Part shown: positions 1-64,000 of the stretch, one piece after another
How the letters are laid out: each line of letters opens with the position of its first letter
Numbering within the stretch: position 1 is the first letter of the stretch
From: an uncultured Clostridia bacterium
Lineage (GTDB): Bacteria > Bacillota > Clostridia > TANB77 > CAG-508
Direction: 5' to 3'
Length of the DNA stretch: 64,000 bases
Assembly (NCBI GenBank): GCA_944386755.1
Contig: CALXCF010000006.1
Coordinates: 21,520-85,519, forward strand
The notes under the pieces: generated by a model
Databases searched by the model: none
What the model was told of the DNA's origin: nothing
Seen by the model: the letters and a program-made list of their open reading frames with translations, nothing else
Translations under genes and position numbers: made by a program

Positions 1-72
1 TCCACACATAATTGCAATTATTACAATAACAACAATGTTTCTTATTTTTTGCTTGTTTTTTAATAATTCCAT
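1..72 (-). CDS. N-terminus of a membrane or exported protein (partial)
   Basis: An ATG at 72-70 on the minus strand follows an AAGGGG ribosome binding site at good spacing and opens a frame that runs off the left edge of the window (24 codons visible). The peptide starts MELLKNKQKIRNIV and continues with a run of Val and Ile, i.e. a basic N-terminus followed by a membrane segment or signal peptide. Nothing more can be said about function because the rest of the gene is outside the window. Confidence 0.5.
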   Translation of the reverse strand, partial: MELLKNKQKIRNIVVIVIIAIMCG

Positions 73-170
73 GATATTTATTCCCCTTATCTTAATTAAT
101 TTGTATATATAGTAACATTTTGTAACATTTTTTTCAATAGGATATGCATAAATATGGAAATGATTGTCGT

Positions 171-269
171 ATTATTTTTGATTTTGTGTAAACTTAGATT
201 AAGATTATTTTTGATTTTGTGCAAAAATACGCTTGAATTATTTCTGATTTTGTGATAAACTATAATTAA
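171..269 (+). repeat. three 33-bp direct repeats upstream of the AAA ATPase gene
   Basis: The 18-mer ATTATTTTTGATTTTGTG (third copy with one T to C change) starts at 171, 204 and 237, exactly 33 bp apart, which is three helical turns. The rest of each unit is not conserved. The third unit contains a TATAAT at 261-266, about 30 bp before the ATPase ATG. The phasing and position suggest a regulator array or operator covering the promoter. Confidence 0.75.
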
Positions 270-296
270 TTTCATATCATATAAAGGAGAAAAATT

Positions 297-1649
297 ATGA
301 AAAGAAAAGTTTATAATAACATTTTAAAATGGAAGGAAGAAAGTCAAGGAAAAACAGCTTTATTAGTTGAGGGAGCTAGACGTGTAGGTAAAAGTTATAT
401 TGTGGAAGAATTTGCAAAAGAAAACTATAAAAGCTATATACTAATAGATTTTTCTAAAGTATCAAATGAAGTAAAAGAATTGTTTGATAACTATTTAGAT
501 AATTTAGATTATTTATTCACATATATTTCAAATTATTATGGTGTAAAATTATATGAACGTGATACAGTATTTATATTTGATGAAATACAATTTTGCCCAA
601 GAGCAAGGGGAGCTATAAAGCACTTAGTGGCTGACGGTAGATATGATTACATAGAAACAGGGTCTTTAATTTCAATTAAGAAGAATGTTAAAGATATTTT
701 AATTCCATCAGAAGAAGAAATGATTAAGATGAATCCAATGGATTTTGAAGAATTTCTATGGGCCATGGGAAATGATACTTTAATGGATTTTATAAAAGAA
801 TGTTATAAAAATAAAAAACAAATGGGGCAAGCACTTCATAGAAAGGCAATGGATTATTTTAAAGAATATTTAATTGTTGGAGGTATGCCTCAAGCAGTTC
901 TAGAATATAGTACATCAAGAGATTTTGAAAAGACAGATAAGATAAAAAGAAATATTTTAAATTTATATAGAGAAGATATAAGAAAATATTCTGATGAGTT
1001 AAATTTAAAGGTTGAGCAAATATTTGATACGATTCCATCTCAACTACAAAAACATGAAAAAAAATTTAACATATCAGCCTTAGATGAAAATGCTAGATAT
1101 AGAAATTTTGAAGGAGCTTTCTATTGGCTATCAGATGCGTGCTTAATTAATATTGCACATAATACAACAGAGCCTAACATTGGATTGGGACAGAGAATAG
1201 ATAGTAATAGTTTTAAATGTTACTTATTTGATACAGGATTATTATTATCGATGACATTTAATGAAAAAGCTATCATAAATGAGGAAATATACAAAAAAAT
1301 ATTGTTTGACAAATTATCATTTAACGAAGGTATGATTTTAGAAAATGTTGTATCTCAAATGTTAGTCGCAGGAGGCAGAAAATTATATTTCTTTTCAAGA
1401 AATGATAGAAATGATTCATCAGAAACAATGGAAATAGACTTTTTAATTTCTTCAGATAAAGTAACATCTAAACACAATATAATACCAATAGAGGTTAAAT
1501 CAGGGAAAAGATATACTTTTTCTTCACTTACAAAGCTAAATAATAAATATAAAGAGTACTTAGGAGAATCAATTGTAATACATACAAAAGATTTAAAAGA
1601 AGAAAATGGTATATTATATATTCCTGTATATATGACTGAATTATTATAA
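297..1649 (+). CDS. AAA ATPase with C-terminal DUF4143 nuclease-like domain
   Basis: The 450-residue protein has a Walker A motif GARRVGKS (residues 26-33), a Walker B with FIFDEIQ near residue 95, and a C-terminal region with EIDFLI...IPIEVKSGK, the pattern of a PD-(D/E)xK-like fold in DUF4143 proteins. This family (COG1373) is frequent in anaerobic Firmicutes and its role is unsettled. It is a single-gene unit: RBS AAAGGAGA just before the ATG, its own TATAAT preceded by phased repeats, and a strong terminator after the stop. It lies just outside the prophage attL. Confidence 0.9.
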   Translation: MKRKVYNNILKWKEESQGKTALLVEGARRVGKSYIVEEFAKENYKSYILIDFSKVSNEVKELFDNYLDNLDYLFTYISNYYGVKLYERDTVFIFDEIQFCPRARGAIKHLVADGRYDYIETGSLISIKKNVKDILIPSEEEMIKMNPMDFEEFLWAMGNDTLMDFIKECYKNKKQMGQALHRKAMDYFKEYLIVGGMPQAVLEYSTSRDFEKTDKIKRNILNLYREDIRKYSDELNLKVEQIFDTIPSQLQKHEKKFNISALDENARYRNFEGAFYWLSDACLINIAHNTTEPNIGLGQRIDSNSFKCYLFDTGLLLSMTFNEKAIINEEIYKKILFDKLSFNEGMILENVVSQMLVAGGRKLYFFSRNDRNDSSETMEIDFLISSDKVTSKHNIIPIEVKSGKRYTFSSLTKLNNKYKEYLGESIVIHTKDLKEENGILYIPVYMTELL

Positions 1650-1657
1650 TTATTAGA

Positions 1658-1708
1658 AATCAAAAAATAACATTACTATAAAAATACTAGTAATGTTATT
1701 TTTTGATT
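1658..1708. terminator. bidirectional intrinsic terminator
   Basis: A perfect 20-bp inverted repeat (1658-1677 and 1689-1708) with an 11-nt loop and A/T tracts on both sides follows the ATPase gene. It would end transcription from both directions at the left border of the prophage. Confidence 0.85.
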
Positions 1709-1731
1709 ATATATGTTCGTATAATAAAATC

Positions 1732-1771
1732 TTGGTGAGCCAGGAGGGGCTCGAACCCCCGACCCCATGCT
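1732..1771. other. attL (remnant of tRNA-Arg 3' half)
   Basis: These 40 bp match 42457-42496 except at one base (C1752 versus T42477). They correspond to the 3' half of the tRNA-Arg gene, from the encoded CCA to the anticodon loop. No 5' half follows, so this copy is not a tRNA gene. The integrase gene begins to the right, as expected for attL. Confidence 0.92.
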
Positions 1772-1867
1772 AATAAAAAACTAAAATAGAGTTTTTTGCA
1801 GTTCTCTAAAACCATTGAAAATACTGGATTTTTTGAAAAAGTCATTTATAGTTTTTTTGAGTTATGC

Positions 1868-1895
1868 AAAACTAAGTCGGGAAAAAGTCGGGAAA
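1868..1895 (+). repeat. left arm-type repeat (two tandem 11-mers)
   Basis: Two tandem copies of AAGTCGGGAAA (1874-1884 and 1885-1895) are preceded by AAAACT. The same 28-bp block, in the same orientation, lies at 42378-42405 at the other prophage end. Both are inside the element and flank the core att sites, as expected of arm-type sites bound by the N-terminal domain of a tyrosine integrase. Confidence 0.7.
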
Positions 1896-1915
1896 TTTTC
1901 CGTAACTTTGTTCGC

Positions 1916-3124
1916 TTATTTTATAGTTAAATTGTTCATTAAAAACGACATTTTATTTATACTGTTTCTCTTATCTTCTGGATGAAAATGCAAGTATATC
2001 TTTCTGGTAATTTCTGAATCTTCATGTCCCATAAGTTCTTGAACTTCCTCTAATCTAGCACCTGCTTTAAATAACAAACTAGCACCAGTATGTCTTAAAA
2101 TGTGGAATTTATATTTTGGTAAACCACAACTATTTAAAAATCTTTCCCATGAAGTTCTGAAATTTTTAGAGTCCCAGAAATTCAAATTATTATTTAAAAA
2201 TAGTAAAGAATTTTCGTTCCACTCCTTATTTTTTTCTTCATATAATTTTTTTTGATTTTCGATATGTTGTTCCATAATGGGTATAAAAGTTTCAATTAAA
2301 GGGACAGTTCTTATTGAAGTCTTAGATTTTGGTGTAGCAATTCTTAGTATTCTTTTATAAGTCCCATCTTTATTATAAATTTTTGCTTTGCTTAATATTT
2401 GTCTTATCTTTATACTTTTTTCTTTTTTAGTATCTACATATTTTAATGATAATCCTAATATTTCACCTTCCCTTAACATGTGAGTTAGTGAAAGTAGAAT
2501 TGCAACATGAAGTTTATTAGAAAAATCTAAATTATTTTTTATAGTTTCTATTTCTTTATCAGATAAAAATAAAACTTCATTGTCTTTATCAAGTTTTTCT
2601 ATGTTTGTTTGAGAATTTCCTGGTATTCTAACTCTTTTATTTGTACAAGGATTATATTTTAACATATTTTGTGTTATTTCATATGAAAAGAAAGTGCTTA
2701 ATGTTTTATTTATATCTTTTATTTTAGTTGTAGACATTCCATTTTCATATAAAGAGTTGTACCATTGTTGGATTGGTAAAGAAACCATATTGTAAAGCGT
2801 CAGAATGGCGATAGGCGAGTTTTTAATATACAACCTATAATTTGTCTCATGTTTTTCAAAAGAAGCGGATTTGAAATCGTCAGCATGAAAAAGAACATCA
2901 AATAACCAACTATGCATTGCCATTTCAAGAGTGATTTTTTCATAACCTACTGGAAGTCCAGATTTGATATTATTCATGTACTCTTCAATTTGTCTGTCGC
3001 AATCCTTTTCTCCATCACCATAAAATTCTTTTTTTATAGGATTTCCTTTTATATCATGTCCAATTGTTTTTGTTTTTCTAAAATATTGTATACCATTTTT
3101 TTCATAATTATATTTTTTTGCCAT
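1916..3124 (-). CDS. int: tyrosine site-specific integrase
   Basis: The 402-residue protein has an N-terminal arm-binding-type region (residues 1-60), a SAM-like core-binding domain (about 70-180) and a C-terminal catalytic domain. Catalytic residues visible are Arg in MLREGE, Lys in TPKSKTS, HxxR in HILRHTG, His in LMGHED and the nucleophile Tyr in RKIYLHF. It would recombine attP with the tRNA-Arg attB. It sits 145 bp from attL and is transcribed toward it. ATG start with AAGGAG upstream. Confidence 0.95.
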   Translation of the reverse strand: MAKKYNYEKNGIQYFRKTKTIGHDIKGNPIKKEFYGDGEKDCDRQIEEYMNNIKSGLPVGYEKITLEMAMHSWLFDVLFHADDFKSASFEKHETNYRLYIKNSPIAILTLYNMVSLPIQQWYNSLYENGMSTTKIKDINKTLSTFFSYEITQNMLKYNPCTNKRVRIPGNSQTNIEKLDKDNEVLFLSDKEIETIKNNLDFSNKLHVAILLSLTHMLREGEILGLSLKYVDTKKEKSIKIRQILSKAKIYNKDGTYKRILRIATPKSKTSIRTVPLIETFIPIMEQHIENQKKLYEEKNKEWNENSLLFLNNNLNFWDSKNFRTSWERFLNSCGLPKYKFHILRHTGASLLFKAGARLEEVQELMGHEDSEITRKIYLHFHPEDKRNSINKMSFLMNNLTIK

Positions 3125-3173
3125 TATGTGTTCTCCTTATAAAACAAGATAAGTATTTCTACCTATCTTTAAT

Positions 3174-4247
3174 TTAAAATTTTCCAAAATATCCTATTGC
3201 TTTTCCTATTATTTTGAAGTTAGTATGTTTATCAATATAAATAGGTTCATAGGAATTATCATCACTTTGTGGTTCTAGTACTATTAAATCATTATTTATT
3301 CGTTTGTATTTCTTTAAAGTAGCTTCTTCATCTCCATTAACTATTGCCACTATTATATCTCCATTTTCAGCATAATCTTGTTTCTCTACTAATACATAAG
3401 AACCATCTTTGACTATTTTATCCATTGAATTACCTGCTACATGTAAATAAAAGTACCCATCTGGATCAGTTAAATGATATATATTAGGATCTGTTGGCAA
3501 ATAACCTTCTATATTCTCATCTACTAAGATTGGTTGTCCAGCTGTAATTTTACCAAGAATAGGAATAAGAAATACTTCATTCATATTATTTTTATCCATA
3601 TAATTAATTAAAGATTCAAGATTTTCTTCCAATGTAGCAGATTTTTTTCCAGATATAGAAGGATGTAGTTTATCAATATGTTCTTTTTTCATTTTTTCTT
3701 CGTTTTTTTGCTTTTCTTTTTTATAGATATTCATTTCTTCATGAAGTAAGCTTATTCTTTCTTTGTTATATTCAATGATTAGTTGCTTTACTTTTTCTAT
3801 TATAGATTGATTATGATTTATTGATAGTATAGAAATAATACCGTTCAATAAAGATGAATAGTTTTTAGCAACTTGAACATCATCAGATGTTATTATTTTC
3901 ATTAAACTCATAATTTCAAAATCTGACAAATTTAAATTTGAAAATTCATTAATATATTTGTTTTTTAACAAAATTTCGGCTTTTTCTTCATAATATTTTT
4001 TAATATCTTCTAACGAAGATTGGGTTTTATTCTCACTTTTTCCCATCAAATAGTCCATAGAACAATCAAAAATTTTACACATCTTAAGCTTTATTTCATC
4101 ACTTGGTATACTATATCCACTTTCATAATTAGCAATACTAGATTTATTATTTAAGCCTAACTTTTTAGCTAGGTCTTCTTGTGTCATATTCAATTCATTT
4201 CTTAATTCTTTAATTCTCATAGAAAGAATGCTTTTTTTATTTTCCAT
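3174..4247 (-). CDS. CI-like phage repressor (HTH_XRE plus S24 peptidase)
   Basis: The 357-residue protein has an N-terminal XRE helix-turn-helix (residues about 10-65), a long charged helical linker (about 80-200) and a LexA/CI-type S24 C-terminal domain. Visible features are the ITAGQP cleavage-site region, the Ser nucleophile in AGNSMDK and the Lys in EATLKKY, so RecA-stimulated self-cleavage on DNA damage is expected. It should keep the lytic promoter off in the lysogen. Its own -35 overlaps an operator (4287-4303), so it probably autoregulates. The start at 4247 has AGGAG at good spacing. The linker is unusually long for this family. Confidence 0.93.
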   Translation of the reverse strand: MENKKSILSMRIKELRNELNMTQEDLAKKLGLNNKSSIANYESGYSIPSDEIKLKMCKIFDCSMDYLMGKSENKTQSSLEDIKKYYEEKAEILLKNKYINEFSNLNLSDFEIMSLMKIITSDDVQVAKNYSSLLNGIISILSINHNQSIIEKVKQLIIEYNKERISLLHEEMNIYKKEKQKNEEKMKKEHIDKLHPSISGKKSATLEENLESLINYMDKNNMNEVFLIPILGKITAGQPILVDENIEGYLPTDPNIYHLTDPDGYFYLHVAGNSMDKIVKDGSYVLVEKQDYAENGDIIVAIVNGDEEATLKKYKRINNDLIVLEPQSDDNSYEPIYIDKHTNFKIIGKAIGYFGKF

Positions 4248-4273
4248 ATTTATTACTCCTTTTTTATGTATAA

Positions 4274-4303
4274 ATTATAACATAAAGTTTAATGAAAGTA
4301 AAC
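4274..4303 (-). promoter_or_regulatory. repressor promoter with operator O1
   Basis: On the minus strand TTTACT (4302-4297) and TATAAT (4279-4274) are separated by 17 bp. The 17-bp palindrome-like site GTTTAATGAAAGTAAAC (4287-4303) covers the -35 and most of the spacer. It shares GTTTRA...TAAAC with the sites at 4379 and 4649. Confidence 0.75.
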
Positions 4304-4372
4304 ACTTTAAAATTTTTTTATTAGAGTCTGTAAGAATAGATTGCCGCGCTCAAACTTTTTCGATAAAAACTA

Positions 4373-4401
4373 TTGACAGTTTGAACATAATAAACTATAA
4401 T
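4373..4401 (+). promoter_or_regulatory. early lytic promoter with operator O2 filling its spacer
   Basis: A full-consensus promoter: TTGACA (4373-4378), 17-bp spacer, TATAAT (4396-4401). The spacer is exactly the operator GTTTGAACATAATAAAC (4379-4395). Repressor binding would therefore block RNA polymerase directly. It drives the rightward early operon beginning at 4436. Confidence 0.88.
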
Positions 4402-4435
4402 AAGTTCACAAACAACAAACTAGGAGGTGAAAAAA

Positions 4436-4654
4436 ATGAATGATGTATTAATAACTAATACAAATGAACTAAGAAAAGCTAGAGAATTAAAAGGTTTTTC
4501 ACACAGAGATATGTCTAAATTTTTAGGAGCAAAAAGTTCAGCAACATATTATAATATAGAAACAGGAAAAGTAGAGCCTAAGATAGGACAAGCATTAAGG
4601 ATAAGTAAATTATTAAAAGAACCCGTTACAAATTTTTTTAAGCTAAAAGTTTGA
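4436..4654 (+). CDS. Cro-like XRE DNA-binding protein
   Basis: The 72-residue protein is a single XRE helix-turn-helix domain. It starts at the ATG 8 nt after AGGAGG; an in-frame GTG at 4427 lies inside the ribosome binding site and is not usable. As the first gene of the rightward operon opposite a CI-like repressor, it occupies the cro position. Its stop codon is inside operator O3. Confidence 0.85.
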   Translation: MNDVLITNTNELRKARELKGFSHRDMSKFLGAKSSATYYNIETGKVEPKIGQALRISKLLKEPVTNFFKLKV

Positions 4655-4665
4655 AAACAATAAAC
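4649..4665 (+). promoter_or_regulatory. operator O3 overlapping the cro-like stop codon
   Basis: GTTTGAAAACAATAAAC repeats the operator pattern of 4379-4395 with two base changes. It contains the TGA of the preceding gene and lies 17 bp before the next start. No clear promoter is seen here, so it may act as a transcription roadblock or a looping partner for O1/O2. Confidence 0.65.
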
Positions 4666-4682
4666 TAAAAGGAGGTAAAAAA

Positions 4683-4928
4683 ATGCCAATACCAAAATAT
4701 GTATCAGCAGAAGAATATAGTAGACAAAGTGGAATAGGAGTAGAACAAGTAAAAAAACTTTGCAGAAGTGGAGAATTAGAACACTACATGACAGAAGGAG
4801 GATATTACAAGATAAAAGTAGACAGCAACTCTGTTCCAATAGAAAAATACCAAGCTATAAAAGATGAAAATACAAGATTAAAAACAGTATTAGAAACAAT
4901 AATAAATACTGCAAAACAAGTTAATTGA
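4683..4928 (+). CDS. excisionase-like MerR/HTH_17 protein
   Basis: The 81-residue protein begins with a winged-helix pattern (YVSAEEYSRQSGIGVEQVKKLCRSGEL) typical of Xis/MerR-type DNA-binding proteins, followed by a short coiled coil. It has a strong AAGGAGG site. Its place right after the cro-like gene fits an excisionase or early regulator; function is inferred from fold and place only. Confidence 0.6.
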   Translation: MPIPKYVSAEEYSRQSGIGVEQVKKLCRSGELEHYMTEGGYYKIKVDSNSVPIEKYQAIKDENTRLKTVLETIINTAKQVN

Positions 4929-4942
4929 AAGGAGTGAAACAA

Positions 4943-5068
4943 ATGAAAAGAAAACTAGATAAGAACAAAATATACAATTTTATTGGACGAGCAGTAGTAT
5001 ATAGCACAATATATTTTGTAGCAGTAGTAGGAAGCATTTGGGCATTTTGTCAAAACACGATTTATTAG
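4943..5068 (+). CDS. small membrane protein (41 aa)
   Basis: A 41-codon frame with RBS AAAGGAGTG. A basic N-terminus (MKRKLDKNK) is followed by one hydrophobic helix around residues 17-35. It is tightly packed between neighbours, which supports it being real. No family recognised. Confidence 0.6.
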   Translation: MKRKLDKNKIYNFIGRAVVYSTIYFVAVVGSIWAFCQNTIY

Positions 5069-5080
5069 GAGGAAGAGAAG

Positions 5081-5158
5081 ATGAATTTAGCAATGCTAAT
5101 ACTTATTAATATAGTTTGTTTTGGAATAGGGTATGTTTTTGGTAAATTTAAACAATAG
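5081..5158 (+). CDS. very small membrane protein (25 aa)
   Basis: A 25-codon frame after AGGAGGAAGAG. It is almost all one hydrophobic helix (LAMLILINIVCFGIGYVF) ending in KFKQ. The RBS and spacing look genuine. Its 3' end overlaps the end of the convergent gene at 5148-5723. Role unknown. Confidence 0.5.
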   Translation: MNLAMLILINIVCFGIGYVFGKFKQ

Positions 5159-5723
5159 AAATTATCCAGTTTATTAAACTTTGGCAAACAGTTACAATAA
5201 AGCATATAAAGGCAATTGTTAAAATAAACATAAAAAACCTTAATAGACTTAAAATAAAAGCCTTAATGGAGTTTTGACGAGTTTTTGGAAATTGCTTATT
5301 GTTTAATTTATAAGAAATACTTCTAGTAGGCAAATGTAATTTATGGCGAGTATTTTCAAATAATTTTTCTAGCCTTTGGCACACTGATTCGTAAGCTGTA
5401 TAAGAAACAAAGTTTTCACTAGTCGTATTTTGAAAAATTTGAAAAACATTTATAAGGTCTCCATCAATCAACTCGTAATATTTAACTTTTATATTATTGA
5501 AAAAATTAATATATTCTAATGCTATTTGAGGAGAAATGTTTTTATATAAACTAATTTCCATTTTTTTAAATAATGGTAAGTACACACAATATAATTGTTT
5601 TTCTAAGATTTTAGTTCTTTGAGGGTTCTTAAAGGATACTTGACTTACTTTATAACCAAAGAAACCACTAATAAAACAAGTGATTATAGCTACTAAATTA
5701 TCAACATCAAAATTAGAAAACAT
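5148..5723 (-). CDS. membrane protein of unknown function, expressed against the early operon
   Basis: A 191-residue protein with one N-terminal membrane segment (about residues 8-27), a helical middle with conserved-looking Phe/Tyr, and a long hydrophobic C-terminal stretch (about 155-190). The start at 5723 is chosen because GAGG lies 8-9 nt upstream; an in-frame start 11 codons earlier lacks a good site. It is the only leftward gene between the repressor and the right end of the early region and has its own promoter, so it is probably expressed in the lysogen. Superinfection exclusion is one possibility, but no family is recognised. Confidence 0.75.
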   Translation of the reverse strand: MFSNFDVDNLVAIITCFISGFFGYKVSQVSFKNPQRTKILEKQLYCVYLPLFKKMEISLYKNISPQIALEYINFFNNIKVKYYELIDGDLINVFQIFQNTTSENFVSYTAYESVCQRLEKLFENTRHKLHLPTRSISYKLNNKQFPKTRQNSIKAFILSLLRFFMFILTIAFICFIVTVCQSLINWIISIV

Positions 5724-5747
5724 AATAATAACCTCACTTTCGAGGAT

Positions 5748-5776
5748 ATTATACATTAATTAACAAAATTTTACAA
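5748..5776 (-). promoter_or_regulatory. sigma-A promoter of the leftward membrane gene
   Basis: On the minus strand TTGTAA (5776-5771), 17 bp, TATAAT (5753-5748), placed 24 bp before the chosen start. Confidence 0.72.
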
Positions 5777-5794
5777 GGAAAGGAGTGGAATAGA

Positions 5795-5983
5795 ATGGGA
5801 CATATGAGTGCAGCAGCAAAAATATTAAACAAACAACCAAAAACAAATAGCAAAAGTCATAAAGAAAAAGAAGCAAAAAGATTAGCATTAATGAGTAGAA
5901 GAATAGTTTGTGAAAAATGCGGTAGAACTGACCTTACTTTATACAACAAACAAGGACATTATTATTGCAAAGAATGTAAATAG
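5795..5983 (+). CDS. small zinc-finger protein
   Basis: A 62-residue basic protein with CEKCGRTDL...YYCKEC, a CxxC-CxxC zinc ribbon in the C-terminal half. RBS AAGGAGTG at good spacing. Typical small early phage protein; the partner (nucleic acid or protein) is not known. Confidence 0.7.
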   Translation: MGHMSAAAKILNKQPKTNSKSHKEKEAKRLALMSRRIVCEKCGRTDLTLYNKQGHYYCKECK

Positions 5984-5996
5984 AAAGGAGAAAATT

Positions 5997-6233
5997 ATGG
6001 AAGAATTATTACAAAAAATAATATTAAAGGCATATGAAGTAAACGAAAACACAGAACATACTGTATTTGTGAGTTTTTCTGGACATGTAAAATGGATAGA
6101 AATTAATATCTATTTAAATGGCTGGAAAAAGAATAAAGAAAAGGATATTGAGTTGATAGCTTATTTATATGAAGATAAAGCAATCGAACAATTGAAAAAT
6201 ATATTAAAAAAACTAGAAGAATTGGAGGGATAA
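5997..6233 (+). CDS. hypothetical early phage protein (78 aa)
   Basis: Starts at the ATG after GAAAGGAGAAAATT; a longer frame from 5910 overlaps the previous gene and lacks a site. Mixed alpha/beta composition (HTVFVSFSGHVKWIEINIYL) with a helical C-terminus. No family recognised. Confidence 0.65.
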   Translation: MEELLQKIILKAYEVNENTEHTVFVSFSGHVKWIEINIYLNGWKKNKEKDIELIAYLYEDKAIEQLKNILKKLEELEG

Positions 6234-6235
6234 AT

Positions 6236-6514
6236 ATGTTTATAAGTGAAAAAATGCACAACAAAATAGTAAGTGCAAAAGAAGATGAAATAAGGGAATT
6301 GCAAAGAAAAATAGATAAGCAAGAAGAATCTCAAAAAGACTTAAGAGAAGAGATTGAAAATGAACATTTAGAAAATTATAAAAATCATAGAAAATTACTA
6401 GAAATTGAAAAAGTATTACAAGAACAAGATTATAGCAGTGTTGAAAATCTAAAAAATAGGATAAGAACAATATTAAATAAGAGCTATCTAACACATATGG
6501 AAGCAATTAGATAA
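6236..6514 (+). CDS. coiled-coil early phage protein (92 aa)
   Basis: Glu/Lys-rich heptads through residues about 12-65 predict a coiled coil. The start is 2 nt after the previous stop, with a GAGG site inside the upstream gene, which suggests coupled translation. Function unknown. Confidence 0.65.
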   Translation: MFISEKMHNKIVSAKEDEIRELQRKIDKQEESQKDLREEIENEHLENYKNHRKLLEIEKVLQEQDYSSVENLKNRIRTILNKSYLTHMEAIR

Positions 6515-6539
6515 CTCAAAAATACATAAATAAATATAT

Positions 6540-6578
6540 GATTTCTCTAATATTATACAAAATTTTCTTAGAGAAATC
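6540..6578 (+). promoter_or_regulatory. 11-bp inverted repeat before the AbrB-like gene
   Basis: GATTTCTCTAA (6540-6550) and TTAGAGAAATC (6568-6578) form a perfect stem with a 17-nt A/T-rich loop that contains TATTATAC. No T-run follows, so it is more likely an operator or a leader hairpin than a terminator. Confidence 0.5.
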
Positions 6579-6596
6579 AAGGAAGGAAATGTAAAT

Positions 6597-6818
6597 ATGG
6601 TAAGAAAATTAGATGAATTAGGAAGAATAGTAATTCCTGCTGAAATTAGAAAAGCATATGACATTAAAGAAGGAGATGGCTTAGAGATAATAGAGAAAGA
6701 TAACGAAATAGTTATCAAAAAATGTTTGGACACATATTGCCCAAAATGTTTAAAAAAGTGTTCTCATACTGATAATTATTGCAGTAAATGTGGACTCAAT
6801 TTTGAAAATATGGAGTAG
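6597..6818 (+). CDS. AbrB/SpoVT-type regulator with zinc ribbon
   Basis: The 73-residue protein has an N-terminal swapped-hairpin AbrB domain (RKLDELGRIVIPAEIRKAY, residues about 3-45) fused to a C-terminal zinc ribbon (CPKC...CSKC, residues about 50-68). AbrB domains bind DNA as dimers and act as transition-state type regulators. The fused ribbon is an uncommon addition. RBS AAGGAAGG. It probably adjusts phage or host transcription early after induction. Confidence 0.82.
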   Translation: MVRKLDELGRIVIPAEIRKAYDIKEGDGLEIIEKDNEIVIKKCLDTYCPKCLKKCSHTDNYCSKCGLNFENME

Positions 6819-6824
6819 TAAAAG

Positions 6825-7271
6825 ATGAACTGCATACATTTAAGAATTAGAACAAAAGATTATAAAAAATACATATATTGTAATTATCTAGAGAACAGGA
6901 AAGAAATTGAATTTAAAAATTGTAAAACATGTAAACACAAAGAATTTAAACAAGTAAAAGAACTAAAAAAGAAAAGTAATAAATTAAAAAAGTTGGAATC
7001 TAAGAGATTTAGTATTTTAACAGATAATATGCAAATTTGTTATATCTGCAACAAAGCAAGAAAAGATGACCTACATGAGATTTTTGAAGGCTCAAACAGA
7101 CAAACAAGTATGAAATGGGGATTGGTAATTCCAATTTGTAGAGGATGTCATGATCTATGGGAAATAGATATGCAAATAAAGAAAAAAGTACGCGAAGAAG
7201 CAAAACAGAAATTTTACAAGTTATATTCAAAAGAAAAATTTTTAGAAGTTTTTGGAAAATATTATATATAA
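6825..7271 (+). CDS. putative HNH-type phage nuclease
   Basis: The 148-residue protein has two Cys pairs: CKTC near residue 38 and CYIC near 72, followed by DLHEIFEGSNR and IPICRGCHDLW. The His, Asn and CxxCH pattern resembles the HNH/HNHc nucleases found near phage recombination and replication genes. N-terminal half is lysine rich. Located directly upstream of the replication initiator. Catalytic activity is inferred, not shown. Confidence 0.65.
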   Translation: MNCIHLRIRTKDYKKYIYCNYLENRKEIEFKNCKTCKHKEFKQVKELKKKSNKLKKLESKRFSILTDNMQICYICNKARKDDLHEIFEGSNRQTSMKWGLVIPICRGCHDLWEIDMQIKKKVREEAKQKFYKLYSKEKFLEVFGKYYI

Positions 7272-7278
7272 ACAACTA

Positions 7279-7302
7279 AGGCTAGACACAATAATCTAGC
7301 CT
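7279..7302 (+). terminator. hairpin between nuclease and replication genes
   Basis: AGGCTAGA (7279-7286) and TCTAGCCT (7295-7302) form an 8-bp stem followed by GTTATTTT. The T-run is weak, so termination would be partial. Confidence 0.45.
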
Positions 7303-7331
7303 GTTATTTTAAAGAAAGGAGAAGTAGGAAA

Positions 7332-8153
7332 GTGGAAAGACCAAATTATTATTCAGTAATTCCATCTGAAGTTAGGTATGACAAAGAATTAACACCAAAT
7401 GCGAAATTATTATATGGAGAAATAACTGCTCTATGCAACGTAAAAGGAGTTTGTTGGGCTTCTAACCAATATTTTGCTGATTTATATAGTACAAGCAAAG
7501 AAACTATCTCTAGGTGGATTAGTCAATTAGCAAAAAAGAAATACATAGCTATAAAAATGTTCTACAAAAAAGATAGCAAAGAAATAGATAAAAGAATTAT
7601 ATCTATAAGCAGATTTTTACAGAGTGAAATACCTATTGACGAAAATATCAATACCCCTTGTCAGGAAAATCAAGGTAACTACGTATTGACAAAAACGTCA
7701 ATACCCTATCCACAAAATTGTCAAACGCCTATTGACAAAAATGTCAAAGAGAATATTACAAGTATTAATAATATAAATATATATACTGCAAAAAATATTT
7801 TGCAGGAGAATTTCGAAAAAATATGGAAAGAATATCCACATAAAAAAGGAAAGGCTAAAGCATTTGAATATTATAAACAATGGATAAAAGGCAGAAAGAT
7901 ATCTGGTATTACTAAAAAACTAACTAATGAACAGATAGAAAACGCAGCAAGAAAATATAAAGAAGAATGTAAAAAGAACAGAACAGAAGAGCAATATATA
8001 AAACATGGCGATACATTCTTTAATAAAGCAATACTAGACTACACAGAACAGGAAGAAGAAAAGCAAGGAATAGAAGCAGAATACAAAGAAGTGAAAATGA
8101 CAGAAGAAGAATACAAACAAAAAATGAGTAGCGGAGGAAAAAGATATGTATAA
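7332..8153 (+). CDS. phage replication initiator (HTH_36/DnaD-like)
   Basis: The 273-residue protein has an N-terminal winged helix (residues about 15-95; NAKLLYGEITAL, YFADLYSTSKETISRWI), a low-complexity linker (about 100-150), and a C-terminal domain (about 160-240; IWKEYPHKKGKAKAFEYYKQW) like DnaD/replisome organisers. GTG start 9 nt after AGGAG. It overlaps the helicase gene by 8 nt, so the two should act together to load the helicase. The linker-coding DNA carries the putative origin repeats (7634-7749). Confidence 0.87.
   Translation: MERPNYYSVIPSEVRYDKELTPNAKLLYGEITALCNVKGVCWASNQYFADLYSTSKETISRWISQLAKKKYIAIKMFYKKDSKEIDKRIISISRFLQSEIPIDENINTPCQENQGNYVLTKTSIPYPQNCQTPIDKNVKENITSINNINIYTAKNILQENFEKIWKEYPHKKGKAKAFEYYKQWIKGRKISGITKKLTNEQIENAARKYKEECKKNRTEEQYIKHGDTFFNKAILDYTEQEEEKQGIEAEYKEVKMTEEEYKQKMSSGGKRYV
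7634..7749 (+). repeat. iteron cluster, candidate phage replication origin
   Basis: Three copies of a palindromic unit TATTGAC-N6-GTCAATA lie at 7634-7653 (one arm altered), 7684-7703 (perfect) and 7730-7749 (3' arm GTCAAAG), plus a half-site GTCAA at 7719-7723. They are in the linker-coding part of the initiator gene, the place where lambda-type phages keep ori. Confidence 0.72.
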
Positions 8154-9366
8154 CGAAGAACTAGAAAAAGCAATGTTATACTTCATAATTTTTGAAAACG
8201 GAGAAGTTAATTTAACAGAAAATGATTTTGTAAATATAACAAACAAAAACATAATAAAAGCTATAAACAAATTAAAAATAGAGAAAAAAGAAATAAGCAT
8301 TATAAATATAGCAAATATTCTAGAAAAAGAGAAAGATATTATAAGTTATCTATCAAATTTGGGGACATATACAATAGGAAGTACAGCAGAAGGGACATAC
8401 AAAGAAATAAAAGAATTAACTAAAAAAAGAGAAACATTTCTAGTTGCAAAAGAAGTAGAAAAAGAAATAAGAGAAGCAGAAAATACAGATTTATACATAG
8501 AAAAAGTAATATCTAAGTTGCAAAAAATAGAAATGCAAACACAAAAAAATGAGAACTTTGTAAATCTAATAGCAAGAACAACAGACCTAATCGAAAAAAA
8601 CATGGCAAGAAAAAACGATTTGTCTTATTACACAGGATTTTTTGATTTAGATAGTTTAACAGATGGACTACACAAAGGAGAGTTAACAATAATTGGAGCA
8701 AGACCAGGAGTTGGAAAAACAACATTTGTACTACAGATTGCAGAAAGAATAGCAAGTTATAACAAAAGTGTAGCATTTGTTAGTTTAGAAATGTCAGAAG
8801 AACAGATAATACAAAAAATTCTATCAAGAAAAGCAAGAGTAAACTCTAGAAAAATTAGAAATGGAGAACTAACAGGAGAAGAACTAGATAAAATTTATAT
8901 TAAATGTGGAGAGATTAGTGATTTACCTTTGTTGCTATATACAAAATTAAATTCTATACAACAAATAGAAATAGAGGTAAGAAAATTAAAGAACAAAGGA
9001 AAACTAGATTTGCTAATCATAGACTACCTACAATTAGTTAAAAATTTAGGGAATTTTAAAAGTAGAGAACAAGAAGTAGCAGATATTTCAAGAACATTAA
9101 AATTGTTAAGCCTAGAATTAGAAATACCAATAATTGCACTTTGCCAGTTAAATAGAAATGCAACAAAAAATGAACCAACTTTAGCAGACATCAGAGAAAG
9201 TGGATCAATAGAGCAAGATGCTGATAATGTAATCTTTTTATATCAAGAAGATGTAGAAAACAATATAGTAACAGTAGATTTACAAAAACAAAGAGCAGGA
9301 AATACAGGTAAAAGTAGACTAAAGTTTAACAAAATAAACAGTGAATTTATAAATTTAGAGAGGTAA
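8146..9366 (+). CDS. dnaB: replicative DNA helicase, DnaB family
   Basis: The 406-residue protein has a short DnaB N-terminal domain, a linker, and a RecA-like C-terminal domain. Visible motifs: Walker A GARPGVGKT near residue 190, SLEMSEEQ, Walker B LLIIDYLQL, and the sensor-like LCQLNR. It forms the ring helicase of the phage replisome. It starts inside the initiator gene (ATGTATAA overlap). No phage primase gene is seen nearby, so host DnaG is probably used. Confidence 0.94.
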   Translation: MYNEELEKAMLYFIIFENGEVNLTENDFVNITNKNIIKAINKLKIEKKEISIINIANILEKEKDIISYLSNLGTYTIGSTAEGTYKEIKELTKKRETFLVAKEVEKEIREAENTDLYIEKVISKLQKIEMQTQKNENFVNLIARTTDLIEKNMARKNDLSYYTGFFDLDSLTDGLHKGELTIIGARPGVGKTTFVLQIAERIASYNKSVAFVSLEMSEEQIIQKILSRKARVNSRKIRNGELTGEELDKIYIKCGEISDLPLLLYTKLNSIQQIEIEVRKLKNKGKLDLLIIDYLQLVKNLGNFKSREQEVADISRTLKLLSLELEIPIIALCQLNRNATKNEPTLADIRESGSIEQDADNVIFLYQEDVENNIVTVDLQKQRAGNTGKSRLKFNKINSEFINLER

Positions 9367-9371
9367 AGCAT

Positions 9372-9491
9372 ATGAAAAAAGTAATAAATGAAGAAGATAT
9401 AAGAAAAGCAAATGACATAGAAAGATGCCAGATATTAATTAAAATCATAAAAGGACAAGCAGTATATACACAAGATATAAAAACACATTAG
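9372..9491 (+). CDS. small phage protein (39 aa)
   Basis: A 39-codon frame directly after the helicase with GAGAGG 8 nt upstream. Charged N-terminus, short Ile/Leu-rich middle. No family recognised. Confidence 0.5.
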   Translation: MKKVINEEDIRKANDIERCQILIKIIKGQAVYTQDIKTH

Positions 9492-9505
9492 TGAGGTGTT
9501 AAGAA

Positions 9506-9778
9506 ATGATAGAAACAAAGCAATTAAGTTTTGAAGATATAAAATCATCAAGAAAAACAAAATATATTCAAATATTAGAAATTTTAGGAAATAAGCAAAT
9601 GACGGCAAGAGAAATAGAAATAGAAATGAACAGAAAAGATTATTCTTCTTATTTTGACATGAACCATGTAAGACCAAGACTAACAGAGCTAGTTAAAGAT
9701 TTTAAATTAGTTGAAGAGTGCGGAACGAAAGAAGATAGTTTAACTAAAAAGAAAGTAACAATTTACAAGAAGAAATGA
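9506..9778 (+). CDS. winged-helix DNA-binding protein (90 aa)
   Basis: The pattern YIQILEILGNKQMTAREIEIEM...VRPRLTELVKDFKLVEECG is a typical winged helix with a basic wing. RBS GAGGTG. Probably a phage transcription or replication factor; the target is unknown. Confidence 0.68.
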   Translation: MIETKQLSFEDIKSSRKTKYIQILEILGNKQMTAREIEIEMNRKDYSSYFDMNHVRPRLTELVKDFKLVEECGTKEDSLTKKKVTIYKKK

Positions 9779-9787
9779 GTGATAAAA

Positions 9788-10183
9788 ATGGAATTAACAG
9801 CAGAAGAAATATTAAAGATAATGAAAGAGTTTTTTGAAGGAATAGATATAGAACATAGTAATTTATTACAAGAGTTAACGAACAAAGAAGCAGAACAACA
9901 AGATTTATTGCATGAATTAGAATTAAACAATTTAAATGCAGTAGAAATAACAAAAGTAGCAATAGATTTAAAGAAAGTAAGAAAAGAGAGAAGAATAATA
10001 AAGAACGACATAGAAAGAGTAAAAACAATAAAGAGTTTTACAGACAAATACAACAATAAATTTATAGTGAACGAAATAAAAACACTAATTAAAGAGCTAT
10101 ATAAACTACAAAAAAGACAAAACAATAGACAATACGAACCAAGGATTTTAAAAGATAGAAAAATAGGAGAGAAAAATGGGTAA
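9788..10183 (+). CDS. helical coiled-coil phage protein (131 aa)
   Basis: Acidic N-terminus followed by long Leu/Glu/Lys helices. A GTG at 9779 is an alternative in-frame start; the ATG at 9788 was chosen because GAGTG lies 6-7 nt upstream. It overlaps the next gene by 8 nt. No family recognised. Confidence 0.6.
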   Translation: MELTAEEILKIMKEFFEGIDIEHSNLLQELTNKEAEQQDLLHELELNNLNAVEITKVAIDLKKVRKERRIIKNDIERVKTIKSFTDKYNNKFIVNEIKTLIKELYKLQKRQNNRQYEPRILKDRKIGEKNG

Positions 10184-10397
10184 GTGTAATAATTGTGTAA
10201 AATTTCTAACTTGCAGCAGAAAAGAATGTAATCAAGTAACATATTTACAAGCAAATCAAATAGACAGAATAGAAGCAAGAAAAGGAATAGAACTATCAAT
10301 AGAAACTGATTTTAAAAAGTTTACAGAAGCGGTATGTATGGCAGGAACAACATTAAAACAACTGTTAGATAGTTTTAAAATAAAAGAAACAGAATAA
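10176..10397 (+). CDS. small cysteine-rich phage protein (73 aa)
   Basis: N-terminal CNNC...CSRKEC suggests zinc binding; the rest is helical. ATG overlaps the preceding gene, with GGAG in its 3' end. Unknown function. Confidence 0.65.
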   Translation: MGKCNNCVKFLTCSRKECNQVTYLQANQIDRIEARKGIELSIETDFKKFTEAVCMAGTTLKQLLDSFKIKETE

Positions 10398-10408
10398 AGG
10401 AGTTAGAT

Positions 10409-10912
10409 ATGACAAAAGAAGAAATGTTTAACAAGAACATAAAAATAGCTTACAAACTAGCTAATAGATATTTAACAAATTATGCTAATGAATATGAAGA
10501 TATAAAACAACTTGCATTAATGGGTTTGTGGAAAGCAGTATCAACATTTGACAATACACATGCTTTTAGCACATATGCTTATACAGTAATATCTAACGAA
10601 ATAAATTGTTATTTACGAACAGTAAAGAAACATTATAACACAATATCTTTAAAACAAGAAATAAAAGAAGATATAACACTAGAAGATGTTTTAGCAGATA
10701 AAAATAATTACATAGAAAAACTAGAAAATAGTTTAGATATAGAAAATTACATTTCTCAAATAAGAAATAGCAAGTTAAACGAAAAAGAAAAAATGGTTTT
10801 CGAACTAAGTTTAAAAGGATATAGACAAGACAAAATAGCGAAAATAGTAGGTTATTCTCAACCACATATCAGCAGAATAATTAAAAAATTAAGAACCAAG
10901 ATTAAATTATAA
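10409..10912 (+). CDS. phage-encoded sigma-70-like factor
   Basis: The 167-residue protein has sigma region 2 (residues about 25-75: EYEDIKQLALMGLWKAV and AFSTYAYTVISNEI) and a region 4 helix-turn-helix at the C-terminus (about 115-165: LNEKEKMVFELSLKGYRQ, YSQPHISRIIKKL). Region 3 is short. It probably redirects host RNA polymerase to phage promoters in mid or late infection. Near the end of the early region, upstream of the ArpU-like gene. Confidence 0.85.
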   Translation: MTKEEMFNKNIKIAYKLANRYLTNYANEYEDIKQLALMGLWKAVSTFDNTHAFSTYAYTVISNEINCYLRTVKKHYNTISLKQEIKEDITLEDVLADKNNYIEKLENSLDIENYISQIRNSKLNEKEKMVFELSLKGYRQDKIAKIVGYSQPHISRIIKKLRTKIKL

Positions 10913-10959
10913 AGAATAATAAAAGCTTCATTAAGAAGCGGAAAGGAGAGAAAAAGAAA

Positions 10960-11169
10960 ATGCAAAAATACGAAAGAACAATAACACTAACACTAATAAT
11001 ATTATTTTTACTAATAATGTTTTTGATAGGAAATATAAGTTACAGAAACAATTTGATAAAAGAGCAACAACAAAAAATAACAGATTTACAAATAGAATTA
11101 GATAGCGAAAAAGAGAAAAGCTATCAATTAGAACTAGAAAAGAAGAGGAGTGTTTTGAATGAGCAATAA
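10960..11169 (+). CDS. single-pass membrane protein with coiled coil (69 aa)
   Basis: One hydrophobic helix (residues about 8-27) followed by a Gln/Glu/Lys heptad region (about 32-65). RBS GGAGAG. Might be an accessory lysis (spanin-like or Rz-like) or a membrane anchor protein, but its place is early, not with the lysis genes. Confidence 0.6.
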   Translation: MQKYERTITLTLIILFLLIMFLIGNISYRNNLIKEQQQKITDLQIELDSEKEKSYQLELEKKRSVLNEQ

Positions 11170-11323
11170 GGAATTAATATTAAATATAGCTTGTTGCATA
11201 GCAAATTTAATCATAATAATACTATGTTTCGCAATTGCAATTTTTAAAGATTGGTGGCTATGCTTATTACTTCCTCTGATTCTACATTTTAGCATAAACA
11301 GAAAGGATGATGAAGATGAGTGA
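11159..11323 (+). CDS. small two-helix membrane protein (54 aa)
   Basis: A 54-codon frame overlapping the previous gene by 11 nt, with GAGGAG just before its ATG. Two hydrophobic stretches (about residues 8-28 and 31-45) separated by KDWW. Holin-like in size and topology but away from the lysis cassette. Function unknown. Confidence 0.6.
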   Translation: MSNKELILNIACCIANLIIIILCFAIAIFKDWWLCLLLPLILHFSINRKDDEDE

Positions 11324-11714
11324 CATAGAAGAAGATATAAAGATAATAGAAAACTATCTCAATAGAAGTGTATACAAAGAAAAAGACAACAATTTCTTTA
11401 AGGGAAGTGGCTGGGAGGTTGTAGATTTAGAGATACCACAAGCTATGGCAAATATCTTAGCAGAACGAAAACAAGATAAAGCAAAAATAAAAGAATTAGA
11501 AGAAGCACTATTAAAAGTTAAAAATAAAAATGTAGAGCTATTTATACATTACAAGAATAGCGTACCAGCTCAAAAAGTAAAAGATGTATTAACAGAAATA
11601 CAAAAAGAATATAACAAAGTACAAGAACAATTTGATTGCATTTGGAACAAAAAAGTAAAGATGATTACGATAGATATAAACTTCAAGAGCTTTCTGCAAT
11701 GCAACAGCAACTAG
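11316..11714 (+). CDS. coiled-coil phage protein, apparently frameshifted
   Basis: Starts at ATG 11316 after AAAGG (two earlier ATGs are too close to it). The frame gives 132 residues, but after an A6 tract (11649-11654) the protein character is lost. One frame away the sequence continues as KDDYDRYKLQELSAMQ...LEELLEDK and stops at 11758, 1 nt before the next ATG. The intact gene was therefore probably 11316-11758 and has lost one A, or is expressed by frameshifting. Function unknown. Confidence 0.7.
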   Translation: MSDIEEDIKIIENYLNRSVYKEKDNNFFKGSGWEVVDLEIPQAMANILAERKQDKAKIKELEEALLKVKNKNVELFIHYKNSVPAQKVKDVLTEIQKEYNKVQEQFDCIWNKKVKMITIDINFKSFLQCNSN

Positions 11715-11759
11715 GATTTTTTATAGGAAAATTAGAAGAATTATTAGAGGATAAATAAT

Positions 11760-12410
11760 ATGAAAGATACAAACAAAGATAAAATAATCTTAGATTTATG
11801 TGGAGGAACAGGTAGTTGGTCAAAATATTATAAAGATAATGGATATGATGTAAGAATAATAACTTTACCAGATTATGATGTACTTACTTATGAACCACCT
11901 AAAAACGTATATGGAATATTAGCAGCACCACCATGCACGATGTTTAGTATAGCAAGAAATGATAAAACAGCAAAAAAACCAAGAGACTTGAAAGGTGGTA
12001 TGGAAATAGTAAATGCTTGTTTAAGAATAATACATACATGCTTATATGAGAATTATAGAGTTGGACAAGGATTACACTTTTGGGCATTAGAAAATCCATA
12101 TAGTGGATATTTAAAAAGATTTTTGGGAAAACCTGCGTTAATATTTGACCCATATGAATACGGAGACCCATATACTAAGAAAACAGCAATATGGGGAGAG
12201 TTTAAAGAACCAAAGAAGCATATAGTAAAACCAAGAGAATATCAGCACAATTGTGGTGCCAGGGATTTTGTGAGCTGTGTAGAACATTTTGCAGATTTAA
12301 AACAAATACCAGAAGGATATTTAGAAAAAACAGGTTTAAGCAAAAGGACAGTACTAAGAAGTATGACACCACTCGGATTTGCAGAGGCTTTTTATGAAGC
12401 AAATAAATAA
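11760..12410 (+). CDS. small C5-cytosine DNA methyltransferase-like protein
   Basis: The 216-residue protein has a SAM-binding start (ILDLCGGTGSWS, residues about 9-20), a Pro-Cys motif APPCTMFS (about 56-63, Cys as putative nucleophile) and an ENP motif (WALENP, about 112). These match motifs I, IV and VI of m5C methyltransferases, but the protein is short and lacks an obvious large target-recognition domain. No restriction enzyme is next to it. It may protect phage DNA from host restriction; activity on another base cannot be excluded. Confidence 0.75.
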   Translation: MKDTNKDKIILDLCGGTGSWSKYYKDNGYDVRIITLPDYDVLTYEPPKNVYGILAAPPCTMFSIARNDKTAKKPRDLKGGMEIVNACLRIIHTCLYENYRVGQGLHFWALENPYSGYLKRFLGKPALIFDPYEYGDPYTKKTAIWGEFKEPKKHIVKPREYQHNCGARDFVSCVEHFADLKQIPEGYLEKTGLSKRTVLRSMTPLGFAEAFYEANK

Positions 12411-12430
12411 GTTAATAAGGAGGACAAGCA

Positions 12431-12874
12431 ATGGTAGCTGAATACAGTGTAACTTTAGAAAACAAAACTAAGAGTGAATTAATACTATTTATAAAACAAC
12501 TACAGGATATGCTAAAAGAAAAAGATAAAAAGATAGAATACTATAAAAAACAAAAAGATTATGATATGCAATTTAGACATGAACTTCTTGAACAAATACG
12601 TTGCTTGAATTTAGATAAGGACCATAACTCTGCAGAGATTGAGCAGAAAAACACAGAGCTTGCAGAGAAGTCTGCAGAGATAGAAAAGAAAGACAAGGAA
12701 ATAGATTTAATATTAGATAAATTAAACGAAAATTATACTGATGTATTTAAGAATAATGAAGTAAAGGGAATTATAGAAATATACGAAAAAATAAAAAACA
12801 CAAGCAATTTAAGTGGTATTAAATTAAGAAAAGAATGTATAAAACAATATTTTGAAAGGAAAGTGAAAAAATGA
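12431..12874 (+). CDS. coiled-coil phage protein (147 aa)
   Basis: Strong AAGGAGGA site. Long heptad regions (about residues 15-100), with repeated AEIEKKD-like segments. Overlaps the next gene by 4 nt (ATGA). Role unknown. Confidence 0.65.
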   Translation: MVAEYSVTLENKTKSELILFIKQLQDMLKEKDKKIEYYKKQKDYDMQFRHELLEQIRCLNLDKDHNSAEIEQKNTELAEKSAEIEKKDKEIDLILDKLNENYTDVFKNNEVKGIIEIYEKIKNTSNLSGIKLRKECIKQYFERKVKK

Positions 12875-13263
12875 TTGAAGTAGGAGAATATGTAAGAACT
12901 AAAAATGGAATTATTGATAGGATAAAAACAATTAATAGATATGGAACAGTTACAAAATATGATGATAAAGAGGATAAGATTTCTATAGCAATAAATTATT
13001 ATATTAATAGTGGCTTAGAAGTAAATAAAGATGACATAGTAAAACACAGCAAAAACATAATTGATTTAATAGAATTAGGAGACTATGTAAATGGAAATGA
13101 AGTACTTGATAAGTATTTATTTAATGGGGAAAAGCCTGTACTAGAAACAACAGGAGATGAAACAAATGCTAAATGTGTGTGTGAAGGTGATATTAGAACA
13201 ATACTAACAAAAGAACTGTATAAAGCAAACTGTTATACAGTAGAAGGGAAGGAAAAATGTTAA
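12871..13263 (+). CDS. hypothetical phage protein with SH3-like start (130 aa)
   Basis: Begins IEVGEYVRTKNGIIDRI, a beta-rich pattern seen in several small phage proteins, repeated later as LIELGDYVNGNEVL, so the protein may hold two related small barrels. Two Cys near residue 100 (KCVCEG). No function assigned. Confidence 0.62.
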   Translation: MIEVGEYVRTKNGIIDRIKTINRYGTVTKYDDKEDKISIAINYYINSGLEVNKDDIVKHSKNIIDLIELGDYVNGNEVLDKYLFNGEKPVLETTGDETNAKCVCEGDIRTILTKELYKANCYTVEGKEKC

Positions 13264-13529
13264 AAATTAAAGATAACGTAGATTTAAAAGAATTAGAAAA
13301 GTTTGGATTTGAAATTAATTTTGTAGCAGGAGTATATAAAAAAGAACTTAAAAGTAGCTATATGGATAATTGTTATATAGAAGTACAAAAAAGTAGAAGA
13401 ATTATAATTGAAACTAGAATTAAAGATGAATATATACAAAATTTAAAAAGCACAAATACAGATAAACTAGATGTAATATACGACCTAATCCAAGCAGGAT
13501 TAGTCGAGAAAGTAGAGAAAGAAAGATGA
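13257..13529 (+). CDS. hypothetical phage protein (90 aa)
   Basis: Starts 7 nt inside the previous gene after GGGAAGG. Begins LKIKDNVDLKELEKFGF, a start shared with many uncharacterised Firmicutes phage proteins; ends in a helix LDVIYDLIQAGLV. Confidence 0.62.
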   Translation: MLKIKDNVDLKELEKFGFEINFVAGVYKKELKSSYMDNCYIEVQKSRRIIIETRIKDEYIQNLKSTNTDKLDVIYDLIQAGLVEKVEKER

Positions 13530-13831
13530 GAGATATAAACAACAATAAATCAGTAAACAATATTATAAATTATACAGTGGTGTTTTATGAAGAAGAACCA
13601 GAAGCAAACACATTTGGAAGTAATGATGTTATGTATGAAATATTTTACAGTACTAAAACAGGAATAATGCAAGTAGAAGAAGTGGGAGCTTTTGGAGATA
13701 GAACACTTATAGGAAGATACCAGGATAGAAGAGGTAGAGGAATAACATTAGATGAAATGCTAGAAAACATAAAAGAAATATCAGAAATGACTTACAAAGA
13801 ATTTAAAGAAAAAATCTTAAAGAAGGAGTAA
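13526..13831 (+). CDS. hypothetical phage protein (101 aa)
   Basis: ATGA overlap with the upstream gene indicates coupled translation. Beta-rich N-terminus, helical C-terminus. No family recognised. Confidence 0.6.
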   Translation: MRDINNNKSVNNIINYTVVFYEEEPEANTFGSNDVMYEIFYSTKTGIMQVEEVGAFGDRTLIGRYQDRRGRGITLDEMLENIKEISEMTYKEFKEKILKKE

Positions 13832-13834
13832 AAG

Positions 13835-14161
13835 ATGTATATAAAAGAAACAAAGAAAGTAACTAAATATTTAGAAAGAGTAGTAAAGACAAAATGTGAT
13901 GTATGTCAAAAAGAAATACCTAATTTTGATGAAACAAAAGACTTGAGGAAAAGTAGATATTTTGAAGTAACAACAGGACATCATTTGTGGGAAAATGATA
14001 GCATTGATAGTATAAGAGACTATAACATATGTCCAGATTGCATACAAAAATTTATAAAGAATTACATAAAAAATGTAGAAAATACATATTACATAAATAT
14101 TGAAACGACAGTAGCAAGTGAAGAGAGATATTCTGATGAAGAATACGAGGAAGGAGAATAA
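13835..14161 (+). CDS. zinc-binding hypothetical phage protein (108 aa)
   Basis: Two Cys pairs, CDVC near residue 22 and CPDC near 68, flank a segment with HHLWENDS. A four-Cys zinc site is likely. Acidic tail. RBS AAGGAG. Role unknown. Confidence 0.65.
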   Translation: MYIKETKKVTKYLERVVKTKCDVCQKEIPNFDETKDLRKSRYFEVTTGHHLWENDSIDSIRDYNICPDCIQKFIKNYIKNVENTYYINIETTVASEERYSDEEYEEGE

Positions 14162-14164
14162 AGA

Positions 14165-14611
14165 ATGAGTTATGCAAGAAATAAAAGAGCAAAGGAACGA
14201 AGAAGGAATAGAATAGATATTATTGATATAGAAAAATTGCAGAAACAGAGAAATGAAAACTTACAAAAAGAAAGATTAGAAAACGAAGAAAAAATAAAGA
14301 CTTTAACGAAAGTAGAAGAAGAAATGGGAATTACCTTGGTACACGGTGCAATGACTTATGAATGTGAAGAATGTGGCAAGACTTGGAAAATGTGGCTTGA
14401 AGTAGGAGTTGAAGGAAAAAATAAAATAATGCCATGTCCATTTATTATAAGATGTAAATGTGGAGGAATGGCTAAACATATAAATTGGCAAAATGATATA
14501 GATTTACCAGAGCCAAGACCACTTGGAGAAAATATGAGTTATTTCAAGCTAGATAGAAAAGGATTAAAGAAAAAAGATAGTAATGCTTGTGGAATACCAA
14601 TATTAAAGTAA
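14165..14611 (+). CDS. zinc-ribbon phage protein (148 aa)
   Basis: Basic, helical N-terminus (RNKRAKERRRNR) and a C-terminal zinc ribbon (YECEECGKTW ... CKCGG). The mix suggests nucleic acid or nucleoprotein binding. RBS GAAGGAG. No function assigned. Confidence 0.65.
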   Translation: MSYARNKRAKERRRNRIDIIDIEKLQKQRNENLQKERLENEEKIKTLTKVEEEMGITLVHGAMTYECEECGKTWKMWLEVGVEGKNKIMPCPFIIRCKCGGMAKHINWQNDIDLPEPRPLGENMSYFKLDRKGLKKKDSNACGIPILK

Positions 14612-14624
14612 GGAGAACTAGCTA

Positions 14625-14942
14625 ATGGAAAAAGAAGAAATAGAACATATAGAAGAAATTAAAAAGATGCTTAATTTTACAACAAACGATAAAGAAACAG
14701 GATTACAAATGAATGGAGAAGTTTGTCATTTGTTATTAGAATACATAAATTATTTAGAGCAAAAAGAATCTATATTAGATAAAGTAACAGAGTTTGCAAC
14801 TAAAGTGGCAACAGAAAACGCAGAAAAATATAATTCCGAAAATCAAAAAGAAGTTGATTTTTCAGAGTGGAATTTAGCTTTAGAAATATTAAATATTATA
14901 GAAGGAGAAAAGAAAATAAACAAAACACCTATAGAAACATAG
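14625..14942 (+). CDS. hypothetical phage protein (105 aa)
   Basis: Helical acidic protein. RBS AAGGAG. The last codons overlap the hairpin that serves as terminator for the tRNA gene on the other strand. Confidence 0.62.
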   Translation: MEKEEIEHIEEIKKMLNFTTNDKETGLQMNGEVCHLLLEYINYLEQKESILDKVTEFATKVATENAEKYNSENQKEVDFSEWNLALEILNIIEGEKKINKTPIET

Positions 14943-14945
14943 GTG
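14926..14945 (-). terminator. terminator of the antisense tRNA gene
   Basis: On the minus strand CACCTAT and ATAGGTG form a 7-bp stem with a 6-nt loop, followed by TTTTGTTTATTTTCTTTT. It begins 5 nt after the tRNA 3' end and overlaps the 3' end of the rightward gene. Confidence 0.8.
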
Positions 14946-14950
14946 CTCTG

Positions 14951-15035
14951 CGGAGAGGATGGGATTCGAACCCATGATACTATATAGTATGCTTATTTAT
15001 AAGACAAGTGCAATAAGCCACTCTGCCACCTCTCC
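14951..15035 (-). tRNA. class II tRNA, serine-like body, anticodon UAU
   Basis: The 85-nt sequence folds as a full cloverleaf. Acceptor GGAGAGG/CCTCTCC; 3-bp D stem GCA/TGC; anticodon stem CTTGT/ATAAG with one G-U; loop CTTATAA giving anticodon TAT; long variable arm with 5-bp stem ATACT/AGTAT; T stem ATGGG/CCCAT with loop TTCGAAT; discriminator G73. CCA is not encoded (CAG follows). Long arm, 3-bp D stem and G73 are serine traits, whereas UAU would read AUA (Ile). It has its own promoter (15045-15073) and terminator, on the strand opposite the phage operon. Confidence 0.85.
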
Positions 15036-15044
15036 ATACAATTG

Positions 15045-15073
15045 ATTTTAACATAAAAGAAGAATTAAATCAA
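15045..15073 (-). promoter_or_regulatory. promoter of the antisense tRNA
   Basis: On the minus strand TTGATT (15073-15068), 17-bp spacer, TAAAAT (15050-15045). The tRNA 5' end is 9 nt further on, so transcription would start almost at the tRNA itself. Confidence 0.7.
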
Positions 15074-15091
15074 GAAAGTAAGTGATAAACA

Positions 15092-15262
15092 ATGAAACTA
15101 AACGAAAGAATAGAACAATCAATAAGCTTAGGAGCTAAAGAAATAAAAATAAGAAAAGAAGTATATAACAAACTAAGTGAAGAGACAAGAAAATTATTAA
15201 AATTAAATAAAGTAAAAATAACATTTGATAACAACGTAAAAGAATTTCAAAGTATATTTTAA
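15092..15262 (+). CDS. small phage protein (56 aa)
   Basis: Lys/Ile-rich 56-residue frame with a weak GTAAGTG site. Short beta segment at the end (VKITFDNNV). Similar small basic proteins sit before late regulators in other phages, but no family is recognised. Confidence 0.55.
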   Translation: MKLNERIEQSISLGAKEIKIRKEVYNKLSEETRKLLKLNKVKITFDNNVKEFQSIF

Positions 15263-15277
15263 ATTTGGGAGGTACAA

Positions 15278-15754
15278 ATGAGCAAAGAAGAGTTAATACA
15301 ATTATTAAAAGATTATAAAGAAAACAAAGCTAAATTAAATATAAAGCTAAAAGACTTAAAGAATTGTAGAATAAAGTTAAAACATTTAGAGCTAGAAACA
15401 AACTCAACAACGTCATATGGAATCAATCAAGATATACATAGTAAAAACAAAATAAGCAATAAAGTATTAGATAAAATAGAACAAAATGATACTAAAAGAA
15501 TTGAACTACAAAAAGAAATTGAAGATTTAGAAAAAACAGTAAGAAAACTAAGAGAAAAAGTAGAAGCAGTTGATGATAGATTAACAGGACTAAAATACAA
15601 AGAAAGAGAAATTTTAACGGCTTATTATGTAGAAGGTAGAACAGCAGAAGAGATTGGAAATAAATTGTACTTTCAATTATTTAGTCAAACAAGGTCTCCT
15701 AGAAGAATACAGATGATAATAGAAGAAGCCACTAAAAAAATGTTAAAATTATAA
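15278..15754 (+). CDS. ArpU/RinA-like late gene transcription activator
   Basis: The 158-residue protein has a helical coiled N-terminal two-thirds and a sigma region 4-like helix-turn-helix at the C-terminus (KYKEREILTAYYVEG, RTAEEIGNKLY, RSPRRIQMIIEEAT). Proteins of this type sit at the end of the early region of Firmicutes phages and activate the packaging-structure operon. Three phased TTCRTA repeats follow the gene immediately and are the likely target. RBS GGGAGG. Confidence 0.82.
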   Translation: MSKEELIQLLKDYKENKAKLNIKLKDLKNCRIKLKHLELETNSTTSYGINQDIHSKNKISNKVLDKIEQNDTKRIELQKEIEDLEKTVRKLREKVEAVDDRLTGLKYKEREILTAYYVEGRTAEEIGNKLYFQLFSQTRSPRRIQMIIEEATKKMLKL

Positions 15755-15758
15755 AAAT

Positions 15759-15813
15759 TTCATAAAAACTTCGTAAATATTTCGTATTAATATACAAATA
15801 TATATAGTATAAT
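15759..15813 (+). promoter_or_regulatory. candidate late promoter with three phased activator repeats
   Basis: TTCATA (15759), TTCGTA (15770) and TTCGTA (15781) are spaced exactly 11 bp, so all face one side of the helix. TATAAT follows at 15808-15813, with no good -35, as expected for an activator-dependent promoter. It precedes tRNA-Gln and the packaging genes. Confidence 0.72.
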
Positions 15814-15826
15814 AACAATAGTAAAA

Positions 15827-15934
15827 TTGTCGAAAGACAAAATATAAGAATATTAAATAAAGCATCCCTTTTATTTTTATTTAATTATTTAAAGAAGAGC
15901 AGACGTTATTATTAATGTTTGTTCTTTTTATTAG
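15827..15934 (+). ncRNA. possible leader or small RNA downstream of the late promoter
   Basis: After the -10 lie a small hairpin with a GAAA tetraloop (TTGTC/GACAA, 15827-15840) and, at 15895-15926, a 13-bp stem (three G-U pairs) followed by TTTATT. The second looks like an intrinsic terminator. The 195-bp stretch has no gene; it could give a short RNA of roughly 110 nt or be an attenuated leader of the late operon. Confidence 0.4.
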
Positions 15935-15949
15935 TGAGTTCTAAAACAT

Positions 15950-16023
15950 TTGGGAATAGTGAAATGGTATCACAGTAGACTTTGATTCTACGATTTTTAG
16001 TTCGAATCTAAATTCCCAAGCCA
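15950..16023 (+). tRNA. tRNA-Gln(UUG), phage-encoded
   Basis: A 74-nt class I cloverleaf: acceptor TTGGGAA/TTCCCAA, D stem GTGA/TCAC, anticodon stem GTAGA/TCTAC with loop CTTTGAT (anticodon TTG), T stem TTTAG/CTAAA with loop TTCGAAT, discriminator G and encoded CCA. It reads CAA, the main Gln codon of this AT-rich phage, and lies in the late transcript. Confidence 0.93.
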
Positions 16024-16045
16024 AATAAACATAAGAGGATACGAT

Positions 16046-16303
16046 ATGGAAAGATGTTTAGAAACGAATATAGTTTGTAATAACTGCAATAAATTATGCA
16101 AGGATTGTAAACTAGATGAATGCAAGGAAACTATAAAAATGATAGATAGATTAGAAGAAAAAGAATATGATTTTAAAGTAGAGAAGATAAAAGCTCAACT
16201 ACCAAAAAGTTGTAAAAATTGTAGTCTATTACAAATATTAGATTTAGACAAACAGAAAGTATATTGTTCATACATGATAAAAGACAAATGTTGCTTAAAA
16301 TAG
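16046..16303 (+). CDS. cysteine-rich phage protein (85 aa)
   Basis: Twelve Cys, arranged in pairs such as CNNC, CKDC, CKNC and CC, suggest two or more zinc sites. RBS AGAGGA. Located between tRNA-Gln and the glycosyltransferase. No family recognised. Confidence 0.65.
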   Translation: MERCLETNIVCNNCNKLCKDCKLDECKETIKMIDRLEEKEYDFKVEKIKAQLPKSCKNCSLLQILDLDKQKVYCSYMIKDKCCLK

Positions 16304-16324
16304 AAAAATGAAAGAAGGAAGAAA

Positions 16325-17551
16325 ATGCAAAAAATAATACTATATCATAACAACTTATTGAAGTTTGGCGGAGTAGATACATTTGTTTATAACTTTATAA
16401 AGAAGATGTCAAAGCATTATGACATTCTTTTTTTATATACAATAGCAGACACAGAAAATCTTAAAAGAATTAAACAATTTACAAAAACAGAAAAATATAA
16501 TAAAGATAAAAAATATATATGTGATGTTTGTATTTGTGCATCTGCTTGGGGACAATATCCAGAAACAGTTATAGCAAAAAGCGGAAGATACATACAGATG
16601 GTACATGCAGACTATATAAGAGCAAAAGAAGTAAATTTTACATATCACAAATGGTTCAAAACAACAGAACATATCGGTGTGAGCGAACATGTATGTAAAA
16701 TATTCAAAGAGTTGTATCCAAATGAAAAAATAACAAGAATTTATAATATTTTAGATGAAACACAAGAAACAAAACCAATCTTAAAATTAATAAGTGCAAC
16801 AAGAGTAAGTAAAGAAAAAGGTTACGACAGAATGTTAAAATTGGCACTAAAATTGAAGAAAGCAAATATAAAATTTAGATGGACCATTTTTACAGATTTA
16901 GATTTATACAATCAAAAGCCATTTGATTTAGAAGAAGTAGTCTACATGAAACCAAGCTATGATTTTTGGGATTATATTAAAGAAGCAGATTATGGAGTTC
17001 AATTATCAGATACAGAAGGTTATAGTTATTTTATAAATGAATGTTTGCAGTATGGAACACCAGTGATAACAACAAATTTTCCAAGTGTTTACGAAAGCGT
17101 GGAAGATAGAGTAAATGGTTATATATTGGACATGAATCTAAAGAATTTAGATATAGAAAAAATAGTTAACAATATTCCAAAAGAATTTGAATATAAAGAA
17201 AAATGCACTGAAAAAGATTGGATTAAGTTGTTAAATAAAAAGAAAGAGAGGAATAAAAATATGTTTAGAATAACAGCAAAACAAGATTATACAGATAAAA
17301 GACCAGAGCTTATAGAAGAGTACAACGAAGGAAAAGAAGTTAAATACAACGGTGAAGGCAATGCAATTATAAAGCAAAATGATATTTATTTAATTAATGA
17401 TTCTGCAAGAGCAAAAGAAATAGAAGAATCTGGATTAGCAGAAGTTAAAGAGATGAAAGAAGAAGTAATAGAAACTGCAAAGAAAGAAGTAAAAGCAGAA
17501 ACAACAGTTAAGAAAACGACAAGAAGAACTAGAAAAAAGAAAGAAGAATAA
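16325..17551 (+). CDS. GT-B glycosyltransferase (GT4-like) with basic C-terminal extension
   Basis: The 408-residue protein has a GT-B fold pattern: N-terminal FGGVDTF (residues 14-20) and a C-terminal nucleotide-sugar domain with ISATRVSKEKGYDRML (about 158) and DTEGYSYFINECLQYG (about 230-245). From Met313 a different domain follows (MFRITAKQDYTDKRPELIEE) ending in a Lys/Arg-rich tail. A good RBS (AGAGAGG, 9 nt before codon 313) suggests the tail is also made separately or came from gene fusion. The substrate could be a virion protein, DNA or a host glycan. Confidence 0.8.
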   Translation: MQKIILYHNNLLKFGGVDTFVYNFIKKMSKHYDILFLYTIADTENLKRIKQFTKTEKYNKDKKYICDVCICASAWGQYPETVIAKSGRYIQMVHADYIRAKEVNFTYHKWFKTTEHIGVSEHVCKIFKELYPNEKITRIYNILDETQETKPILKLISATRVSKEKGYDRMLKLALKLKKANIKFRWTIFTDLDLYNQKPFDLEEVVYMKPSYDFWDYIKEADYGVQLSDTEGYSYFINECLQYGTPVITTNFPSVYESVEDRVNGYILDMNLKNLDIEKIVNNIPKEFEYKEKCTEKDWIKLLNKKKERNKNMFRITAKQDYTDKRPELIEEYNEGKEVKYNGEGNAIIKQNDIYLINDSARAKEIEESGLAEVKEMKEEVIETAKKEVKAETTVKKTTRRTRKKKEE

Positions 17552-17553
17552 AT

Positions 17554-17889
17554 ATGTTATTAAAGATGTGTGCTAGATGTCAAAAAGTAATACAAGCTCC
17601 TAATAGATACTGTCCTAAATGTCAAACAATAGTAAACAAAGAAGCGGAAATTAATAAACAAAAAAGTATGAGTAGATATAACAAGACTAGAGATAAAAAA
17701 TATAAAGCCTTCTACAATAGCAAAGAATGGAAACTATTAAGAGATACATATAAAGAAAAGCATTACTTATGTGAAAAGTGTCAAGAAGAAGCAAATAAAG
17801 ACAATAAATATAGTGTTCAACTAACAGAAGAAGTACATCACAAAGAGCCAATACAAACACCAACAGGTTGGCTCAGAAGACTAGAATGA
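17554..17889 (+). CDS. HNH endonuclease cut short by an in-frame TGA
   Basis: The 111-residue product has two N-terminal Cys pairs (CARC, CPKC), KEWKLLRDTY and CEKC, and the first His pair of the HNH motif (EVHHKEP). Right after a TGA the same frame continues SNLIALCHKHHDMIHNRF to a TAA at 17959-17961, which supplies the Asn and last His. The gene is thus interrupted by one stop codon. In cos phages HNH next to terminase is needed for packaging, so loss would be serious unless the stop is read through. Confidence 0.82.
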   Translation: MLLKMCARCQKVIQAPNRYCPKCQTIVNKEAEINKQKSMSRYNKTRDKKYKAFYNSKEWKLLRDTYKEKHYLCEKCQEEANKDNKYSVQLTEEVHHKEPIQTPTGWLRRLE

Positions 17890-18083
17890 AGCAATCTAAT
17901 AGCATTATGCCATAAGCATCATGATATGATACATAATAGATTTAAAAGAAGAAACATGTAATGGAATGTAAATATAGAGATACAATAGAAAGACAAGATA
18001 TAAATAATATAATAACACTAAATAAGAAGAATATATAATTTAAAATCAATTTTATAGAAAAAAGTAATAAAAAAGATATTTAG

Positions 18084-18175
18084 AAGCGATAGGGGGTACA
18101 TAAAAAAGTATTAAAGGTATTAGTAGAGAACGGTGCGTCCCTCCTCTTTGTACAAAAAAGTCCCTCAAATCGCTT
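18084..18175. other. candidate cos (packaging) site
   Basis: The 318-bp gap between HNH and the small terminase holds AAGCGAT (18084-18090) and its inverted copy ATCGCTT (18169-18175). Between them are two GTACA..AAAAAAGT copies (18096, 18150), two direct GTCCCTC copies (18137, 18160) and the local GC-rich blocks AGGGGGTAC and CGGTGCGTCC. Such repeats next to terS are typical of cos in HNH-type phages. The cut position cannot be read from sequence. Confidence 0.55.
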
Positions 18176-18207
18176 TTGAACTGATAAAATTAAGAAGGTG
18201 AGGAAAT

Positions 18208-18714
18208 ATGCCAAGAGGAAATCAAAAACAGCCGATAGACCTAATTATAGCGAAAGGAAAAAAACATTTAACGAAAGCCGAAATAGAAGAAAGAAAAAGT
18301 ACAGAAATTCATACAAATTATATCAATGTAACTGCACCAGAATATCTGAATGAAAAGCAAAAAGATGAGTTTTATAGAATTGCAAAAATCTTATTAGATA
18401 TAGGAATAATAACTGAGTTAGACGAAGATTGCCTAGCTCATTATTTAATTTCAAACTCAAATTATATAGAGTATACTAAAAAATTAAATGAACTAAATAC
18501 AAAATTATCAAAAACAAGAAAAATAGACAAGAAAAAAGAATATATGTCCCAAATAGATTTATATTTAATCTATCAAGACAGAGCTTTAAAACAATGTCGA
18601 GCTTGTGCAAATGATTTAGGATTGTCAATATCTTCAAGAGCTAAGTTAGTGATGCCGAAACCAAAAGAAGAAGTAAAAGAAAATAAATTTTCTAAATTTA
18701 AGGTGGTGGGCTAA
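18208..18714 (+). CDS. terS: terminase small subunit, P27 family
   Basis: The 168-residue protein begins MPRGNQKQPIDLIIAKGKKHL and has the P27-type helical core (PEYLNEKQKDEFYRIAKIL, LDEDCLAHYL). It recognises the packaging site and recruits the large subunit. RBS AAGGTGAGG. It ends in the same frame as the large subunit, separated by a single TAA. Confidence 0.9.
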   Translation: MPRGNQKQPIDLIIAKGKKHLTKAEIEERKSTEIHTNYINVTAPEYLNEKQKDEFYRIAKILLDIGIITELDEDCLAHYLISNSNYIEYTKKLNELNTKLSKTRKIDKKKEYMSQIDLYLIYQDRALKQCRACANDLGLSISSRAKLVMPKPKEEVKENKFSKFKVVG

Positions 18715-20430
18715 ATAATAGATAGAGTAACGGAATATGCAAAAAAGACTATCGAAGAAAATAAAATGGGAGAATTGCATATTCTAGCATGCAAAAGGCA
18801 TCTTGAAGATTTAAAAAGACAAGGAACTAAAGAATTTCCATATATTTGGTCACCAGAAAATTCTGAAAGAATAATACAATATGCGGAAACACTAACAATT
18901 GGCGAAGGATTTGAAAAGAAACAAGTAAAATTAGTTGGTGGACAAATTTTTGATTTTGGATGTCCATTTGGCTGGTTAAAGTTAAATGGCAAAAGAAGAT
19001 TTAGACGTTCATATAAATCTATGGCTAGACAAAATGGAAAATCATTTGAAAATGGTATAAAAGGAACTTATATTGCAGGATTTAGTGGATACAATTACGG
19101 AAAATTGTTTACAGTAGCTACTAAAAAAAGACAAGCTCGAATAGCATGGGAAGAAATGAAAAAATTTATTGAAGCCGATAAAGATTTGCAAGAGCTATTT
19201 GAAATAAAAGATTATAAATCACTAATAATTTCAAACGATACTAAATGTACAATTGAAGCACTATCAAGAGAAGGTGGACTAGATGAAGGATTTAGAGCAA
19301 TATTTGCTTCAATAGATGAATATCATCAACACCCAGATGCTAAAACATATAAAGCTATTTATAACGGAACAAGAGCACTAGACGAGACATTAATAAGTAT
19401 TATTACAACAAGAGGAGATAAATTAAACAGTGCATGTTTTGAAATGGACCAATATTGTATAAATATTTTAAAAGGAATAGTAACTGCAAATGATTTCTTT
19501 GTTGATATATATGCATTAGACGAAAAAGATAATGTTTTTAATCCTGAAAATTTAATAAAAGCAAACCCATATCTTGCATCAACAAAACAAGGCTTAGAAA
19601 ATCTAAAAACAGACATGCAGACTGCAAGAGATATGGGAGGGAGCGAACTAAGGGACTTTATGACAAAGTCTCTTAATTTATGGGTACAAAATACAGAGGA
19701 TAGATTTACAAGTCCACAAAAATGGAAGAAATGTGAATCTGATTTAGAATTAGAAGATTTAGAAGGCAAAAAGTGTTATGCAGGATTAGACCTATCTAGC
19801 GGAGGAGACTTAACAACAGTAGCAATCGAAATACCTTTAGAAGATGAAGAATTTTTTATTTTTACACATTCTTTCATGCCGAGAGCAAGGTTAAACGAAC
19901 ACATAACGACAGATATTGCACCATACGATTTGTGGGAAAGAGAAGGGCTTATAACAGTAACAGGCGGACAAGCCACATACAAAAATGATTATAAATTTAT
20001 AGTTAAGTTTTTAAGAGATATGATAGAAAAATACGATTTAGATTTACAAGCAATAGGATATGACCCTCATAATGCAGATGGTTTTTTAGCAGATTTAGAA
20101 GAATTTGGAGTACCACTTTTAGAAATAAAGCAATCAGCTAGATTTTTACATGATGGAACAGAGGATATGCAACTAAATATCGAATCAAGAAAAATAAAAT
20201 ACAACAAAAAAGAAGAATTATTAAGCTATAGTGTTTCTAATGCAAAAATAGTGAGAAACAGTTTTGGAGAAAAGAAAATAGATAAAGAAAAAGATTCAAA
20301 AAATAAAAGAATAGACCCAGTAGATGCAGTAATAGATGCACATATTACACAAATGAAATTCAAAGAAAAGGAAGAAGTAGATTACAACAAAGAGATGGAA
20401 GACTATTTAGAAAAAATGGGCTGGAATTAG
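18715..20430 (+). CDS. terL: terminase large subunit (Terminase_1 type)
   Basis: ATPase-nuclease that packages DNA into the prohead. Visible: Walker A-like SMARQNGKS, Walker B IFASIDEYHQH, and nuclease-domain acids in GLDLSSGGD and DPVDAVIDAH. The first ATG is 18766, but homologous N-terminal sequence (DRVTEYAKK) extends upstream to 18715, where an AUA sits 8 nt after AGGTGG and directly after the terS stop. No ATG, GTG or TTG exists there. The 18715 start therefore implies AUA initiation; 18766 is the conservative alternative (554 residues). Confidence 0.88.
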   Translation: MIDRVTEYAKKTIEENKMGELHILACKRHLEDLKRQGTKEFPYIWSPENSERIIQYAETLTIGEGFEKKQVKLVGGQIFDFGCPFGWLKLNGKRRFRRSYKSMARQNGKSFENGIKGTYIAGFSGYNYGKLFTVATKKRQARIAWEEMKKFIEADKDLQELFEIKDYKSLIISNDTKCTIEALSREGGLDEGFRAIFASIDEYHQHPDAKTYKAIYNGTRALDETLISIITTRGDKLNSACFEMDQYCINILKGIVTANDFFVDIYALDEKDNVFNPENLIKANPYLASTKQGLENLKTDMQTARDMGGSELRDFMTKSLNLWVQNTEDRFTSPQKWKKCESDLELEDLEGKKCYAGLDLSSGGDLTTVAIEIPLEDEEFFIFTHSFMPRARLNEHITTDIAPYDLWEREGLITVTGGQATYKNDYKFIVKFLRDMIEKYDLDLQAIGYDPHNADGFLADLEEFGVPLLEIKQSARFLHDGTEDMQLNIESRKIKYNKKEELLSYSVSNAKIVRNSFGEKKIDKEKDSKNKRIDPVDAVIDAHITQMKFKEKEEVDYNKEMEDYLEKMGWN

Positions 20431-20439
20431 GAGGAAAAA

Positions 20440-21747
20440 GTGAAACTTAAAGAAAGAATTAAAACAGCATATAGAGTGCTAACCAATAAAGCAAGTAAAG
20501 ATATGGCAATGCAACAATTAATAGATTTTTTAGGACTAAATGACACTAAGGAAAAGGCGTTATCTGAAGCTACTTATTTTGCTTGTTTAAAAGTTTTGAG
20601 TGAGTCTGTCGGAAAATTACCATTAAAATTGCTACAACACAATGAAGACGGTGGAGTTGTTACTGCAAGAGGACATCCTTTATATTTTGCATTACATGAC
20701 AGACCTAATCCTTACATGACATCAACAACATTTTGGTCGACAATGGAGCAAAATAGGAATCATCATGGGGACGCTTATGCATGGATAAAAGGAGCAGGTA
20801 AAAAAACGTCGCTATGGATTTTACCATCTGAAAGTGTAGAAATTTGGTACGATGACCAGAAAATATTGAGTGATATACCAGATATTTACTATATCTATTC
20901 TTATGGTGGAAAATTATATAAATTTTCATCTGAACAAATAATACATTTAAAAACATCAAGTAGTTTTGATGGAATAAAAGGAATACCTGTTAGAGAACAA
21001 CTTAAATCTACAATTAGTGGGAATATAAAATCACAAAAAATGTTAAATCAAATGTATAAAAGTGGATTTACAGCTAAAGCCGTTGTTCAATACACAGCAG
21101 ATTTATCAGATGAAAATCTAAAAAAATTCAAAGATAAGATAGAAGATTTTGCTGGTAGTGATTTAGACGATAAAGAAGTAAAAAACATAATTCCAATTCC
21201 AGTTGGAACGACATTAACTCCTTTAAACGTCAAATTAGCAGATAGCCAATTTATAGATGTAAAAAAATATAGTGCTTTACAAATAGCATCTGCATTTGGA
21301 ATAAAACCAAACCAAATTGGAGACTATGAGAAATCTAGTTACGCAAGTGCAGAGGCACAGCAATTAAGTTTTTATGTTGATACACTATTATACATATTAA
21401 AACAGTATGAGGAAGAACTAAATTATAAACTTTTATCAAGAGAAGAAATTGATAATGGATACTACTTTAAATTTAATGTTGGAGTGTTATTAAGAGCAGA
21501 TTTAAAAACACAAATAGAAACATTAAGTCAAGCAGTATCTAATTTTATATACACACCAAATGAAGCGAGAGCTTTATTGGATAAGCCAGCAGTACCAGGA
21601 GGAAATAAACTTCTAGGAAATGGTGCTAGTATTCCTGTAGAACTCGCAGGAGCACAATATACAAATCTTAAAGGAAAGGAGGAAGAAAAACAATGGATGG
21701 AACAGGCAATAGAGAAAATACTGACAAAATTGTTGAAGAAGGTGTAA
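20440..21747 (+). CDS. portal protein, HK97 family
   Basis: The 435-residue protein has the phage portal signature (ATYFACLKVLSESVGKLPLKL, HPLYFALHDRPNPYMT, FWSTMEQNRNHHGDAYAWI). It forms the dodecameric ring through which DNA enters. GTG start after AGGAGG. The 3' end overlaps the protease gene by 55 bp. Confidence 0.94.
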   Translation: MKLKERIKTAYRVLTNKASKDMAMQQLIDFLGLNDTKEKALSEATYFACLKVLSESVGKLPLKLLQHNEDGGVVTARGHPLYFALHDRPNPYMTSTTFWSTMEQNRNHHGDAYAWIKGAGKKTSLWILPSESVEIWYDDQKILSDIPDIYYIYSYGGKLYKFSSEQIIHLKTSSSFDGIKGIPVREQLKSTISGNIKSQKMLNQMYKSGFTAKAVVQYTADLSDENLKKFKDKIEDFAGSDLDDKEVKNIIPIPVGTTLTPLNVKLADSQFIDVKKYSALQIASAFGIKPNQIGDYEKSSYASAEAQQLSFYVDTLLYILKQYEEELNYKLLSREEIDNGYYFKFNVGVLLRADLKTQIETLSQAVSNFIYTPNEARALLDKPAVPGGNKLLGNGASIPVELAGAQYTNLKGKEEEKQWMEQAIEKILTKLLKKV

Positions 21748-22475
21748 TTTGCAAGGCGGTAGGAGTTGAAAATCAAGAAGTTACAGATGATGAACTAAAG
21801 AAAATCAACAAATTTACACTAACTCCTTTAAAAGCAGAAGAAGTATTCACTTTTAAATTAATAATGGGAGACAATGAACTGGACGACAGAAATTATGAAC
21901 CATTCAATTTAAATGCTTTAAAAGATTTGCAAAAATTATACATTGGAAAAACAATGATTAAAGACCACAGAAGAACAGCAGACAATCAAATCGCAAGAGT
22001 ATATGATACTGAATTAGTCCAAGACAGTAGCAAAACCGTCAAAACTGGAGAAATTTACACAAAATTAATTGCTAAATGCTACATGATTAAAACTGAAAAA
22101 AATGCTGATTTAATTGCAGAGATAAAAGCTGGAATTAAAAAAGAAGTATCAACAAGTTGCAAACCAAAACATGCGTATTGTTCAATTTGTGGTTTAGATA
22201 ACATGAAAAATTACTGTTCACATTGGTGGGGAAAAGAATATGAAACACAAGATGGTAAAAAAACATGTTATTTTACATTAGATGGAGCAAAAGAGGCTTA
22301 TGAAGTATCTTTTGTAGCAGTTCCAGCACAGCCACGAGCAGGAACTACAAAAAAATATGGTGGCAAAGAAAATAAAAAAGAAAAAAATAAAAATAACGAA
22401 GAAGCAGAAATTGATTTAAAAATCAAAAATATAGCTTCTTTTTTATTTACAGAAAAAGAAAATTTGGAGGTATAA
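21693..22475 (+). CDS. prohead maturation protease
   Basis: A 260-residue protein between portal and capsid, the standard place for the prohead protease. Possible catalytic residues are His in IKDHRRTADN and Ser in KKEVSTSCK. It carries an inserted Cys/His cluster (CSICGLDNMKNYCSHWW), likely zinc binding, and ends in a charged tail. RBS AAGGAGG. Confidence 0.8.
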   Translation: MDGTGNRENTDKIVEEGVICKAVGVENQEVTDDELKKINKFTLTPLKAEEVFTFKLIMGDNELDDRNYEPFNLNALKDLQKLYIGKTMIKDHRRTADNQIARVYDTELVQDSSKTVKTGEIYTKLIAKCYMIKTEKNADLIAEIKAGIKKEVSTSCKPKHAYCSICGLDNMKNYCSHWWGKEYETQDGKKTCYFTLDGAKEAYEVSFVAVPAQPRAGTTKKYGGKENKKEKNKNNEEAEIDLKIKNIASFLFTEKENLEV

Positions 22476-22478
22476 ATT

Positions 22479-23639
22479 ATGAACAAAAAAATGAGAGAAT
22501 TATTAGCAAAAATTGAAAACAAAAGAGAATTAGCAAAAGGATATACAGAAGGTGAAAACAAAGATTTAGAAAAGGCTAAAGAAATATTAAATGAAATAGA
22601 TAAATTACAAGAAGAGTACGAAATAGAAAAAAGACTTTTTGAAAGTGAGAAAGAATCTGCAAAATTAAATGAAGAAGATGTAGCAAAAATAGAAAAAAAT
22701 ATAGCAGACAAAAAAGAAGACAAAGAAGAAGATTCAATACAAAAATTTGCTAAACAAATAAGAAATATTGCAAAAGGAATGAATGAAGGAACACCAGCCG
22801 ATGGTGGTTATACAGTTCCTGAAGATATTTCTACAATGGTAGAAGAAAGAAGAGAAGCTAAAGCTTCTTTAATTGATTTAGTAAGTGTTGAAACAGTATC
22901 TACAAACAAAGGTAGTAGAACATTCAAAAAAAGAAGCCAACAAACTGGATTTACAAAAGTTGGTGAAGGTGGAAAAATCACATCTACTTCAACACCACAA
23001 TTCGAAAGAATGGATTATGCAATCTCAAAATATGCTGGATATTTACCAGTAACAAATGAATTATTAGAAGATACAGATACAAATATCGTAAATATAATCG
23101 TTGAATGGTTAGGAGACGAATCAAGAGTTACAAGAAATAAGATAATCTTAGATTTAATAAAAACTCAAGACGAAACAAAACTAGAAGGATTAGACGATAT
23201 TAAGAAAGTATTAAATGTAACTTTAGGTAGTGCATTTAAAGCTACTTCAGTAATCGTTACTAATGATGATGGTTTACAATATTTAGACACATTAAAAGAT
23301 AATGACGGAAAATATTTATTACAACCAAACCCAGCAAATCCAATGGAAATGAGATTATCAGCAGGAGCAGTAACAGTACCAGTTAAAGTAATACCAAACG
23401 CTGATTTAGCAACAACTTTAAACAAAATACCATTTATAATTGGAGATTTAAAAGAAGGTATAAGATTCTTTGATAGAAAACAACTAACAATTAATACTTC
23501 AAATGTTGCAGCAATCGGAGAATTAAATGCATTCGAAGAAGATTTAACATTATTCAGAGGTATTGAAAGAGAGGATTGTAAAATCAGAGATGAGGAAGCC
23601 TTTGTAAATGCGTATATAACTACTACTCCAAGCGTATAG
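22479..23639 (+). CDS. major capsid protein, HK97 fold
   Basis: The 386-residue protein has an N-terminal charged coiled-coil delta domain (residues about 1-95) that would act as scaffold and be removed by the protease, then the mature part beginning near GTPADGGYTVPED. HK97 features include RNKIILDLI and LQYLDTLKDNDGKYLL. Strong GGAGG site. Confidence 0.94.
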   Translation: MNKKMRELLAKIENKRELAKGYTEGENKDLEKAKEILNEIDKLQEEYEIEKRLFESEKESAKLNEEDVAKIEKNIADKKEDKEEDSIQKFAKQIRNIAKGMNEGTPADGGYTVPEDISTMVEERREAKASLIDLVSVETVSTNKGSRTFKKRSQQTGFTKVGEGGKITSTSTPQFERMDYAISKYAGYLPVTNELLEDTDTNIVNIIVEWLGDESRVTRNKIILDLIKTQDETKLEGLDDIKKVLNVTLGSAFKATSVIVTNDDGLQYLDTLKDNDGKYLLQPNPANPMEMRLSAGAVTVPVKVIPNADLATTLNKIPFIIGDLKEGIRFFDRKQLTINTSNVAAIGELNAFEEDLTLFRGIEREDCKIRDEEAFVNAYITTTPSV

Positions 23640-23651
23640 GAGGAAAGATAA

Positions 23652-23972
23652 ATGGAAGAATCAATAAAAGAACTTCTAAAACTAGCAAAAGAATGTTTAA
23701 GCATAGTTGATTCTTCCACCTTAAAAGATAAGGAAATCACTATGCTTATACAATCTGCTATATCTGACTTAGAAAGACTAAAAATAGATGTTGAAGGACA
23801 CATAGAAGATAATTTGTTAAAAAATACAATCATAATTTATGTTAAAGCTCATTTTGGAGATGGAGACATAAACAAAAGAACAGAATATCTAAAAAGATAC
23901 AAAGCTAATTTAAGAGAATTACAGTTTAGTGAAGAATATAGAGCAAAAGAGGAGGTAGATAGCAATGCGTGA
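23652..23972 (+). CDS. head-tail connector (gp6-like)
   Basis: A 106-residue helical protein after the capsid gene (LIQSAISDLERLKIDV, IYVKAHFGDG), matching the pattern of gp6/gp15-type adaptor proteins that bind below the portal. Confidence 0.8.
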   Translation: MEESIKELLKLAKECLSIVDSSTLKDKEITMLIQSAISDLERLKIDVEGHIEDNLLKNTIIIYVKAHFGDGDINKRTEYLKRYKANLRELQFSEEYRAKEEVDSNA

Positions 23973-24273
23973 TGTTAGTTGCAAGTTGTTATCTACAACT
24001 TATAAAAAGAATGAAAAGGGTGTTTTAATTCCTACTGGAACAACAGAAAAAGAAATACCTATCATAGACGAAGAAGATATATATGCAAATGAATATTATC
24101 AAGCAAATCAGCAAGGATATAAACCAACTCTAAGACTAGTTATAAGTATTTTAAATTACAACAATGAAGATGAACTAATATATATGAACACTAAATATTC
24201 TATAATTCGCCCTCAAAAGAAAAACGAAGATGAGCTTATATTGGTTTGTGAAAGGAAAATCAAAAATGTCTAA
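23965..24273 (+). CDS. head closure protein
   Basis: The 102-residue beta-rich protein overlaps the adaptor gene by 8 nt. It starts MRDVSCKLLSTTYKKNEKG and is in the position of phage stopper/head-closure proteins (gp16-like). Confidence 0.75.
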   Translation: MRDVSCKLLSTTYKKNEKGVLIPTGTTEKEIPIIDEEDIYANEYYQANQQGYKPTLRLVISILNYNNEDELIYMNTKYSIIRPQKKNEDELILVCERKIKNV

Positions 24274-24670
24274 TTCTATTAAAATTGAAAATCTACAAAA
24301 AGAAGTGATGAACTATCTAGAAGATTATGTAGAAGATATTGAAGAAGGTGTAATAGAAGTTACAGATAAATTATCCAAAGAAGCGGTCAAAGAAGTAAAA
24401 CAAGCATCTCCTAGAAGGCAAGGAACACGAAAAAATCCTTATTGGAAAGGTTGGACCAGAAAAAAAGACACTAAAAGCAAAAGAAGATATGTAATGAAAA
24501 TACACAACAAAACTAATTATCAATTAACACACTTATTAGAAAATGGACATGCTACCAGAAATGGTGGAAGAACAAAAGCTCAACCACATATAAGACCAGT
24601 AGAAGAAAAATATAACAAATTATACGAAAAAGAAATAAAAGCAGTTATAACAAGGAGGTCAAAATCATGA
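24266..24670 (+). CDS. tail completion protein, HK97 gp10 family
   Basis: 134 residues from the ATG at 24266, which has AAAGGA at good spacing; a longer in-frame start at 24230 is buried in the upstream gene. Basic stretch SPRRQGTRKNPYWKGW and LLENGHATRNGG are typical of gp10 family proteins. Confidence 0.85.
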   Translation: MSNSIKIENLQKEVMNYLEDYVEDIEEGVIEVTDKLSKEAVKEVKQASPRRQGTRKNPYWKGWTRKKDTKSKRRYVMKIHNKTNYQLTHLLENGHATRNGGRTKAQPHIRPVEEKYNKLYEKEIKAVITRRSKS

Positions 24671-24981
24671 AAAACTTAGAAGAACTAGCAGAAAGATGTG
24701 AAAAAGAAGAAATACAGTATACTTATGGAGTTTTTCAAGAACCAATTAGCCCTCCACATGTAGTAGCACTAGAAACAGAAACAGATAATTTTGGTGCAGA
24801 CAATATAGTCTTTTATAGAAAAAATCTAATACAGTTAGATTTAACGATGGATTATATAGACTTTGATTTGATAGACAAAGTCGAAAACAAAATTTTATAC
24901 GATATATATTGGAATAAAACAGAACCAACTTATTTGTCAGATGAAAAAATTTGGCAGATAAGTTATTTTTTTGAAATTTAA
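24667..24981 (+). CDS. tail terminator-like minor protein (104 aa)
   Basis: ATGA overlap with the preceding gene. Placed between the gp10-like gene and the tail tube, where tail terminators are found. Sequence (IQYTYGVFQEPISPPHVV) resembles phage minor tail proteins. Confidence 0.72.
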   Translation: MKNLEELAERCEKEEIQYTYGVFQEPISPPHVVALETETDNFGADNIVFYRKNLIQLDLTMDYIDFDLIDKVENKILYDIYWNKTEPTYLSDEKIWQISYFFEI

Positions 24982-24999
24982 AAATAGGAGGAAATAAAA

Positions 25000-25578
25000 A
25001 TGAGTGAAAAAAACAAAGTGAAATTTGGTCTTAGTAACGTACATGTTGCAAAGATAACAAAAGGTGAAAATGGTGCTATAACATATGGAACACCTTTTAA
25101 AATTCCAGGAGCAGTAAACCTTAGTTTAGATGCTGAAGGAGATAACGAGCCATTTTATGCAGATAACATGAAATATTACGAATCTTATGCAAATAATGGT
25201 TATTCTGGAGAATTAGAAATAGCTAAGATTCCAGATGAGTTCTTAAAAGAAATTTTAGGACAAACTATCGATTCAGCAGGAGGAGTATTAGAGACAATAA
25301 ATGATGTAATATCACCTTTTGCTTTTATGTATCAAATTGAAGGAGACGAAACAGGAACTAGATTTTGTTATTACAATACAACAGTATCTAGACCTTCAAC
25401 TGAGGCATCAACAACAGAGGATACAAAAACACCAAACACTGATACATTATCTATTACTACATCTGCTAGAGAAGATAATGGTCAGGTTAGATATAAATTA
25501 GCATTGAGTGACACAAATAAAACTGAATATGATGCATTTTTCGATGAAGTGCCAGAGCCAAAAGAAGCATCAGTATAG
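25000..25578 (+). CDS. major tail tube protein
   Basis: 192 residues, beginning KVKFGLSNVHVAKITKGENG, with ISPFAFMYQIEGD and RFCYYN, a pattern of phi13-type siphovirus major tail proteins. Followed directly by an intrinsic terminator, consistent with its need for high expression. Confidence 0.9.
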   Translation: MSEKNKVKFGLSNVHVAKITKGENGAITYGTPFKIPGAVNLSLDAEGDNEPFYADNMKYYESYANNGYSGELEIAKIPDEFLKEILGQTIDSAGGVLETINDVISPFAFMYQIEGDETGTRFCYYNTTVSRPSTEASTTEDTKTPNTDTLSITTSAREDNGQVRYKLALSDTNKTEYDAFFDEVPEPKEASV

Positions 25579-25600
25579 ATTAATTTCTATACTGATTTTT
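25569..25600 (+). terminator. intrinsic terminator after the tail tube gene
   Basis: ATCAGTATAG (25569-25578) and CTATACTGAT (25587-25596) form a perfect 10-bp stem with an 8-nt loop, followed by TTTTCTT. It overlaps the stop codon and would cut expression of the downstream tail genes. Confidence 0.8.
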
Positions 25601-25619
25601 CTTATGAAAGGAGCAAAAA

Positions 25620-26021
25620 ATGAAAAAAGTTGATATTTGCGGAAAAGAATTTGATATAGATTGCAATGCTTTTACCTATGTTGAATACAGAAAGAAATTT
25701 AAAGAAAATGGAATATTCGAGGATTTTGAAACAATTAATAATTTTACAACTATGCAAGTTTTATTAACAGCAGAGTTAAAAGCTAAAAATCCAAACATAA
25801 CAGAAGCAGAAATAATAAAAGAAACATCTAGACAGCTAATAAAATACATGGACGATTATGTAGAAGCATTAACTAGAATAGCTTATATATGCTGTTATAC
25901 AGCAAATCAAAAAATTGGCGAGTACGAAGAATGGCTAAAAGGCTTAACAAGAATTAATACAAACGATATGTGGATTGTTGAGGTAACGGAACTTGCCGTA
26001 AACTGCTTTTGTGGACGATAA
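25620..26021 (+). CDS. tail assembly chaperone (gpG-like)
   Basis: 133-residue protein between tail tube and tape measure. Position and size match gpG-type chaperones. Its end overlaps the next frame, suggesting a frameshifted longer product. Confidence 0.8.
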   Translation: MKKVDICGKEFDIDCNAFTYVEYRKKFKENGIFEDFETINNFTTMQVLLTAELKAKNPNITEAEIIKETSRQLIKYMDDYVEALTRIAYICCYTANQKIGEYEEWLKGLTRINTNDMWIVEVTELAVNCFCGR

Positions 26022-26268
26022 GGTATTTGAAAAGCTTAAAGAAATAAACAAAGATAATAAAAATCAAAAAGAAAGCCTATTTCCAGAACACGAATTTTTA
26101 GTTTCATGTTTGAGAATGGGGTTAAAAATAGATGATTTAAAGATTTTAACATATGTAGATGTGTTAAAAATCCTTATTTCTTTTTGCGATAAAAACGAGG
26201 ACACAGAGCAAAATGAAACAAGAGATGCAACACAAGAAGAAATTCAAAATTTAGTTGCAAGAATGTAG
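26011..26268 (+). CDS. tail chaperone T-part, probably made by frameshift
   Basis: An 85-codon frame that begins with a GTG but has no ribosome binding site and overlaps the gpG-like gene by 11 nt in the +1 frame. In other siphoviruses the second part is translated only as a G-T fusion. Here a shift around TGC TTT TGT (25998-26012) would join the frames. Confidence 0.72.
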   Translation: MDDKVFEKLKEINKDNKNQKESLFPEHEFLVSCLRMGLKIDDLKILTYVDVLKILISFCDKNEDTEQNETRDATQEEIQNLVARM

Positions 26269-26277
26269 GAGGTAGAA

Positions 26278-29200
26278 ATGGCAGGAACAATAAAAGGAAT
26301 AATTGTAGAAATTGGAGGAGATACATCAGGACTTCAAAAAGCATTAAGAAGCGTAAATACTGCTACCTCTAGCCTTACTAAAGAGCTGAGAGGTATCAAC
26401 TCTTTATTAAAGCTAGACCCTTCTAATACAGAATTAGTTTCTCAAAAGCAAAAAGTCTTAGCAGAAAATATAGAACAAACCTCAAAGAAATTAGAAGAAT
26501 TAAGAAAAGTTCAAGAAATGGCAAATCAAGATATTGATAAGATATCTCCTGAGAACTATAGAAATTTGCAAAGAGAAATAATAAATACAGAAAATAAGTT
26601 AAAAGATTTACAAGTACAAGCTTCGAAATGGACACAAGCAGGAGATAGCTTAGAAGCATTTGGAACTAAAGTGACTAATATTTCTAATAAGATAGATAAT
26701 TTAGGAAATACACTAACAACTTCTTTAACATTACCAGTTCTAGCAATTGGAACTGCAGCAGTAACAACAGGAAACGATTTTGAAGCTCAGATGAGTCGAG
26801 TTCAAGCTATCGCAGGTGCTACAAAAGATGAACTTGAACAACTAACAAATCAAGCCATAGATTTGGGAGCATCTACAAGTTTCAGTGCATCTGAGGTTGC
26901 AGCAGGAATGGAAAACCTAGCAAGTGCAGGTTTTACAACGAATGAAATAATGGAAGCAATGCCAGGACTGCTAAATTTAGCAGCATCTAGTGGAGCAGAA
27001 TTAGCAACAGCATCTGAAATTGCAGCAAGTGCAATTAGAGGTTTTGGACTAGAAGCTAATCAATCTGCTCATGTAGCAGATGTGTTTGCAGAGGCAGCAG
27101 CGAGAACAAATGCACAAACAGAAGATATGGGAAATGCAATGAAATACATAGCACCAGTAGCAAACACTATGGGATTAAAAATAGAAGAAGTAGCAGCAGC
27201 AATAGGAATTATGTCTGATGCAGGAATTAAAGGAGAACAAGCGGGAACAACCTTAAGAGGAGCATTAACTAGATTAACAAAACCAACAGACAAAATGGTA
27301 AAAGTCATGGAAAACTTAGGTATAAGTTTTTACGATAATGAAGGTAAAATGAAATCTTTAACTGAAATGATTTCTATGTTACAAAACGCAACAGCAAATT
27401 TAACAGATGAACAAGAACAAAATGCATTAACTACCTTATTTGGAACAGAAAGTTTATCTGGTATGGTAGCTTTAATAAATAGAGGCTCTGGAGATTTAGC
27501 TGACATGACTAAATCTTTTGAAGATTGTGATGGCGCAGCTCAAGATATGGCTGATACAATGCTAGACAATACAAAAGGTTCAATTGAAGAACTTAGTGGA
27601 AGTTTAGAAAGTGCAGGAATTGCAATTCAACAAGCTCTAGCACCAGAAATAAAAGATTTAGCTAAATGGATACAAGATTTAGTAGATGACTTCAATGACT
27701 TAAGCGATGAAGAAAAACAAAATATAGTTAGAACAGGATTGTTGGTTGCAGCAATTGGACCTGCAGTAAAAATATTAGGGACTTTAGGAAAAGGATTAGG
27801 TACTACAACTAAAGGATTGGGGACTTTCACAAAAGCAATGGTGGTTTTTAGAAATGGAACAACTTCAACCAATCAAAATGTAAATAGTTTAGCAAAAGGA
27901 ATAAGTGCAATTACTAGTCCAGTAGGATTAGCAATAACTGCTACAACTGCTTTAGCAGGTGCTTTTATTTATATGAACCAAAAAGCAAATGAAATTCCTA
28001 CCTCACTTAAAAATGCAATGAAAGAAATGGAGGAGTACAAAGAAGAACATCAAAGCTTTCGAGAAGAAATAGACAAAACATCAGCAAGTAATATGAATGA
28101 AATCTCTAATGTAGAAAAATTAAGAAATGAATTATCTACATTAGTAGATGAAAATGGTAGAGTTAAAGAAGCATATAAAGACAGGGTAAGTTTCATATTA
28201 AAAGAATTAAATGAAGCACTAGGAACAGAGTACTCAATGACAGGAAATGTCATCAATCAATACAAGACATTACAAGATGAAATAGATACATTAATTTTAA
28301 AGAAAAAAGCACAAGTAGTTCTTGAGAATGAAGAAGCAAAATATTCAGAGGCTTTAAACAATAAAGAAAGCGCATATCAAAAAATGATAGATGCTCAAAA
28401 TGAGTATAACAAGGCCTTAGAAGGAAAAACATACGAACAATACTTTGAAGATTTAAAACAAAACTATATAGATGCTGGTTATACAGTAGAAGCGGCAACA
28501 AAAAATACACAAGATTATATGGCTAAATGGGTTGACGGTTACAAGCAAAATTATGAAGATGCAAAAAAGATTCATGGAGATTATTTAAATGATATTGCAT
28601 CTTATGAAAATGATTTTGCAATAGTGCAAAGCGGAAACAACGAGAAAATACAAGAATTAATAAACAATAGGACCTTTACATATCAACAATCTTCAAACGA
28701 CGTAGGAGAAACAATAAATCATAATATACAACAAGTTCAATATGAAATGCAACAATATCAACAAGCATACGACCAAGACCTACAAAATCAAGATACATAT
28801 AATGCACAAAAAAATCAAGCTCAAATAGAAGCAGGCCAGAAACAATTAGAAACATTAGCCCAACAATTAGTTGCAATGACAAGCACAACTGAAGAAATGA
28901 CTCCTCAACAATTAGAAGCATGGAAAGCTTTAGCGAGTGGCTCTTTTGGGATATATAGTGAATATGTTAGTCAATTAGGTCCTGAAATGCAAACAAAAAT
29001 ACAAGAAGCTACAGGAATAGTAATAGCAAATACACCAGAATTTGCAAAACGTGCAGGAGAAATGGGACAACAAGTTGCAGAAAATTTTGATAAAAACGAT
29101 ACAGCTAAACAAAGTGCATTAAATAATTTACAAGGATTTTATGAAGGATTAAATGACGATGAAAAGAAACAATTGTTACAACAGACAGTAGGAGACAGAG

Positions 29201-29694
29201 CAGATGAAGTTGCAAAAGAATTTGAAAATGGAGATTATGAAACAAGCGGACAAAATGTATTGCAAGGACTTTATAATGGTTTAAGCAATGGAACATTAGG
29301 AGAAAATCTTATCAATAAAGCAGCAGAAATAGCTAAAAATGTAGCAAGTCAGTTTAATATACAATGGGATGAACATTCTCCATCAAAATTAATGGAAAGG
29401 ATGGCAGAATATTTCTTACAACCTATTTCAACAGTATTTTCTAAAAGAAAAAGAGGTTTAACTAATGAAGCTAAAAGCTTAGCTAAAGGAATCGCTCAAG
29501 GATTTGACAATTCGTTTGTTACAGCTAAAAGTTTAAATATTCCAAATATAAAATCTTTAAATGGACAAATTAAACAACAAACAAGAAATATTTTTACGAC
29601 TCCACAAATTATTTTTAATGTGCAAAAAATGAACGAAGAAAACCTTCAAGAATGCTTTAATTTTATTAATAGAAAATTTGGAAGTCAGTATTAA
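26278..29694 (+). CDS. tail tape measure protein
   Basis: The 1138-residue protein starts IKGIIVEIGGDTSGLQKALR, contains the TP901-type core (about residues 170-420; ATTTGNDFEAQ-like region and GLNLAASSGAEL-like helices), a membrane-like segment near residue 550 (PVGLAITATTALAGAFIYM) and long coiled coils. It sets tail length; at about 1.5 angstrom per residue the tail should be near 170 nm. Confidence 0.95.
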   Translation: MAGTIKGIIVEIGGDTSGLQKALRSVNTATSSLTKELRGINSLLKLDPSNTELVSQKQKVLAENIEQTSKKLEELRKVQEMANQDIDKISPENYRNLQREIINTENKLKDLQVQASKWTQAGDSLEAFGTKVTNISNKIDNLGNTLTTSLTLPVLAIGTAAVTTGNDFEAQMSRVQAIAGATKDELEQLTNQAIDLGASTSFSASEVAAGMENLASAGFTTNEIMEAMPGLLNLAASSGAELATASEIAASAIRGFGLEANQSAHVADVFAEAAARTNAQTEDMGNAMKYIAPVANTMGLKIEEVAAAIGIMSDAGIKGEQAGTTLRGALTRLTKPTDKMVKVMENLGISFYDNEGKMKSLTEMISMLQNATANLTDEQEQNALTTLFGTESLSGMVALINRGSGDLADMTKSFEDCDGAAQDMADTMLDNTKGSIEELSGSLESAGIAIQQALAPEIKDLAKWIQDLVDDFNDLSDEEKQNIVRTGLLVAAIGPAVKILGTLGKGLGTTTKGLGTFTKAMVVFRNGTTSTNQNVNSLAKGISAITSPVGLAITATTALAGAFIYMNQKANEIPTSLKNAMKEMEEYKEEHQSFREEIDKTSASNMNEISNVEKLRNELSTLVDENGRVKEAYKDRVSFILKELNEALGTEYSMTGNVINQYKTLQDEIDTLILKKKAQVVLENEEAKYSEALNNKESAYQKMIDAQNEYNKALEGKTYEQYFEDLKQNYIDAGYTVEAATKNTQDYMAKWVDGYKQNYEDAKKIHGDYLNDIASYENDFAIVQSGNNEKIQELINNRTFTYQQSSNDVGETINHNIQQVQYEMQQYQQAYDQDLQNQDTYNAQKNQAQIEAGQKQLETLAQQLVAMTSTTEEMTPQQLEAWKALASGSFGIYSEYVSQLGPEMQTKIQEATGIVIANTPEFAKRAGEMGQQVAENFDKNDTAKQSALNNLQGFYEGLNDDEKKQLLQQTVGDRADEVAKEFENGDYETSGQNVLQGLYNGLSNGTLGENLINKAAEIAKNVASQFNIQWDEHSPSKLMERMAEYFLQPISTVFSKRKRGLTNEAKSLAKGIAQGFDNSFVTAKSLNIPNIKSLNGQIKQQTRNIFTTPQIIFNVQKMNEENLQECFNFINRKFGSQY

Positions 29695-29706
29695 TGAAAA
29701 AATATG

Positions 29707-29735
29707 TTGCAAAATGTAAAAATATGGTATATACT
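29707..29735 (+). promoter_or_regulatory. promoter of the tail-module moron
   Basis: TTGCAA (29707-29712), 17 bp, TATACT (29730-29735), followed by an AAAGGAGGG site. A strong sigma-A promoter inside the tail operon. Confidence 0.78.
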
Positions 29736-29766
29736 CTTTTTATAAAAATAAAAGGAGGGTATGTTT

Positions 29767-30750
29767 ATGGAAGAAAAAGAAACAAAAAAAGAAAAAACAT
29801 TTTATAAGAAATGGTGGTTTTGGGTAATTATTGTAATTATTTTAATAATGGCCTTAGGAACAAACAATCAAAATTTAAACACACAACAAACATTAAATAA
29901 TGATAATCAAACCGCTGAAGATAGTCCAAATAAATTGGAAGTAAACCCATATAAGTCATCACAAGAATACAATGGTGTTTACACATTTTCACTAAGTAGC
30001 GATAATAGTTCAGGCTATGCTTTCAGTGCAATAGGAGCGATATCATTCAGTGAAGGAAATTGCAAAATAAAATATAACAAATATAATGATTCTATACCAA
30101 CCGAGTCAAAAGTAGAATATGACGGATATTGTGGTTTATATGAACAAGATAATGAAGCTTTTTACTTTACAATAAAGGATAAAAATAGTGAGGAATTATA
30201 TACTTATAAATGCACAAAAACTGATAAAAATTTAGTATGTGAACTAAAAAGTGAATTTGATTTAGCAGGTTGCACGAATAACAACTTAAATTTAATATAT
30301 GCAAATAATACTCAAGATTTAGATACGGCTTTTCAAGAGATAGTAAATCAAGAAGAAGCAAAGAAAGAAGAGGAAGAAAAAGCAAAAAAAGAACAGGAAA
30401 AGATAGAATTTAAAGCTAGTTGCCAAACATACACTTTTGAACAAATGGCAAGAAATCCAGAAAATTTCAAAGGAACAAATGTAAAAATAACTGGTGAAGT
30501 AATACAAGCACTTTATGGAAGTAAAGGTGTTGATTTAAGAGTAAACATTACAAAACAAGGAAGTTATACAACATATTATACAGATACAATATATGTAGTA
30601 TACTACCCAGAAGATGGAGAAGATAAAATATTAGAAGATGATATTATAACAATATATGGAACATCACAAGGAGATTATACATATACAAGTACATTAGGAG
30701 CACCAGTAACATTACCTCTTGTTTATGGAAAATATATTGAAATAGATTAA
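29767..30750 (+). CDS. membrane-anchored exported protein with OB-like C-terminal domain (moron)
   Basis: 327 residues. A cytoplasmic basic start, one membrane helix (WWFWVIIVIILIMAL, about residues 17-32), an extracellular beta-rich domain with paired Cys (about 70-180), a Glu/Lys helix (about 190-215) and a C-terminal domain (ITGEVIQALYG, DDIITIYGTSQGDY) like the OB-fold modules of Firmicutes surface proteins. ATG 29767 chosen, 8 nt after AGGAGG. It has its own promoter and terminator, so it is a lysogenic conversion or superinfection-exclusion candidate, not a tail part. Confidence 0.8.
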   Translation: MEEKETKKEKTFYKKWWFWVIIVIILIMALGTNNQNLNTQQTLNNDNQTAEDSPNKLEVNPYKSSQEYNGVYTFSLSSDNSSGYAFSAIGAISFSEGNCKIKYNKYNDSIPTESKVEYDGYCGLYEQDNEAFYFTIKDKNSEELYTYKCTKTDKNLVCELKSEFDLAGCTNNNLNLIYANNTQDLDTAFQEIVNQEEAKKEEEEKAKKEQEKIEFKASCQTYTFEQMARNPENFKGTNVKITGEVIQALYGSKGVDLRVNITKQGSYTTYYTDTIYVVYYPEDGEDKILEDDIITIYGTSQGDYTYTSTLGAPVTLPLVYGKYIEID

Positions 30751-30756
30751 ACAAGT

Positions 30757-30788
30757 AAAACACTTACAGAAATGTAGGTGTTTTATTA
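30757..30788 (+). terminator. terminator of the moron unit
   Basis: AAAACACTTACA (30757-30768) pairs with TGTAGGTGTTTT (30773-30784; one G-U) around a GAAA loop, ending in T-rich sequence. Confidence 0.78.
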
Positions 30789-30828
30789 TATAGAAGAGAA
30801 TGGAAACTGAAAAAAGAATGCAATAAAC

Positions 30829-30867
30829 ATAAACCAAATACATTAGATTGAATGGTATTTGGTTTAT
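30829..30867 (-). terminator. hairpin after the second repressor gene
   Basis: A 13-bp perfect stem (30829-30841 with 30855-30867) with a 13-nt loop. On the minus strand it follows the XRE gene and is followed by TGTTTATT, so it may end that transcript. Confidence 0.5.
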
Positions 30868-30918
30868 CAGTTGTAGTTTTAATAGTTAATCTGCTAAGAT
30901 GAGTTATATATAAGGGCT

Positions 30919-31239
30919 TTAAGAATTGTCTCTAAATTTTTTGATAAACATTATATATTTAATAACTTCATTTATTTCTTCCTCTGTCAAACTATTAAAG
31001 TACTCTGACAAGGTAAAGAAAACATATGGATTTCTAATATCAGATAATCCCATTAAGAAATCTAAAGAGACATCAAAAAACTTAGCCATTTTTATTTTGA
31101 TATCATCGCTTGGAATCCTATCTCCGCTTTCATACTGAGAAATTGAAGAAGTGGCAATTCCTAGTTTTTCAGCAAGTTGCGACTGAGTTAAATTTAATTC
31201 TTCACGCAATAATTTAATTTTTTCTGATATTGTTGACAT
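30919..31239 (-). CDS. second XRE-family repressor
   Basis: The 106-residue protein has an XRE helix-turn-helix (residues 5-60; LNLTQSQLAEKLGIATSSISQYESG) and a short C-terminal helix region, without a peptidase domain. It is divergent from another XRE gene at 31375, repeating the repressor/cro arrangement of the main switch. RBS GAGGTG. Its position inside the tail module is odd. Confidence 0.87.
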   Translation of the reverse strand: MSTISEKIKLLREELNLTQSQLAEKLGIATSSISQYESGDRIPSDDIKIKMAKFFDVSLDFLMGLSDIRNPYVFFTLSEYFNSLTEEEINEVIKYIMFIKKFRDNS

Positions 31240-31258
31240 GACTACACCTCTTGATACG

Positions 31259-31287
31259 ATAATAACACAAATTCTACAAAAAGTAAA
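31259..31287 (-). promoter_or_regulatory. promoter of the second repressor
   Basis: On the minus strand TTTACT (31287-31282), 17 bp, TATTAT (31264-31259). The -35 is the same as that of the CI-like gene. Confidence 0.68.
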
Positions 31288-31314
31288 TTTTTTTTACAAA
31301 TCTATAAAAAAATG

Positions 31315-31343
31315 TTGACAACGTTATTAAGGTGTGATATTAT
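31315..31343 (+). promoter_or_regulatory. rightward promoter of the second switch
   Basis: TTGACA (31315-31320), 17 bp, TATTAT (31338-31343). The -10 regions of both divergent promoters share GTGWTATTAT, a possible common operator element. Confidence 0.75.
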
Positions 31344-31374
31344 TTCACTGAAAGAGAAAGGAGGTTGTGGATAA

Positions 31375-31602
31375 GTGGAAGTTTTAATACCATACAAAGT
31401 TGATGCAGAAAAGATACGAATGGAAAGAGCTAGACTTAATTTAAACAAAAATCAAGTAGCTGAAAAAATAGGAGAGACAAGATTCGTAATATCAAGCATC
31501 GAAAATGAAAAATACAAAGCGGTAAAGCTAAATGTATTAGAAAAACTAGCAAGATTCTATAATTTAAAATTAGAAGATTTGCTAAAAAAAGAAGAGAGAT
31601 AA
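31375..31602 (+). CDS. second Cro-like XRE protein
   Basis: 75 residues with XRE helix-turn-helix (ERARLNLNKNQVAEKIGETRFVISSIEN). GTG start 10 nt after AAGGAGG. Opposes the repressor at 30919. Confidence 0.82.
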   Translation: MEVLIPYKVDAEKIRMERARLNLNKNQVAEKIGETRFVISSIENEKYKAVKLNVLEKLARFYNLKLEDLLKKEER

Positions 31603-31721
31603 TGTGCGGTCGGCAAACTACAACATTATCTCAACAAACAGAGTTAAACTCTATATGTATATAATTATATCACAGATTAGAGTCTAATTCAAGTATAAAT
31701 TGAAAGGAGACTCTTTTTATT

Positions 31722-32159
31722 ATGATTATCGAAAATGGAATTAAACACATAAGAATGGGTTGGAAAAATGGATTTGTAAAAGGTGTGATTTTAAATGATG
31801 ATACTATAATTCAAAATATGCAATGTAGCTTAAATGCAAAAATTCCAACTGATGAAGAACTAGATAAAATAGACAAAGAAAATATGGAAAGGAAAGAAGA
31901 AAAAGTTTTTGATGAATTTCAAAGAAAAGAATGTGAACTAGAAGAAATAACAGATATGTTATGGCTAGTGTATGAAGATTATTATGCAACAAAAGAAAAA
32001 GATTTGTATATTAAAGCAAATAATTATGACAGATTAGAAAGATATTTAATAAATATACATTCATTACTTCATTCAAGGCAACAAGAGATGGCAAAATTCA
32101 TTGATGATGTATATGCAGAAAGAAAAGCAACGAAAGAAGGTGCTGAAGAATGTATATAG
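31722..32159 (+). CDS. hypothetical phage protein (145 aa)
   Basis: The N-terminal third is beta-rich (IENGIKHIRMGWKNGFVKG), the rest is a long acidic helix. RBS GAAAGGAG. In the transcript of the second switch. No family recognised. Confidence 0.62.
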   Translation: MIIENGIKHIRMGWKNGFVKGVILNDDTIIQNMQCSLNAKIPTDEELDKIDKENMERKEEKVFDEFQRKECELEEITDMLWLVYEDYYATKEKDLYIKANNYDRLERYLINIHSLLHSRQQEMAKFIDDVYAERKATKEGAEECI

Positions 32160-32332
32160 AAAACATATGGGGAATATTCTTTTGTATGTATGTTCCAATG
32201 GTTATAGTTACAATATTAGCCTATTTAGAAGGAAGAGAGGAAGGGAAAAGATATGGAAGAAGGAATAATTATTCAAAATCAAAATTTGCCAGACAAAATA
32301 GAAGACCTTGCAAAATTCGTTCTAGTAGGTAG
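32150..32332 (+). CDS. small single-pass membrane protein (60 aa)
   Basis: Overlaps its upstream neighbour by 10 nt. One hydrophobic helix (residues about 5-25) followed by a very basic tail (GKRYGRRNN...RQNRRPCK). It shares 80 nt with the next gene in another frame, so the C-terminal half may be shaped by that overlap. Confidence 0.5.
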   Translation: MYIENIWGIFFCMYVPMVIVTILAYLEGREEGKRYGRRNNYSKSKFARQNRRPCKIRSSR

Positions 32333-32975
32333 AGAAAAGTTAGTATCTGTTAGAGCAGAAATAAGAGCAATTAATAAATTAGAACTTGCAGAAGAAGTAA
32401 GAGAACAGAAAAAAGAAGAAGCGCAAATGCTAGCAGAGGCTCTAATAGATGCAGAGGTTAGAATAGGAGATTTATTAAAACAAATACCTAAAGCTAAAAA
32501 TCAATATGACAAATGCAGTTCGCAACAGTGCGAAAAGCAAAAAGAAACCAAACAAGAAGTAATAACAAGATTAGGATTTAATAAAGACCAAGCTAATAGA
32601 TTTGAAACGATGGCATCTAACAAAGATATAGTCGAACAAGTAAAAGCAGAAGCAAGGGAAAACGAAGACATACCAACAAGAACAAGAGTATTACAATTAG
32701 TAAAAGAAAAAACAAAAGAAGAGAGAGATACAGAGTATCTAAGAGAACAATTCAGAGAAATCGAAAGAATAAAAGGTACAGAAATAAGAATGCATGAAGC
32801 AATTTATAAAATACAAACAGTTGAAGTTAATGAAGAAAATGTGCAAATATGGCTTGATGGATTAGAAGATTATAGAAAAGAAACTTTAATAGACGATATA
32901 GACGAAATAATCAATAAATATGAATTTATAAAAGAAATATGGTTAAAGAATAACCAAATAAGGAGGATTAAATAA
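32253..32975 (+). CDS. helical phage protein of unknown function (240 aa)
   Basis: Segments LPDKIEDLAKFVLVGREKLVSVRAEIRAI, AEVRIGDLLKQIPKAKN and RLGFNKDQANRFETMASN match a family often found next to phage DNA methyltransferases or in early regions (quoted in short pieces; recognised by pattern only). Its C-terminal half is acidic and helical. RBS GAGAGGAAGGG. Its presence in the tail module supports a transplanted early cassette. Confidence 0.65.
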   Translation: MEEGIIIQNQNLPDKIEDLAKFVLVGREKLVSVRAEIRAINKLELAEEVREQKKEEAQMLAEALIDAEVRIGDLLKQIPKAKNQYDKCSSQQCEKQKETKQEVITRLGFNKDQANRFETMASNKDIVEQVKAEARENEDIPTRTRVLQLVKEKTKEERDTEYLREQFREIERIKGTEIRMHEAIYKIQTVEVNEENVQIWLDGLEDYRKETLIDDIDEIINKYEFIKEIWLKNNQIRRIK

Positions 32976-32976
32976 T

Positions 32977-33393
32977 ATGGATAGAAAAGTAACATTAAAA
33001 ATCCACGATGAAATAAAAAATAGTGGAAATTTAGATAAAGATTATGTAGTAGAATTAGTAAAGGCGTTAGATGATAGACCAGATATAGATAAATTAGTAG
33101 AACAACATTATAAATCAAAAGCAGATAGAATAATATCTAGTTTTAAAGACCAAAATGGAATAAGAGATTGTTTTGCAATAAGAGATAGTAGCAACAATAC
33201 AAAGTATATAGACATTTCAAGACCTGATTTGTTAACTAAAAGTCAAATAGAAGAAGTACAGACTAAACAAGAAAAGCTTAAAAGAAAAAAGGAAGAAGTA
33301 CTACTAAAAGTAAATATGGCAGTTCAAGTTAAGAATGGACAAGTTAAATTAGAAGATTATGAAAAAACATTAAGAAAAGAATTAAAAGCATAA
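32977..33393 (+). CDS. hypothetical phage protein (138 aa)
   Basis: Starts 1 nt after the previous stop with AAGGAGG inside that gene. Acidic/basic helical protein with KYIDISRPDLLTKSQIEEVQ in the middle. Last gene of the second-switch transcript. Confidence 0.62.
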   Translation: MDRKVTLKIHDEIKNSGNLDKDYVVELVKALDDRPDIDKLVEQHYKSKADRIISSFKDQNGIRDCFAIRDSSNNTKYIDISRPDLLTKSQIEEVQTKQEKLKRKKEEVLLKVNMAVQVKNGQVKLEDYEKTLRKELKA

Positions 33394-33405
33394 TAAAAAT
33401 AGATT

Positions 33406-33432
33406 AAAGGGCAGTCTAACGAGGCTGTCTTT
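33406..33432 (+). terminator. weak hairpin ending the accessory cassette
   Basis: AAAGGGCAG and CTGTCTTT pair with one bulged G, followed by TTAAAG. It probably reduces read-through into the distal tail genes. Confidence 0.45.
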
Positions 33433-33464
33433 TAAAGTGTTTTTATTGTTAGAAAGGAAATAAT

Positions 33465-34319
33465 ATGGTTAGAGAGTTTAAACTAATAAATGAAAAAGGT
33501 CAAGAATATTCTTTAATGGATTTATATAATTATTGTTTTTTGAGTGACCCAAGTGGATTAGGATATTCTTATTCAACAGAATACCAGCAACTAGGTAACA
33601 CATTCTTAACTAATTTAAGAAAAATGGAACAAGGTCAAATATCAGGAACAGCTAATTTTAGTAGCTATGATAATTATAGAAAATTAATAGACTTCGTAGA
33701 AAACTCTGAACAACTAAGATTTGCATACAAGATACCGTACTATACAGGAGCTAAAGAATACTTTAAAGATGTTCAAATTCAAAACATAACAAAAACACAA
33801 AAACAAACAGACGGAATATTAAAAGAGACAATCACATTTGATTGTCTTTCTTTATGGTACGAAGAAAATACAATAGAATACACAATAGAACCAATGGAGA
33901 ATGAACTTCGATGGGATTTTTATTGGGATAGTTACTTTAATGATAATAACTCAACAAATATAAAATATTTAAACAGTGGACAAGTAGAAGCACCAATCGA
34001 GGTTGAAATTAATGGAGCAGTATCAAACCCAAAAATTGAGCTATTTATTGAAGGAATCTTATATCAAACAGTATCAATAAATACTAATATTTTGGAATAT
34101 GAAAAATTAATTTATAACAGTAGAGAAAATCAATTTGAAATTTCAAGAATAAAAACAGACGGCACAAAAGAAAAGCTATTTAAATGGGGAGTTATAAATT
34201 TTGAAGATGATATTGTAGTTCGTATTCCGAAGAATAAATCTTGCGAAATTAGATTAAGTGCTGACAACACAATTACAAGTGCAAAACTAACTATCTTACC
34301 TCAGTACAAATGTGTGTAG
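33465..34319 (+). CDS. distal tail protein (Dit-like)
   Basis: 284 residues, beginning VREFKLINEKGQEYSLMD, the usual start of siphovirus distal tail proteins, with a beta-rich C-terminal domain. It forms the hub between tail tube and baseplate. It should follow the tape measure directly; here 3.7 kb of accessory DNA separates them. Confidence 0.82.
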   Translation: MVREFKLINEKGQEYSLMDLYNYCFLSDPSGLGYSYSTEYQQLGNTFLTNLRKMEQGQISGTANFSSYDNYRKLIDFVENSEQLRFAYKIPYYTGAKEYFKDVQIQNITKTQKQTDGILKETITFDCLSLWYEENTIEYTIEPMENELRWDFYWDSYFNDNNSTNIKYLNSGQVEAPIEVEINGAVSNPKIELFIEGILYQTVSINTNILEYEKLIYNSRENQFEISRIKTDGTKEKLFKWGVINFEDDIVVRIPKNKSCEIRLSADNTITSAKLTILPQYKCV

Positions 34320-34330
34320 GAGGTGCTTAG

Positions 34331-35551
34331 ATGAATGAATTGACAATAACTTTTAACAATGAAGATTATACACTAATCTACAATAAACAAACAGAATATT
34401 ATGAAATAGAACTGACAGCACCTCAAACAGGTGGAATATATGAGGTGGAAGCTAATTTTACGGATTTATTTAATAATGAATATGAAAATTCACAAGTAAT
34501 TCAAGTTTTAGCAATTCAAAAAATCGAATTAGACATGACAAAGATGTTTATGTGGATTTTTGATTATAAAGACTTCTCTATTAAAGATATAGTAGAAATA
34601 GCAGATTATGAAATTACGATAGACGAAGAAACAAACGCAAATTCAACTATTAGAGTTTTGAAAGACACAGGAGCAAAAGCAAGAGATATAGTTGCAGTTA
34701 AGAAAAATAATGAAACTGTCTACTGGGGGATAATTAACGAAGTTTCTAATAATGACGGAGAACAACTATATGAATATACTACAAAATACATAACAAATAT
34801 GTTTAATCAAGATGTAATCTTAGAAAACGAAGAATTAATAAAAACAACAGGGGTTGAAGATTTTATAGCAAATGCAATTACAAATAATTTTATAGAAAAT
34901 GAAGATACGTTCTTGAATAAAACATATCTTCAACTAAATGTAAAAACACATACAACAAAACAAACGACAGTATCTAATGTTCAGGACGGAATTTACAATT
35001 TACATACTTGGATGACAAACTGCACACAAAACTACAATATTGTATATGATTTTTCTATTTTAAACGGAAAACTCGTAATTACAATAGAAGTACAAGAAAC
35101 AGAAAAAGAATTAATAGATGTAAATGCGCAGGCAATATCGAATTACAGTGAAGTGTTTGAAACAGATGTAGTTGCTAAAGTAACAGTATTAACAAGCACA
35201 GGTCAATATAATTTATATTTATTAAACGATAGGACAACAACAACAGATATGAACAACGAAAATAGAGCAGATGGAACAGTAGAAACGGTCTACACAGAAA
35301 ATATGGAAGATGCAAATCAGAAAGCATTAGATGTTATGAAAAGTAATAGTTATAATCATAACATCACTTTTAGTTTAGCAGATAAATATATAAAAATTGG
35401 TACACCAATCGCAATAAAAACTAAGAAATCTATTATTTTAGATACTTATATTTCAGCAATAAAATTTACTCAAGCAAAATTTTTTGAATACACTTGCGGA
35501 AATATAAGAGTTAAGTTTATCGATAAATTATTAAAAGAAAGGAAAAATTGA
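34331..35551 (+). CDS. tail-associated baseplate hub protein
   Basis: The 406-residue beta-rich protein includes the hub-like segment DMTKMFMWIFDYKDFSIKDI, ADYEITIDEETNANS, and HTWMTNCTQNYNIVYDF, as in gp37/Tal-like proteins. No peptidoglycan hydrolase domain is visible. Confidence 0.78.
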   Translation: MNELTITFNNEDYTLIYNKQTEYYEIELTAPQTGGIYEVEANFTDLFNNEYENSQVIQVLAIQKIELDMTKMFMWIFDYKDFSIKDIVEIADYEITIDEETNANSTIRVLKDTGAKARDIVAVKKNNETVYWGIINEVSNNDGEQLYEYTTKYITNMFNQDVILENEELIKTTGVEDFIANAITNNFIENEDTFLNKTYLQLNVKTHTTKQTTVSNVQDGIYNLHTWMTNCTQNYNIVYDFSILNGKLVITIEVQETEKELIDVNAQAISNYSEVFETDVVAKVTVLTSTGQYNLYLLNDRTTTTDMNNENRADGTVETVYTENMEDANQKALDVMKSNSYNHNITFSLADKYIKIGTPIAIKTKKSIILDTYISAIKFTQAKFFEYTCGNIRVKFIDKLLKERKN

Positions 35552-35552
35552 T

Positions 35553-36431
35553 ATGGTAAAAGGAGAAACATTTAATCTACAAGTATTTGAAAGTGAAGCA
35601 TTTAGACATTTTATAAATGTATTTACTAATAAACAATCTGGTATTACTTCAGGTTGTGAAGTAACAAAAGACTCACAAAATATAACAATTGGACAAGGTT
35701 ATTTCTTTATTCAAGGAGGTTTGCTAAGAGAAACAACAGGAACAGCTAATGAAATACCAAGCGATGCAGGATATTATAAGTTAGTATATGAAATAGATTT
35801 ATCTAAAACAAACACAAAGGACCAGTTTAATCAAGGAAGTTATAAATATGTAAAATCTTTAGGTAGTTATCCAGATTTAACACAAGAAGATTTAGATAAT
35901 GGTGGAACGATATACCAGTTGCCCTTTGCACAATTTAGAATTACAGAGCAAGGACTTCAAGATTTTAAAGATATAAGATCAATTGTTGATTATGGAATAT
36001 ACATAAATCAAAATGAAAGAAGTTCAATTTGTGCTTATAAGGCATCAAATCAAAACATAGCGCAAGGAACAGGAATTAAATTTGCTTTAGACTCTGCAGA
36101 TTTTGATGGAAATTATTTTGATATAACAAGCAATAACGAAATTAAAGTACTGAAAGACTGTAGAGCTAAAATAAGTTCAAAACTCTTTGTTGATAGAAGT
36201 GGTGGAGTTGGTTATGTAATGACTATAATATATAAAAACAATAATGCTTTATCAAGAAGTTTGGAAGAAATTTCTGGCGAATATTATACTAATTGTAACG
36301 ATGCTGGTGTTGTGTGTGACTTAAAAGCTAATGATTTGATAACCATGACAATCGATTATGCTTCTGATACAGGGAATCCATACGTAAGAAGTGGAAAAGA
36401 GAACAGCAATATAACAATATTTGTAGTTTAG
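35553..36431 (+). CDS. baseplate/receptor-binding protein
   Basis: 292 residues. N-terminal part (FNLQVFESEAFRHF; SGCEVTKDSQNITIGQGYFFIQGG) matches upper baseplate proteins; the C-terminal 130 residues look like a C1q/TNF-type jelly roll (KVLKDCRAKISSKLFVDRSG), often used for glycan binding. Probable host-recognition component. Confidence 0.72.
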   Translation: MVKGETFNLQVFESEAFRHFINVFTNKQSGITSGCEVTKDSQNITIGQGYFFIQGGLLRETTGTANEIPSDAGYYKLVYEIDLSKTNTKDQFNQGSYKYVKSLGSYPDLTQEDLDNGGTIYQLPFAQFRITEQGLQDFKDIRSIVDYGIYINQNERSSICAYKASNQNIAQGTGIKFALDSADFDGNYFDITSNNEIKVLKDCRAKISSKLFVDRSGGVGYVMTIIYKNNNALSRSLEEISGEYYTNCNDAGVVCDLKANDLITMTIDYASDTGNPYVRSGKENSNITIFVV

Positions 36432-36440
36432 GAGTTTAAA

Positions 36441-36608
36441 ATGGAAAATAAAATAGTAGAAATCATAACAGAGCCAAACAAAGTTTATGTTGGTTCTGTT
36501 TTTAAATTAAAAATAAAAGCTATAAGATATGCAACTTATGAAGAACTTAAGCCTAAGACGTACAACGAAGTTAAATCATTTAGTTATAAAGAATTAGGAG
36601 GAATGTAA
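36441..36608 (+). CDS. small baseplate-region protein (55 aa)
   Basis: 55-codon frame after TAGGAG. IVEIITEPNKVYVGSVFKLKI is beta-rich, then YEELKPKTYNEVKSFSYKEL, a repeated YxELK-like pattern seen in short proteins between tail fibre genes of Clostridia phages. Confidence 0.65.
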   Translation: MENKIVEIITEPNKVYVGSVFKLKIKAIRYATYEELKPKTYNEVKSFSYKELGGM

Positions 36609-36609
36609 A

Positions 36610-38601
36610 ATGGCAACTACAACAAACGGAATTTATTATCCAAATGATTATAATGCTGCAGCAGATATACCATCTGATCTAAAAACAATGGCTGAAAGTA
36701 TTGATAAAAATATCCAAGACAATAAATACAACGACACAAAAATAAAACAAAACATAACAGACCTACAAACCAAAAATACAGACCAAGACGAAAAAATAGA
36801 AACAATAGAAACTGAGCAATTAACTCAAAACGACTTATTACAACGAACACAAAGTGCATTAATAAATATAACAACAGAAAAATCTAGTAATATAAATGTA
36901 AAAGACTCAAGTAATTTAAATGCTAAAATCGGTGTGTTTGGGACAAGTTCACAAGAAACAAGAAGTGGAAAAAACAAGTTTGATATAAACAAATTAAATG
37001 ATATAAGCCAAATTACTGAAAAAGATAGCACAACAGGAACATTTACGTTATCAAACGCATGGGTAACTCAAATTCTATCAAATAAAAATATAATAAAAGA
37101 CATAAAACCATCAACACAATACAAGTGTGTAGCAGATGTAACATTGCTAGCAAAACCAGATAATATAAAGAGCGGAACAAATCATAATATTCTTCTATGC
37201 TTATACAATGGAACAAATCAAATTTCTATATGTAATACGAACGATGCAAATGAAAAAAATAATTGGACATTAAACGAAACTAAAAAAATGACTAGAACAT
37301 TTACAACACCCGAAGATTTAACAAGTTATAGAATGATTGGATATACATATTATACAGATGAAGACAAACCAGAAGGCTCATTCAAATTCGAAAACATAAT
37401 GATATTAGAAGCAACAGAAGAAGATGAAACTTTTGAAGAAGCAGGCGAAACACCATCTCCAGAAATTCCTTCTGAAATTAAAAATGTTACAGGAGATATA
37501 AACGTAATAACTACTAATGAAAATTTAGCAGTTGCTGATTGGGCTGAAAGATTTGTAAACGTTGTAAACAACAACTCTAAAGCCAGGTTGGAAGAAACAG
37601 ACGGAAGAAAATGCTTATTTTATAATGCAGATGCAGGTTATCAAAACGATGATGCATACTTTTTCAAATATATTTTCAAAAAGAATACTAGATATGTAAT
37701 AAGTTTCTATATAAAACCAAGCACAATGCAAGGAAATTTCGCTATTAAATACACAGACGGTTCGATGGGAAGTGTACAAAATTTAATAGCAGGAGAATGG
37801 CAAAAAGTAGTAATATATACAAAGACAAATGCAACAGTTGAAGAGGTTTGTGTACAATATTTATCTGGTAATTGTCGTATAGATTTAGATACTATACAAA
37901 TAACAGAAGGAACAACAGAGAAAGAATACATAAAAAATCAAGGTCAAACAATAACATTTCCACTCCAAGAAGGACAAAGGTTAGCAGATGGAGACAAATT
38001 AGCAGATGACGGAATACATCATAAGAGAAAACAAATAACAATAACAGAAGATATGTTAATACAAGGAATTGTAACTACTTATACAAATTTAGATTATATC
38101 AGGATTAAAAAACCAACTGACTTTGCTGGTTATAATAATCCGAAAGCTAACATATCATTAATAAGTTTTGCAAAAGAATTTACAGATTGGACTTTTGATA
38201 GTGCTAATTACATAAACAAATACACATGTCGTCTACAATATGCACATTTCATGCTTGGAATAGAAAAAGGAACAACGTACGCAGAAATAAAAGATAAATT
38301 AATTGGACAAACAATTGAGTACGAACTTGCAGAAGAAGAAATCGAACCATACACACCAGCACAACAAGAAGCATATAACAAACTACAAAATGTATTATCT
38401 TATAAAACAGTAACAAATGTATTCACTGATACAGCATTACTAGAGTTTAAATATGTTGCAGATACTGAAACTTGGGTTATAAACGAAATAAAACCACTAA
38501 AAGAACAAATAAGTACAATAAATGAATTGTTAAGTACAACAGGAACAAGTGCTTTACTATTAGACAATATGCAAACTGATTTAGAAAGTGAGGTGATATA
38601 A
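36610..38601 (+). CDS. tail fibre with carbohydrate-binding-like domains
   Basis: 663 residues. The N-terminus (TNGIYYPNDYNAAADIPSDLKTMAESID) attaches to the baseplate and is followed by a coiled coil (about 35-85). Two beta-sandwich regions resembling CBM-type modules follow (about 125-290 with NKFDINKL; about 305-440 with AYFFKYIFKKNTRYVISFYI). Probable cell-surface glycan binding. Confidence 0.78.
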   Translation: MATTTNGIYYPNDYNAAADIPSDLKTMAESIDKNIQDNKYNDTKIKQNITDLQTKNTDQDEKIETIETEQLTQNDLLQRTQSALINITTEKSSNINVKDSSNLNAKIGVFGTSSQETRSGKNKFDINKLNDISQITEKDSTTGTFTLSNAWVTQILSNKNIIKDIKPSTQYKCVADVTLLAKPDNIKSGTNHNILLCLYNGTNQISICNTNDANEKNNWTLNETKKMTRTFTTPEDLTSYRMIGYTYYTDEDKPEGSFKFENIMILEATEEDETFEEAGETPSPEIPSEIKNVTGDINVITTNENLAVADWAERFVNVVNNNSKARLEETDGRKCLFYNADAGYQNDDAYFFKYIFKKNTRYVISFYIKPSTMQGNFAIKYTDGSMGSVQNLIAGEWQKVVIYTKTNATVEEVCVQYLSGNCRIDLDTIQITEGTTEKEYIKNQGQTITFPLQEGQRLADGDKLADDGIHHKRKQITITEDMLIQGIVTTYTNLDYIRIKKPTDFAGYNNPKANISLISFAKEFTDWTFDSANYINKYTCRLQYAHFMLGIEKGTTYAEIKDKLIGQTIEYELAEEEIEPYTPAQQEAYNKLQNVLSYKTVTNVFTDTALLEFKYVADTETWVINEIKPLKEQISTINELLSTTGTSALLLDNMQTDLESEVI

Positions 38602-38602
38602 A

Positions 38603-38806
38603 ATGAATATAGCAACATTATTAGAAAATCTAATCACAAAGAAATTTTACGAAAATAAAGAAGAAATACAAAATAAGTTAGATGTATTCTACGCAATGAG
38701 TAAAATAAGTGATGAAGAATACACAAATTTAACTTTAAAAGTTGAAGATGTTTACAAAGTAGAAGAAGAAGTAACAGAAGTTACAGAAGATACAGAGGAG
38801 GGCTAG
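38603..38806 (+). CDS. small XkdX-like protein (67 aa)
   Basis: ITKKFYENKEEIQNKLDVFYAMSKISDEEYTNL resembles the short proteins between fibre and lysis genes in Firmicutes phages. Very acidic tail. Starts 1 nt after the fibre stop. Confidence 0.65.
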   Translation: MNIATLLENLITKKFYENKEEIQNKLDVFYAMSKISDEEYTNLTLKVEDVYKVEEEVTEVTEDTEEG

Positions 38807-38807
38807 T

Positions 38808-39239
38808 ATGCAAGATTCACAATTTTTAGAAAGACTTGTAGCTGTAGAAGAAAGAAGTAAGTCTAATACTAAAAGATTAGATGAAGTAGAAGGAAGAATG
38901 GATGAAAATGAAAGAATTTTGAATAATGTGGACAAGTCACTTTCTGTAACAGTAGAACAAATAAAGAATATAGCAGAAGATTTAAAAACAACAAGTATTA
39001 ACTTTAAAGAAGCTATAATGAGAAGTAATACAGCAAATAGTAAAGAGACAGAGATATTAAAGGAAAAGTACAACGAACTAGAAAAGAAATATGAAAAATT
39101 AGATACTAAAATTGAACAAGAAACAATAGGAAAAGATGCTGAAAATTGGAGAAATTCAAAAAGCAAAGTAATATCATGGATTATTACAGCTATTTTGACA
39201 ATAATAGCAGGAGTACTAGGAATATCAAAATTTTTATAA
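38808..39239 (+). CDS. XhlA-like coiled-coil membrane protein
   Basis: 143 residues: long coiled coil (about 5-110) and one C-terminal membrane helix (VISWIITAILTIIAGVLGI). Topology and position before the holin match haemolysin XhlA-type proteins that assist lysis. Confidence 0.72.
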   Translation: MQDSQFLERLVAVEERSKSNTKRLDEVEGRMDENERILNNVDKSLSVTVEQIKNIAEDLKTTSINFKEAIMRSNTANSKETEILKEKYNELEKKYEKLDTKIEQETIGKDAENWRNSKSKVISWIITAILTIIAGVLGISKFL

Positions 39240-39256
39240 AAAAGGAGGGAATGGCT

Positions 39257-39508
39257 ATGGAAATAACAGTAGCAATAATAATAACAGCATTAACTTTAAT
39301 AGCAGGAGAAATAACAAAATTAACAAGTTTAGATAACAAGTACATACCTTTGCAAAACATTATAATTGCAATTATAGCAAGTATAGTATGCATTGCTTTT
39401 AAAGTAGAAGATATGTCTGTTTTAGAAACAATAGTAACATGTATATTTGGAACAATGTCTGCTGGAGGTATAGCAGATTTAAAGAAAATAACTCAAAAGG
39501 AGGAATAA
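39257..39508 (+). CDS. phage holin
   Basis: 83 residues from ATG 39257 (8 nt after AGGAGG; the ATG at 39251 is too close). Two membrane helices (about residues 3-18 and 29-47) and a C-terminal segment rich in Gly ending in charged residues. Located before the amidase, so it should form the membrane lesions for endolysin release. Confidence 0.8.
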   Translation: MEITVAIIITALTLIAGEITKLTSLDNKYIPLQNIIIAIIASIVCIAFKVEDMSVLETIVTCIFGTMSAGGIADLKKITQKEE

Positions 39509-39510
39509 TT

Positions 39511-39630
39511 ATGGAAGATAATATTTTTGAAGAAACAGTAGAGTTTTCTGAAGAATTATATCAGAAGAATATAGCAGAAAATACATTTGAAGTTGAATAT
39601 GAGGCAGGTGAAGACAATGCAAATAACTAA
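39511..39630 (+). CDS. small acidic protein (39 aa)
   Basis: 39 codons with AAAGGAGGA at the end of the holin gene. Sequence is strongly acidic (EDNIFEETVEFSEELYQ). It overlaps the start of the amidase gene by 14 nt and may mainly serve translational coupling. Confidence 0.5.
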   Translation: MEDNIFEETVEFSEELYQKNIAENTFEVEYEAGEDNANN

Positions 39631-40351
39631 TGTAATATGTCCAAGTTCAAAATATTCTATCAAATGCCCAGATGTAACAACTAAAGATGGAATATGCGTA
39701 CATAATACAGCAAATGATGCAAGTGCTATGAGTGAAATTTCATATATGATAGGGAATAACAATAAAGTTTCATTTCATGCAGCAATAGATGATGAGAGAG
39801 TTGTAACAGGATTACCTTTTGATAGAAGTTGTTATGCTGCAGGAGATGGAAGATATGGAAGTGGAAATGCACATAAAATTAATATAGAAATTTGTTACTC
39901 TAAATCTGGTGGAGAACGTTTTGAAGAAGCTGAAAATTTAGCAGCATGTTATATAGCATATTTATTAAAACAGTATGGTTGGGGCATAGAAAAAGTTTCC
40001 AAACATCAAGATTATAGTGGGAAATATTGCCCTCATAGAACGCTAGATATGGGGTGGGAGAGATTCCTAAATAAAATAAGAGAACAATTAGGATTACAAA
40101 CACAGCCGATAGAAAATAATAAAGATTATAGTGGAGGAAGTGATGAAGAAGTGAGAAAGTACGTAAATGGAAGCACAATAGAGAATATATACGCAGATAC
40201 ATCTTTGACTAAGAAAATAGGATATTTAAATCCAAGAGAAGAATGTGACTGTTTTGGGATTTTTGAAAATAGACCTATGGTAAGATATAAAGTAGATGGT
40301 TCTAATAACTATAAAATAGGCTTTGCTAAATGGACAGGTGGAGTGAAATAA
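39617..40351 (+). CDS. N-acetylmuramoyl-L-alanine amidase (endolysin)
   Basis: 244 residues from ATG 39617 with CAGGTG upstream. Amidase_2 domain (residues about 20-160): zinc ligands His29 (VHNTAND) and the His residues of KHQDYSGKYCPHRT, Glu in INIEICYS. The C-terminal 70 residues form a wall-binding SH3-like domain. It cleaves the amide bond between N-acetylmuramic acid and L-Ala at lysis. Confidence 0.92.
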   Translation: MQITNVICPSSKYSIKCPDVTTKDGICVHNTANDASAMSEISYMIGNNNKVSFHAAIDDERVVTGLPFDRSCYAAGDGRYGSGNAHKINIEICYSKSGGERFEEAENLAACYIAYLLKQYGWGIEKVSKHQDYSGKYCPHRTLDMGWERFLNKIREQLGLQTQPIENNKDYSGGSDEEVRKYVNGSTIENIYADTSLTKKIGYLNPREECDCFGIFENRPMVRYKVDGSNNYKIGFAKWTGGVK

Positions 40352-40359
40352 AACACAAA

Positions 40360-40396
40360 AGCTAGATTAGATTAATTTCTAGTCTAGCTATTTTTT
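40360..40396 (+). terminator. terminator of the late operon
   Basis: A 12-bp stem with one G-U pair (40360-40371 with 40378-40389), 6-nt loop, followed by ATTTTTT. Confidence 0.88.
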
Positions 40397-40650
40397 GTGC
40401 ATAAAAATAAAGAGAAAAGAAATTATTTATCTTTACTCTTTATTAATCTCATATTAGACAATAATATATTCTATTTTTATTATAATAAACTATTTTTTTA
40501 AATATGTCAATAATTTATATTTAATTCTTCGAAAATAGCTAAAAATCAAGCTATGCAAGTATATTGATTCAAAATAAAAATCCATTAAAATCGAACCTCG
40601 CAAGCCGATATTTTATTGATATTTCAAGAAAAATTAAAGATTTTTTAAAT

Positions 40651-40751
40651 TTGCAATTTTTAGAAATTTGTGCTATAATATTGACAGATAATAAAAGAAA
40701 TGTTACAATTCTTTTACTTTAATATTACATTTTAAAAAACTTTGTAATATT
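40651..40751 (+). promoter_or_regulatory. upstream promoter and inverted repeat before the antisense RNA unit
   Basis: TTGCAA (40651-40656), 17 bp, TATAAT (40674-40679) make a strong promoter. It is followed by a perfect inverted repeat AATATTACA/TGTAATATT (40721-40751) lying just before the second promoter at 40754. No gene is found in 40397-40912. The repeat may be an operator or a hairpin. Confidence 0.6.
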
Positions 40752-40753
40752 TA

Positions 40754-40782
40754 TTGACACATAAGAATAAATTTATTACTAT
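40754..40782 (+). promoter_or_regulatory. promoter of the putative antitoxin RNA
   Basis: TTGACA (40754-40759), 17 bp, TACTAT (40777-40782); start expected near 40789. Confidence 0.68.
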
Positions 40783-40788
40783 AGAATT

Positions 40789-40888
40789 AATAAAAAAGAT
40801 TAAGAGCCGAAGCCCTTAATCGAGAGTTGTTTTTTTAGGAGTTTGAGTTTTATCTCTGGAATTGGGATAAAGCTCAAATTTTCGTTTT
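40789..40888 (+). ncRNA. putative antisense RNA (type I antitoxin)
   Basis: The promoter at 40754 and an intrinsic terminator (13-bp stem 40842-40854 with 40866-40878, then TTTTCGTTTT) define an RNA of about 100 nt. It is complementary to the 3' untranslated part of the leftward peptide mRNA. Convergent overlap of this kind is known for clostridial type I toxin-antitoxin pairs. Expression is inferred from the signals only. Confidence 0.6.
40792..40821 (-). terminator. terminator of the peptide mRNA
   Basis: On the minus strand a 10-bp stem (GATTAAGGGC/GCTCTTAATC, one G-U) with a TTCG tetraloop is followed by TTTTTT. Confidence 0.85.
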
Positions 40889-40912
40889 ACAGATTCATAT
40901 TTAAACGAATAT

Positions 40913-41002
40913 TTACTTTTTGAGCAAATATGTACCAGAAGGCACATTCCGCAAAGCGAAAATACCAACACCTATCAACCATTTAAGAATTAAATCTAGC
41001 AT
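40913..41002 (-). CDS. 29-residue hydrophobic peptide, putative type I toxin
   Basis: ATG at 41002 with a very strong AAGGGGG site. The peptide begins MLDLILKWLIGVGIFAL, a single membrane helix, and ends in YLLKK. Small hydrophobic peptides with basic ends are typical of type I toxins; this one is not recognised as Fst, TxpA or BsrG. The mRNA (about 41143 to 40792) has a 140-nt structured leader, a Shine-Dalgarno that can be sequestered, and a convergent antisense unit at its 3' end. Confidence 0.65.
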   Translation of the reverse strand: MLDLILKWLIGVGIFALRNVPSGTYLLKK

Positions 41003-41055
41003 GGCGTGATATCCCCCTTTCTTCTTTAGTTGCACCAAACAATCAGCGAAAGTCA

Positions 41056-41114
41056 GGTGCATAAAATAATATTTACATAGTTGGACATAGAAGTTAAATA
41101 CTAATCTATGCACC
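41056..41114 (-). promoter_or_regulatory. structured 5' leader of the peptide mRNA
   Basis: GGTGCATA/TATGCACC (41056-41063, 41107-41114) and, inside it, a 9-bp stem (41067-41075 with 41095-41103, one wobble) form an extended hairpin. Separately, CCCCTTTT at the mRNA 5' end (complement of 41121-41128) can pair with the AAAGGGG of the peptide ribosome binding site (complement of 41013-41020). Confidence 0.65.
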
Positions 41115-41149
41115 CAACTCAAAAGGGGTTTCAAAAACAACTTTCTCAT

Positions 41150-41179
41150 ACTATATCAAAAATTATACTACATAGTCAA
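41150..41179 (-). promoter_or_regulatory. promoter of the peptide mRNA
   Basis: On the minus strand TTGACT (41179-41174), 18 bp, TATAGT (41155-41150); start expected near 41143. Confidence 0.68.
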
Positions 41180-41306
41180 TAGCTATTTGACATAATAAAT
41201 GATAAAATGACAAAATTTTTCGACAAATTTCGCACGACAAGATAAATATTAAGTGCTATAATATAAACAAAAGATAAAATAAAATAGATATAATATTATA
41301 ATATAA

Positions 41307-41338
41307 GAAGTTTGCTTTTAGCAAGCTTCTTTTCTTTT
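41307..41338 (+). terminator. terminator-like hairpin before the right accessory genes
   Basis: GAAGTTTGCT (41307-41316) pairs with AGCAAGCTTC (41320-41329; one G-U) across a TTT loop, followed by TTTTCTTTT. A TATAAT lies upstream at 41256, so this may attenuate the transcript of the genes at 41382 and 41662 or end a short RNA. Nothing else is seen in 41180-41381. Confidence 0.68.
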
Positions 41339-41381
41339 GCATAAAAACATAAAAATTGCAAAAACTAAAAACGGTGATCAT

Positions 41382-41672
41382 ATGAATTTTTATAAGAAAA
41401 GTAAAAAAGAATTTAAAAGATATATTAGAGAAAATCCGTACACAACTAAAGAAGAATGGGATAATTATGCACACCGAAACTGCTTAGCTAGTGCATTTAC
41501 ATTAGAATGTCACGAAATAATAGATGAAACACTAAAATTACTGATAATGAGAAGCAAAGATAGATTTGAATTTTTAAAAGAGATTTTTATAATAATTCCT
41601 CCGAAAAGCTTGAAAAAAATTGAAAAATTGTGTAAATTAAGAAACGGTGATACAAAAGAAAATGAAAATTGA
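41382..41672 (+). CDS. hypothetical protein paired with the Spo0E-like gene (96 aa)
   Basis: Starts at ATG 41382 after ACGGTGATC. It contains EEWDNYAHRNCLASAFTLE, which resembles DWTSFAKENNCLSHISLE in the next protein, so the two share a small module. It overlaps the next gene by 11 nt. Function unknown; the pair probably acts together. Confidence 0.68.
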   Translation: MNFYKKSKKEFKRYIRENPYTTKEEWDNYAHRNCLASAFTLECHEIIDETLKLLIMRSKDRFEFLKEIFIIIPPKSLKKIEKLCKLRNGDTKENEN

Positions 41673-42036
41673 TATTTTAAAAAGAATAAAGAGAACGAGA
41701 AAACTATTAGATAAAAACATAAAAAAATATGGTTTAAATTCAAATGAAACTAAAAAAATAAGCAGAGAAATGGACGAACTAATAAAAGAATATTACGATA
41801 GTATAAAAACAGTAGAATATCCAGATTTTTCAGATATGTTTTTATATTATAAGAAATCTTATGAAATGTTAAAAAGTGTAACGTTGCAATTAAAGAAATT
41901 TCCTTCAATTTTAGACTGGACTAGCTTTGCAAAAGAAAATAATTGTTTAAGTCATATATCATTAGAATATATATCAAAATTGGACTGGAATTATTTAGAA
42001 ATTAAAGTTAAAAGAGAATTAAATTTAGAAATTTAA
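41662..42036 (+). CDS. Spo0E-like aspartyl-phosphate phosphatase with C-terminal extension
   Basis: The 124-residue protein has an N-terminal Spo0E motif (residues about 8-48: RKLLDKNIKKYGLNSNETKK and SREMDELIKEYY), matching the SxEhD signature of phosphatases that remove phosphate from Spo0A. Known family members are about 60-90 residues; this one has an extra C-terminal module shared with its neighbour. In a prophage it could delay host sporulation. A GTG at 41647 is an alternative start. Confidence 0.78.
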   Translation: MKIDILKRIKRTRKLLDKNIKKYGLNSNETKKISREMDELIKEYYDSIKTVEYPDFSDMFLYYKKSYEMLKSVTLQLKKFPSILDWTSFAKENNCLSHISLEYISKLDWNYLEIKVKRELNLEI

Positions 42037-42046
42037 AAAATTTTTT

Positions 42047-42076
42047 CGCATGGCACAAGGCTTTGCGACTTTTTTT
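42047..42076 (+). terminator. terminator after the Spo0E-like gene
   Basis: CGCA-GC/GC-TGCG stem with a small internal loop (42047-42067) followed by ACTTTTTTT. Confidence 0.65.
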
Positions 42077-42134
42077 GTCGAAAACGACGGTAGAATCCTT
42101 GACGGATTTTTTAAAATAAATATAATTAAAGAAA

Positions 42135-42222
42135 GAGAGATAGATGACCCACTACAATCCTCTATCTCTCAAAGGTCACACTCAATGAGTATGTATACAT
42201 AGAGTATAACCTCTTTGAGTGT
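42135..42222. promoter_or_regulatory. structured element near attR
   Basis: Two long inverted repeats: GAGAGATAGA/TCTATCTCTC (42135-42144, 42161-42170) and ACACTCAA/TTGAGTGT (42178-42185, 42215-42222), the latter enclosing the palindrome TATGTATACATA. TGACC in the first loop is complementary to GGTCA at 42174-42178. It could be a structured leader RNA of the 49-codon gene at 42261 or binding sites of the excision complex. Confidence 0.5.
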
Positions 42223-42260
42223 AAAAGTCAAATTTTTATGCGAAAGTGAGGTTTTATTTT

Positions 42261-42410
42261 ATGAAAGATGTAGTATTAAATGAAGTAATGAAAGAATTAA
42301 TTATTAGTAAAAAGGATTTTGAAAAATATTTTAAGAAGAAAAATATCATTAACATAGAACAATATAATGTCTATATAAAAACTAAGTCGGGAAAAAGTCG
42401 GGAAAAATAA
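42261..42410 (+). CDS. small phage-end protein (49 aa)
   Basis: 49 codons after GTGAGG. Helical, Lys-rich (VLNEVMKELIISKKDFEKYF); the last codons run through the right arm-type repeat and encode KTKSGKSREK. May be a real small regulator or a by-product of the arm DNA. Confidence 0.45.
   Translation: MKDVVLNEVMKELIISKKDFEKYFKKKNIINIEQYNVYIKTKSGKSREK
42378..42405 (+). repeat. right arm-type repeat (two tandem 11-mers)
   Basis: Identical to the 28-bp block at 1868-1895, same orientation, with two AAGTCGGGAAA copies. It lies 51 bp inside attR. Confidence 0.7.
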
Positions 42411-42456
42411 AATACTGTAAAATTACAAATTGTTGTAATCTTACAGCATCAAGTGT

Positions 42457-42496
42457 TTGGTGAGCCAGGAGGGGCTTGAACCCCCGACCCCATGCT
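42457..42496. other. attR (within intact tRNA-Arg)
   Basis: Right copy of the 40-bp direct repeat. It restores the 3' half of tRNA-Arg, so the tRNA stays functional after integration. Confidence 0.92.
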
Positions 42497-42534
42497 TAGA
42501 AGGCATGTGCTCTATCCAGCTGAGCTACTGACCC
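42458..42534 (-). tRNA. tRNA-Arg(UCU), phage attachment target
   Basis: 77-nt cloverleaf with encoded CCA. Acceptor GGGTCAG/CTGGCTC (two G-U), anticodon stem CATGC/GCATG, loop CTTCTAA (anticodon TCT, reads AGA). Its 3' half is the att repeat. The T-loop reads TTCAAGC here and TTCGAGC in attL, a purine change at position 57 that should be tolerated. Confidence 0.95.
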
Positions 42535-42554
42535 ATAACTCAATGACAATAAAT

Positions 42555-42583
42555 ATAATAGCACAAAAATATTGCCATGTCAA
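42555..42583 (-). promoter_or_regulatory. promoter of tRNA-Arg
   Basis: On the minus strand TTGACA (42583-42578), 17 bp, TATTAT (42560-42555), 20 bp before the tRNA. Confidence 0.82.
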
Positions 42584-42591
42584 GAAAAAAA

Positions 42592-43206
42592 TCAAAAAAA
42601 TAAGCTAAACATGCCAAACAAACCAAAAACAAGAAAAATAATATTAGATAAAAGAGAAACAAAAGAAGACTTTAAATGCTTAGACAAAAACTTGCCACAA
42701 AAAATAGCAAGCAAATTACTCATACACATACCAAAAATAGAGCCACAAATCAAAGAAAACTTATAAGAAGGATACTCTAATCCCAGACCCAATGAGGCCA
42801 AAAAAGTTTTATCACCTAATTCTCCAATAACAATAGAAATAGCAACAATTATAATAGCGCCAAAAGAAAAATGAGAAAGTTTATTCAAAAACGAAACTTT
42901 AGATTTACTTGAAGAACTTGAAACTTCCTTTTCTGGAAAAAAGCCAATAATTCCAAATATAATAAAAGAACAATATGTAAAAAATTTTAAATAAAATTGA
43001 AAAGAAGAGCTAGAAAAAGAAGCAAGACTACTACCAAATAAAATTGCAATTCCATGACTAAAAAAAGTACCTAAAGCGACACCTAGCAAAATTTTATAAG
43101 CTCTATTTTTTGCAGAAAAAGACAAAACCAGTAACTGTGTTTTATCTCCAAGTTCAGCAAAAAATATCATTGAAAAAGCAACAAAGAAAGGGTATAGAAA
43201 ATCCAT
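42592..43206 (-). CDS. UPF0016/GDT1-family cation transporter
   Basis: 204 residues, six membrane helices in two repeats, each with the ELGDKT signature (residues about 19 and 132). The family (TMEM165/Gdt1/MneA-like) exports or exchanges Mn2+ or Ca2+. ATG 43206 was chosen because GGAG lies 7 nt upstream; a TTG four codons earlier overlaps that site. First host gene after the prophage. Confidence 0.88.
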   Translation of the reverse strand: MDFLYPFFVAFSMIFFAELGDKTQLLVLSFSAKNRAYKILLGVALGTFFSHGIAILFGSSLASFSSSSFQFYLKFFTYCSFIIFGIIGFFPEKEVSSSSSKSKVSFLNKLSHFSFGAIIIVAISIVIGELGDKTFLASLGLGLEYPSYKFSLICGSIFGMCMSNLLAIFCGKFLSKHLKSSFVSLLSNIIFLVFGLFGMFSLFF

Positions 43207-43455
43207 AACAAACTCCAATCAAATTATTATAATTATTCTATATTAAATATAATAAGGAAACTTAGATTTTATTACAAGTATATCTAAACTACTTCACATA
43301 TCAGATAAAAGTTACAATTGAAGTTCCAATGTAAATTTTTTGTGAATTGCTTTACTTTAAAAAAAGAAAATGATAATATGTTAGGGAAATACGGATTACG
43401 AGAAAATAAAAAGCCAGAAACAAGAAAAAACAAAATTTAAAAGGAGGAATATTTT

Positions 43456-44400
43456 GTGATAGAGGTAAAAAATGTTACAAAAAAATATGGCAAAGTTACA
43501 GCCGTAGACAATATTAGCTTTACCATAAATGACGGCGAAATAGTTGGGCTATTAGGACCAAATGGAGCCGGAAAAAGTACAACAATGAACATGCTAACAG
43601 GCTTTATTGAACAAACATCAGGAACAATCATAATTGACAATTATGATATGTTAAAAAAGCCTAAAAAAGCAAAAAGAGAAATAGGATATATGCCAGAAGG
43701 AGTGCCATTATATACAGACCTAACAGTAAAAGAATTTGTTAGATACATGGCAGAAATAAAAAAAGTAGATAAAAAAGAGAGAAAAGAAAAAGTAGAAAAA
43801 ATAATTGAACAAACAGGACTAAAAGATGTTCAAAAAAAATTAATCAAAAACCTATCAAGAGGATATAAACAAAGAGTAAGTATGGCAGGAGCATTAGTTG
43901 GAGAACCTAAAATATTAATACTAGACGAACCAACAGTAGGACTTGACCCAAAACAAATAACAGAGATTAGAAATTTAATAAAAGAATTAGGAAAAACACA
44001 TACAGTTATTCTAAGTTCACATATCTTATCAGAAGTAAGCCAAATATGTAATAAAGTAATAATAATAAATAAAGGTAAAATCGTTGCAGTAGATACACCA
44101 GAACATCTAGAAGACAAAGTATCAAGCAACAATTGCATATATGTAACAGTAGAAGATACTGAAAACAAAATGAAAGATATTAAAAATAAAATAGCAGACA
44201 TAGAAAACATAGAATTAGTAGAAGAAAATGAAGATGGAACAAAAGAATATATGATAGAAGGAAAAAAAGATGTAGACTTAAGAAAAACCATCTTCTCAGA
44301 ATTTGCAAAAGAGAGTATAACAATTTTCGAGATGAAAAAAGCAGATACAACACTTGAAGATGCATTCATGAAACTAATAGAAGGAGGGGAAAATAAATAA
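43456..44400 (+). CDS. ABC transporter ATP-binding protein (GldA/NatA-like)
   Basis: 314 residues: Walker A GPNGAGKST, signature LSRGYKQR, Walker B LILDEPTVGLDP, H-loop SSHIL. C-terminal regulatory extension of about 80 residues. GTG start after AGGAGG. With the next two genes it forms a GldA-GldF-GldG-type system in Gram-positives, whose substrate is unknown. Confidence 0.93.
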   Translation: MIEVKNVTKKYGKVTAVDNISFTINDGEIVGLLGPNGAGKSTTMNMLTGFIEQTSGTIIIDNYDMLKKPKKAKREIGYMPEGVPLYTDLTVKEFVRYMAEIKKVDKKERKEKVEKIIEQTGLKDVQKKLIKNLSRGYKQRVSMAGALVGEPKILILDEPTVGLDPKQITEIRNLIKELGKTHTVILSSHILSEVSQICNKVIIINKGKIVAVDTPEHLEDKVSSNNCIYVTVEDTENKMKDIKNKIADIENIELVEENEDGTKEYMIEGKKDVDLRKTIFSEFAKESITIFEMKKADTTLEDAFMKLIEGGENK

Positions 44401-45080
44401 TGTGGGCAGTAATAAAAAAAGAGATTAAATCATATTTCTATTCTCCAGTTGGATATGTATTTATAGGATTATTTTTAATAATGTTTAGTATATTTTTCTA
44501 TACAGATGTATTTACATATCAAAGTACAAATTTTGAATATATATTTTATTCAGGAGCAACAATACTAACATTTATAGTACCAATATTAACGATGAGAACA
44601 TTTGCAGAAGAAAGAAAAACAGGAACAGAACAATTGTTATTAACATCACCACTTAGTATAACAAAAGTAGTAATAGCAAAATTCATTGCAGCAACACTAA
44701 TAGTAATAATTACAGAACTTTGTACATTTCTATATTTTGCAATTTTAAGTTTCTTCGGAACACCACATATAACAACAGCATTAGTAACATTACTAGGATT
44801 TTTACTATTAGCAATGAGTTATATAGCATTTGGAATACTAGCATCAAGCATAACAGAAAATCAAATAATAGCAGGAGTAATAACAATAGGATTTTTCATT
44901 TTAACATGGTTTCTACCATCATTTAGCGACATATTTACAAACTTCTCGCTTATCAATATGTTCTCAAAATTCCCAGCAGGACAAATTGATATTGCAGATA
45001 CAGTAACATTTATTACATTTACAATTGCATGCTTATTATTAACAGTAATATTTATGCAAAGAAGAAAAAGTGTAAGATAG
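44400..45080 (+). CDS. ABC-2 type permease (GldF-like)
   Basis: 226 residues with six predicted membrane helices. Begins WAVIKKEIKSYFYSPVGYVF, typical of GldF-type permeases. ATG overlaps the upstream stop by 1 nt, so expression is coupled. Confidence 0.92.
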   Translation: MWAVIKKEIKSYFYSPVGYVFIGLFLIMFSIFFYTDVFTYQSTNFEYIFYSGATILTFIVPILTMRTFAEERKTGTEQLLLTSPLSITKVVIAKFIAATLIVIITELCTFLYFAILSFFGTPHITTALVTLLGFLLLAMSYIAFGILASSITENQIIAGVITIGFFILTWFLPSFSDIFTNFSLINMFSKFPAGQIDIADTVTFITFTIACLLLTVIFMQRRKSVR

Positions 45081-45104
45081 AAAAAATGTAGGGAGGGAAA
45101 AAGT

Positions 45105-46679
45105 TTGAAAGAGAATAAAGACAAAGAAAATAAGAAAGCAGAAAAAATAAAGACAAAAGAAGATAGAAAAGCAAAAAAAGAGCAAAAGAAACAAGCCAAA
45201 AAAGAAAAAGCTCCAAATAAATTTATTCAAACAATAAAGAAAAAATGGTTAATAGATGGAACAAAAATAACAATATTAGTTTTATTAATCATAGCGGTAT
45301 TTATAGCAATAAACCTTGGAATGCAAGCATTAGACTTAACACCACTTGATTTTACACAAGAACAACTTTACACATTAACAGATGAAAGCAAGGAAAGAGT
45401 AAAAGACATAGATAAAGATGTAAACATATATTTTATAGGATATACAGATGAAGATTCAACAGTAGATTTAGCAAAACAATATGGAAAAGCAAATGAAAGA
45501 ATTAATGTAGAAGCAATAGAAGATGTAAGTACTAGACCAGATTTATCACAAACATATGGAATAGAAAGCGGATCAGAAGGAATAATTGTGGAATGTGGAG
45601 AAAGGTCAAAAGTATTAACAGCAAGTGATTTAGTAACATATGACACATCAACATATGAAACAATAAGCATAGCTGAAGAAAAATTAACAAGTAGTATATT
45701 ATCAGTAACAGCAGATGAAGTACCAAAGGTATATTTCCTAGAAGGATATAGTGACTTTTCACTATCACAAAACATGTATATGTTAAGCATCTACTTAGGA
45801 AATGAAGTAAACGAAACAAATACACTAGACATACTATCAGTAGGAAAAGTGCCAGATGACTGTAATACATTAGTAATTACTTCACCTAGCAAAGACTTTG
45901 ATGATGTTGCAACAAATGCTATATTAGATTATATAAACAAAGGCGGAAACATATTATGGATGAACGCAGCAATAGCCACAGAAGTAGATTTTCCAAATGT
46001 TAATAAAGTGCTAGAAACATACGGAATAAAACCATTTGAAGTAGGAATTATAAGAGAAACAGATACAAGCAAAATGGTATCAGAACAACCAGATTTAATT
46101 ATGCCAGAAATACAATATTCAGATATAACAAAAGATATATATAATACAACTGGAGTAATATTTGTAAATGCAATAAAAATCAATGTAGATACAGACAATT
46201 TAGATGAACTAAATGTAGAAGAAAATGATTTACTACTTGCAAGTGAAGGTTCATATTTTAGAACAGATTTCAATAATCAACAAAATGGAGCAGCAGATGG
46301 AGAAGAAACTGGTACATTTGTAGTTGGAGCCGAAATGGTAAAAACAATCCAAGAAGCAGATGAAGAAGCAGGAACAGAAGGAATTGAATCAAAATTAGTA
46401 ATATTTGGAGAAAATTATTTCATATCTGATTATCAATTAAGCCAAAACTCTCAATATGGTGCAATTCAACTAGCATATAACAAAGACTTAGTACTAAATT
46501 CTATCGCATATTTAACAGATAGAGAAGAAGATATTACTGCAAGAAAAGATACAGGAACAGTTACTTATACTGCAACAGAACAACAAGATACTATTATTAG
46601 AGCAATTATATTCACAGTTCCAGCTTTAATAATTATAGTAGGAATAGTAGTATGGCAAGTTAGAAGAAGAAAAAAGTAA
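45105..46679 (+). CDS. GldG-like ABC auxiliary protein
   Basis: 524 residues: very basic cytoplasmic N-terminus, membrane helix near residue 55-70, large extracellular domain with the GldG pattern (LDFTQEQLYTLTDESKERVK), and a C-terminal membrane helix (IIFTVPALIIIVGIVVWQV). TTG start after GGGAGG. Third gene of the ABC operon. Confidence 0.88.
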   Translation: MKENKDKENKKAEKIKTKEDRKAKKEQKKQAKKEKAPNKFIQTIKKKWLIDGTKITILVLLIIAVFIAINLGMQALDLTPLDFTQEQLYTLTDESKERVKDIDKDVNIYFIGYTDEDSTVDLAKQYGKANERINVEAIEDVSTRPDLSQTYGIESGSEGIIVECGERSKVLTASDLVTYDTSTYETISIAEEKLTSSILSVTADEVPKVYFLEGYSDFSLSQNMYMLSIYLGNEVNETNTLDILSVGKVPDDCNTLVITSPSKDFDDVATNAILDYINKGGNILWMNAAIATEVDFPNVNKVLETYGIKPFEVGIIRETDTSKMVSEQPDLIMPEIQYSDITKDIYNTTGVIFVNAIKINVDTDNLDELNVEENDLLLASEGSYFRTDFNNQQNGAADGEETGTFVVGAEMVKTIQEADEEAGTEGIESKLVIFGENYFISDYQLSQNSQYGAIQLAYNKDLVLNSIAYLTDREEDITARKDTGTVTYTATEQQDTIIRAIIFTVPALIIIVGIVVWQVRRRKK

Positions 46680-46753
46680 TAGTTGAAAAATAAAGAATAA
46701 AATACTAACAAATATCATAAAATATTACAAAAACAAAAGGAGAACCTAAGCAA

Positions 46754-47809
46754 ATGAAAAACGTTATAAAAGTAGTTTTTGTAATCATAGGTACATTTAT
46801 AGGAGCAGGTTTTGCGTCAGGGCAAGAAATATACCTGTTCTTTTTTTCTTATGGTATAAATGGACTTATAGGAATCTTAATATCAAGTATATTAATGGGA
46901 TATGTAATATATAAAACTTTAAAAATTATAAAACAATATAATGTACAAAATTATAAAGAATTTCTAGACAGAATAATATACAAAAAAACAACAAAATATA
47001 ATAAAAATTCAAGTATTGCAAAAGTAATAAATTTAGTAGTAAATACATTTACATTAGTAACATTTTTCATAATGATAGCAGGATTTGGAACATATTTTGC
47101 ACAAGAATTCGGAATAAACCAATTAGTTGGAAGTTTTATACTTGCAACAATAACATATATCATTTTAAACACAAGTGTAAAAGGAGTAGTAAAGGCGAAT
47201 GGGATTATAGTACCTATTTTAATTATTTTAGTAGGAATAATAGGAATATTAAATATAAAAAATTTGCCATTATTGCAAATAAAAAATTACATGATACCAA
47301 ATAATAATATAGAATTTATATTACAAGCAGTTTTATATGCAAGCTATAATAGCATTTTACTTATACCAGTACTCATCACATTAAATAAATATATAAAAAA
47401 TAAAAAGCAAATAATTAAAATTAGCATATTAAGTAGTGTAATAATTGCAATAATGTCAACATTAATTTTTTTACTATTAACTAAAGTAGATGTAGATATT
47501 GAAAAGTTAGAAATGCCAGCAGTATATGTGGTTTCAAACATGTTTTATATATTAAAATATTTGTATGGATTTGTAATTTTAGGTTCAATATTTACAACCA
47601 CAATTTCTTTAGGAATGAGCTTTTTGCAAAATACAAGCAAAAATGAAAAGAGTTATTCACATATTGCGTTAATTATGTGTATAACTTCTGTTGTGGTTTC
47701 AAAAATTGGATTTTCTAATCTGGTGAATTTGCTCTATCCAGTTTTTGGTTATTTGGGATTATTGCAAATATATAAAATCGCGGTAAAAAATACACATTTT
47801 ATAACATAA
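46754..47809 (+). CDS. YkvI-like membrane transporter
   Basis: 351 residues, about ten membrane helices. Starts IGTFIGAGFASGQEIYLFFF, the signature of the YkvI family (APC-type fold). Substrate unknown. Followed by an intrinsic terminator. Confidence 0.87.
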   Translation: MKNVIKVVFVIIGTFIGAGFASGQEIYLFFFSYGINGLIGILISSILMGYVIYKTLKIIKQYNVQNYKEFLDRIIYKKTTKYNKNSSIAKVINLVVNTFTLVTFFIMIAGFGTYFAQEFGINQLVGSFILATITYIILNTSVKGVVKANGIIVPILIILVGIIGILNIKNLPLLQIKNYMIPNNNIEFILQAVLYASYNSILLIPVLITLNKYIKNKKQIIKISILSSVIIAIMSTLIFLLLTKVDVDIEKLEMPAVYVVSNMFYILKYLYGFVILGSIFTTTISLGMSFLQNTSKNEKSYSHIALIMCITSVVVSKIGFSNLVNLLYPVFGYLGLLQIYKIAVKNTHFIT

Positions 47810-47815
47810 ATCAAT

Positions 47816-47839
47816 TAGCAAGAATTTCTTGCTATTTTT
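47816..47839 (+). terminator. intrinsic terminator
   Basis: TAGCAAG/CTTGCTA stem with a 5-nt loop, then TTTTT. Confidence 0.8.
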
Positions 47840-47913
47840 CAATTTATATAGTAAAATAAAGCCATAAAAAGCAAAAGAAAACAGCATACAAAAAAGATAA
47901 GGAATGTGATAAA

Positions 47914-49101
47914 ATGAGAGATTTTTGGGAAGAAGTAGAAAGTGAAAACACAAAAAAGAAAATAAATAAAAAGAAAATACTAATAATAACAGTAATTATA
48001 ATAATATTAATAGCAGTCATCACAACTTCATTAATATATATATATAATCAACCAGCAAGAGAATGGATTGATAAAAACATACTAAGAAAAGAAGTATTAC
48101 AAAACAATGCAACAACAATAGAACTAAAAGATGAACAAAGCAATATATACGCATTCAATAAATACATAGGAATATTAAGTAGGACAAAACTAAACATATA
48201 TAACCAAAGTGGAAATACAGAAGCAGAACTAGATATACAAATATCGAATCCACTATTTAATTCAGCAAATAGATTTCTAGCAATTGCAGAAAATCAAGGA
48301 CAAAAATTCTATTTAATAGAAGATAAAGAAATTAAATGGGAAACAGAAATAGAAGGAAATATATCACAAATAAATGTGAACAAAAATGGATATGTTGCAG
48401 TAGCAATTACAGGAACAAGTTACAAGACAGTAGTAGCAATGTATTCACCAGAAGGAAAAGAACTATTCAAAACATATCTATCATCAAGCAGAGCAGTTGA
48501 TATAACAATCTCAAATGATAATAAATACTTAGCAATTGCAGAAATTGACACATCAGGTACAATAATAAAATCAAGCATAAAAGTAATTTCGATTGAAAAA
48601 GCAAGTACAGACCCAACAAATTCTGTTGAAAACACATATGAAGGAGAAAATGATAAATTAATAACAAACATACAATACCAAGATAAAGACAGGTTATTAT
48701 GTATGTACACAGATGAAATTACAATAATAGAAAATGGAGAAGAAACCATATTAATAGACAACAATAATAAAAAAGTAATATTTCAATCTGTAGAATTAAC
48801 AAATAATGCAGTATCAATTGAAGAAAAATCTTCAGGACTATTTACTGCAAATTCAGAAGTTAGTATAGTAAGTACAGATAGTAAAGAAACAAAAACATAT
48901 ACTGCAGAAAGTGTAGCAAAAGAGATAGTAACATATGGAAATAAAATAGCATTAAATCTAGGAACAGAAGTAGAATTTATAAGTACAGATGGATGGCTAG
49001 TTAAAAGATATATAGCAAATCAAGAAATCACTAATATCGTAATGTCAGATTCAATAGCTGGAATAGTATATAGAGATAAGATTGAAATCATAAATTTATA
49101 G
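47914..49101 (+). CDS. DUF5711-like membrane-anchored beta-propeller protein
   Basis: 395 residues: a single N-terminal membrane helix (about residues 22-44) and an extracellular region of repeated beta blades (VAVAITGTSYKTVVAMYSPEGKEL; KYLAIAEIDTSGTII). Pattern of DUF5711 proteins. It precedes cvpA by 11 nt, so the two are likely co-transcribed. Role in the cell envelope is inferred. Confidence 0.78.
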   Translation: MRDFWEEVESENTKKKINKKKILIITVIIIILIAVITTSLIYIYNQPAREWIDKNILRKEVLQNNATTIELKDEQSNIYAFNKYIGILSRTKLNIYNQSGNTEAELDIQISNPLFNSANRFLAIAENQGQKFYLIEDKEIKWETEIEGNISQINVNKNGYVAVAITGTSYKTVVAMYSPEGKELFKTYLSSSRAVDITISNDNKYLAIAEIDTSGTIIKSSIKVISIEKASTDPTNSVENTYEGENDKLITNIQYQDKDRLLCMYTDEITIIENGEETILIDNNNKKVIFQSVELTNNAVSIEEKSSGLFTANSEVSIVSTDSKETKTYTAESVAKEIVTYGNKIALNLGTEVEFISTDGWLVKRYIANQEITNIVMSDSIAGIVYRDKIEIINL

Positions 49102-49112
49102 GAGGAAGTGTT

Positions 49113-49727
49113 ATGGTTGGAATAATTATAGACATTTTAATAGTTGCATTTTTAGTATTATCAGTATTTTTAGGATACAAAAAAGGATTTGTATCACTTG
49201 CAATAAAATTATGTGCATTTTTAATTGCAATTCTAATTACATTTGTATTATACAGACCAATAGGAAATTTAATAATAAATACAACAAGTATAGATGAAAG
49301 TATAGAAGATAGTATATACAACAAAGTAACAGAAACAATGCAAAAAGATAGTAGTGATGAATTAACAAGTGACTTAATTGAAAGTGCAAAACAAGGAATG
49401 TTAGAACAATCAGCAAGAGAATTGTCAATTAATATTGTATATGCAGGAACAGCAATTGTATTATTTGTAGTAGTTAGAATAATATTGATATTTGTAAATT
49501 CTCTAGCTAATTTAATAGCTAAATTACCTATTATAAAACAAGCAAATGAAGTAGGTGGGGCAGTTTATGGATTATTAAGAGGAATAGTTATAATTTATTT
49601 AGTATTATTAATTATATATTTTGTTGGAGAATTTTATCCTAATAATATAGCAACACAGGGTATAAATGAAACCACATTAACAAAAATAATGTATGAGAAT
49701 AATTTATTCAATATATTCTTTGACTAA
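49113..49727 (+). CDS. CvpA family membrane protein
   Basis: 204 residues, four membrane helices; begins IIIDILIVAFLVLSVFLGYKKGF, the CvpA signature. The family is linked to envelope homeostasis and biofilm phenotypes. RBS AGGAGG. Confidence 0.87.
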   Translation: MVGIIIDILIVAFLVLSVFLGYKKGFVSLAIKLCAFLIAILITFVLYRPIGNLIINTTSIDESIEDSIYNKVTETMQKDSSDELTSDLIESAKQGMLEQSARELSINIVYAGTAIVLFVVVRIILIFVNSLANLIAKLPIIKQANEVGGAVYGLLRGIVIIYLVLLIIYFVGEFYPNNIATQGINETTLTKIMYENNLFNIFFD

Positions 49728-49753
49728 TTATTAAATAAATTATTCTAAATTTA

Positions 49754-49782
49754 TTGCGTTTTGTGATGAATTTTGTTATACT
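49754..49782 (+). promoter_or_regulatory. promoter of the LCP gene
   Basis: TTGCGT (49754-49759), 17 bp, TATACT (49777-49782). Confidence 0.65.
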
Positions 49783-49811
49783 ATTACCATGAAATTTTAG
49801 GAGTGAGTATT

Positions 49812-51260
49812 TTGGAAAATAAAAAAACAAACAAAAGAACAAATACAGCGAAAAATAAAGGGAATGTAAAAAACAATAAAAATAGAAATTCAAATAATAC
49901 AAAAAATGCTAAAAACACAAAAAATACAAAAACAAAACAAAAGAAAAAAATGTCAACAAGAAAAAAAATAGTATTGGTACTTTTATTAATTATATTAATC
50001 GCAGGAGGAGTATTCGCATATAAAACCTACAAAAATGGTGGTGGATTAACAGGAATGCTAGCGACAGCAGTAGGACATGATGAAAATACTAAGAAAAATC
50101 TAGGAGAATTTAGATGTTTAGTCTTAGGAATAAGCACAGACGAAGAAGGGGCATTATTAACAGACACAATAATGGTAGCATCATATAATCCAAACACACA
50201 AAAAGCAACACTTCTTTCAATACCACGTGACACTTATACAGGAAATACTCCATCAAGAGCAACAGCATATGAAAAAATCAATTCAGTATATAGTAGACAT
50301 GAAGATCCACAAGATGTTCTAGATGAAGTAAATGAAATAACAGGATTAGATTTAAAGTACTATATAATAATAAAAAATGAAGGATTCATTAAATTAGTAG
50401 ATGCAATTGGAGGAGTAACATTTAATGTACCAATAGATATGGACTATGATGACACATCACAAGACTTACACATCCATTTGAAAGCAGGAGTTCAAGAATT
50501 AGACGGAGATAAAGCAGAACAATTAGTACGTTTTAGACATAATAATGATGGAACTTCATATCCAGAAGAATATGGAGACAATGATACAGGAAGAATGAGA
50601 ACTCAAAGAGAATTTATAATGGCAGTAATTCAGCAAACAGCTAAAGTAGAAAACATATTCAAATTAGGACAAATATTAGAAGTGGCACAAGAAAATGTAT
50701 TAACAAATATTGACTTTAATGTGGCAAAAGATTACATTCCATATGCAGTCGAATTTAGCACAGAAAATTTATTAACAGCAGTATTACCAGGAGAAAACAC
50801 AAATAAAAACTCATCAGGAACATGGATATTTGTACATGATGAAGATGAAACAGCAGCTTTAATACAAGAATTATTTTATGATAGAGATTTAGAACAGCCA
50901 ACTGAAGAAGCTGGAAATACAACTGGTAATGAAACAAATAGTACAGGAAACACAACAGGAAATCAAACAAGCAGTTCAAAAGTAAGTAAAGCAGATATAA
51001 AATTAGAAATACTAGATGGAAGTGGAAACAGTAGAAATCTACAAAAAGTAGTAGATGAATTAGAAAGTGCAGGATATGAAGTATATAGAACAGGAACAAC
51101 AAATTCTACTTCCAAAACAACAATAATTAATAAAAAAGATGCAGCAGACACAATATTAGAAAATATACAAACCATACTTAGAGTCGGAACAATATCAAAT
51201 TCACAATCAAGTTCAAGTAAAGCAGATGTTACAGTAGTAATAGGAAGAGATTATAAATAA
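49812..51260 (+). CDS. LytR-CpsA-Psr family glycopolymer ligase
   Basis: 482 residues from TTG 49812 (8 nt after AGGAG). Lys/Asn-rich cytoplasmic tail, one membrane helix (about 57-75), LCP catalytic domain (CLVLGISTDEEGALLTDTIM, LLSIPRDTY with catalytic Arg, VRFRHNNDG) and a C-terminal LytR_C domain (about 395-480). LCP enzymes attach teichoic acid or capsule polymers to peptidoglycan. Gene end overlaps a GGGGACG palindrome. Confidence 0.93.
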   Translation: MENKKTNKRTNTAKNKGNVKNNKNRNSNNTKNAKNTKNTKTKQKKKMSTRKKIVLVLLLIILIAGGVFAYKTYKNGGGLTGMLATAVGHDENTKKNLGEFRCLVLGISTDEEGALLTDTIMVASYNPNTQKATLLSIPRDTYTGNTPSRATAYEKINSVYSRHEDPQDVLDEVNEITGLDLKYYIIIKNEGFIKLVDAIGGVTFNVPIDMDYDDTSQDLHIHLKAGVQELDGDKAEQLVRFRHNNDGTSYPEEYGDNDTGRMRTQREFIMAVIQQTAKVENIFKLGQILEVAQENVLTNIDFNVAKDYIPYAVEFSTENLLTAVLPGENTNKNSSGTWIFVHDEDETAALIQELFYDRDLEQPTEEAGNTTGNETNSTGNTTGNQTSSSKVSKADIKLEILDGSGNSRNLQKVVDELESAGYEVYRTGTTNSTSKTTIINKKDAADTILENIQTILRVGTISNSQSSSSKADVTVVIGRDYK

Positions 51261-51292
51261 TGTCGCACTGGGGACGCTTCCCATGCGACATT
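51259..51292. repeat. GGGGACG palindromic intergenic repeat, copy 1
   Basis: AATGTCGCA (51259-51267) and TGCGACATT (51284-51292) enclose CTGGGGACGCTTCCCA. It begins in the stop codon of the LCP gene. Same layout as 55862-55929. Confidence 0.7.
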
Positions 51293-51420
51293 CTCTAACA
51301 TTGAAATATTTAAATTCATTAATGTTGATTTTTCCGTATACAAAAAGGTTAATTTACATTGACAAGTGTAATAATTGCGAAGCAATTTTACACATCTGGA
51401 CGTCGAAATCTTTGATTTCG

Positions 51421-52635
51421 CTAACGTCCAATTTTCTTATAAATCAAAAGTAAAGCAACAAAAATCACAGCAATATATATAATAAAAGTAGGAATACGAA
51501 ACTCATCAACATCGTGAGATGCAATCAAATCAGCAGTATATTCAACACCATTAACAGTATATGAAACTTTCCCTAGCATATCTCCTCCATAAATCGGAGC
51601 TTTAATATCATCATTCAAGACAATATTAGGTTCAATATTATCATTATTTTCAGAATTATCCACTAAAGCATTAATATCTTCACTAACCAATAAATCTAAT
51701 TGTTTAGTATCCTTAGTAGCATTTGAAACTTCTATTTGAGTCGCAACGCTATTTTCACTTGCAATAGTTTTCAATGAATAATTATTATATCCATACTCAT
51801 ATAAAGATATAACATCTGCAAATCTTGAATTAGATGAAGGACAACCTAGTACAACATTTATCAATTCAATATCATTGTTATATCCAACACTAACTAAACA
51901 ATCTCCTGCTTGCGTAGTAAAACCAGTTTTACCAACCGTAACATAAGAAGTATAATATTGACTTTCTGGAACTAATAAATAATTAGTAGATGCATATAAA
52001 CGGCTATCATGCATATTAGTTGCAGGAATAGCACAAGAAGCCATACCAGCAAGTTTTCTAAAATCATCATTTTTGATACAATATTGCATCAATTTAGCTA
52101 AATCGTAAGCAGTTGAATAGTGATTTTCATCATGTAATCCATAAGCATTTGTAAAATGTGTGCCAGTTAAGCCAAGCTCATTTGCCTTTGTATTCATCAT
52201 AGAAACAAAGCTATCAATAGAGCCGCCAACATATTCGGCTAGGACATTTGCAGCATCATTTGCAGAATGAGTTAAAAGCATTTCTAGAAGCTGTTCAATA
52301 GTTAATTTCTCACCAACTTGAATATCAGCTATTGAATAACCACTAGGAATAGAAGTAACTGCAGTATGACTTGCAGTTGTTACATCATCTAAATTACCAT
52401 TTTCAAGTGATAAAATAGCAGTCATAATTTTAGTAGTACTTGCAGGATACATTCTTTCATTCTCGTTTTTGCCATACAAAATTTTATTGGTTCTATTATC
52501 CATCAAAATTGCACTACCAGCTGAAACTGTTGGCTCATTGGCTGCATATGTGTTTAAGGTTATTACATTGCAAAATAAAAATGCTAGTGAAAATATTATA
52601 ATAACATATATCTTTTGTAATCTATTTTTAAGCAT
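51421..52635 (-). CDS. dacF: D-alanyl-D-alanine carboxypeptidase (DacF-like)
   Basis: 404 residues: signal peptide (about 8-32), serine peptidase S11 domain with SxxK in ASTTKIM, SxN in HSANDA and KTG in GKTGFT, then a PBP5-type C-terminal domain and a final membrane helix (FIIYIAVIFVALLLIYK). It trims the terminal D-Ala of peptidoglycan stem peptides. A hairpin-rich 130-bp stretch with no clear T-run follows the gene. Confidence 0.93.
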   Translation of the reverse strand: MLKNRLQKIYVIIIFSLAFLFCNVITLNTYAANEPTVSAGSAILMDNRTNKILYGKNENERMYPASTTKIMTAILSLENGNLDDVTTASHTAVTSIPSGYSIADIQVGEKLTIEQLLEMLLTHSANDAANVLAEYVGGSIDSFVSMMNTKANELGLTGTHFTNAYGLHDENHYSTAYDLAKLMQYCIKNDDFRKLAGMASCAIPATNMHDSRLYASTNYLLVPESQYYTSYVTVGKTGFTTQAGDCLVSVGYNNDIELINVVLGCPSSNSRFADVISLYEYGYNNYSLKTIASENSVATQIEVSNATKDTKQLDLLVSEDINALVDNSENNDNIEPNIVLNDDIKAPIYGGDMLGKVSYTVNGVEYTADLIASHDVDEFRIPTFIIYIAVIFVALLLIYKKIGR

Positions 52636-52741
52636 ATTAATATCATTCCTCTCGTAATTCGTAACTTATAATAATATATCGTATTATGTCGAAAATTTCA
52701 ATCAATTTTTAAAAAATAAAAAACAAAAAAGGAAGATGTTT

Positions 52742-53422
52742 ATGAAAAAATTAAATTTAAAACAAAAAAAGATAATAGCAATCATTCTAATTATTTTAGT
52801 AGTAATTGCATATTACTATTTCTATTTAAGAGACACAGCAGAAGAAATAAGTAATCAAGATTTAGAAGTTAATAATACACAAGAAAGTAATCAAACAGAG
52901 AAAGAAAGCAAGGAGACAATTGTAGTACATGTATCTGGAGCAGTAAATATTGAAGGCATTGTAGAGTTAGAAGCAGGAAGCAGAATTGCAAATGCAATTG
53001 AAAAAGCAGGAGGAATTAAAGAAAATGCAGATATGACAAATATAAATTTAGCATATCTGTTAGAAGATGGAATGAAAATACATATACCAACGAAAGAAGA
53101 AACAGAGGCAAATAAAAACAATGAAAACACGCTAACTGAAAGCTATGTTACTTCTTCATCTAGTGGAGTAAGTTCAAAAGAAGATACAAATAGTACACAA
53201 AGTAGTAGTAAATCAACTGCAAGTAGTGTAAAAGTGAATATAAATACAGCCTCACAAGAAGAATTAGATACATTACCAGGTATAGGACCATCAATTGCGT
53301 TAAAAATAATAGATTATAGAGAACAAAATGGCAAGTTTAATAGCATTGAGGAAATTAAAGAGGTTAGAGGGATTGGTGATGCAAAATATGAGAAAATAAA
53401 AGATTCAATTACAATTAAATGA
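52742..53422 (+). CDS. comEA: competence DNA-binding protein ComEA
   Basis: 226 residues: N-terminal membrane helix (about 10-27), SLBB domain (VVHVSGAVNIEGIVEL, about 60-115), a Ser/Thr linker, and a C-terminal helix-hairpin-helix pair (VNINTASQEELDTLPGIGP, about 165-226). It binds incoming DNA outside the membrane. comEC is not in the window. ATG 52742 chosen by RBS spacing. Confidence 0.92.
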   Translation: MKKLNLKQKKIIAIILIILVVIAYYYFYLRDTAEEISNQDLEVNNTQESNQTEKESKETIVVHVSGAVNIEGIVELEAGSRIANAIEKAGGIKENADMTNINLAYLLEDGMKIHIPTKEETEANKNNENTLTESYVTSSSSGVSSKEDTNSTQSSSKSTASSVKVNINTASQEELDTLPGIGPSIALKIIDYREQNGKFNSIEEIKEVRGIGDAKYEKIKDSITIK

Positions 53423-53429
53423 AAAATAC

Positions 53430-53475
53430 TTGACAAATTCCACAATACATATTAAAATGTTAGCGAAGGCTAACA
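53430..53475 (+). promoter_or_regulatory. promoter with DtxR-type iron-box-like operator
   Basis: TTGACA (53430-53435), 17 bp, TAAAAT (53453-53458), overlapped downstream by the palindrome TGTTAGCGAAGGCTAACA (53458-53475). The half-site TTAGC...GCTAA resembles operators of DtxR/IdeR regulators, so the downstream gene probably represses itself. Confidence 0.75.
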
Positions 53476-53531
53476 AAAACAAACAATTATTAAGACCAAA
53501 TAAAAATTATGCCTTAGGAAGGAAAATAATT

Positions 53532-54017
53532 ATGAAACTAACCAACTCCCAAGAAGAATATTTGAAAACCATATATTTATTAGAAAAAAACCAACAAAAA
53601 GTGCGAGTAACAGACATTGCACAAAAAATGAATATAACAAAACCAAGTGTAAACAAAGCACTTAGAATATTAAAAGATTTAAAACTAATTAATTATGAAG
53701 TATATGGAAATATAGAGCTAACAAAAGAAGGTAGGCAAAATGCAAAAGAAATAATAAAAAAACAAGACACACTAGAAATATTTTTAATAGGAATATTAGA
53801 AATAGAAAAGAAACAAGCAGAAGAAGAAGCAAAAGCAATAAAACATGCAATGTCAAAAGAAAGCATAGAAAAATTAGACAACTACATTACCAAAATATTG
53901 GACTTAGGAGATTTAAAATGCGGATATGATATGAATAACGAAAAATGTAGGAGTTGCATCAAAATAACCGCAAGGGAAAGGCTAAAAAAAGCTAAAGGCA
54001 GCGACATTAAAATGTAG
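53532..54017 (+). CDS. DtxR/MntR-family metal-dependent regulator
   Basis: 161 residues from ATG 53532 (AAGGAAGG site upstream). N-terminal winged helix (residues 1-60; NSQEEYLKTIYLLEKNQQ, VRVTDIAQKMNITKPSVNKAL) and a helical dimerisation domain with metal-ligand-like His/Glu/Cys. The C-terminus has CGYDMNNEKCRSC instead of an SH3 domain. It precedes sufC, suggesting iron or Fe-S control of that operon. Confidence 0.87.
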   Translation: MKLTNSQEEYLKTIYLLEKNQQKVRVTDIAQKMNITKPSVNKALRILKDLKLINYEVYGNIELTKEGRQNAKEIIKKQDTLEIFLIGILEIEKKQAEEEAKAIKHAMSKESIEKLDNYITKILDLGDLKCGYDMNNEKCRSCIKITARERLKKAKGSDIKM

Positions 54018-54130
54018 ATAAAATATAAGAATATTAGGATAAAAAAACCAATGCAATCCACCAAAATATAGTAAAAGAAGTAGGATACGGTTAAAGAATA
54101 ATTACAAATTAAGAAAGGAATGTGAGAAAA

Positions 54131-54847
54131 ATGCTATTAGAATTACAAGATATATGTTTTGAAAGAGATAACAAAAAAATATTAAAAAATATAAACTTAG
54201 AACTAGACATAGAAAAATTTATTGCAATAACAGGACCAAATGGATCTGGAAAATCAACATTAGTAAAAATCATAATGGGAATTGAAAAACCAGATTCAGG
54301 AAAAATCATATTTGAAGGAAAAGATATAACAAATTTACCAATAAATGAAAGAGCAAAATTAGGAATTGGATTTGCATTTCAACAACCAGTAAAATTTAAA
54401 GGAATAACAGTTTATGATTTATTAAAAATGGCAGCAGGAAAGAAAATAACAAAAAAAGAAGCATGTGATGTTTTATCAAAAGTAGGGTTATGTGCTAAAG
54501 AATATGTTGATAGAGAAGTCAATGGCTCATTGTCAGGCGGAGAATTAAAAAGAATAGAAATTGCAACAGTAGTATTAAGAGAATCAAAATTAACAATTTT
54601 TGATGAACCAGAAGCAGGAATAGATTTATGGAGTTTCAATAACTTAATAGAAGTATTTGAAAATATGAGAGAACTAATAAAAGGAACTACATTAATAATT
54701 TCACATCAAGAAAGAATATTAAATATCGCAGATGAAGTAATACTTCTAAAATCAGGACAAATTGTAGATAGAGGAACTAGTAAAGACATACTAGAAAAAG
54801 AAATGGTAAATAAGAAGTGTTGCAAGGCAAATAAGTGCAAGGCATAA
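54131..54847 (+). CDS. sufC: Fe-S cluster assembly ATPase SufC
   Basis: 238 residues from ATG 54131 (10 nt after AAGGAA; a GTG at 54122 is too close). ABC ATPase with Walker A GPNGSGKST, Q-loop FQQPVKFKGI, signature LSGGELKR, D-loop FDEPEAGID and H-loop ISHQER. The FQQP and PEAGID variants are typical of SufC. Ends in a Cys-rich tail (KKCCKANKCKA). Confidence 0.92.
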   Translation: MLLELQDICFERDNKKILKNINLELDIEKFIAITGPNGSGKSTLVKIIMGIEKPDSGKIIFEGKDITNLPINERAKLGIGFAFQQPVKFKGITVYDLLKMAAGKKITKKEACDVLSKVGLCAKEYVDREVNGSLSGGELKRIEIATVVLRESKLTIFDEPEAGIDLWSFNNLIEVFENMRELIKGTTLIISHQERILNIADEVILLKSGQIVDRGTSKDILEKEMVNKKCCKANKCKA

Positions 54848-54854
54848 AATTTAA

Positions 54855-54907
54855 TGGGGATTAGAGTGTCCCTATTGCACTATAAAGTGCAGATGAGGCC
54901 GTCCCCA
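54855..54907. repeat. GGGGACG-family intergenic repeat, copy 2
   Basis: TGGGGA (54855-54860) and TCCCCA (54902-54907) enclose an inner hairpin TTGCAC/GTGCA. It fills the gap between sufC and the SufB/D gene. Confidence 0.6.
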
Positions 54908-54933
54908 ATGCACCAAAAGAAAGGAGAACAGAT

Positions 54934-55863
54934 ATGAGTGAAAAAATCAATGATATAGATAAGGACTTATTAAATGAAATATCAGATGTAGAAAATATAC
55001 CAAATGGAGCATATAATATAAGAAAAAATGGACAAGGAATAGAAAGAAAAGTAACAGACAATGTCAACATAGTAACTAAAACAGACAAACCAGGAATAGA
55101 TATATATGTAAAAGAAAACACAAAATTCGAATTTATACATATTCCAGTAATAATAACAGAAAGTGGATTAACAGACGTTGTATATAATGATTTTTATATA
55201 GGAAAAAATGCAAATGTCATAATAGTTGCAGGATGCGGAATCCACAATGACCATCACAAAGATTCACAACATGATGGGATACATAGATTTTTCTTAGAAG
55301 AAGGAGCAAAAGTAAAATACATTGAAAAACACTATGGAGAAGGAAATGGTGACGGAAAGAAAATCTTAAATCCTGTAACAGAGGTATATTTAAAAGCAGG
55401 AAGTAGCATGGAAATGGAAAGCACACAAATTAAAGGAGTAGATTCAACAATAAGAGAAACAAAAGGAATCTTAGAAGAAAACACAAACTTTGTAGTAACA
55501 GAAAAAATCATGACACATGGAGAACAATTTGCAAAAACAATATTTGATGTAGAATTAAATGGAGAGAATTCAAGTGCACATGTAACATCTAGGTCAGTTG
55601 CAACAGATAACTCAAAACAATATTTTATCTCTAAAATATATGGAAATGCAAAATCATTCTCACATAGTGAATGTGATGCAATAATAAAAGACAATGCAAT
55701 TGTTACAGCAACACCAGAAGTAACAGCAAACAATGTTGATGCAAATTTAATACATGAAGCAGCAATTGGAAAAATTGCAGGAGAGCAAATTACAAAATTA
55801 ATGACTTTAGGATTTTCAGAAGAAGAAGCAGAACAAGAAATAATAAATGGATTTTTAAAATAA
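54934..55863 (+). CDS. sufB: SufB/SufD-type Fe-S scaffold protein
   Basis: 309 residues with a SufB/D beta-helix core (HDGIHRFFLEEGAKVKYIEKHY, ENSSAHVTSRSVATDN, HSECDAIIKDNAIVTATPE) and the C-terminal IGKIAGEQITKLMTLGFSEEEAEQEIINGFL. With SufC alone it makes a minimal two-gene system as in archaea and some anaerobes; no SufS, SufU or SufD is next to it. Conserved His and Cys remain for cluster binding. Confidence 0.88.
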   Translation: MSEKINDIDKDLLNEISDVENIPNGAYNIRKNGQGIERKVTDNVNIVTKTDKPGIDIYVKENTKFEFIHIPVIITESGLTDVVYNDFYIGKNANVIIVAGCGIHNDHHKDSQHDGIHRFFLEEGAKVKYIEKHYGEGNGDGKKILNPVTEVYLKAGSSMEMESTQIKGVDSTIRETKGILEENTNFVVTEKIMTHGEQFAKTIFDVELNGENSSAHVTSRSVATDNSKQYFISKIYGNAKSFSHSECDAIIKDNAIVTATPEVTANNVDANLIHEAAIGKIAGEQITKLMTLGFSEEEAEQEIINGFLK

Positions 55864-55929
55864 TGTCCATTTGGGGACGTTTCCGTTTGGACATTTTTGT
55901 CCAAAAAGAAACGTCCCTGAATGGACATT
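55862..55929. repeat. GGGGACG palindromic intergenic repeat, copy 3
   Basis: A 22-bp inverted repeat with two mismatches (55862-55883 with 55908-55929), containing TTGGGGACGTTTC and an inner TTTGGAC/GTCCAAA hairpin. It starts inside the stop codon of the SufB/D gene, as copy 1 does for LCP. MITE- or REP-like. Confidence 0.75.
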
Positions 55930-55970
55930 TTCGAAAAAATGTGAGATAATCTGTTTAGAGGTGGTTTGTT

Positions 55971-56996
55971 TTGGAAAAAGGAAAACATGCAATGGATAAG
56001 AAGGAACAAATAAAACAGAGAGCAAAAAAACAAATAGCACAAAGATTAATAATACTTGTAATATGTTTAATCTGTATAGTAATTATAATACAAACACAAA
56101 ATGAAAATAGAGAAGTAAGTGCAAGTCAAGATAAAAGTGTAGAACAGCAAGAAGCGGAAAATCAAGAGCAAGAAGAAAATGAAGGAAGCAATACAGATAG
56201 TAGTGAGAAATCAGAAACTGAAGTTGAAGAAGAACCAGTAACTCCAACAGAAGATGAAGAAATAAAAACTTTAATAACAGAAATAAAAACAGCAAATAAC
56301 CTAACAGCTGATAATTTTGCATTTTTCTACTATAATCCTCAAACTCAAAAATATTATTTTGATAACCAAGACAAATATTTTAAAGGTGCAAGTACAGTAA
56401 AAGTACCTGTTGCAATGATATATTATGACAAAATAAGAAATGGAGAATTAACAGAAGAAAGCACTTTACAATATACAAGTGATGATTATGAAGCAGGAGG
56501 AGGAACAACTGCATCAACATATAATGTGGGAAATTATATTCCAATTAGTTTTTTACTTGAACAAAGTATAATAAATAGTGATAATACAGCAGTAAATATA
56601 TTAATAGATGGAATTGGATACAGAAAATCTAGAGAATTAATGGCTCAATATTCTGATGAGGAATTTATAGATGATTTTTATACATCAAACTTAACAAAAG
56701 CATCATTTGGATTTGATATAATAAACCACATATATCAAAATCAAGAAAACTATCAAGAATTGATAGGCTATATGAAACAATCATCATTTGGTGAATATTT
56801 AAAGAAATATATAACAGAATATGATGTGGCCCATAAATATGGAAGTTATGCAGGTAATGTACATGATTATGGAATTGTATTTGCAGATAGTCCATATTTG
56901 ATAGGGGTATATACACAAAATGTACCAAATGCAGATGAATTAATTGCAAATATAAGTAGACAAGTACTTGATATAAAAATAGATAAAAATGAATAA
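55971..56996 (+). CDS. membrane-anchored class A beta-lactamase-like serine hydrolase
   Basis: 341 residues: membrane helix (about 25-42), acidic Gln/Glu linker, then a beta-lactamase fold with SxxK in ASTVKVPV, SDN in NSDNTAV and KYG in HKYGSY (in place of KTG). TTG start 6-7 nt after AGAGGTGG. May be a wall-modifying hydrolase or a resistance enzyme; the missing T in KTG makes penicillin hydrolysis uncertain. Confidence 0.83.
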   Translation: MEKGKHAMDKKEQIKQRAKKQIAQRLIILVICLICIVIIIQTQNENREVSASQDKSVEQQEAENQEQEENEGSNTDSSEKSETEVEEEPVTPTEDEEIKTLITEIKTANNLTADNFAFFYYNPQTQKYYFDNQDKYFKGASTVKVPVAMIYYDKIRNGELTEESTLQYTSDDYEAGGGTTASTYNVGNYIPISFLLEQSIINSDNTAVNILIDGIGYRKSRELMAQYSDEEFIDDFYTSNLTKASFGFDIINHIYQNQENYQELIGYMKQSSFGEYLKKYITEYDVAHKYGSYAGNVHDYGIVFADSPYLIGVYTQNVPNADELIANISRQVLDIKIDKNE

Positions 56997-57118
56997 AATA
57001 GGAATAAATATAATTGGTTAAGAATATAATATAAATAGAAAATATATACTAATCTGTTGTTTCAACAGAATTTTGAATGCACGAACAACACAAAATCCGT
57101 TTAAATTAACTAAAAGTG

Positions 57119-57148
57119 TTGACAAACAAATACAAATAGGTGTATAAT
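57119..57148 (+). promoter_or_regulatory. promoter of tRNA-fMet
   Basis: TTGACA (57119-57124), 18 bp, TATAAT (57143-57148). Confidence 0.85.
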
Positions 57149-57165
57149 AAATACTGTCGAAACAT

Positions 57166-57241
57166 CGCGGGGTGGAGCAGTTGGCAGCTCGCAGGGCTCA
57201 TAACCCTGAGGTCGAAGGTTCGAGTCCTTCCCCCGCAACCA
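57166..57241 (+). tRNA. initiator tRNA-fMet(CAU)
   Basis: 76 nt with encoded CCA. Anticodon loop CTCATAA; the unpaired C1-A72 and three G-C pairs at the base of the anticodon stem (CAGGG/CCCTG) mark it as the initiator. Confidence 0.96.
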
Positions 57242-57247
57242 ATTCAA

Positions 57248-57283
57248 GCACTTACCACTAGTTGGTCAAGTGCATTTTTTTTA
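57248..57283 (+). terminator. terminator of tRNA-fMet
   Basis: GCACTTACCA (57248-57257) pairs with TGGTCAAGTGC (57263-57273; one bulge), then TTTTTTTT. Confidence 0.85.
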
Positions 57284-57366
57284 CAAAAGAAAAATTATGT
57301 CAGAAGTAAAAATTACAAAAAAATATGATATAATCAGGAAAAATAAAAAAAGAGAGAGTAAAAATA

Positions 57367-57606
57367 ATGAAAAAATATGAGAATAAAACTAACGTAATAG
57401 GGGAACTAATAAAAAAGAAAAGAGAAGAAAAGGGACTATCAAAAGCAGCACTATCCAGAAAATTAGAACTTCATGCTGTATATATAAGTCCAACAGCATT
57501 AAATAAGATGGAAACAAATAGAATGATTATAAAAGACTTTGAATTAATAGGATTAACCAAAGTTTTGCAAATAGATTATGCAGATTTGCAAAACACAATC
57601 GAATAA
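57367..57606 (+). CDS. XRE-family helix-turn-helix protein
   Basis: 79 residues, single domain (IGELIKKKREEKGLSKAALSRKLE, VYISPTALNKMETNR). ATG after GAGAGAG. Unlinked regulator; target unknown. Confidence 0.82.
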   Translation: MKKYENKTNVIGELIKKKREEKGLSKAALSRKLELHAVYISPTALNKMETNRMIIKDFELIGLTKVLQIDYADLQNTIE

Positions 57607-57748
57607 ATCCAAATTAATTTCATATAAAATAATATTTAGATATTAACTAAAATATAATATTATGGTATAATAATAACACTTATTATACAGTATAAATACT
57701 AACATTATAAAAATAAGTGTAATAAAAATGTAAAAGGAGGAAAATAAA

Positions 57749-58057
57749 ATGGAAATTATAAAAGTAAACAGTCAAAATTTTGAAGAAGAGGTTATAAAAA
57801 GCGAAAAACCAGTACTAATTGATTTTTATGCAGATTGGTGTGGACCATGCAAAATGCTATCACCAATTATAGATGAAATTGCAGAAGAAAACTCTGACAT
57901 AAAAGTAGTAAAAGTAAATGTAGATGATTCACAAGATTTAGCAATGAAATACCAAGTAATGTCAATACCTACATTAGTCGTTATCAAAAATGGAGAAGAA
58001 GTTAATCGTTCAGTAGGTCTAATAGATAAATCACAAGTTGTAAACTTAATAAAATAA
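57749..58057 (+). CDS. trxA: thioredoxin
   Basis: 102 residues with the active site WCGPC (residues 29-33) and cis-Pro in MSIPTLV. Reduces cytoplasmic disulfides. AAAGGAGG site; perfect 14-bp terminator downstream. No thioredoxin reductase next to it. Confidence 0.96.
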   Translation: MEIIKVNSQNFEEEVIKSEKPVLIDFYADWCGPCKMLSPIIDEIAEENSDIKVVKVNVDDSQDLAMKYQVMSIPTLVVIKNGEEVNRSVGLIDKSQVVNLIK

Positions 58058-58108
58058 GTTTAGTTCTAAGACGCGAATCTGATTAAAAAAGATTAGCAAG
58101 GAAAAATA

Positions 58109-58154
58109 AAAATCCAGTAATCACAAAGCCTTAGCCTTTAGATTACTGGATTTT
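58109..58154. terminator. bidirectional terminator
   Basis: Perfect 14-bp inverted repeat AAAATCCAGTAATC/GATTACTGGATTTT (58109-58122, 58141-58154) between convergent genes. Confidence 0.85.
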
Positions 58155-58191
58155 AACATAGCAAAAACCGTAATTATTTTTGAGCTGAATT

Positions 58192-58728
58192 TTAAACATT
58201 ATAATTATACTCTATACTAGTAATAGTATCATTCTCAACAATAAATCTCAATTGAGTAAGACCTTTAGAATAAGTATATTGAGTATCCAATTGCTCATAT
58301 CCATCACCATAAACCTCTAACATTGAAGAAAGACTGTCACCAATCTTAACACCTTCAGTAGTAGAAACTTGGTCATTCAAAAAATAAATAGATAAAACCT
58401 TGTCTGTTCCGTTATCTGGATAAGTATGAACTTCATAATTATCAAAAGTATAAATCTTGTCCATACCATCAAAAGCACAACTTTGAACTTCATAATAGTC
58501 ATTTGGTTCACCTAAATCCAAAGAAGAATACTCAACACCTAAAGTCAATTTCTTACCATTATCATCAAATACATAAACATCCTCAGTACTTTCAGCTTCT
58601 TGAGATGCATCCTTATTATCCTCAACAACTGCAGTAGGCTCTGATGATTGTCTATTTAGAAAAACAACACCAACTACAACTAAAGCGATAACAACAATAA
58701 CTGCTAGCACAACTCCAAATTTTTTCAT
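58192..58728 (-). CDS. membrane-anchored extracellular protein of unknown function
   Basis: 178 residues: membrane helix (about 5-25), acidic linker and an extracellular beta-rich domain (LDLGEPNDYYEVQSCAFDG, IEYNYNV). Last gene of the leftward envelope cluster, 60 bp after the SGNH gene. No family recognised. Confidence 0.75.
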   Translation of the reverse strand: MKKFGVVLAVIVVIALVVVGVVFLNRQSSEPTAVVEDNKDASQEAESTEDVYVFDDNGKKLTLGVEYSSLDLGEPNDYYEVQSCAFDGMDKIYTFDNYEVHTYPDNGTDKVLSIYFLNDQVSTTEGVKIGDSLSSMLEVYGDGYEQLDTQYTYSKGLTQLRFIVENDTITSIEYNYNV

Positions 58729-58788
58729 AATATAAAAACCCCTTTCTTCTAATAAAATATAAAAATTAAACTTAAAAACTTAATAAAA

Positions 58789-59796
58789 TTATAGTCCAGT
58801 TTCTTCATGATACTCATTCAATCTTTCTTGATAAACACTATTTACAGTTTCATCATTTCTATAATCAGTCAAATCAAAATCCTCTTGTAAAATCTTTGCA
58901 AAATACTTACTTAACTTTGTTGCACCATACAAATTCAAATGTAATCCGCTATCATAAGTATCTTGCGTATAGTCTATACCAATTTCTTCGACATTGTCAA
59001 GAAAATTAATAAATTTTAAATCATTCCTATTTGCATAATTCTCAATTTGAGCATCATACTCATCATACCAGAAAGGATAAACACTAGGAGCTTTAATAAG
59101 AACAAGCTCTATACCATTTTCTTTACACAAAGCAGTCATTTTATCCAAATAACTATAAGTAATATCTGAAAATTGATAATTAGATAATCTTCTCTTAGTT
59201 GGTAAAGACTCAACAGGTTTAACATTTTTATTAATTAAAAATCCATTATATGTATTCTTTTTCTCTTTGAACAAATATTCAAAATCCTCTTTTGTCAATT
59301 GGTCAAATCTTGAATGATATCTCAATATTGGAAAAATATATGATGCCATATTTTCTTCATCTGTCATAGATGCCTTTATCATCTTATACTTTTGCTTAGA
59401 CCATTTCATTTTATCCAAAGTCAATCTGTTATATGCTTCACTAACAGGCTTATCATACCTCATAGCATTTACATTAAACACTACAACCTTTGGCTTTTCA
59501 TATTTCAAAGTTTCTTCTAAAATGTAATATGACTGCCATAAAAGTTGTTGAGATGACCCCCTAACATATGATGTAATTCCGGTTTCTTCATATATTACCA
59601 TTGGTGAAAAGTTTGCATATACTTCACAATCTCCAATGAAAATAACTTCGTGATTTTTTTCCTCATCATAATATTGGCTAATCATACTTCCTTCAACTAA
59701 ACTATCCATATATTTTGGCATTAGTAATTTATTTGTTAAATAAAAGACAATCGTAATTAATATAAGTACAACTAATATTTTCAAAAATTTCTTCAT
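58789..59796 (-). CDS. SGNH/DltD-like partner of the MBOAT acyltransferase
   Basis: 335 residues: N-terminal membrane helix (about 5-23) and an extracytoplasmic SGNH-type fold. The first block reads FIGDCEVYANFSP, with Cys at the usual Ser position; the last block has DSGLHLNLYGATKLS with the Asp/His pair. Such proteins work with MBOAT enzymes in acylation of wall polymers (DltD, AlgX, PatB types). The Cys in place of Ser is worth noting. Confidence 0.8.
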   Translation of the reverse strand: MKKFLKILVVLILITIVFYLTNKLLMPKYMDSLVEGSMISQYYDEEKNHEVIFIGDCEVYANFSPMVIYEETGITSYVRGSSQQLLWQSYYILEETLKYEKPKVVVFNVNAMRYDKPVSEAYNRLTLDKMKWSKQKYKMIKASMTDEENMASYIFPILRYHSRFDQLTKEDFEYLFKEKKNTYNGFLINKNVKPVESLPTKRRLSNYQFSDITYSYLDKMTALCKENGIELVLIKAPSVYPFWYDEYDAQIENYANRNDLKFINFLDNVEEIGIDYTQDTYDSGLHLNLYGATKLSKYFAKILQEDFDLTDYRNDETVNSVYQERLNEYHEETGL

Positions 59797-59823
59797 ATAC
59801 TAAAACATTCCTTTTCACAAATT

Positions 59824-61164
59824 TTAAAATTTATTATAAATAAAATCACTTGCATTAAATCCAATACCATACATTCCAAAAACAAGTACTACCCAAACTA
59901 AAACTGCAAAAATAATCAATTTACGCTCTGTTGACAAATTCTTAATTTTAGAATTGATTTTCTCCCTTTTCAAATCATATGTGATTAATAATATAACAGC
60001 AATAATTAACACAATATAATTTGCTAAGTTTAATCCTAAATTAAGGATATTGCTAAACAATTCTTGATAGTTAAAAATAGTAAATACAGAGCCAATCATT
60101 TGTAAAGATTGTATAGCAGTTGGCCAAATAAAGAATGACCATAAAAATGAAACTACTAAAAATGTAACAGTAATATTTATGTACTTATTTTTAACCTTGA
60201 TGAACTTCCCAATAATTAAGAAAATTCCATGGAATAATCCCCATAAAATATAATTTACACCATGCCAAAGACCTGATAATAAGAAAACTACAATTGTATT
60301 AAAATAATTTCTTAATTTGCTACATCTGTTACCACCTAAAGGAATATACACATAATCCCTGAACCAAGAACTTAAAGAAATATGCCATCTTCTCCAAAAT
60401 TCTTGAATATTTTGAGACACATATGGATTATCAAAATTCTCTTTCAAGTTAATTTGTAGAGCCTTTGAAAATCCTAATACAATATCTATTCCACCACTAA
60501 AATCAGCATATAATTGGATTGAATATAAAAGCATTGCAAAAAGAGCAAAAGCACCATTATATTCAGAAGGATTTTGAGTAATTGCTGAAATCAGAACATT
60601 AATCCTATTAGAAATAATTAATTTCTTAAAAAATCCCCATCCAATCCTCAAAATGCCATTATATGCAGATTGAGGATTAAATTTCTTATCAGTTTCAAAT
60701 AAAGTTTTTGAAATATCATCATATCTATTAATAGGACCTATAAATAAATATGGGAAATACATTGTATATAAGAAATATTTTGCAATATTTTTTTCGGGTT
60801 TATATTTATTTCTATATACATCAATTAAATATGACACAACTTGGAAAGTATAATAGGAAACTCCAAGAGGTACAATAATATTTTTTACAAGTTCACTTTT
60901 TATAACTACTAAAATGCCTAAATTTATTACTAAAGTAACTACTAAAATTAATTTTTTATATTTGTTTTTATCAAACAATAATCCAGCAACATATGTTGTA
61001 ATTGTACTTATAACAATATAAACTAAACTTTTAACACCTAAACTTGAATAAACTAATACACTTATTATCAATAAAACATAAGGTTTGAATTTCTTAGGTG
61101 ATAAGTAATACAATATTGCTGTAATAATCATAACTCCAATAAATGCACCTGATACTAAACTCAT
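59824..61164 (-). CDS. MBOAT family O-acyltransferase (DltB/AlgI-like)
   Basis: 446 residues, about 11 membrane helices, with the MBOAT core: QEFWRRWHISLSSWFRDYVY and the catalytic His in SGLWHGVNYILWG. It moves acyl groups across the membrane to extracellular glycans. No dltA or dltC is beside it, so acetylation of a polysaccharide is more likely than D-alanylation. 27 bp upstream of the SGNH gene. Confidence 0.92.
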   Translation of the reverse strand: MSLVSGAFIGVMIITAILYYLSPKKFKPYVLLIISVLVYSSLGVKSLVYIVISTITTYVAGLLFDKNKYKKLILVVTLVINLGILVVIKSELVKNIIVPLGVSYYTFQVVSYLIDVYRNKYKPEKNIAKYFLYTMYFPYLFIGPINRYDDISKTLFETDKKFNPQSAYNGILRIGWGFFKKLIISNRINVLISAITQNPSEYNGAFALFAMLLYSIQLYADFSGGIDIVLGFSKALQINLKENFDNPYVSQNIQEFWRRWHISLSSWFRDYVYIPLGGNRCSKLRNYFNTIVVFLLSGLWHGVNYILWGLFHGIFLIIGKFIKVKNKYINITVTFLVVSFLWSFFIWPTAIQSLQMIGSVFTIFNYQELFSNILNLGLNLANYIVLIIAVILLITYDLKREKINSKIKNLSTERKLIIFAVLVWVVLVFGMYGIGFNASDFIYNKF

Positions 61165-61270
61165 AAATTACTCCTTTTATTTCAAAATTTTTACTACAAC
61201 ATTTTTACAATTCATAGCAATTAAAATAATATAGAAATCATAAAAATAGCAATGAATTGTAACACAAAAT

Positions 61271-63061
61271 TTAATTAGCTACTGGAAATTTGCTTCTATC
61301 CCAATCTCTATACTCATAACCATTAATCCTTCTAAGAGTTTCCAATCTCTTAGCATCATTCATAAATCCGACATCAGCATAAGCCCAACCTGGAGTAGGG
61401 TCAACATGCTTCCATCCACCATTTATATATACCATATTCCAATAATGAGTATAATCCAAAGCATTTACAATAATACTTTGCACACCAAGTCTTGTGAACA
61501 TTACTTGAGCAGCAGCAGCATGGATATAACAATCACCTTCATATGCTGTAAAAGCCTTCATAGCAGCAGCATTTACACTTCCTGTATTACTTGCATTATA
61601 TCTATGACTATATTTTATATTATTTCTCAAATAATTTTTAATAGCTAGTATCTTATTAGCAGTTCCTGAAACACCTGAAGTAGCTTTTGCAATAAATTCA
61701 TCAGCCTTTGCATATACATCACCAGAACTTGAAGAACTACTTGATGAACTAGATGCAGTAGACTTTTCAGAAACAACTATTTTTCTTTTTGAAGTAGTTG
61801 TATTTCCAGCTTTATCAGTAGCTGTATAAGTAGCATAATAAGTACCTGCAGTATCTAACTTAACACTACTACTATCAACAGTAAACTCAACATCGCCATC
61901 TTTACCATCTTTTGCAGTAACACCTTTTTTATAATCAGCAGTACCACCTTTAGTAACTTTTAAATCAGAAATACCTGAAAATACTGGACCTTCAGTATCT
62001 TCTTTAATTGTCAATTTTGCAGTTTGTGAAGTTTTATTACCATGACCATCAACTGCTTCAATAGTTACTTCTTGGTCACCAACAATAGAATAATCAATTT
62101 CAGTTAAAATATTTAAAGTAACACCTGCTAAATCTTCAGCTTTTTCTACAAATTGATTTGTATCTGTAATAGACTGTTCTGTATAAAGAGTAACATCTTT
62201 CAAAACTAATTCAGGAGCAATTGTATCTTGAATAGTAATCTTAGTTATTTTCTCTTGCCCATCATAAACAGATTTCAAATCATATTCGCCAATATCATAT
62301 GAATTAATTGTATCTATATCTTGTTGATTTATAGTATCTTGATACTCAGCAACATTGAATAATAAATCTTCCTTAGTTAGTTTGTTTCCATACTCTAAAA
62401 TGAATTTAGATTTAATATATGAAATATTTAATAAACATTCTTGGCTTGTCTCATTTCCATATTCATCTTTTACGATAATTAAAGGATGATATTCGCCAAA
62501 ACCATTAATTGTAACTTCATTACCTAAAGAAACTTCCATATTACTTGCATCAGTTTTTTCAGCAATAAAATCTTCAGGATTTATTTGATAATCTGTATAT
62601 CCATCAACATCTTGAAATTTAACTTGTGGAGCAGTTGTATCTTTGACATCCAAAATTGATGTATATTCTTTGTCATTTAATTTTATAGTTATTTCATAAG
62701 TTGCAACTTTGTTTAAATCTATTTGACTAATATCTGTTACAAACTCAGCATTTTCTGCGTATTTTTCATCTGTTAGGAAATCTTGGATTTTTAATTCTTG
62801 TGTGCCTAATTCAAGTTGCACATGGTCTTTTACTTTTTTACTAAATATATTGAATAAAATAATTGCTAGAATTGCTAAAATTAGAATAACAATAACTGCT
62901 ATTATAACTATTTTTGCAGTTTTGTTGTGAGATTTTGTTTGTGACTTTTTAACTTTTGTCTTTTGATTTTTGTTTTCTGGATTTTCGTTATTTGTTTCTT
63001 TTTTGCTTTTGCTTGTTTCCGTAGAGTGTTTTCCGCCATTTTTGTTTTTTAATTTATTCAT
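61271..63061 (-). CDS. surface protein with Ig-like repeats and transglutaminase domain
   Basis: 596 residues: Lys-rich cytoplasmic N-terminus, membrane helix (about 50-71), three DUF5011/Big-type repeats each starting with DTTAP, DTIAP or DTEGP, a Ser-rich linker, and a C-terminal transglutaminase-like domain (about 460-560) with Cys in EGDCYIHA, His in YTHYWNM and Asp in HVDPTPG. Possible wall-protein cross-linker or protease. Confidence 0.88.
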   Translation of the reverse strand: MNKLKNKNGGKHSTETSKSKKETNNENPENKNQKTKVKKSQTKSHNKTAKIVIIAVIVILILAILAIILFNIFSKKVKDHVQLELGTQELKIQDFLTDEKYAENAEFVTDISQIDLNKVATYEITIKLNDKEYTSILDVKDTTAPQVKFQDVDGYTDYQINPEDFIAEKTDASNMEVSLGNEVTINGFGEYHPLIIVKDEYGNETSQECLLNISYIKSKFILEYGNKLTKEDLLFNVAEYQDTINQQDIDTINSYDIGEYDLKSVYDGQEKITKITIQDTIAPELVLKDVTLYTEQSITDTNQFVEKAEDLAGVTLNILTEIDYSIVGDQEVTIEAVDGHGNKTSQTAKLTIKEDTEGPVFSGISDLKVTKGGTADYKKGVTAKDGKDGDVEFTVDSSSVKLDTAGTYYATYTATDKAGNTTTSKRKIVVSEKSTASSSSSSSSSSGDVYAKADEFIAKATSGVSGTANKILAIKNYLRNNIKYSHRYNASNTGSVNAAAMKAFTAYEGDCYIHAAAAQVMFTRLGVQSIIVNALDYTHYWNMVYINGGWKHVDPTPGWAYADVGFMNDAKRLETLRRINGYEYRDWDRSKFPVAN

Positions 63062-63193
63062 TTTGATATCATTCCTTTCTCAAGGAGCTGATTTAGTTGG
63101 AAAATATAATTTTTTCAACTTTCTCCCCTTTCGATAAAATTATATAGTAATTGAGAAAAATTTACAATATTTTTAGGGGAGAAAGGCAAGATT

Positions 63194-63841
63194 TTATAGT
63201 TTCTGACCAATATATTTTATAACACCAGCATATTGAGGAATTTGTCTTTTTTGTTCTAAGCAGTATGAGTCAGATATAAGAAGTGTTTTAAAATCGCTAA
63301 ATAAACTTAGAATCTCTTCTTTTGAAAAGAAACTAACATATGTATCATTAACTTTATTGTGTAAAATATTATTATCAAGTATTTCAAAATCAGAAGATGT
63401 AGAATATTTACTAAATTTAGGGTCTTCTAATGAAAATACGGAAATATAAACTATACCATTGTTTTTAAGATTATTTTTGATGTTTTTTATAATTTGGTAG
63501 CTGTCGTTTTTGTGTAAAAAATGTAATACATATCCAGAAAGAATAATATCATACTTATCTTTTTCTATATCAAATGTTCTAATGTCACTTTGCACCAAAT
63601 TTAATTTATTGCAAGTATTTTTACAGATTTCTAGACATTTAGTTGAATAATCTACACCAGTTACATTGAAACCTAATTCGGCTAGAGGAATAGAATTTCG
63701 ACCTTGTCCAATTCCTAAATCTAATACTTCTTTTTCAGGTACTAAATTTAAATATCTTTTTAGTTCTAAGTCTAACTTAGCTGGAAATATTGGAAAGTTT
63801 TCTTTGGATTTTTTGTCATAGTTAACAGGATTTCCTATCAT
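63194..63841 (-). CDS. class I SAM methyltransferase (TehB-like)
   Basis: 215 residues from ATG 63841 (AGGTG 6 nt upstream; a longer frame from 63934 has no site). SAM motif LDLGIGQGRNSIPLAELG (about residues 40-57), VTGVDYS and DIILSGYVLHFL. Resembles tellurite-resistance TehB-type enzymes; substrate unknown. A TTGACA at 63934-63929 (minus strand) may drive it. Confidence 0.82.
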   Translation of the reverse strand: MIGNPVNYDKKSKENFPIFPAKLDLELKRYLNLVPEKEVLDLGIGQGRNSIPLAELGFNVTGVDYSTKCLEICKNTCNKLNLVQSDIRTFDIEKDKYDIILSGYVLHFLHKNDSYQIIKNIKNNLKNNGIVYISVFSLEDPKFSKYSTSSDFEILDNNILHNKVNDTYVSFFSKEEILSLFSDFKTLLISDSYCLEQKRQIPQYAGVIKYIGQKL

Positions 63842-63930
63842 AAAATCACCTACTCTATTTTTATATAAATTATAAAGTAAAGAGATGATTTTGTAAATAA
63901 TATATATAGAGCAATTCAAAAAAGTATGTG

Positions 63931-64000
63931 TCAAGTAAATGTAGGCAATTTTTTTATCTTTTTTTCTAATTCTTTAAATGCTATTGCTTTCAACACTTTA
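63931..64000 (-). CDS. C-terminal end of a protein (partial)
   Basis: The minus strand from the right edge reads KVLKAIAFKELEKKIKKLPTFT and then a TGA at 63933-63931. The frame is open through 23 codons and the composition looks coding. Its stop overlaps the -35 of the methyltransferase promoter. Identity cannot be told. Confidence 0.35.
   Translation of the reverse strand, partial: KVLKAIAFKELEKKIKKLPTFT

What the first reader, a model, noticed from the sequence alone, without database searches (positions are those of the whole stretch)
14945..15073. Antisense, self-contained gene for a serine-type tRNA with an isoleucine (UAU) anticodon
Seen: minus-strand cloverleaf with long variable arm, 3-bp D stem, G73 and anticodon loop CTTATAA, with its own TTGATT-17-TAAAAT promoter and an intrinsic terminator, inside and against the phage early operon. 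Established: SerRS recognises the long variable arm and not the anticodon; AUA in bacteria is normally read by a lysidine-modified tRNA-Ile(CAU); nematode nev-tRNAs and bacterial allo-tRNAs show that class II bodies can carry foreign anticodons. Inference: if charged with Ser (or Leu) this tRNA would misread AUA, one of the commonest codons here, which would be harmful or regulatory; otherwise it may be a decoy for anticodon nucleases or an uncharged regulatory RNA. Its independent signals suggest expression in the lysogen.
Basis: partly seen in the sequence, partly recalled or inferred. Interest (0 to 1): 0.87.

Follow-up and report, generated by a model that had tools for sequence, protein, structure and literature searches.

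The report
Prophage serine-type tRNA with isoleucine anticodon
A virus dormant in a bacterial chromosome carries a tiny independent gene for a serine-shaped transfer RNA whose reading head fits an isoleucine codon, but the RNA lacks the tail needed to carry an amino acid and this bacterium seems to have no enzyme to add it, so it looks more like a mimic or a relic than a translator.

Summary
Window 15035-14950 (minus strand) is a complete 7/5 class II tRNA with a serine-type body (G1-C72, G2-C71, G73, variable stem) and a UAU anticodon. Comparison with sister prophages shows an insert of about 156 bp (14916-15071) holding only a promoter-like site, the tRNA and a terminator, antisense in the phage operon.

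Two results change the interpretation. The gene does not template CCA (G73-CAG), while 33 of 34 assessable tRNA genes of this genome and 17 of 17 in sister-prophage stretches do. And no CCA-adding enzyme was found in the 97.6%-complete genome; 34 of 129 good genomes of the genus have one. As encoded, the RNA should not be chargeable here. That fits the codon data: AUA is conserved as Ile and makes 5-6% of codons, so an efficient seryl missense tRNA would be ruinous.

Best reading: a self-contained prophage pseudo-tRNA, inert in translation in this host, acting, if at all, as a tRNA mimic. A decaying tRNA-Ser relic is a close rival. Ser-type tRNAs with UAU are known (allo-tRNA UAU), so this is a new variant of a known kind.

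The parts
14950..15035 (-). Ser-type class II tRNA with UAU anticodon (G73 at 14951); CCA not templated
   Evidence: ARAGORN, RF00005 57.6 bits, arm decomposition, 3' end
14920..14951 (-). intrinsic-terminator-like hairpin with U-rich tail directly after the tRNA
   Evidence: fold of tRNA plus terminator z -5.10
15045..15073 (-). promoter-like site TTGATT-17-TAAAAT with TG before the second hexamer
   Evidence: hexamer density in the region not above shuffles
14916..15071 (.). insert of about 156 bp holding terminator, tRNA and promoter-like site; ends uncertain by a few bases
   Evidence: left flank shared with 5 sister-prophage stretches, right flank with 2 of 3 looked at
14625..14942 (+). 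phage ORF upstream in the operon; its last codons run into the insert
   Evidence: no PHROG or Pfam match
15278..15754 (+). late-regulator-like phage ORF used to find sister prophages
   Evidence: phrog_36 transcriptional regulator, E 4.8e-11; 30 of 210 genus genomes match, own included
15950..16023 (+). second phage tRNA, Gln(UUG), in operon sense, with templated CCA
1732..42496 (.). prophage, bounded by a 40-bp direct repeat (one mismatch) in the 3' part of tRNA-Arg(UCU)

Best explanation
A prophage-borne, self-contained pseudo-tRNA. It belongs with the tRNA-Ser(UGA/CGA) group, keeps the whole tRNA fold and the serine-type features, but carries a UAU anticodon and does not template CCA. Shown by sequence: the fold, the insert of about 156 bp with promoter-like site and terminator, its antisense position, the missing CCA, and no detectable CCA-adding enzyme in the host assembly. 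Inferred: the unit is transcribed from the prophage independently of the phage operon; the RNA stays uncharged and so does not misread AUA; if it has a role, it acts as a tRNA mimic that binds factors recognising the tRNA body (a processing, modifying or cleaving enzyme, or SerRS), that is, as a decoy or regulator outside translation.
For: Intact cloverleaf and Ser-type features. 6-9 stem substitutions against three tRNA-Ser relatives with all 20 pairs kept, P 0.00004 to 0.00039 for random placement. Discrete insert with its own signals, antisense. CCA not templated, against 33 of 34 assessable tRNA genes of the genome and 17 of 17 in sister-prophage stretches that do. No PF01743 in the host with 10 of 10 bacterial controls ringing, nothing with a genus-specific profile or PF09249. 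AUA conserved as Ile and 50-58 per 1000 codons in phage and host, so an active missense tRNA would be costly. Precedent for a pseudo-tRNA with effects outside translation: tRNA-Other of Bacillus cereus (PMC3399842, abstract and passages).
Against: No expression data and no known partner. The promoter hexamers are not above chance in density. The gene was found in no other of 204 genus genomes or 390 family genomes, so conservation of the changed anticodon cannot be shown. The host assembly is incomplete, so a CCA-adding enzyme could be missing from it; the genus-profile search had no positive control of its own. No PIN-domain (VapC-type) nuclease, the obvious decoy target, was found in the host. 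Other hosts of the phage may have the enzyme: 34 of 129 genus genomes do.
Confidence: 0.43

Rival explanations
1. A relic: a former phage tRNA-Ser unit that lost templated CCA in hosts without a CCA-adding enzyme, became useless for translation, and whose anticodon then drifted to UAU. No present function.
For: Seen only in this genome among those searched. CCA missing although 17 of 17 tRNAs in sister stretches template it. Ser-type bodies with UAU are rare in viral contigs next to UGA: one intact Ser-type case among 32 UAU places against 117 class II UGA cases in a capped list of 120.
Against: All 20 stem pairs, the usual invariant bases, the terminator and the promoter-like site are intact; a decaying gene would be expected to show stem damage as well.
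Confidence: 0.34
2. An active missense tRNA: charged with Ser by SerRS and reading AUA, as a weapon, regulator or cost, in this host or in other hosts of the phage that do have a CCA-adding enzyme.
For: Ser-type body; [quoted passage not shown] allo-tRNAs insert Ser at non-Ser codons in E. coli (PMC7609411, passages). 34 of 129 genus genomes have PF01743.
Against: No templated CCA and no enzyme found to add it in this host. AUA is Ile at conserved sites, Ser 0.005, and so frequent that 10% misreading would leave 0.170 of 300-residue proteins free of error.
Confidence: 0.13
3. An isoleucine tRNA in class II shape that supplements AUA decoding.
For: UAU anticodon with A37 and A38 in the loop. 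Class I tRNA-Ile(UAU) exists in lactic acid bacteria (cited in PMC9976931), and one UAU tRNA is reported in Latilactobacillus curvatus prophages (PMC10688831, passages). Class II-shaped tRNAs with UGU anticodons are frequent in viral contigs, so a long variable arm does not prove serine identity.
Against: G73 and a Ser-type acceptor stem; no CCA; the host has TilS, so the usual AUA route is expected; the phage does not use AUA more than the host.
Confidence: 0.05
4. A tRNA for tRNA-dependent lysogeny, replacing a host tRNA destroyed by integration.
For: Known for some temperate phages (PMC10865867, abstract).
Against: This prophage sits at tRNA-Arg(UCU), which is intact behind a 40-bp repeat, and the gene is not an Arg tRNA.
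Confidence: 0.01

Closest known systems
Allo-tRNA(UAU) (Mukai et al. 2017, seen only through review PMC7609411)
   Same: Serine-type features with a UAU anticodon; UAU is named there among the predominant anticodons of 8/4 allo-tRNAs, and allo-tRNA(UAU) species could not be used for translation in E. coli.
   Different: Allo-tRNAs have a 12-bp acceptor domain in 8/4 or 9/3 form; this one is 7/5, lies in a prophage and has its own promoter-like site and terminator.
Pseudo-tRNA tRNA-Other of Bacillus cereus (PMC3399842, abstract and passages)
   Same: tRNA-like RNA on acquired DNA, outside translation, poorly charged.
   Different: tRNA-Other has a Trp anticodon and is part of a longer RNA; the window RNA is a compact class II unit with its own terminator. 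No homology was tested.
Phage-encoded tRNA-Ser(UGA), such as that of Bacillus phage PJN02
   Same: Near relative by sequence, global identity 0.774.
   Different: Ser anticodon, templated CCA and a place in a tRNA array, against UAU, no CCA and a solitary antisense unit.
Phage moron (recalled concept: small cargo insert with its own promoter and terminator)
   Same: Short insert between phage genes with its own signals.
   Different: The cargo is a single tRNA-like RNA rather than a protein gene.

Membership tests
tRNA (RF00005) | Covariance model match above the gathering score | tested here: met
   57.6 bits against 29
tRNA-Ser body | Long variable arm, G73, G1-C72 and G2-C71 | tested here: met
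   importance of these features from passages of PMC9976931
tRNA-Ser body | Nearer to tRNA-Ser than to tRNA-Leu | tested here: met
   0.772 to host Ser(UGA) and 0.750 to G014 Ser(CGA), against 0.632-0.659 to three host Leu; but host Ser(GCU) scores only 0.589 and a sister-phage Ser(UGA) 0.629
tRNA-Ser body | Charged by SerRS | not testable with these tools
   needs in vitro charging
working translational tRNA in this host | CCA end, templated or added | tested here: not met
   not templated; no CCA-adding enzyme found, with the caveat of an incomplete assembly
allo-tRNA | 8/4 or 9/3 acceptor domain | tested here: not met
   7/5 geometry; definition from PMC7609411
pseudo-tRNA with a function outside translation | Expressed, uncharged, phenotype on removal | not testable with these tools
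   no expression or genetic data
phage moron | Insert with its own promoter and terminator between phage genes | tested here: met
   the promoter is a consensus match only
phage moron | Expressed from the repressed prophage | not testable with these tools
   needs RNA-seq
tRNA-dependent lysogeny | Integration destroys a host tRNA of the same isotype | tested here: not met
   att site is tRNA-Arg(UCU) and is intact

The most novel reading that the evidence does not exclude
A prophage of a bacterial genus in which most genomes lack a detectable CCA-adding enzyme deploys a tRNA unit that cannot be charged: a full serine-type tRNA fold without templated CCA, with an anticodon for one of the commonest codons, transcribed against the phage operon from the silent prophage. 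It would be a dedicated uncharged tRNA mimic (decoy or regulator), safe for translation precisely because it cannot be charged.
Probability: 0.28. Interest if true: 0.78.

Novelty: new variant of a known kind. Interest (0 to 1): 0.52.

Why it matters
Phage tRNAs are usually explained by codon supply or by replacing cleaved host tRNAs. This one fits neither well: it reads a codon that the host uses at least as often as the phage, and as encoded it apparently cannot be charged where it lives. If expressed, it is a natural test case for tRNA mimics outside translation in prophages. The patchy presence of the CCA-adding enzyme in the genus also gives a simple genomic criterion, templated CCA or not, for which mobile tRNAs can work in which host.

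Tried and rejected
Copies elsewhere: no hit in viral contigs for a 43-letter pattern of the gene or a 30-base 5' pattern that leaves out the anticodon; no other match in 204 genus genomes or, with a looser pattern, in 390 family genomes, which overlap the former. ARAGORN found no tRNA in the 29 viral stretches with a related terminase. The tRNA region matches 148 of 194 genus genomes; in the 29 other fetched loci of that search the tRNA found is Ser(UGA). Phage and plasmid relatives that I opened (L197-L200, L237-L242, ten loci) hold no UAU tRNA by ARAGORN. The two viral hits of the first UAU pattern (L051, L052) hold no tRNA.

Rejected: AUA recoded as Ser in the phage; codon supply, since AUA is not commoner in phage than in host; tRNA-dependent lysogeny; VapC decoy in this host, no PIN match.

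Literature: searches listed no paper that I recognised as describing a phage Ser-type UAU tRNA; only titles and abstract starts were seen for most. Review PMC8007984 (passages) states that UAU is missing in most bacteria and that phage tRNAs lack the same genes. Mukai et al. 2017 is not held.

Full report
Setting. The window is part of contig 6 of an unnamed 1.59-Mb, 41-contig assembly, 97.57% complete and 4.69% contaminated, in a genus of which 210 genomes were searched. A prophage spans 1732-42496, bounded by a 40-bp direct repeat with one mismatch that lies in the 3' part of tRNA-Arg(UCU) at 42458-42534. It has an integrase (1916-3124), a repressor with an S24 peptidase domain (3174-4247), a DnaB-type helicase (8146-9366), a late-regulator-like ORF (15278-15754), an HNH nuclease and terminases.

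The tRNA. ARAGORN and Rfam both find it at 14950-15035 minus. Decomposition: acceptor GGAGAGG/CCTCTCC, seven of seven pairs; three-pair D stem; anticodon stem with one G-U; loop CTTATAA; 16-nt variable region with a five-pair stem; T stem five of five; G73. The anticodon is UAU and the geometry 7/5. Global identity is 0.778 to a Ser-type UAU tRNA of Leptobacterium flavescens (L098), 0.774 to tRNA-Ser(UGA) of Bacillus phage PJN02, 0.772 to host tRNA-Ser(UGA) and 0.750 to tRNA-Ser(CGA) of genus member G014, against 0.632-0.659 to three host tRNA-Leu; against the trend, host tRNA-Ser(GCU) scores 0.589 and a sister-phage tRNA-Ser(UGA) 0.629. The last 31 bases equal those of the G014 tRNA-Ser(CGA). 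Against host Ser(UGA), G014 Ser(CGA) and PJN02 Ser(UGA), 9, 8 and 6 stem positions differ while all 20 pairs hold, 4, 4 and 3 of them changed on both sides; random placement of as many substitutions keeps 20 pairs with P 0.00004, 0.00007 and 0.00039. So the body evolved as a folding tRNA. That says nothing about the time since the anticodon changed.

The unit. The late-regulator-like ORF has matches in 30 of 210 genus genomes, the own one included. Of the 32 listed matches in other genomes, longer stretches were taken for 26; the six left out were the weakest or partial ones. In five of these stretches the homologue of ORF 14625-14942 ends in ...GAAGGAGAAAAG and then runs into the start codon of another gene, while in the window it runs into the terminator from about 14913-14916. 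On the other side the shared AAGAAAGTAAGTGATA starts at about 15072 in two of three stretches looked at (L169, L188, not L193). What lies between, about 156 bp, is the terminator, the tRNA and the promoter-like site, whose -35 hexamer reaches two bases past the junction. No stretch shows both flanks directly joined; other small genes lie between them. The promoter-like hexamers are not above chance in density; the terminator is the only one found in 2.5 kb. tRNA plus terminator folds far better than its shuffles (z -5.10). The phage's other tRNA, Gln(UUG), lies in operon sense.

The missing tail. The gene reads G73-CAG. Of the 35 Rfam tRNA matches in the genome, 30 lie in fetched stretches and all 30 template CCA; the 3 other tRNA genes in the window do too; one match is cut by a contig end and was not assessed. 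So 33 of 34 assessable genes template CCA and this one does not. In stretches L169-L194, 17 of 17 tRNAs template it; two of these (Gly, Asn) I take for host genes. I then asked whether the host could add CCA. PF01743 has no match in the genome and rings in 10 of 10 bacterial controls. A profile of two CCA-adding-type enzymes of the same genus (best matches are CCA families, below their curated cut-offs) finds nothing at E up to 10, without a positive control in that call. PF09249, the archaeal type, finds nothing and rings in 4 of 4 archaeal controls. In the genus 34 of 129 genomes of at least 90% completeness have PF01743; four of the listed genomes without it are given as 100% complete. A divergent RNase Z-like protein exists, below the curated cut-offs, so trimming is possible. 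As encoded, this RNA should not reach a CCA end in this host and so should not be charged; this is an inference from gene content.

Codon meaning. 27 phage proteins had homologues in the related stretches (272 alignments at 35-97% identity; those outside that range were dropped). At AUA codons the 2890 aligned residues are Ile 0.591, Val 0.142, Leu 0.108, Ser 0.005; at AUU codons the 1717 are Ile 0.606, Ser 0.005. AUA is Ile. It makes 50.1 per 1000 codons in the prophage, 58.2 in the host part of the window and 56.1 in another 80 kb of host DNA, counted on mechanically chosen ORFs of at least 120 codons. TilS is present, so the usual tRNA-Ile2 route is expected, although no Ile tRNA gene was recognised among the genes seen in this incomplete assembly. 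At 1% misreading 0.844 of 300-residue proteins would be free of AUA errors, at 10% 0.170. An efficient seryl-tRNA(UAU) in the lysogen is hard to reconcile with that.

How unusual. Class II tRNAs with UAU recur: 13 of 57 stretches from genome contigs and, in viral contigs, 4 of 32 places by length, of which one (L235) has an intact Ser-type body and another (L221) a damaged acceptor. Of the 13 plus L221 and L235, 13 of 15 have G73, 5 have mismatches within acceptor pairs 1-3 and one more an internal mismatch, and 13 of 15 do not template CCA. I did not measure how often other tRNAs of those lineages template CCA, so the last count is only suggestive. By review PMC7609411 (passages) UAU is among the predominant anticodons of 8/4 allo-tRNAs, an allo-tRNA(UAU) pseudogene of Edaphobacter overlaps a transposon-related reading frame, and this group could not be used for translation in E. 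coli. The window tRNA is 7/5 and so is no allo-tRNA by structure, but it shares their puzzle.

Judgement. Shown: a complete Ser-type tRNA fold with UAU in a discrete insert, no templated CCA, no detectable CCA-adding enzyme, AUA read as Ile. Inferred: transcription in the lysogen and the uncharged state. Two readings stay close: a functional pseudo-tRNA (mimic or decoy; precedent tRNA-Other of B. cereus, PMC3399842, abstract and passages) and a relic. Intact stems, terminator and promoter-like site favour the first; the singleton state, the lost CCA and the lack of a known partner favour the second.

Noticed in passing
genus of the window, 129 genomes of at least 90% completeness: PF01743 (CCA-adding enzyme / poly(A) polymerase) matches only 34 of 129 genomes: patchy, apparently repeated loss or gain of the CCA-adding enzyme in one genus.
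   Followed up: partly
viral contigs, loci L364-L482 and L330: 96 of 120 places (capped scan) are class II-shaped tRNAs with a UGU (Thr) anticodon and mostly GCC- or GCT-type acceptors: long-armed phage 'tRNA-Thr' seem common.
   Followed up: no
L235 9206-9293 and 9320-9414: A viral contig with a Ser-type UAU tRNA next to a Leu-like body that ARAGORN reads as GGA, with C at position 33.
   Followed up: partly
L074 1365-1549: An Acidobacteria contig with a class II UAU tRNA beside a Ser-like tRNA with a UUA (stop-reading) anticodon.
   Followed up: no
L169-L194: Sister prophages carry varied tRNAs near the late-regulator ORF: Thr, Met(CAU), Trp, Gln, Ser(UGA), Ser(ACU), Pro.
   Followed up: partly
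L063, L064, L078, L098, L221: Class II UAU tRNAs whose damage sits in acceptor pairs 1-3 while the other arms are intact.
   Followed up: no
window 297-1649: Host gene just outside the prophage matching PADLOC candidate PDC-S01, E 1e-113.
   Followed up: no
window 16325-17551: A glycosyltransferase-like gene inside the prophage between the late regulator and the terminase genes.
   Followed up: no
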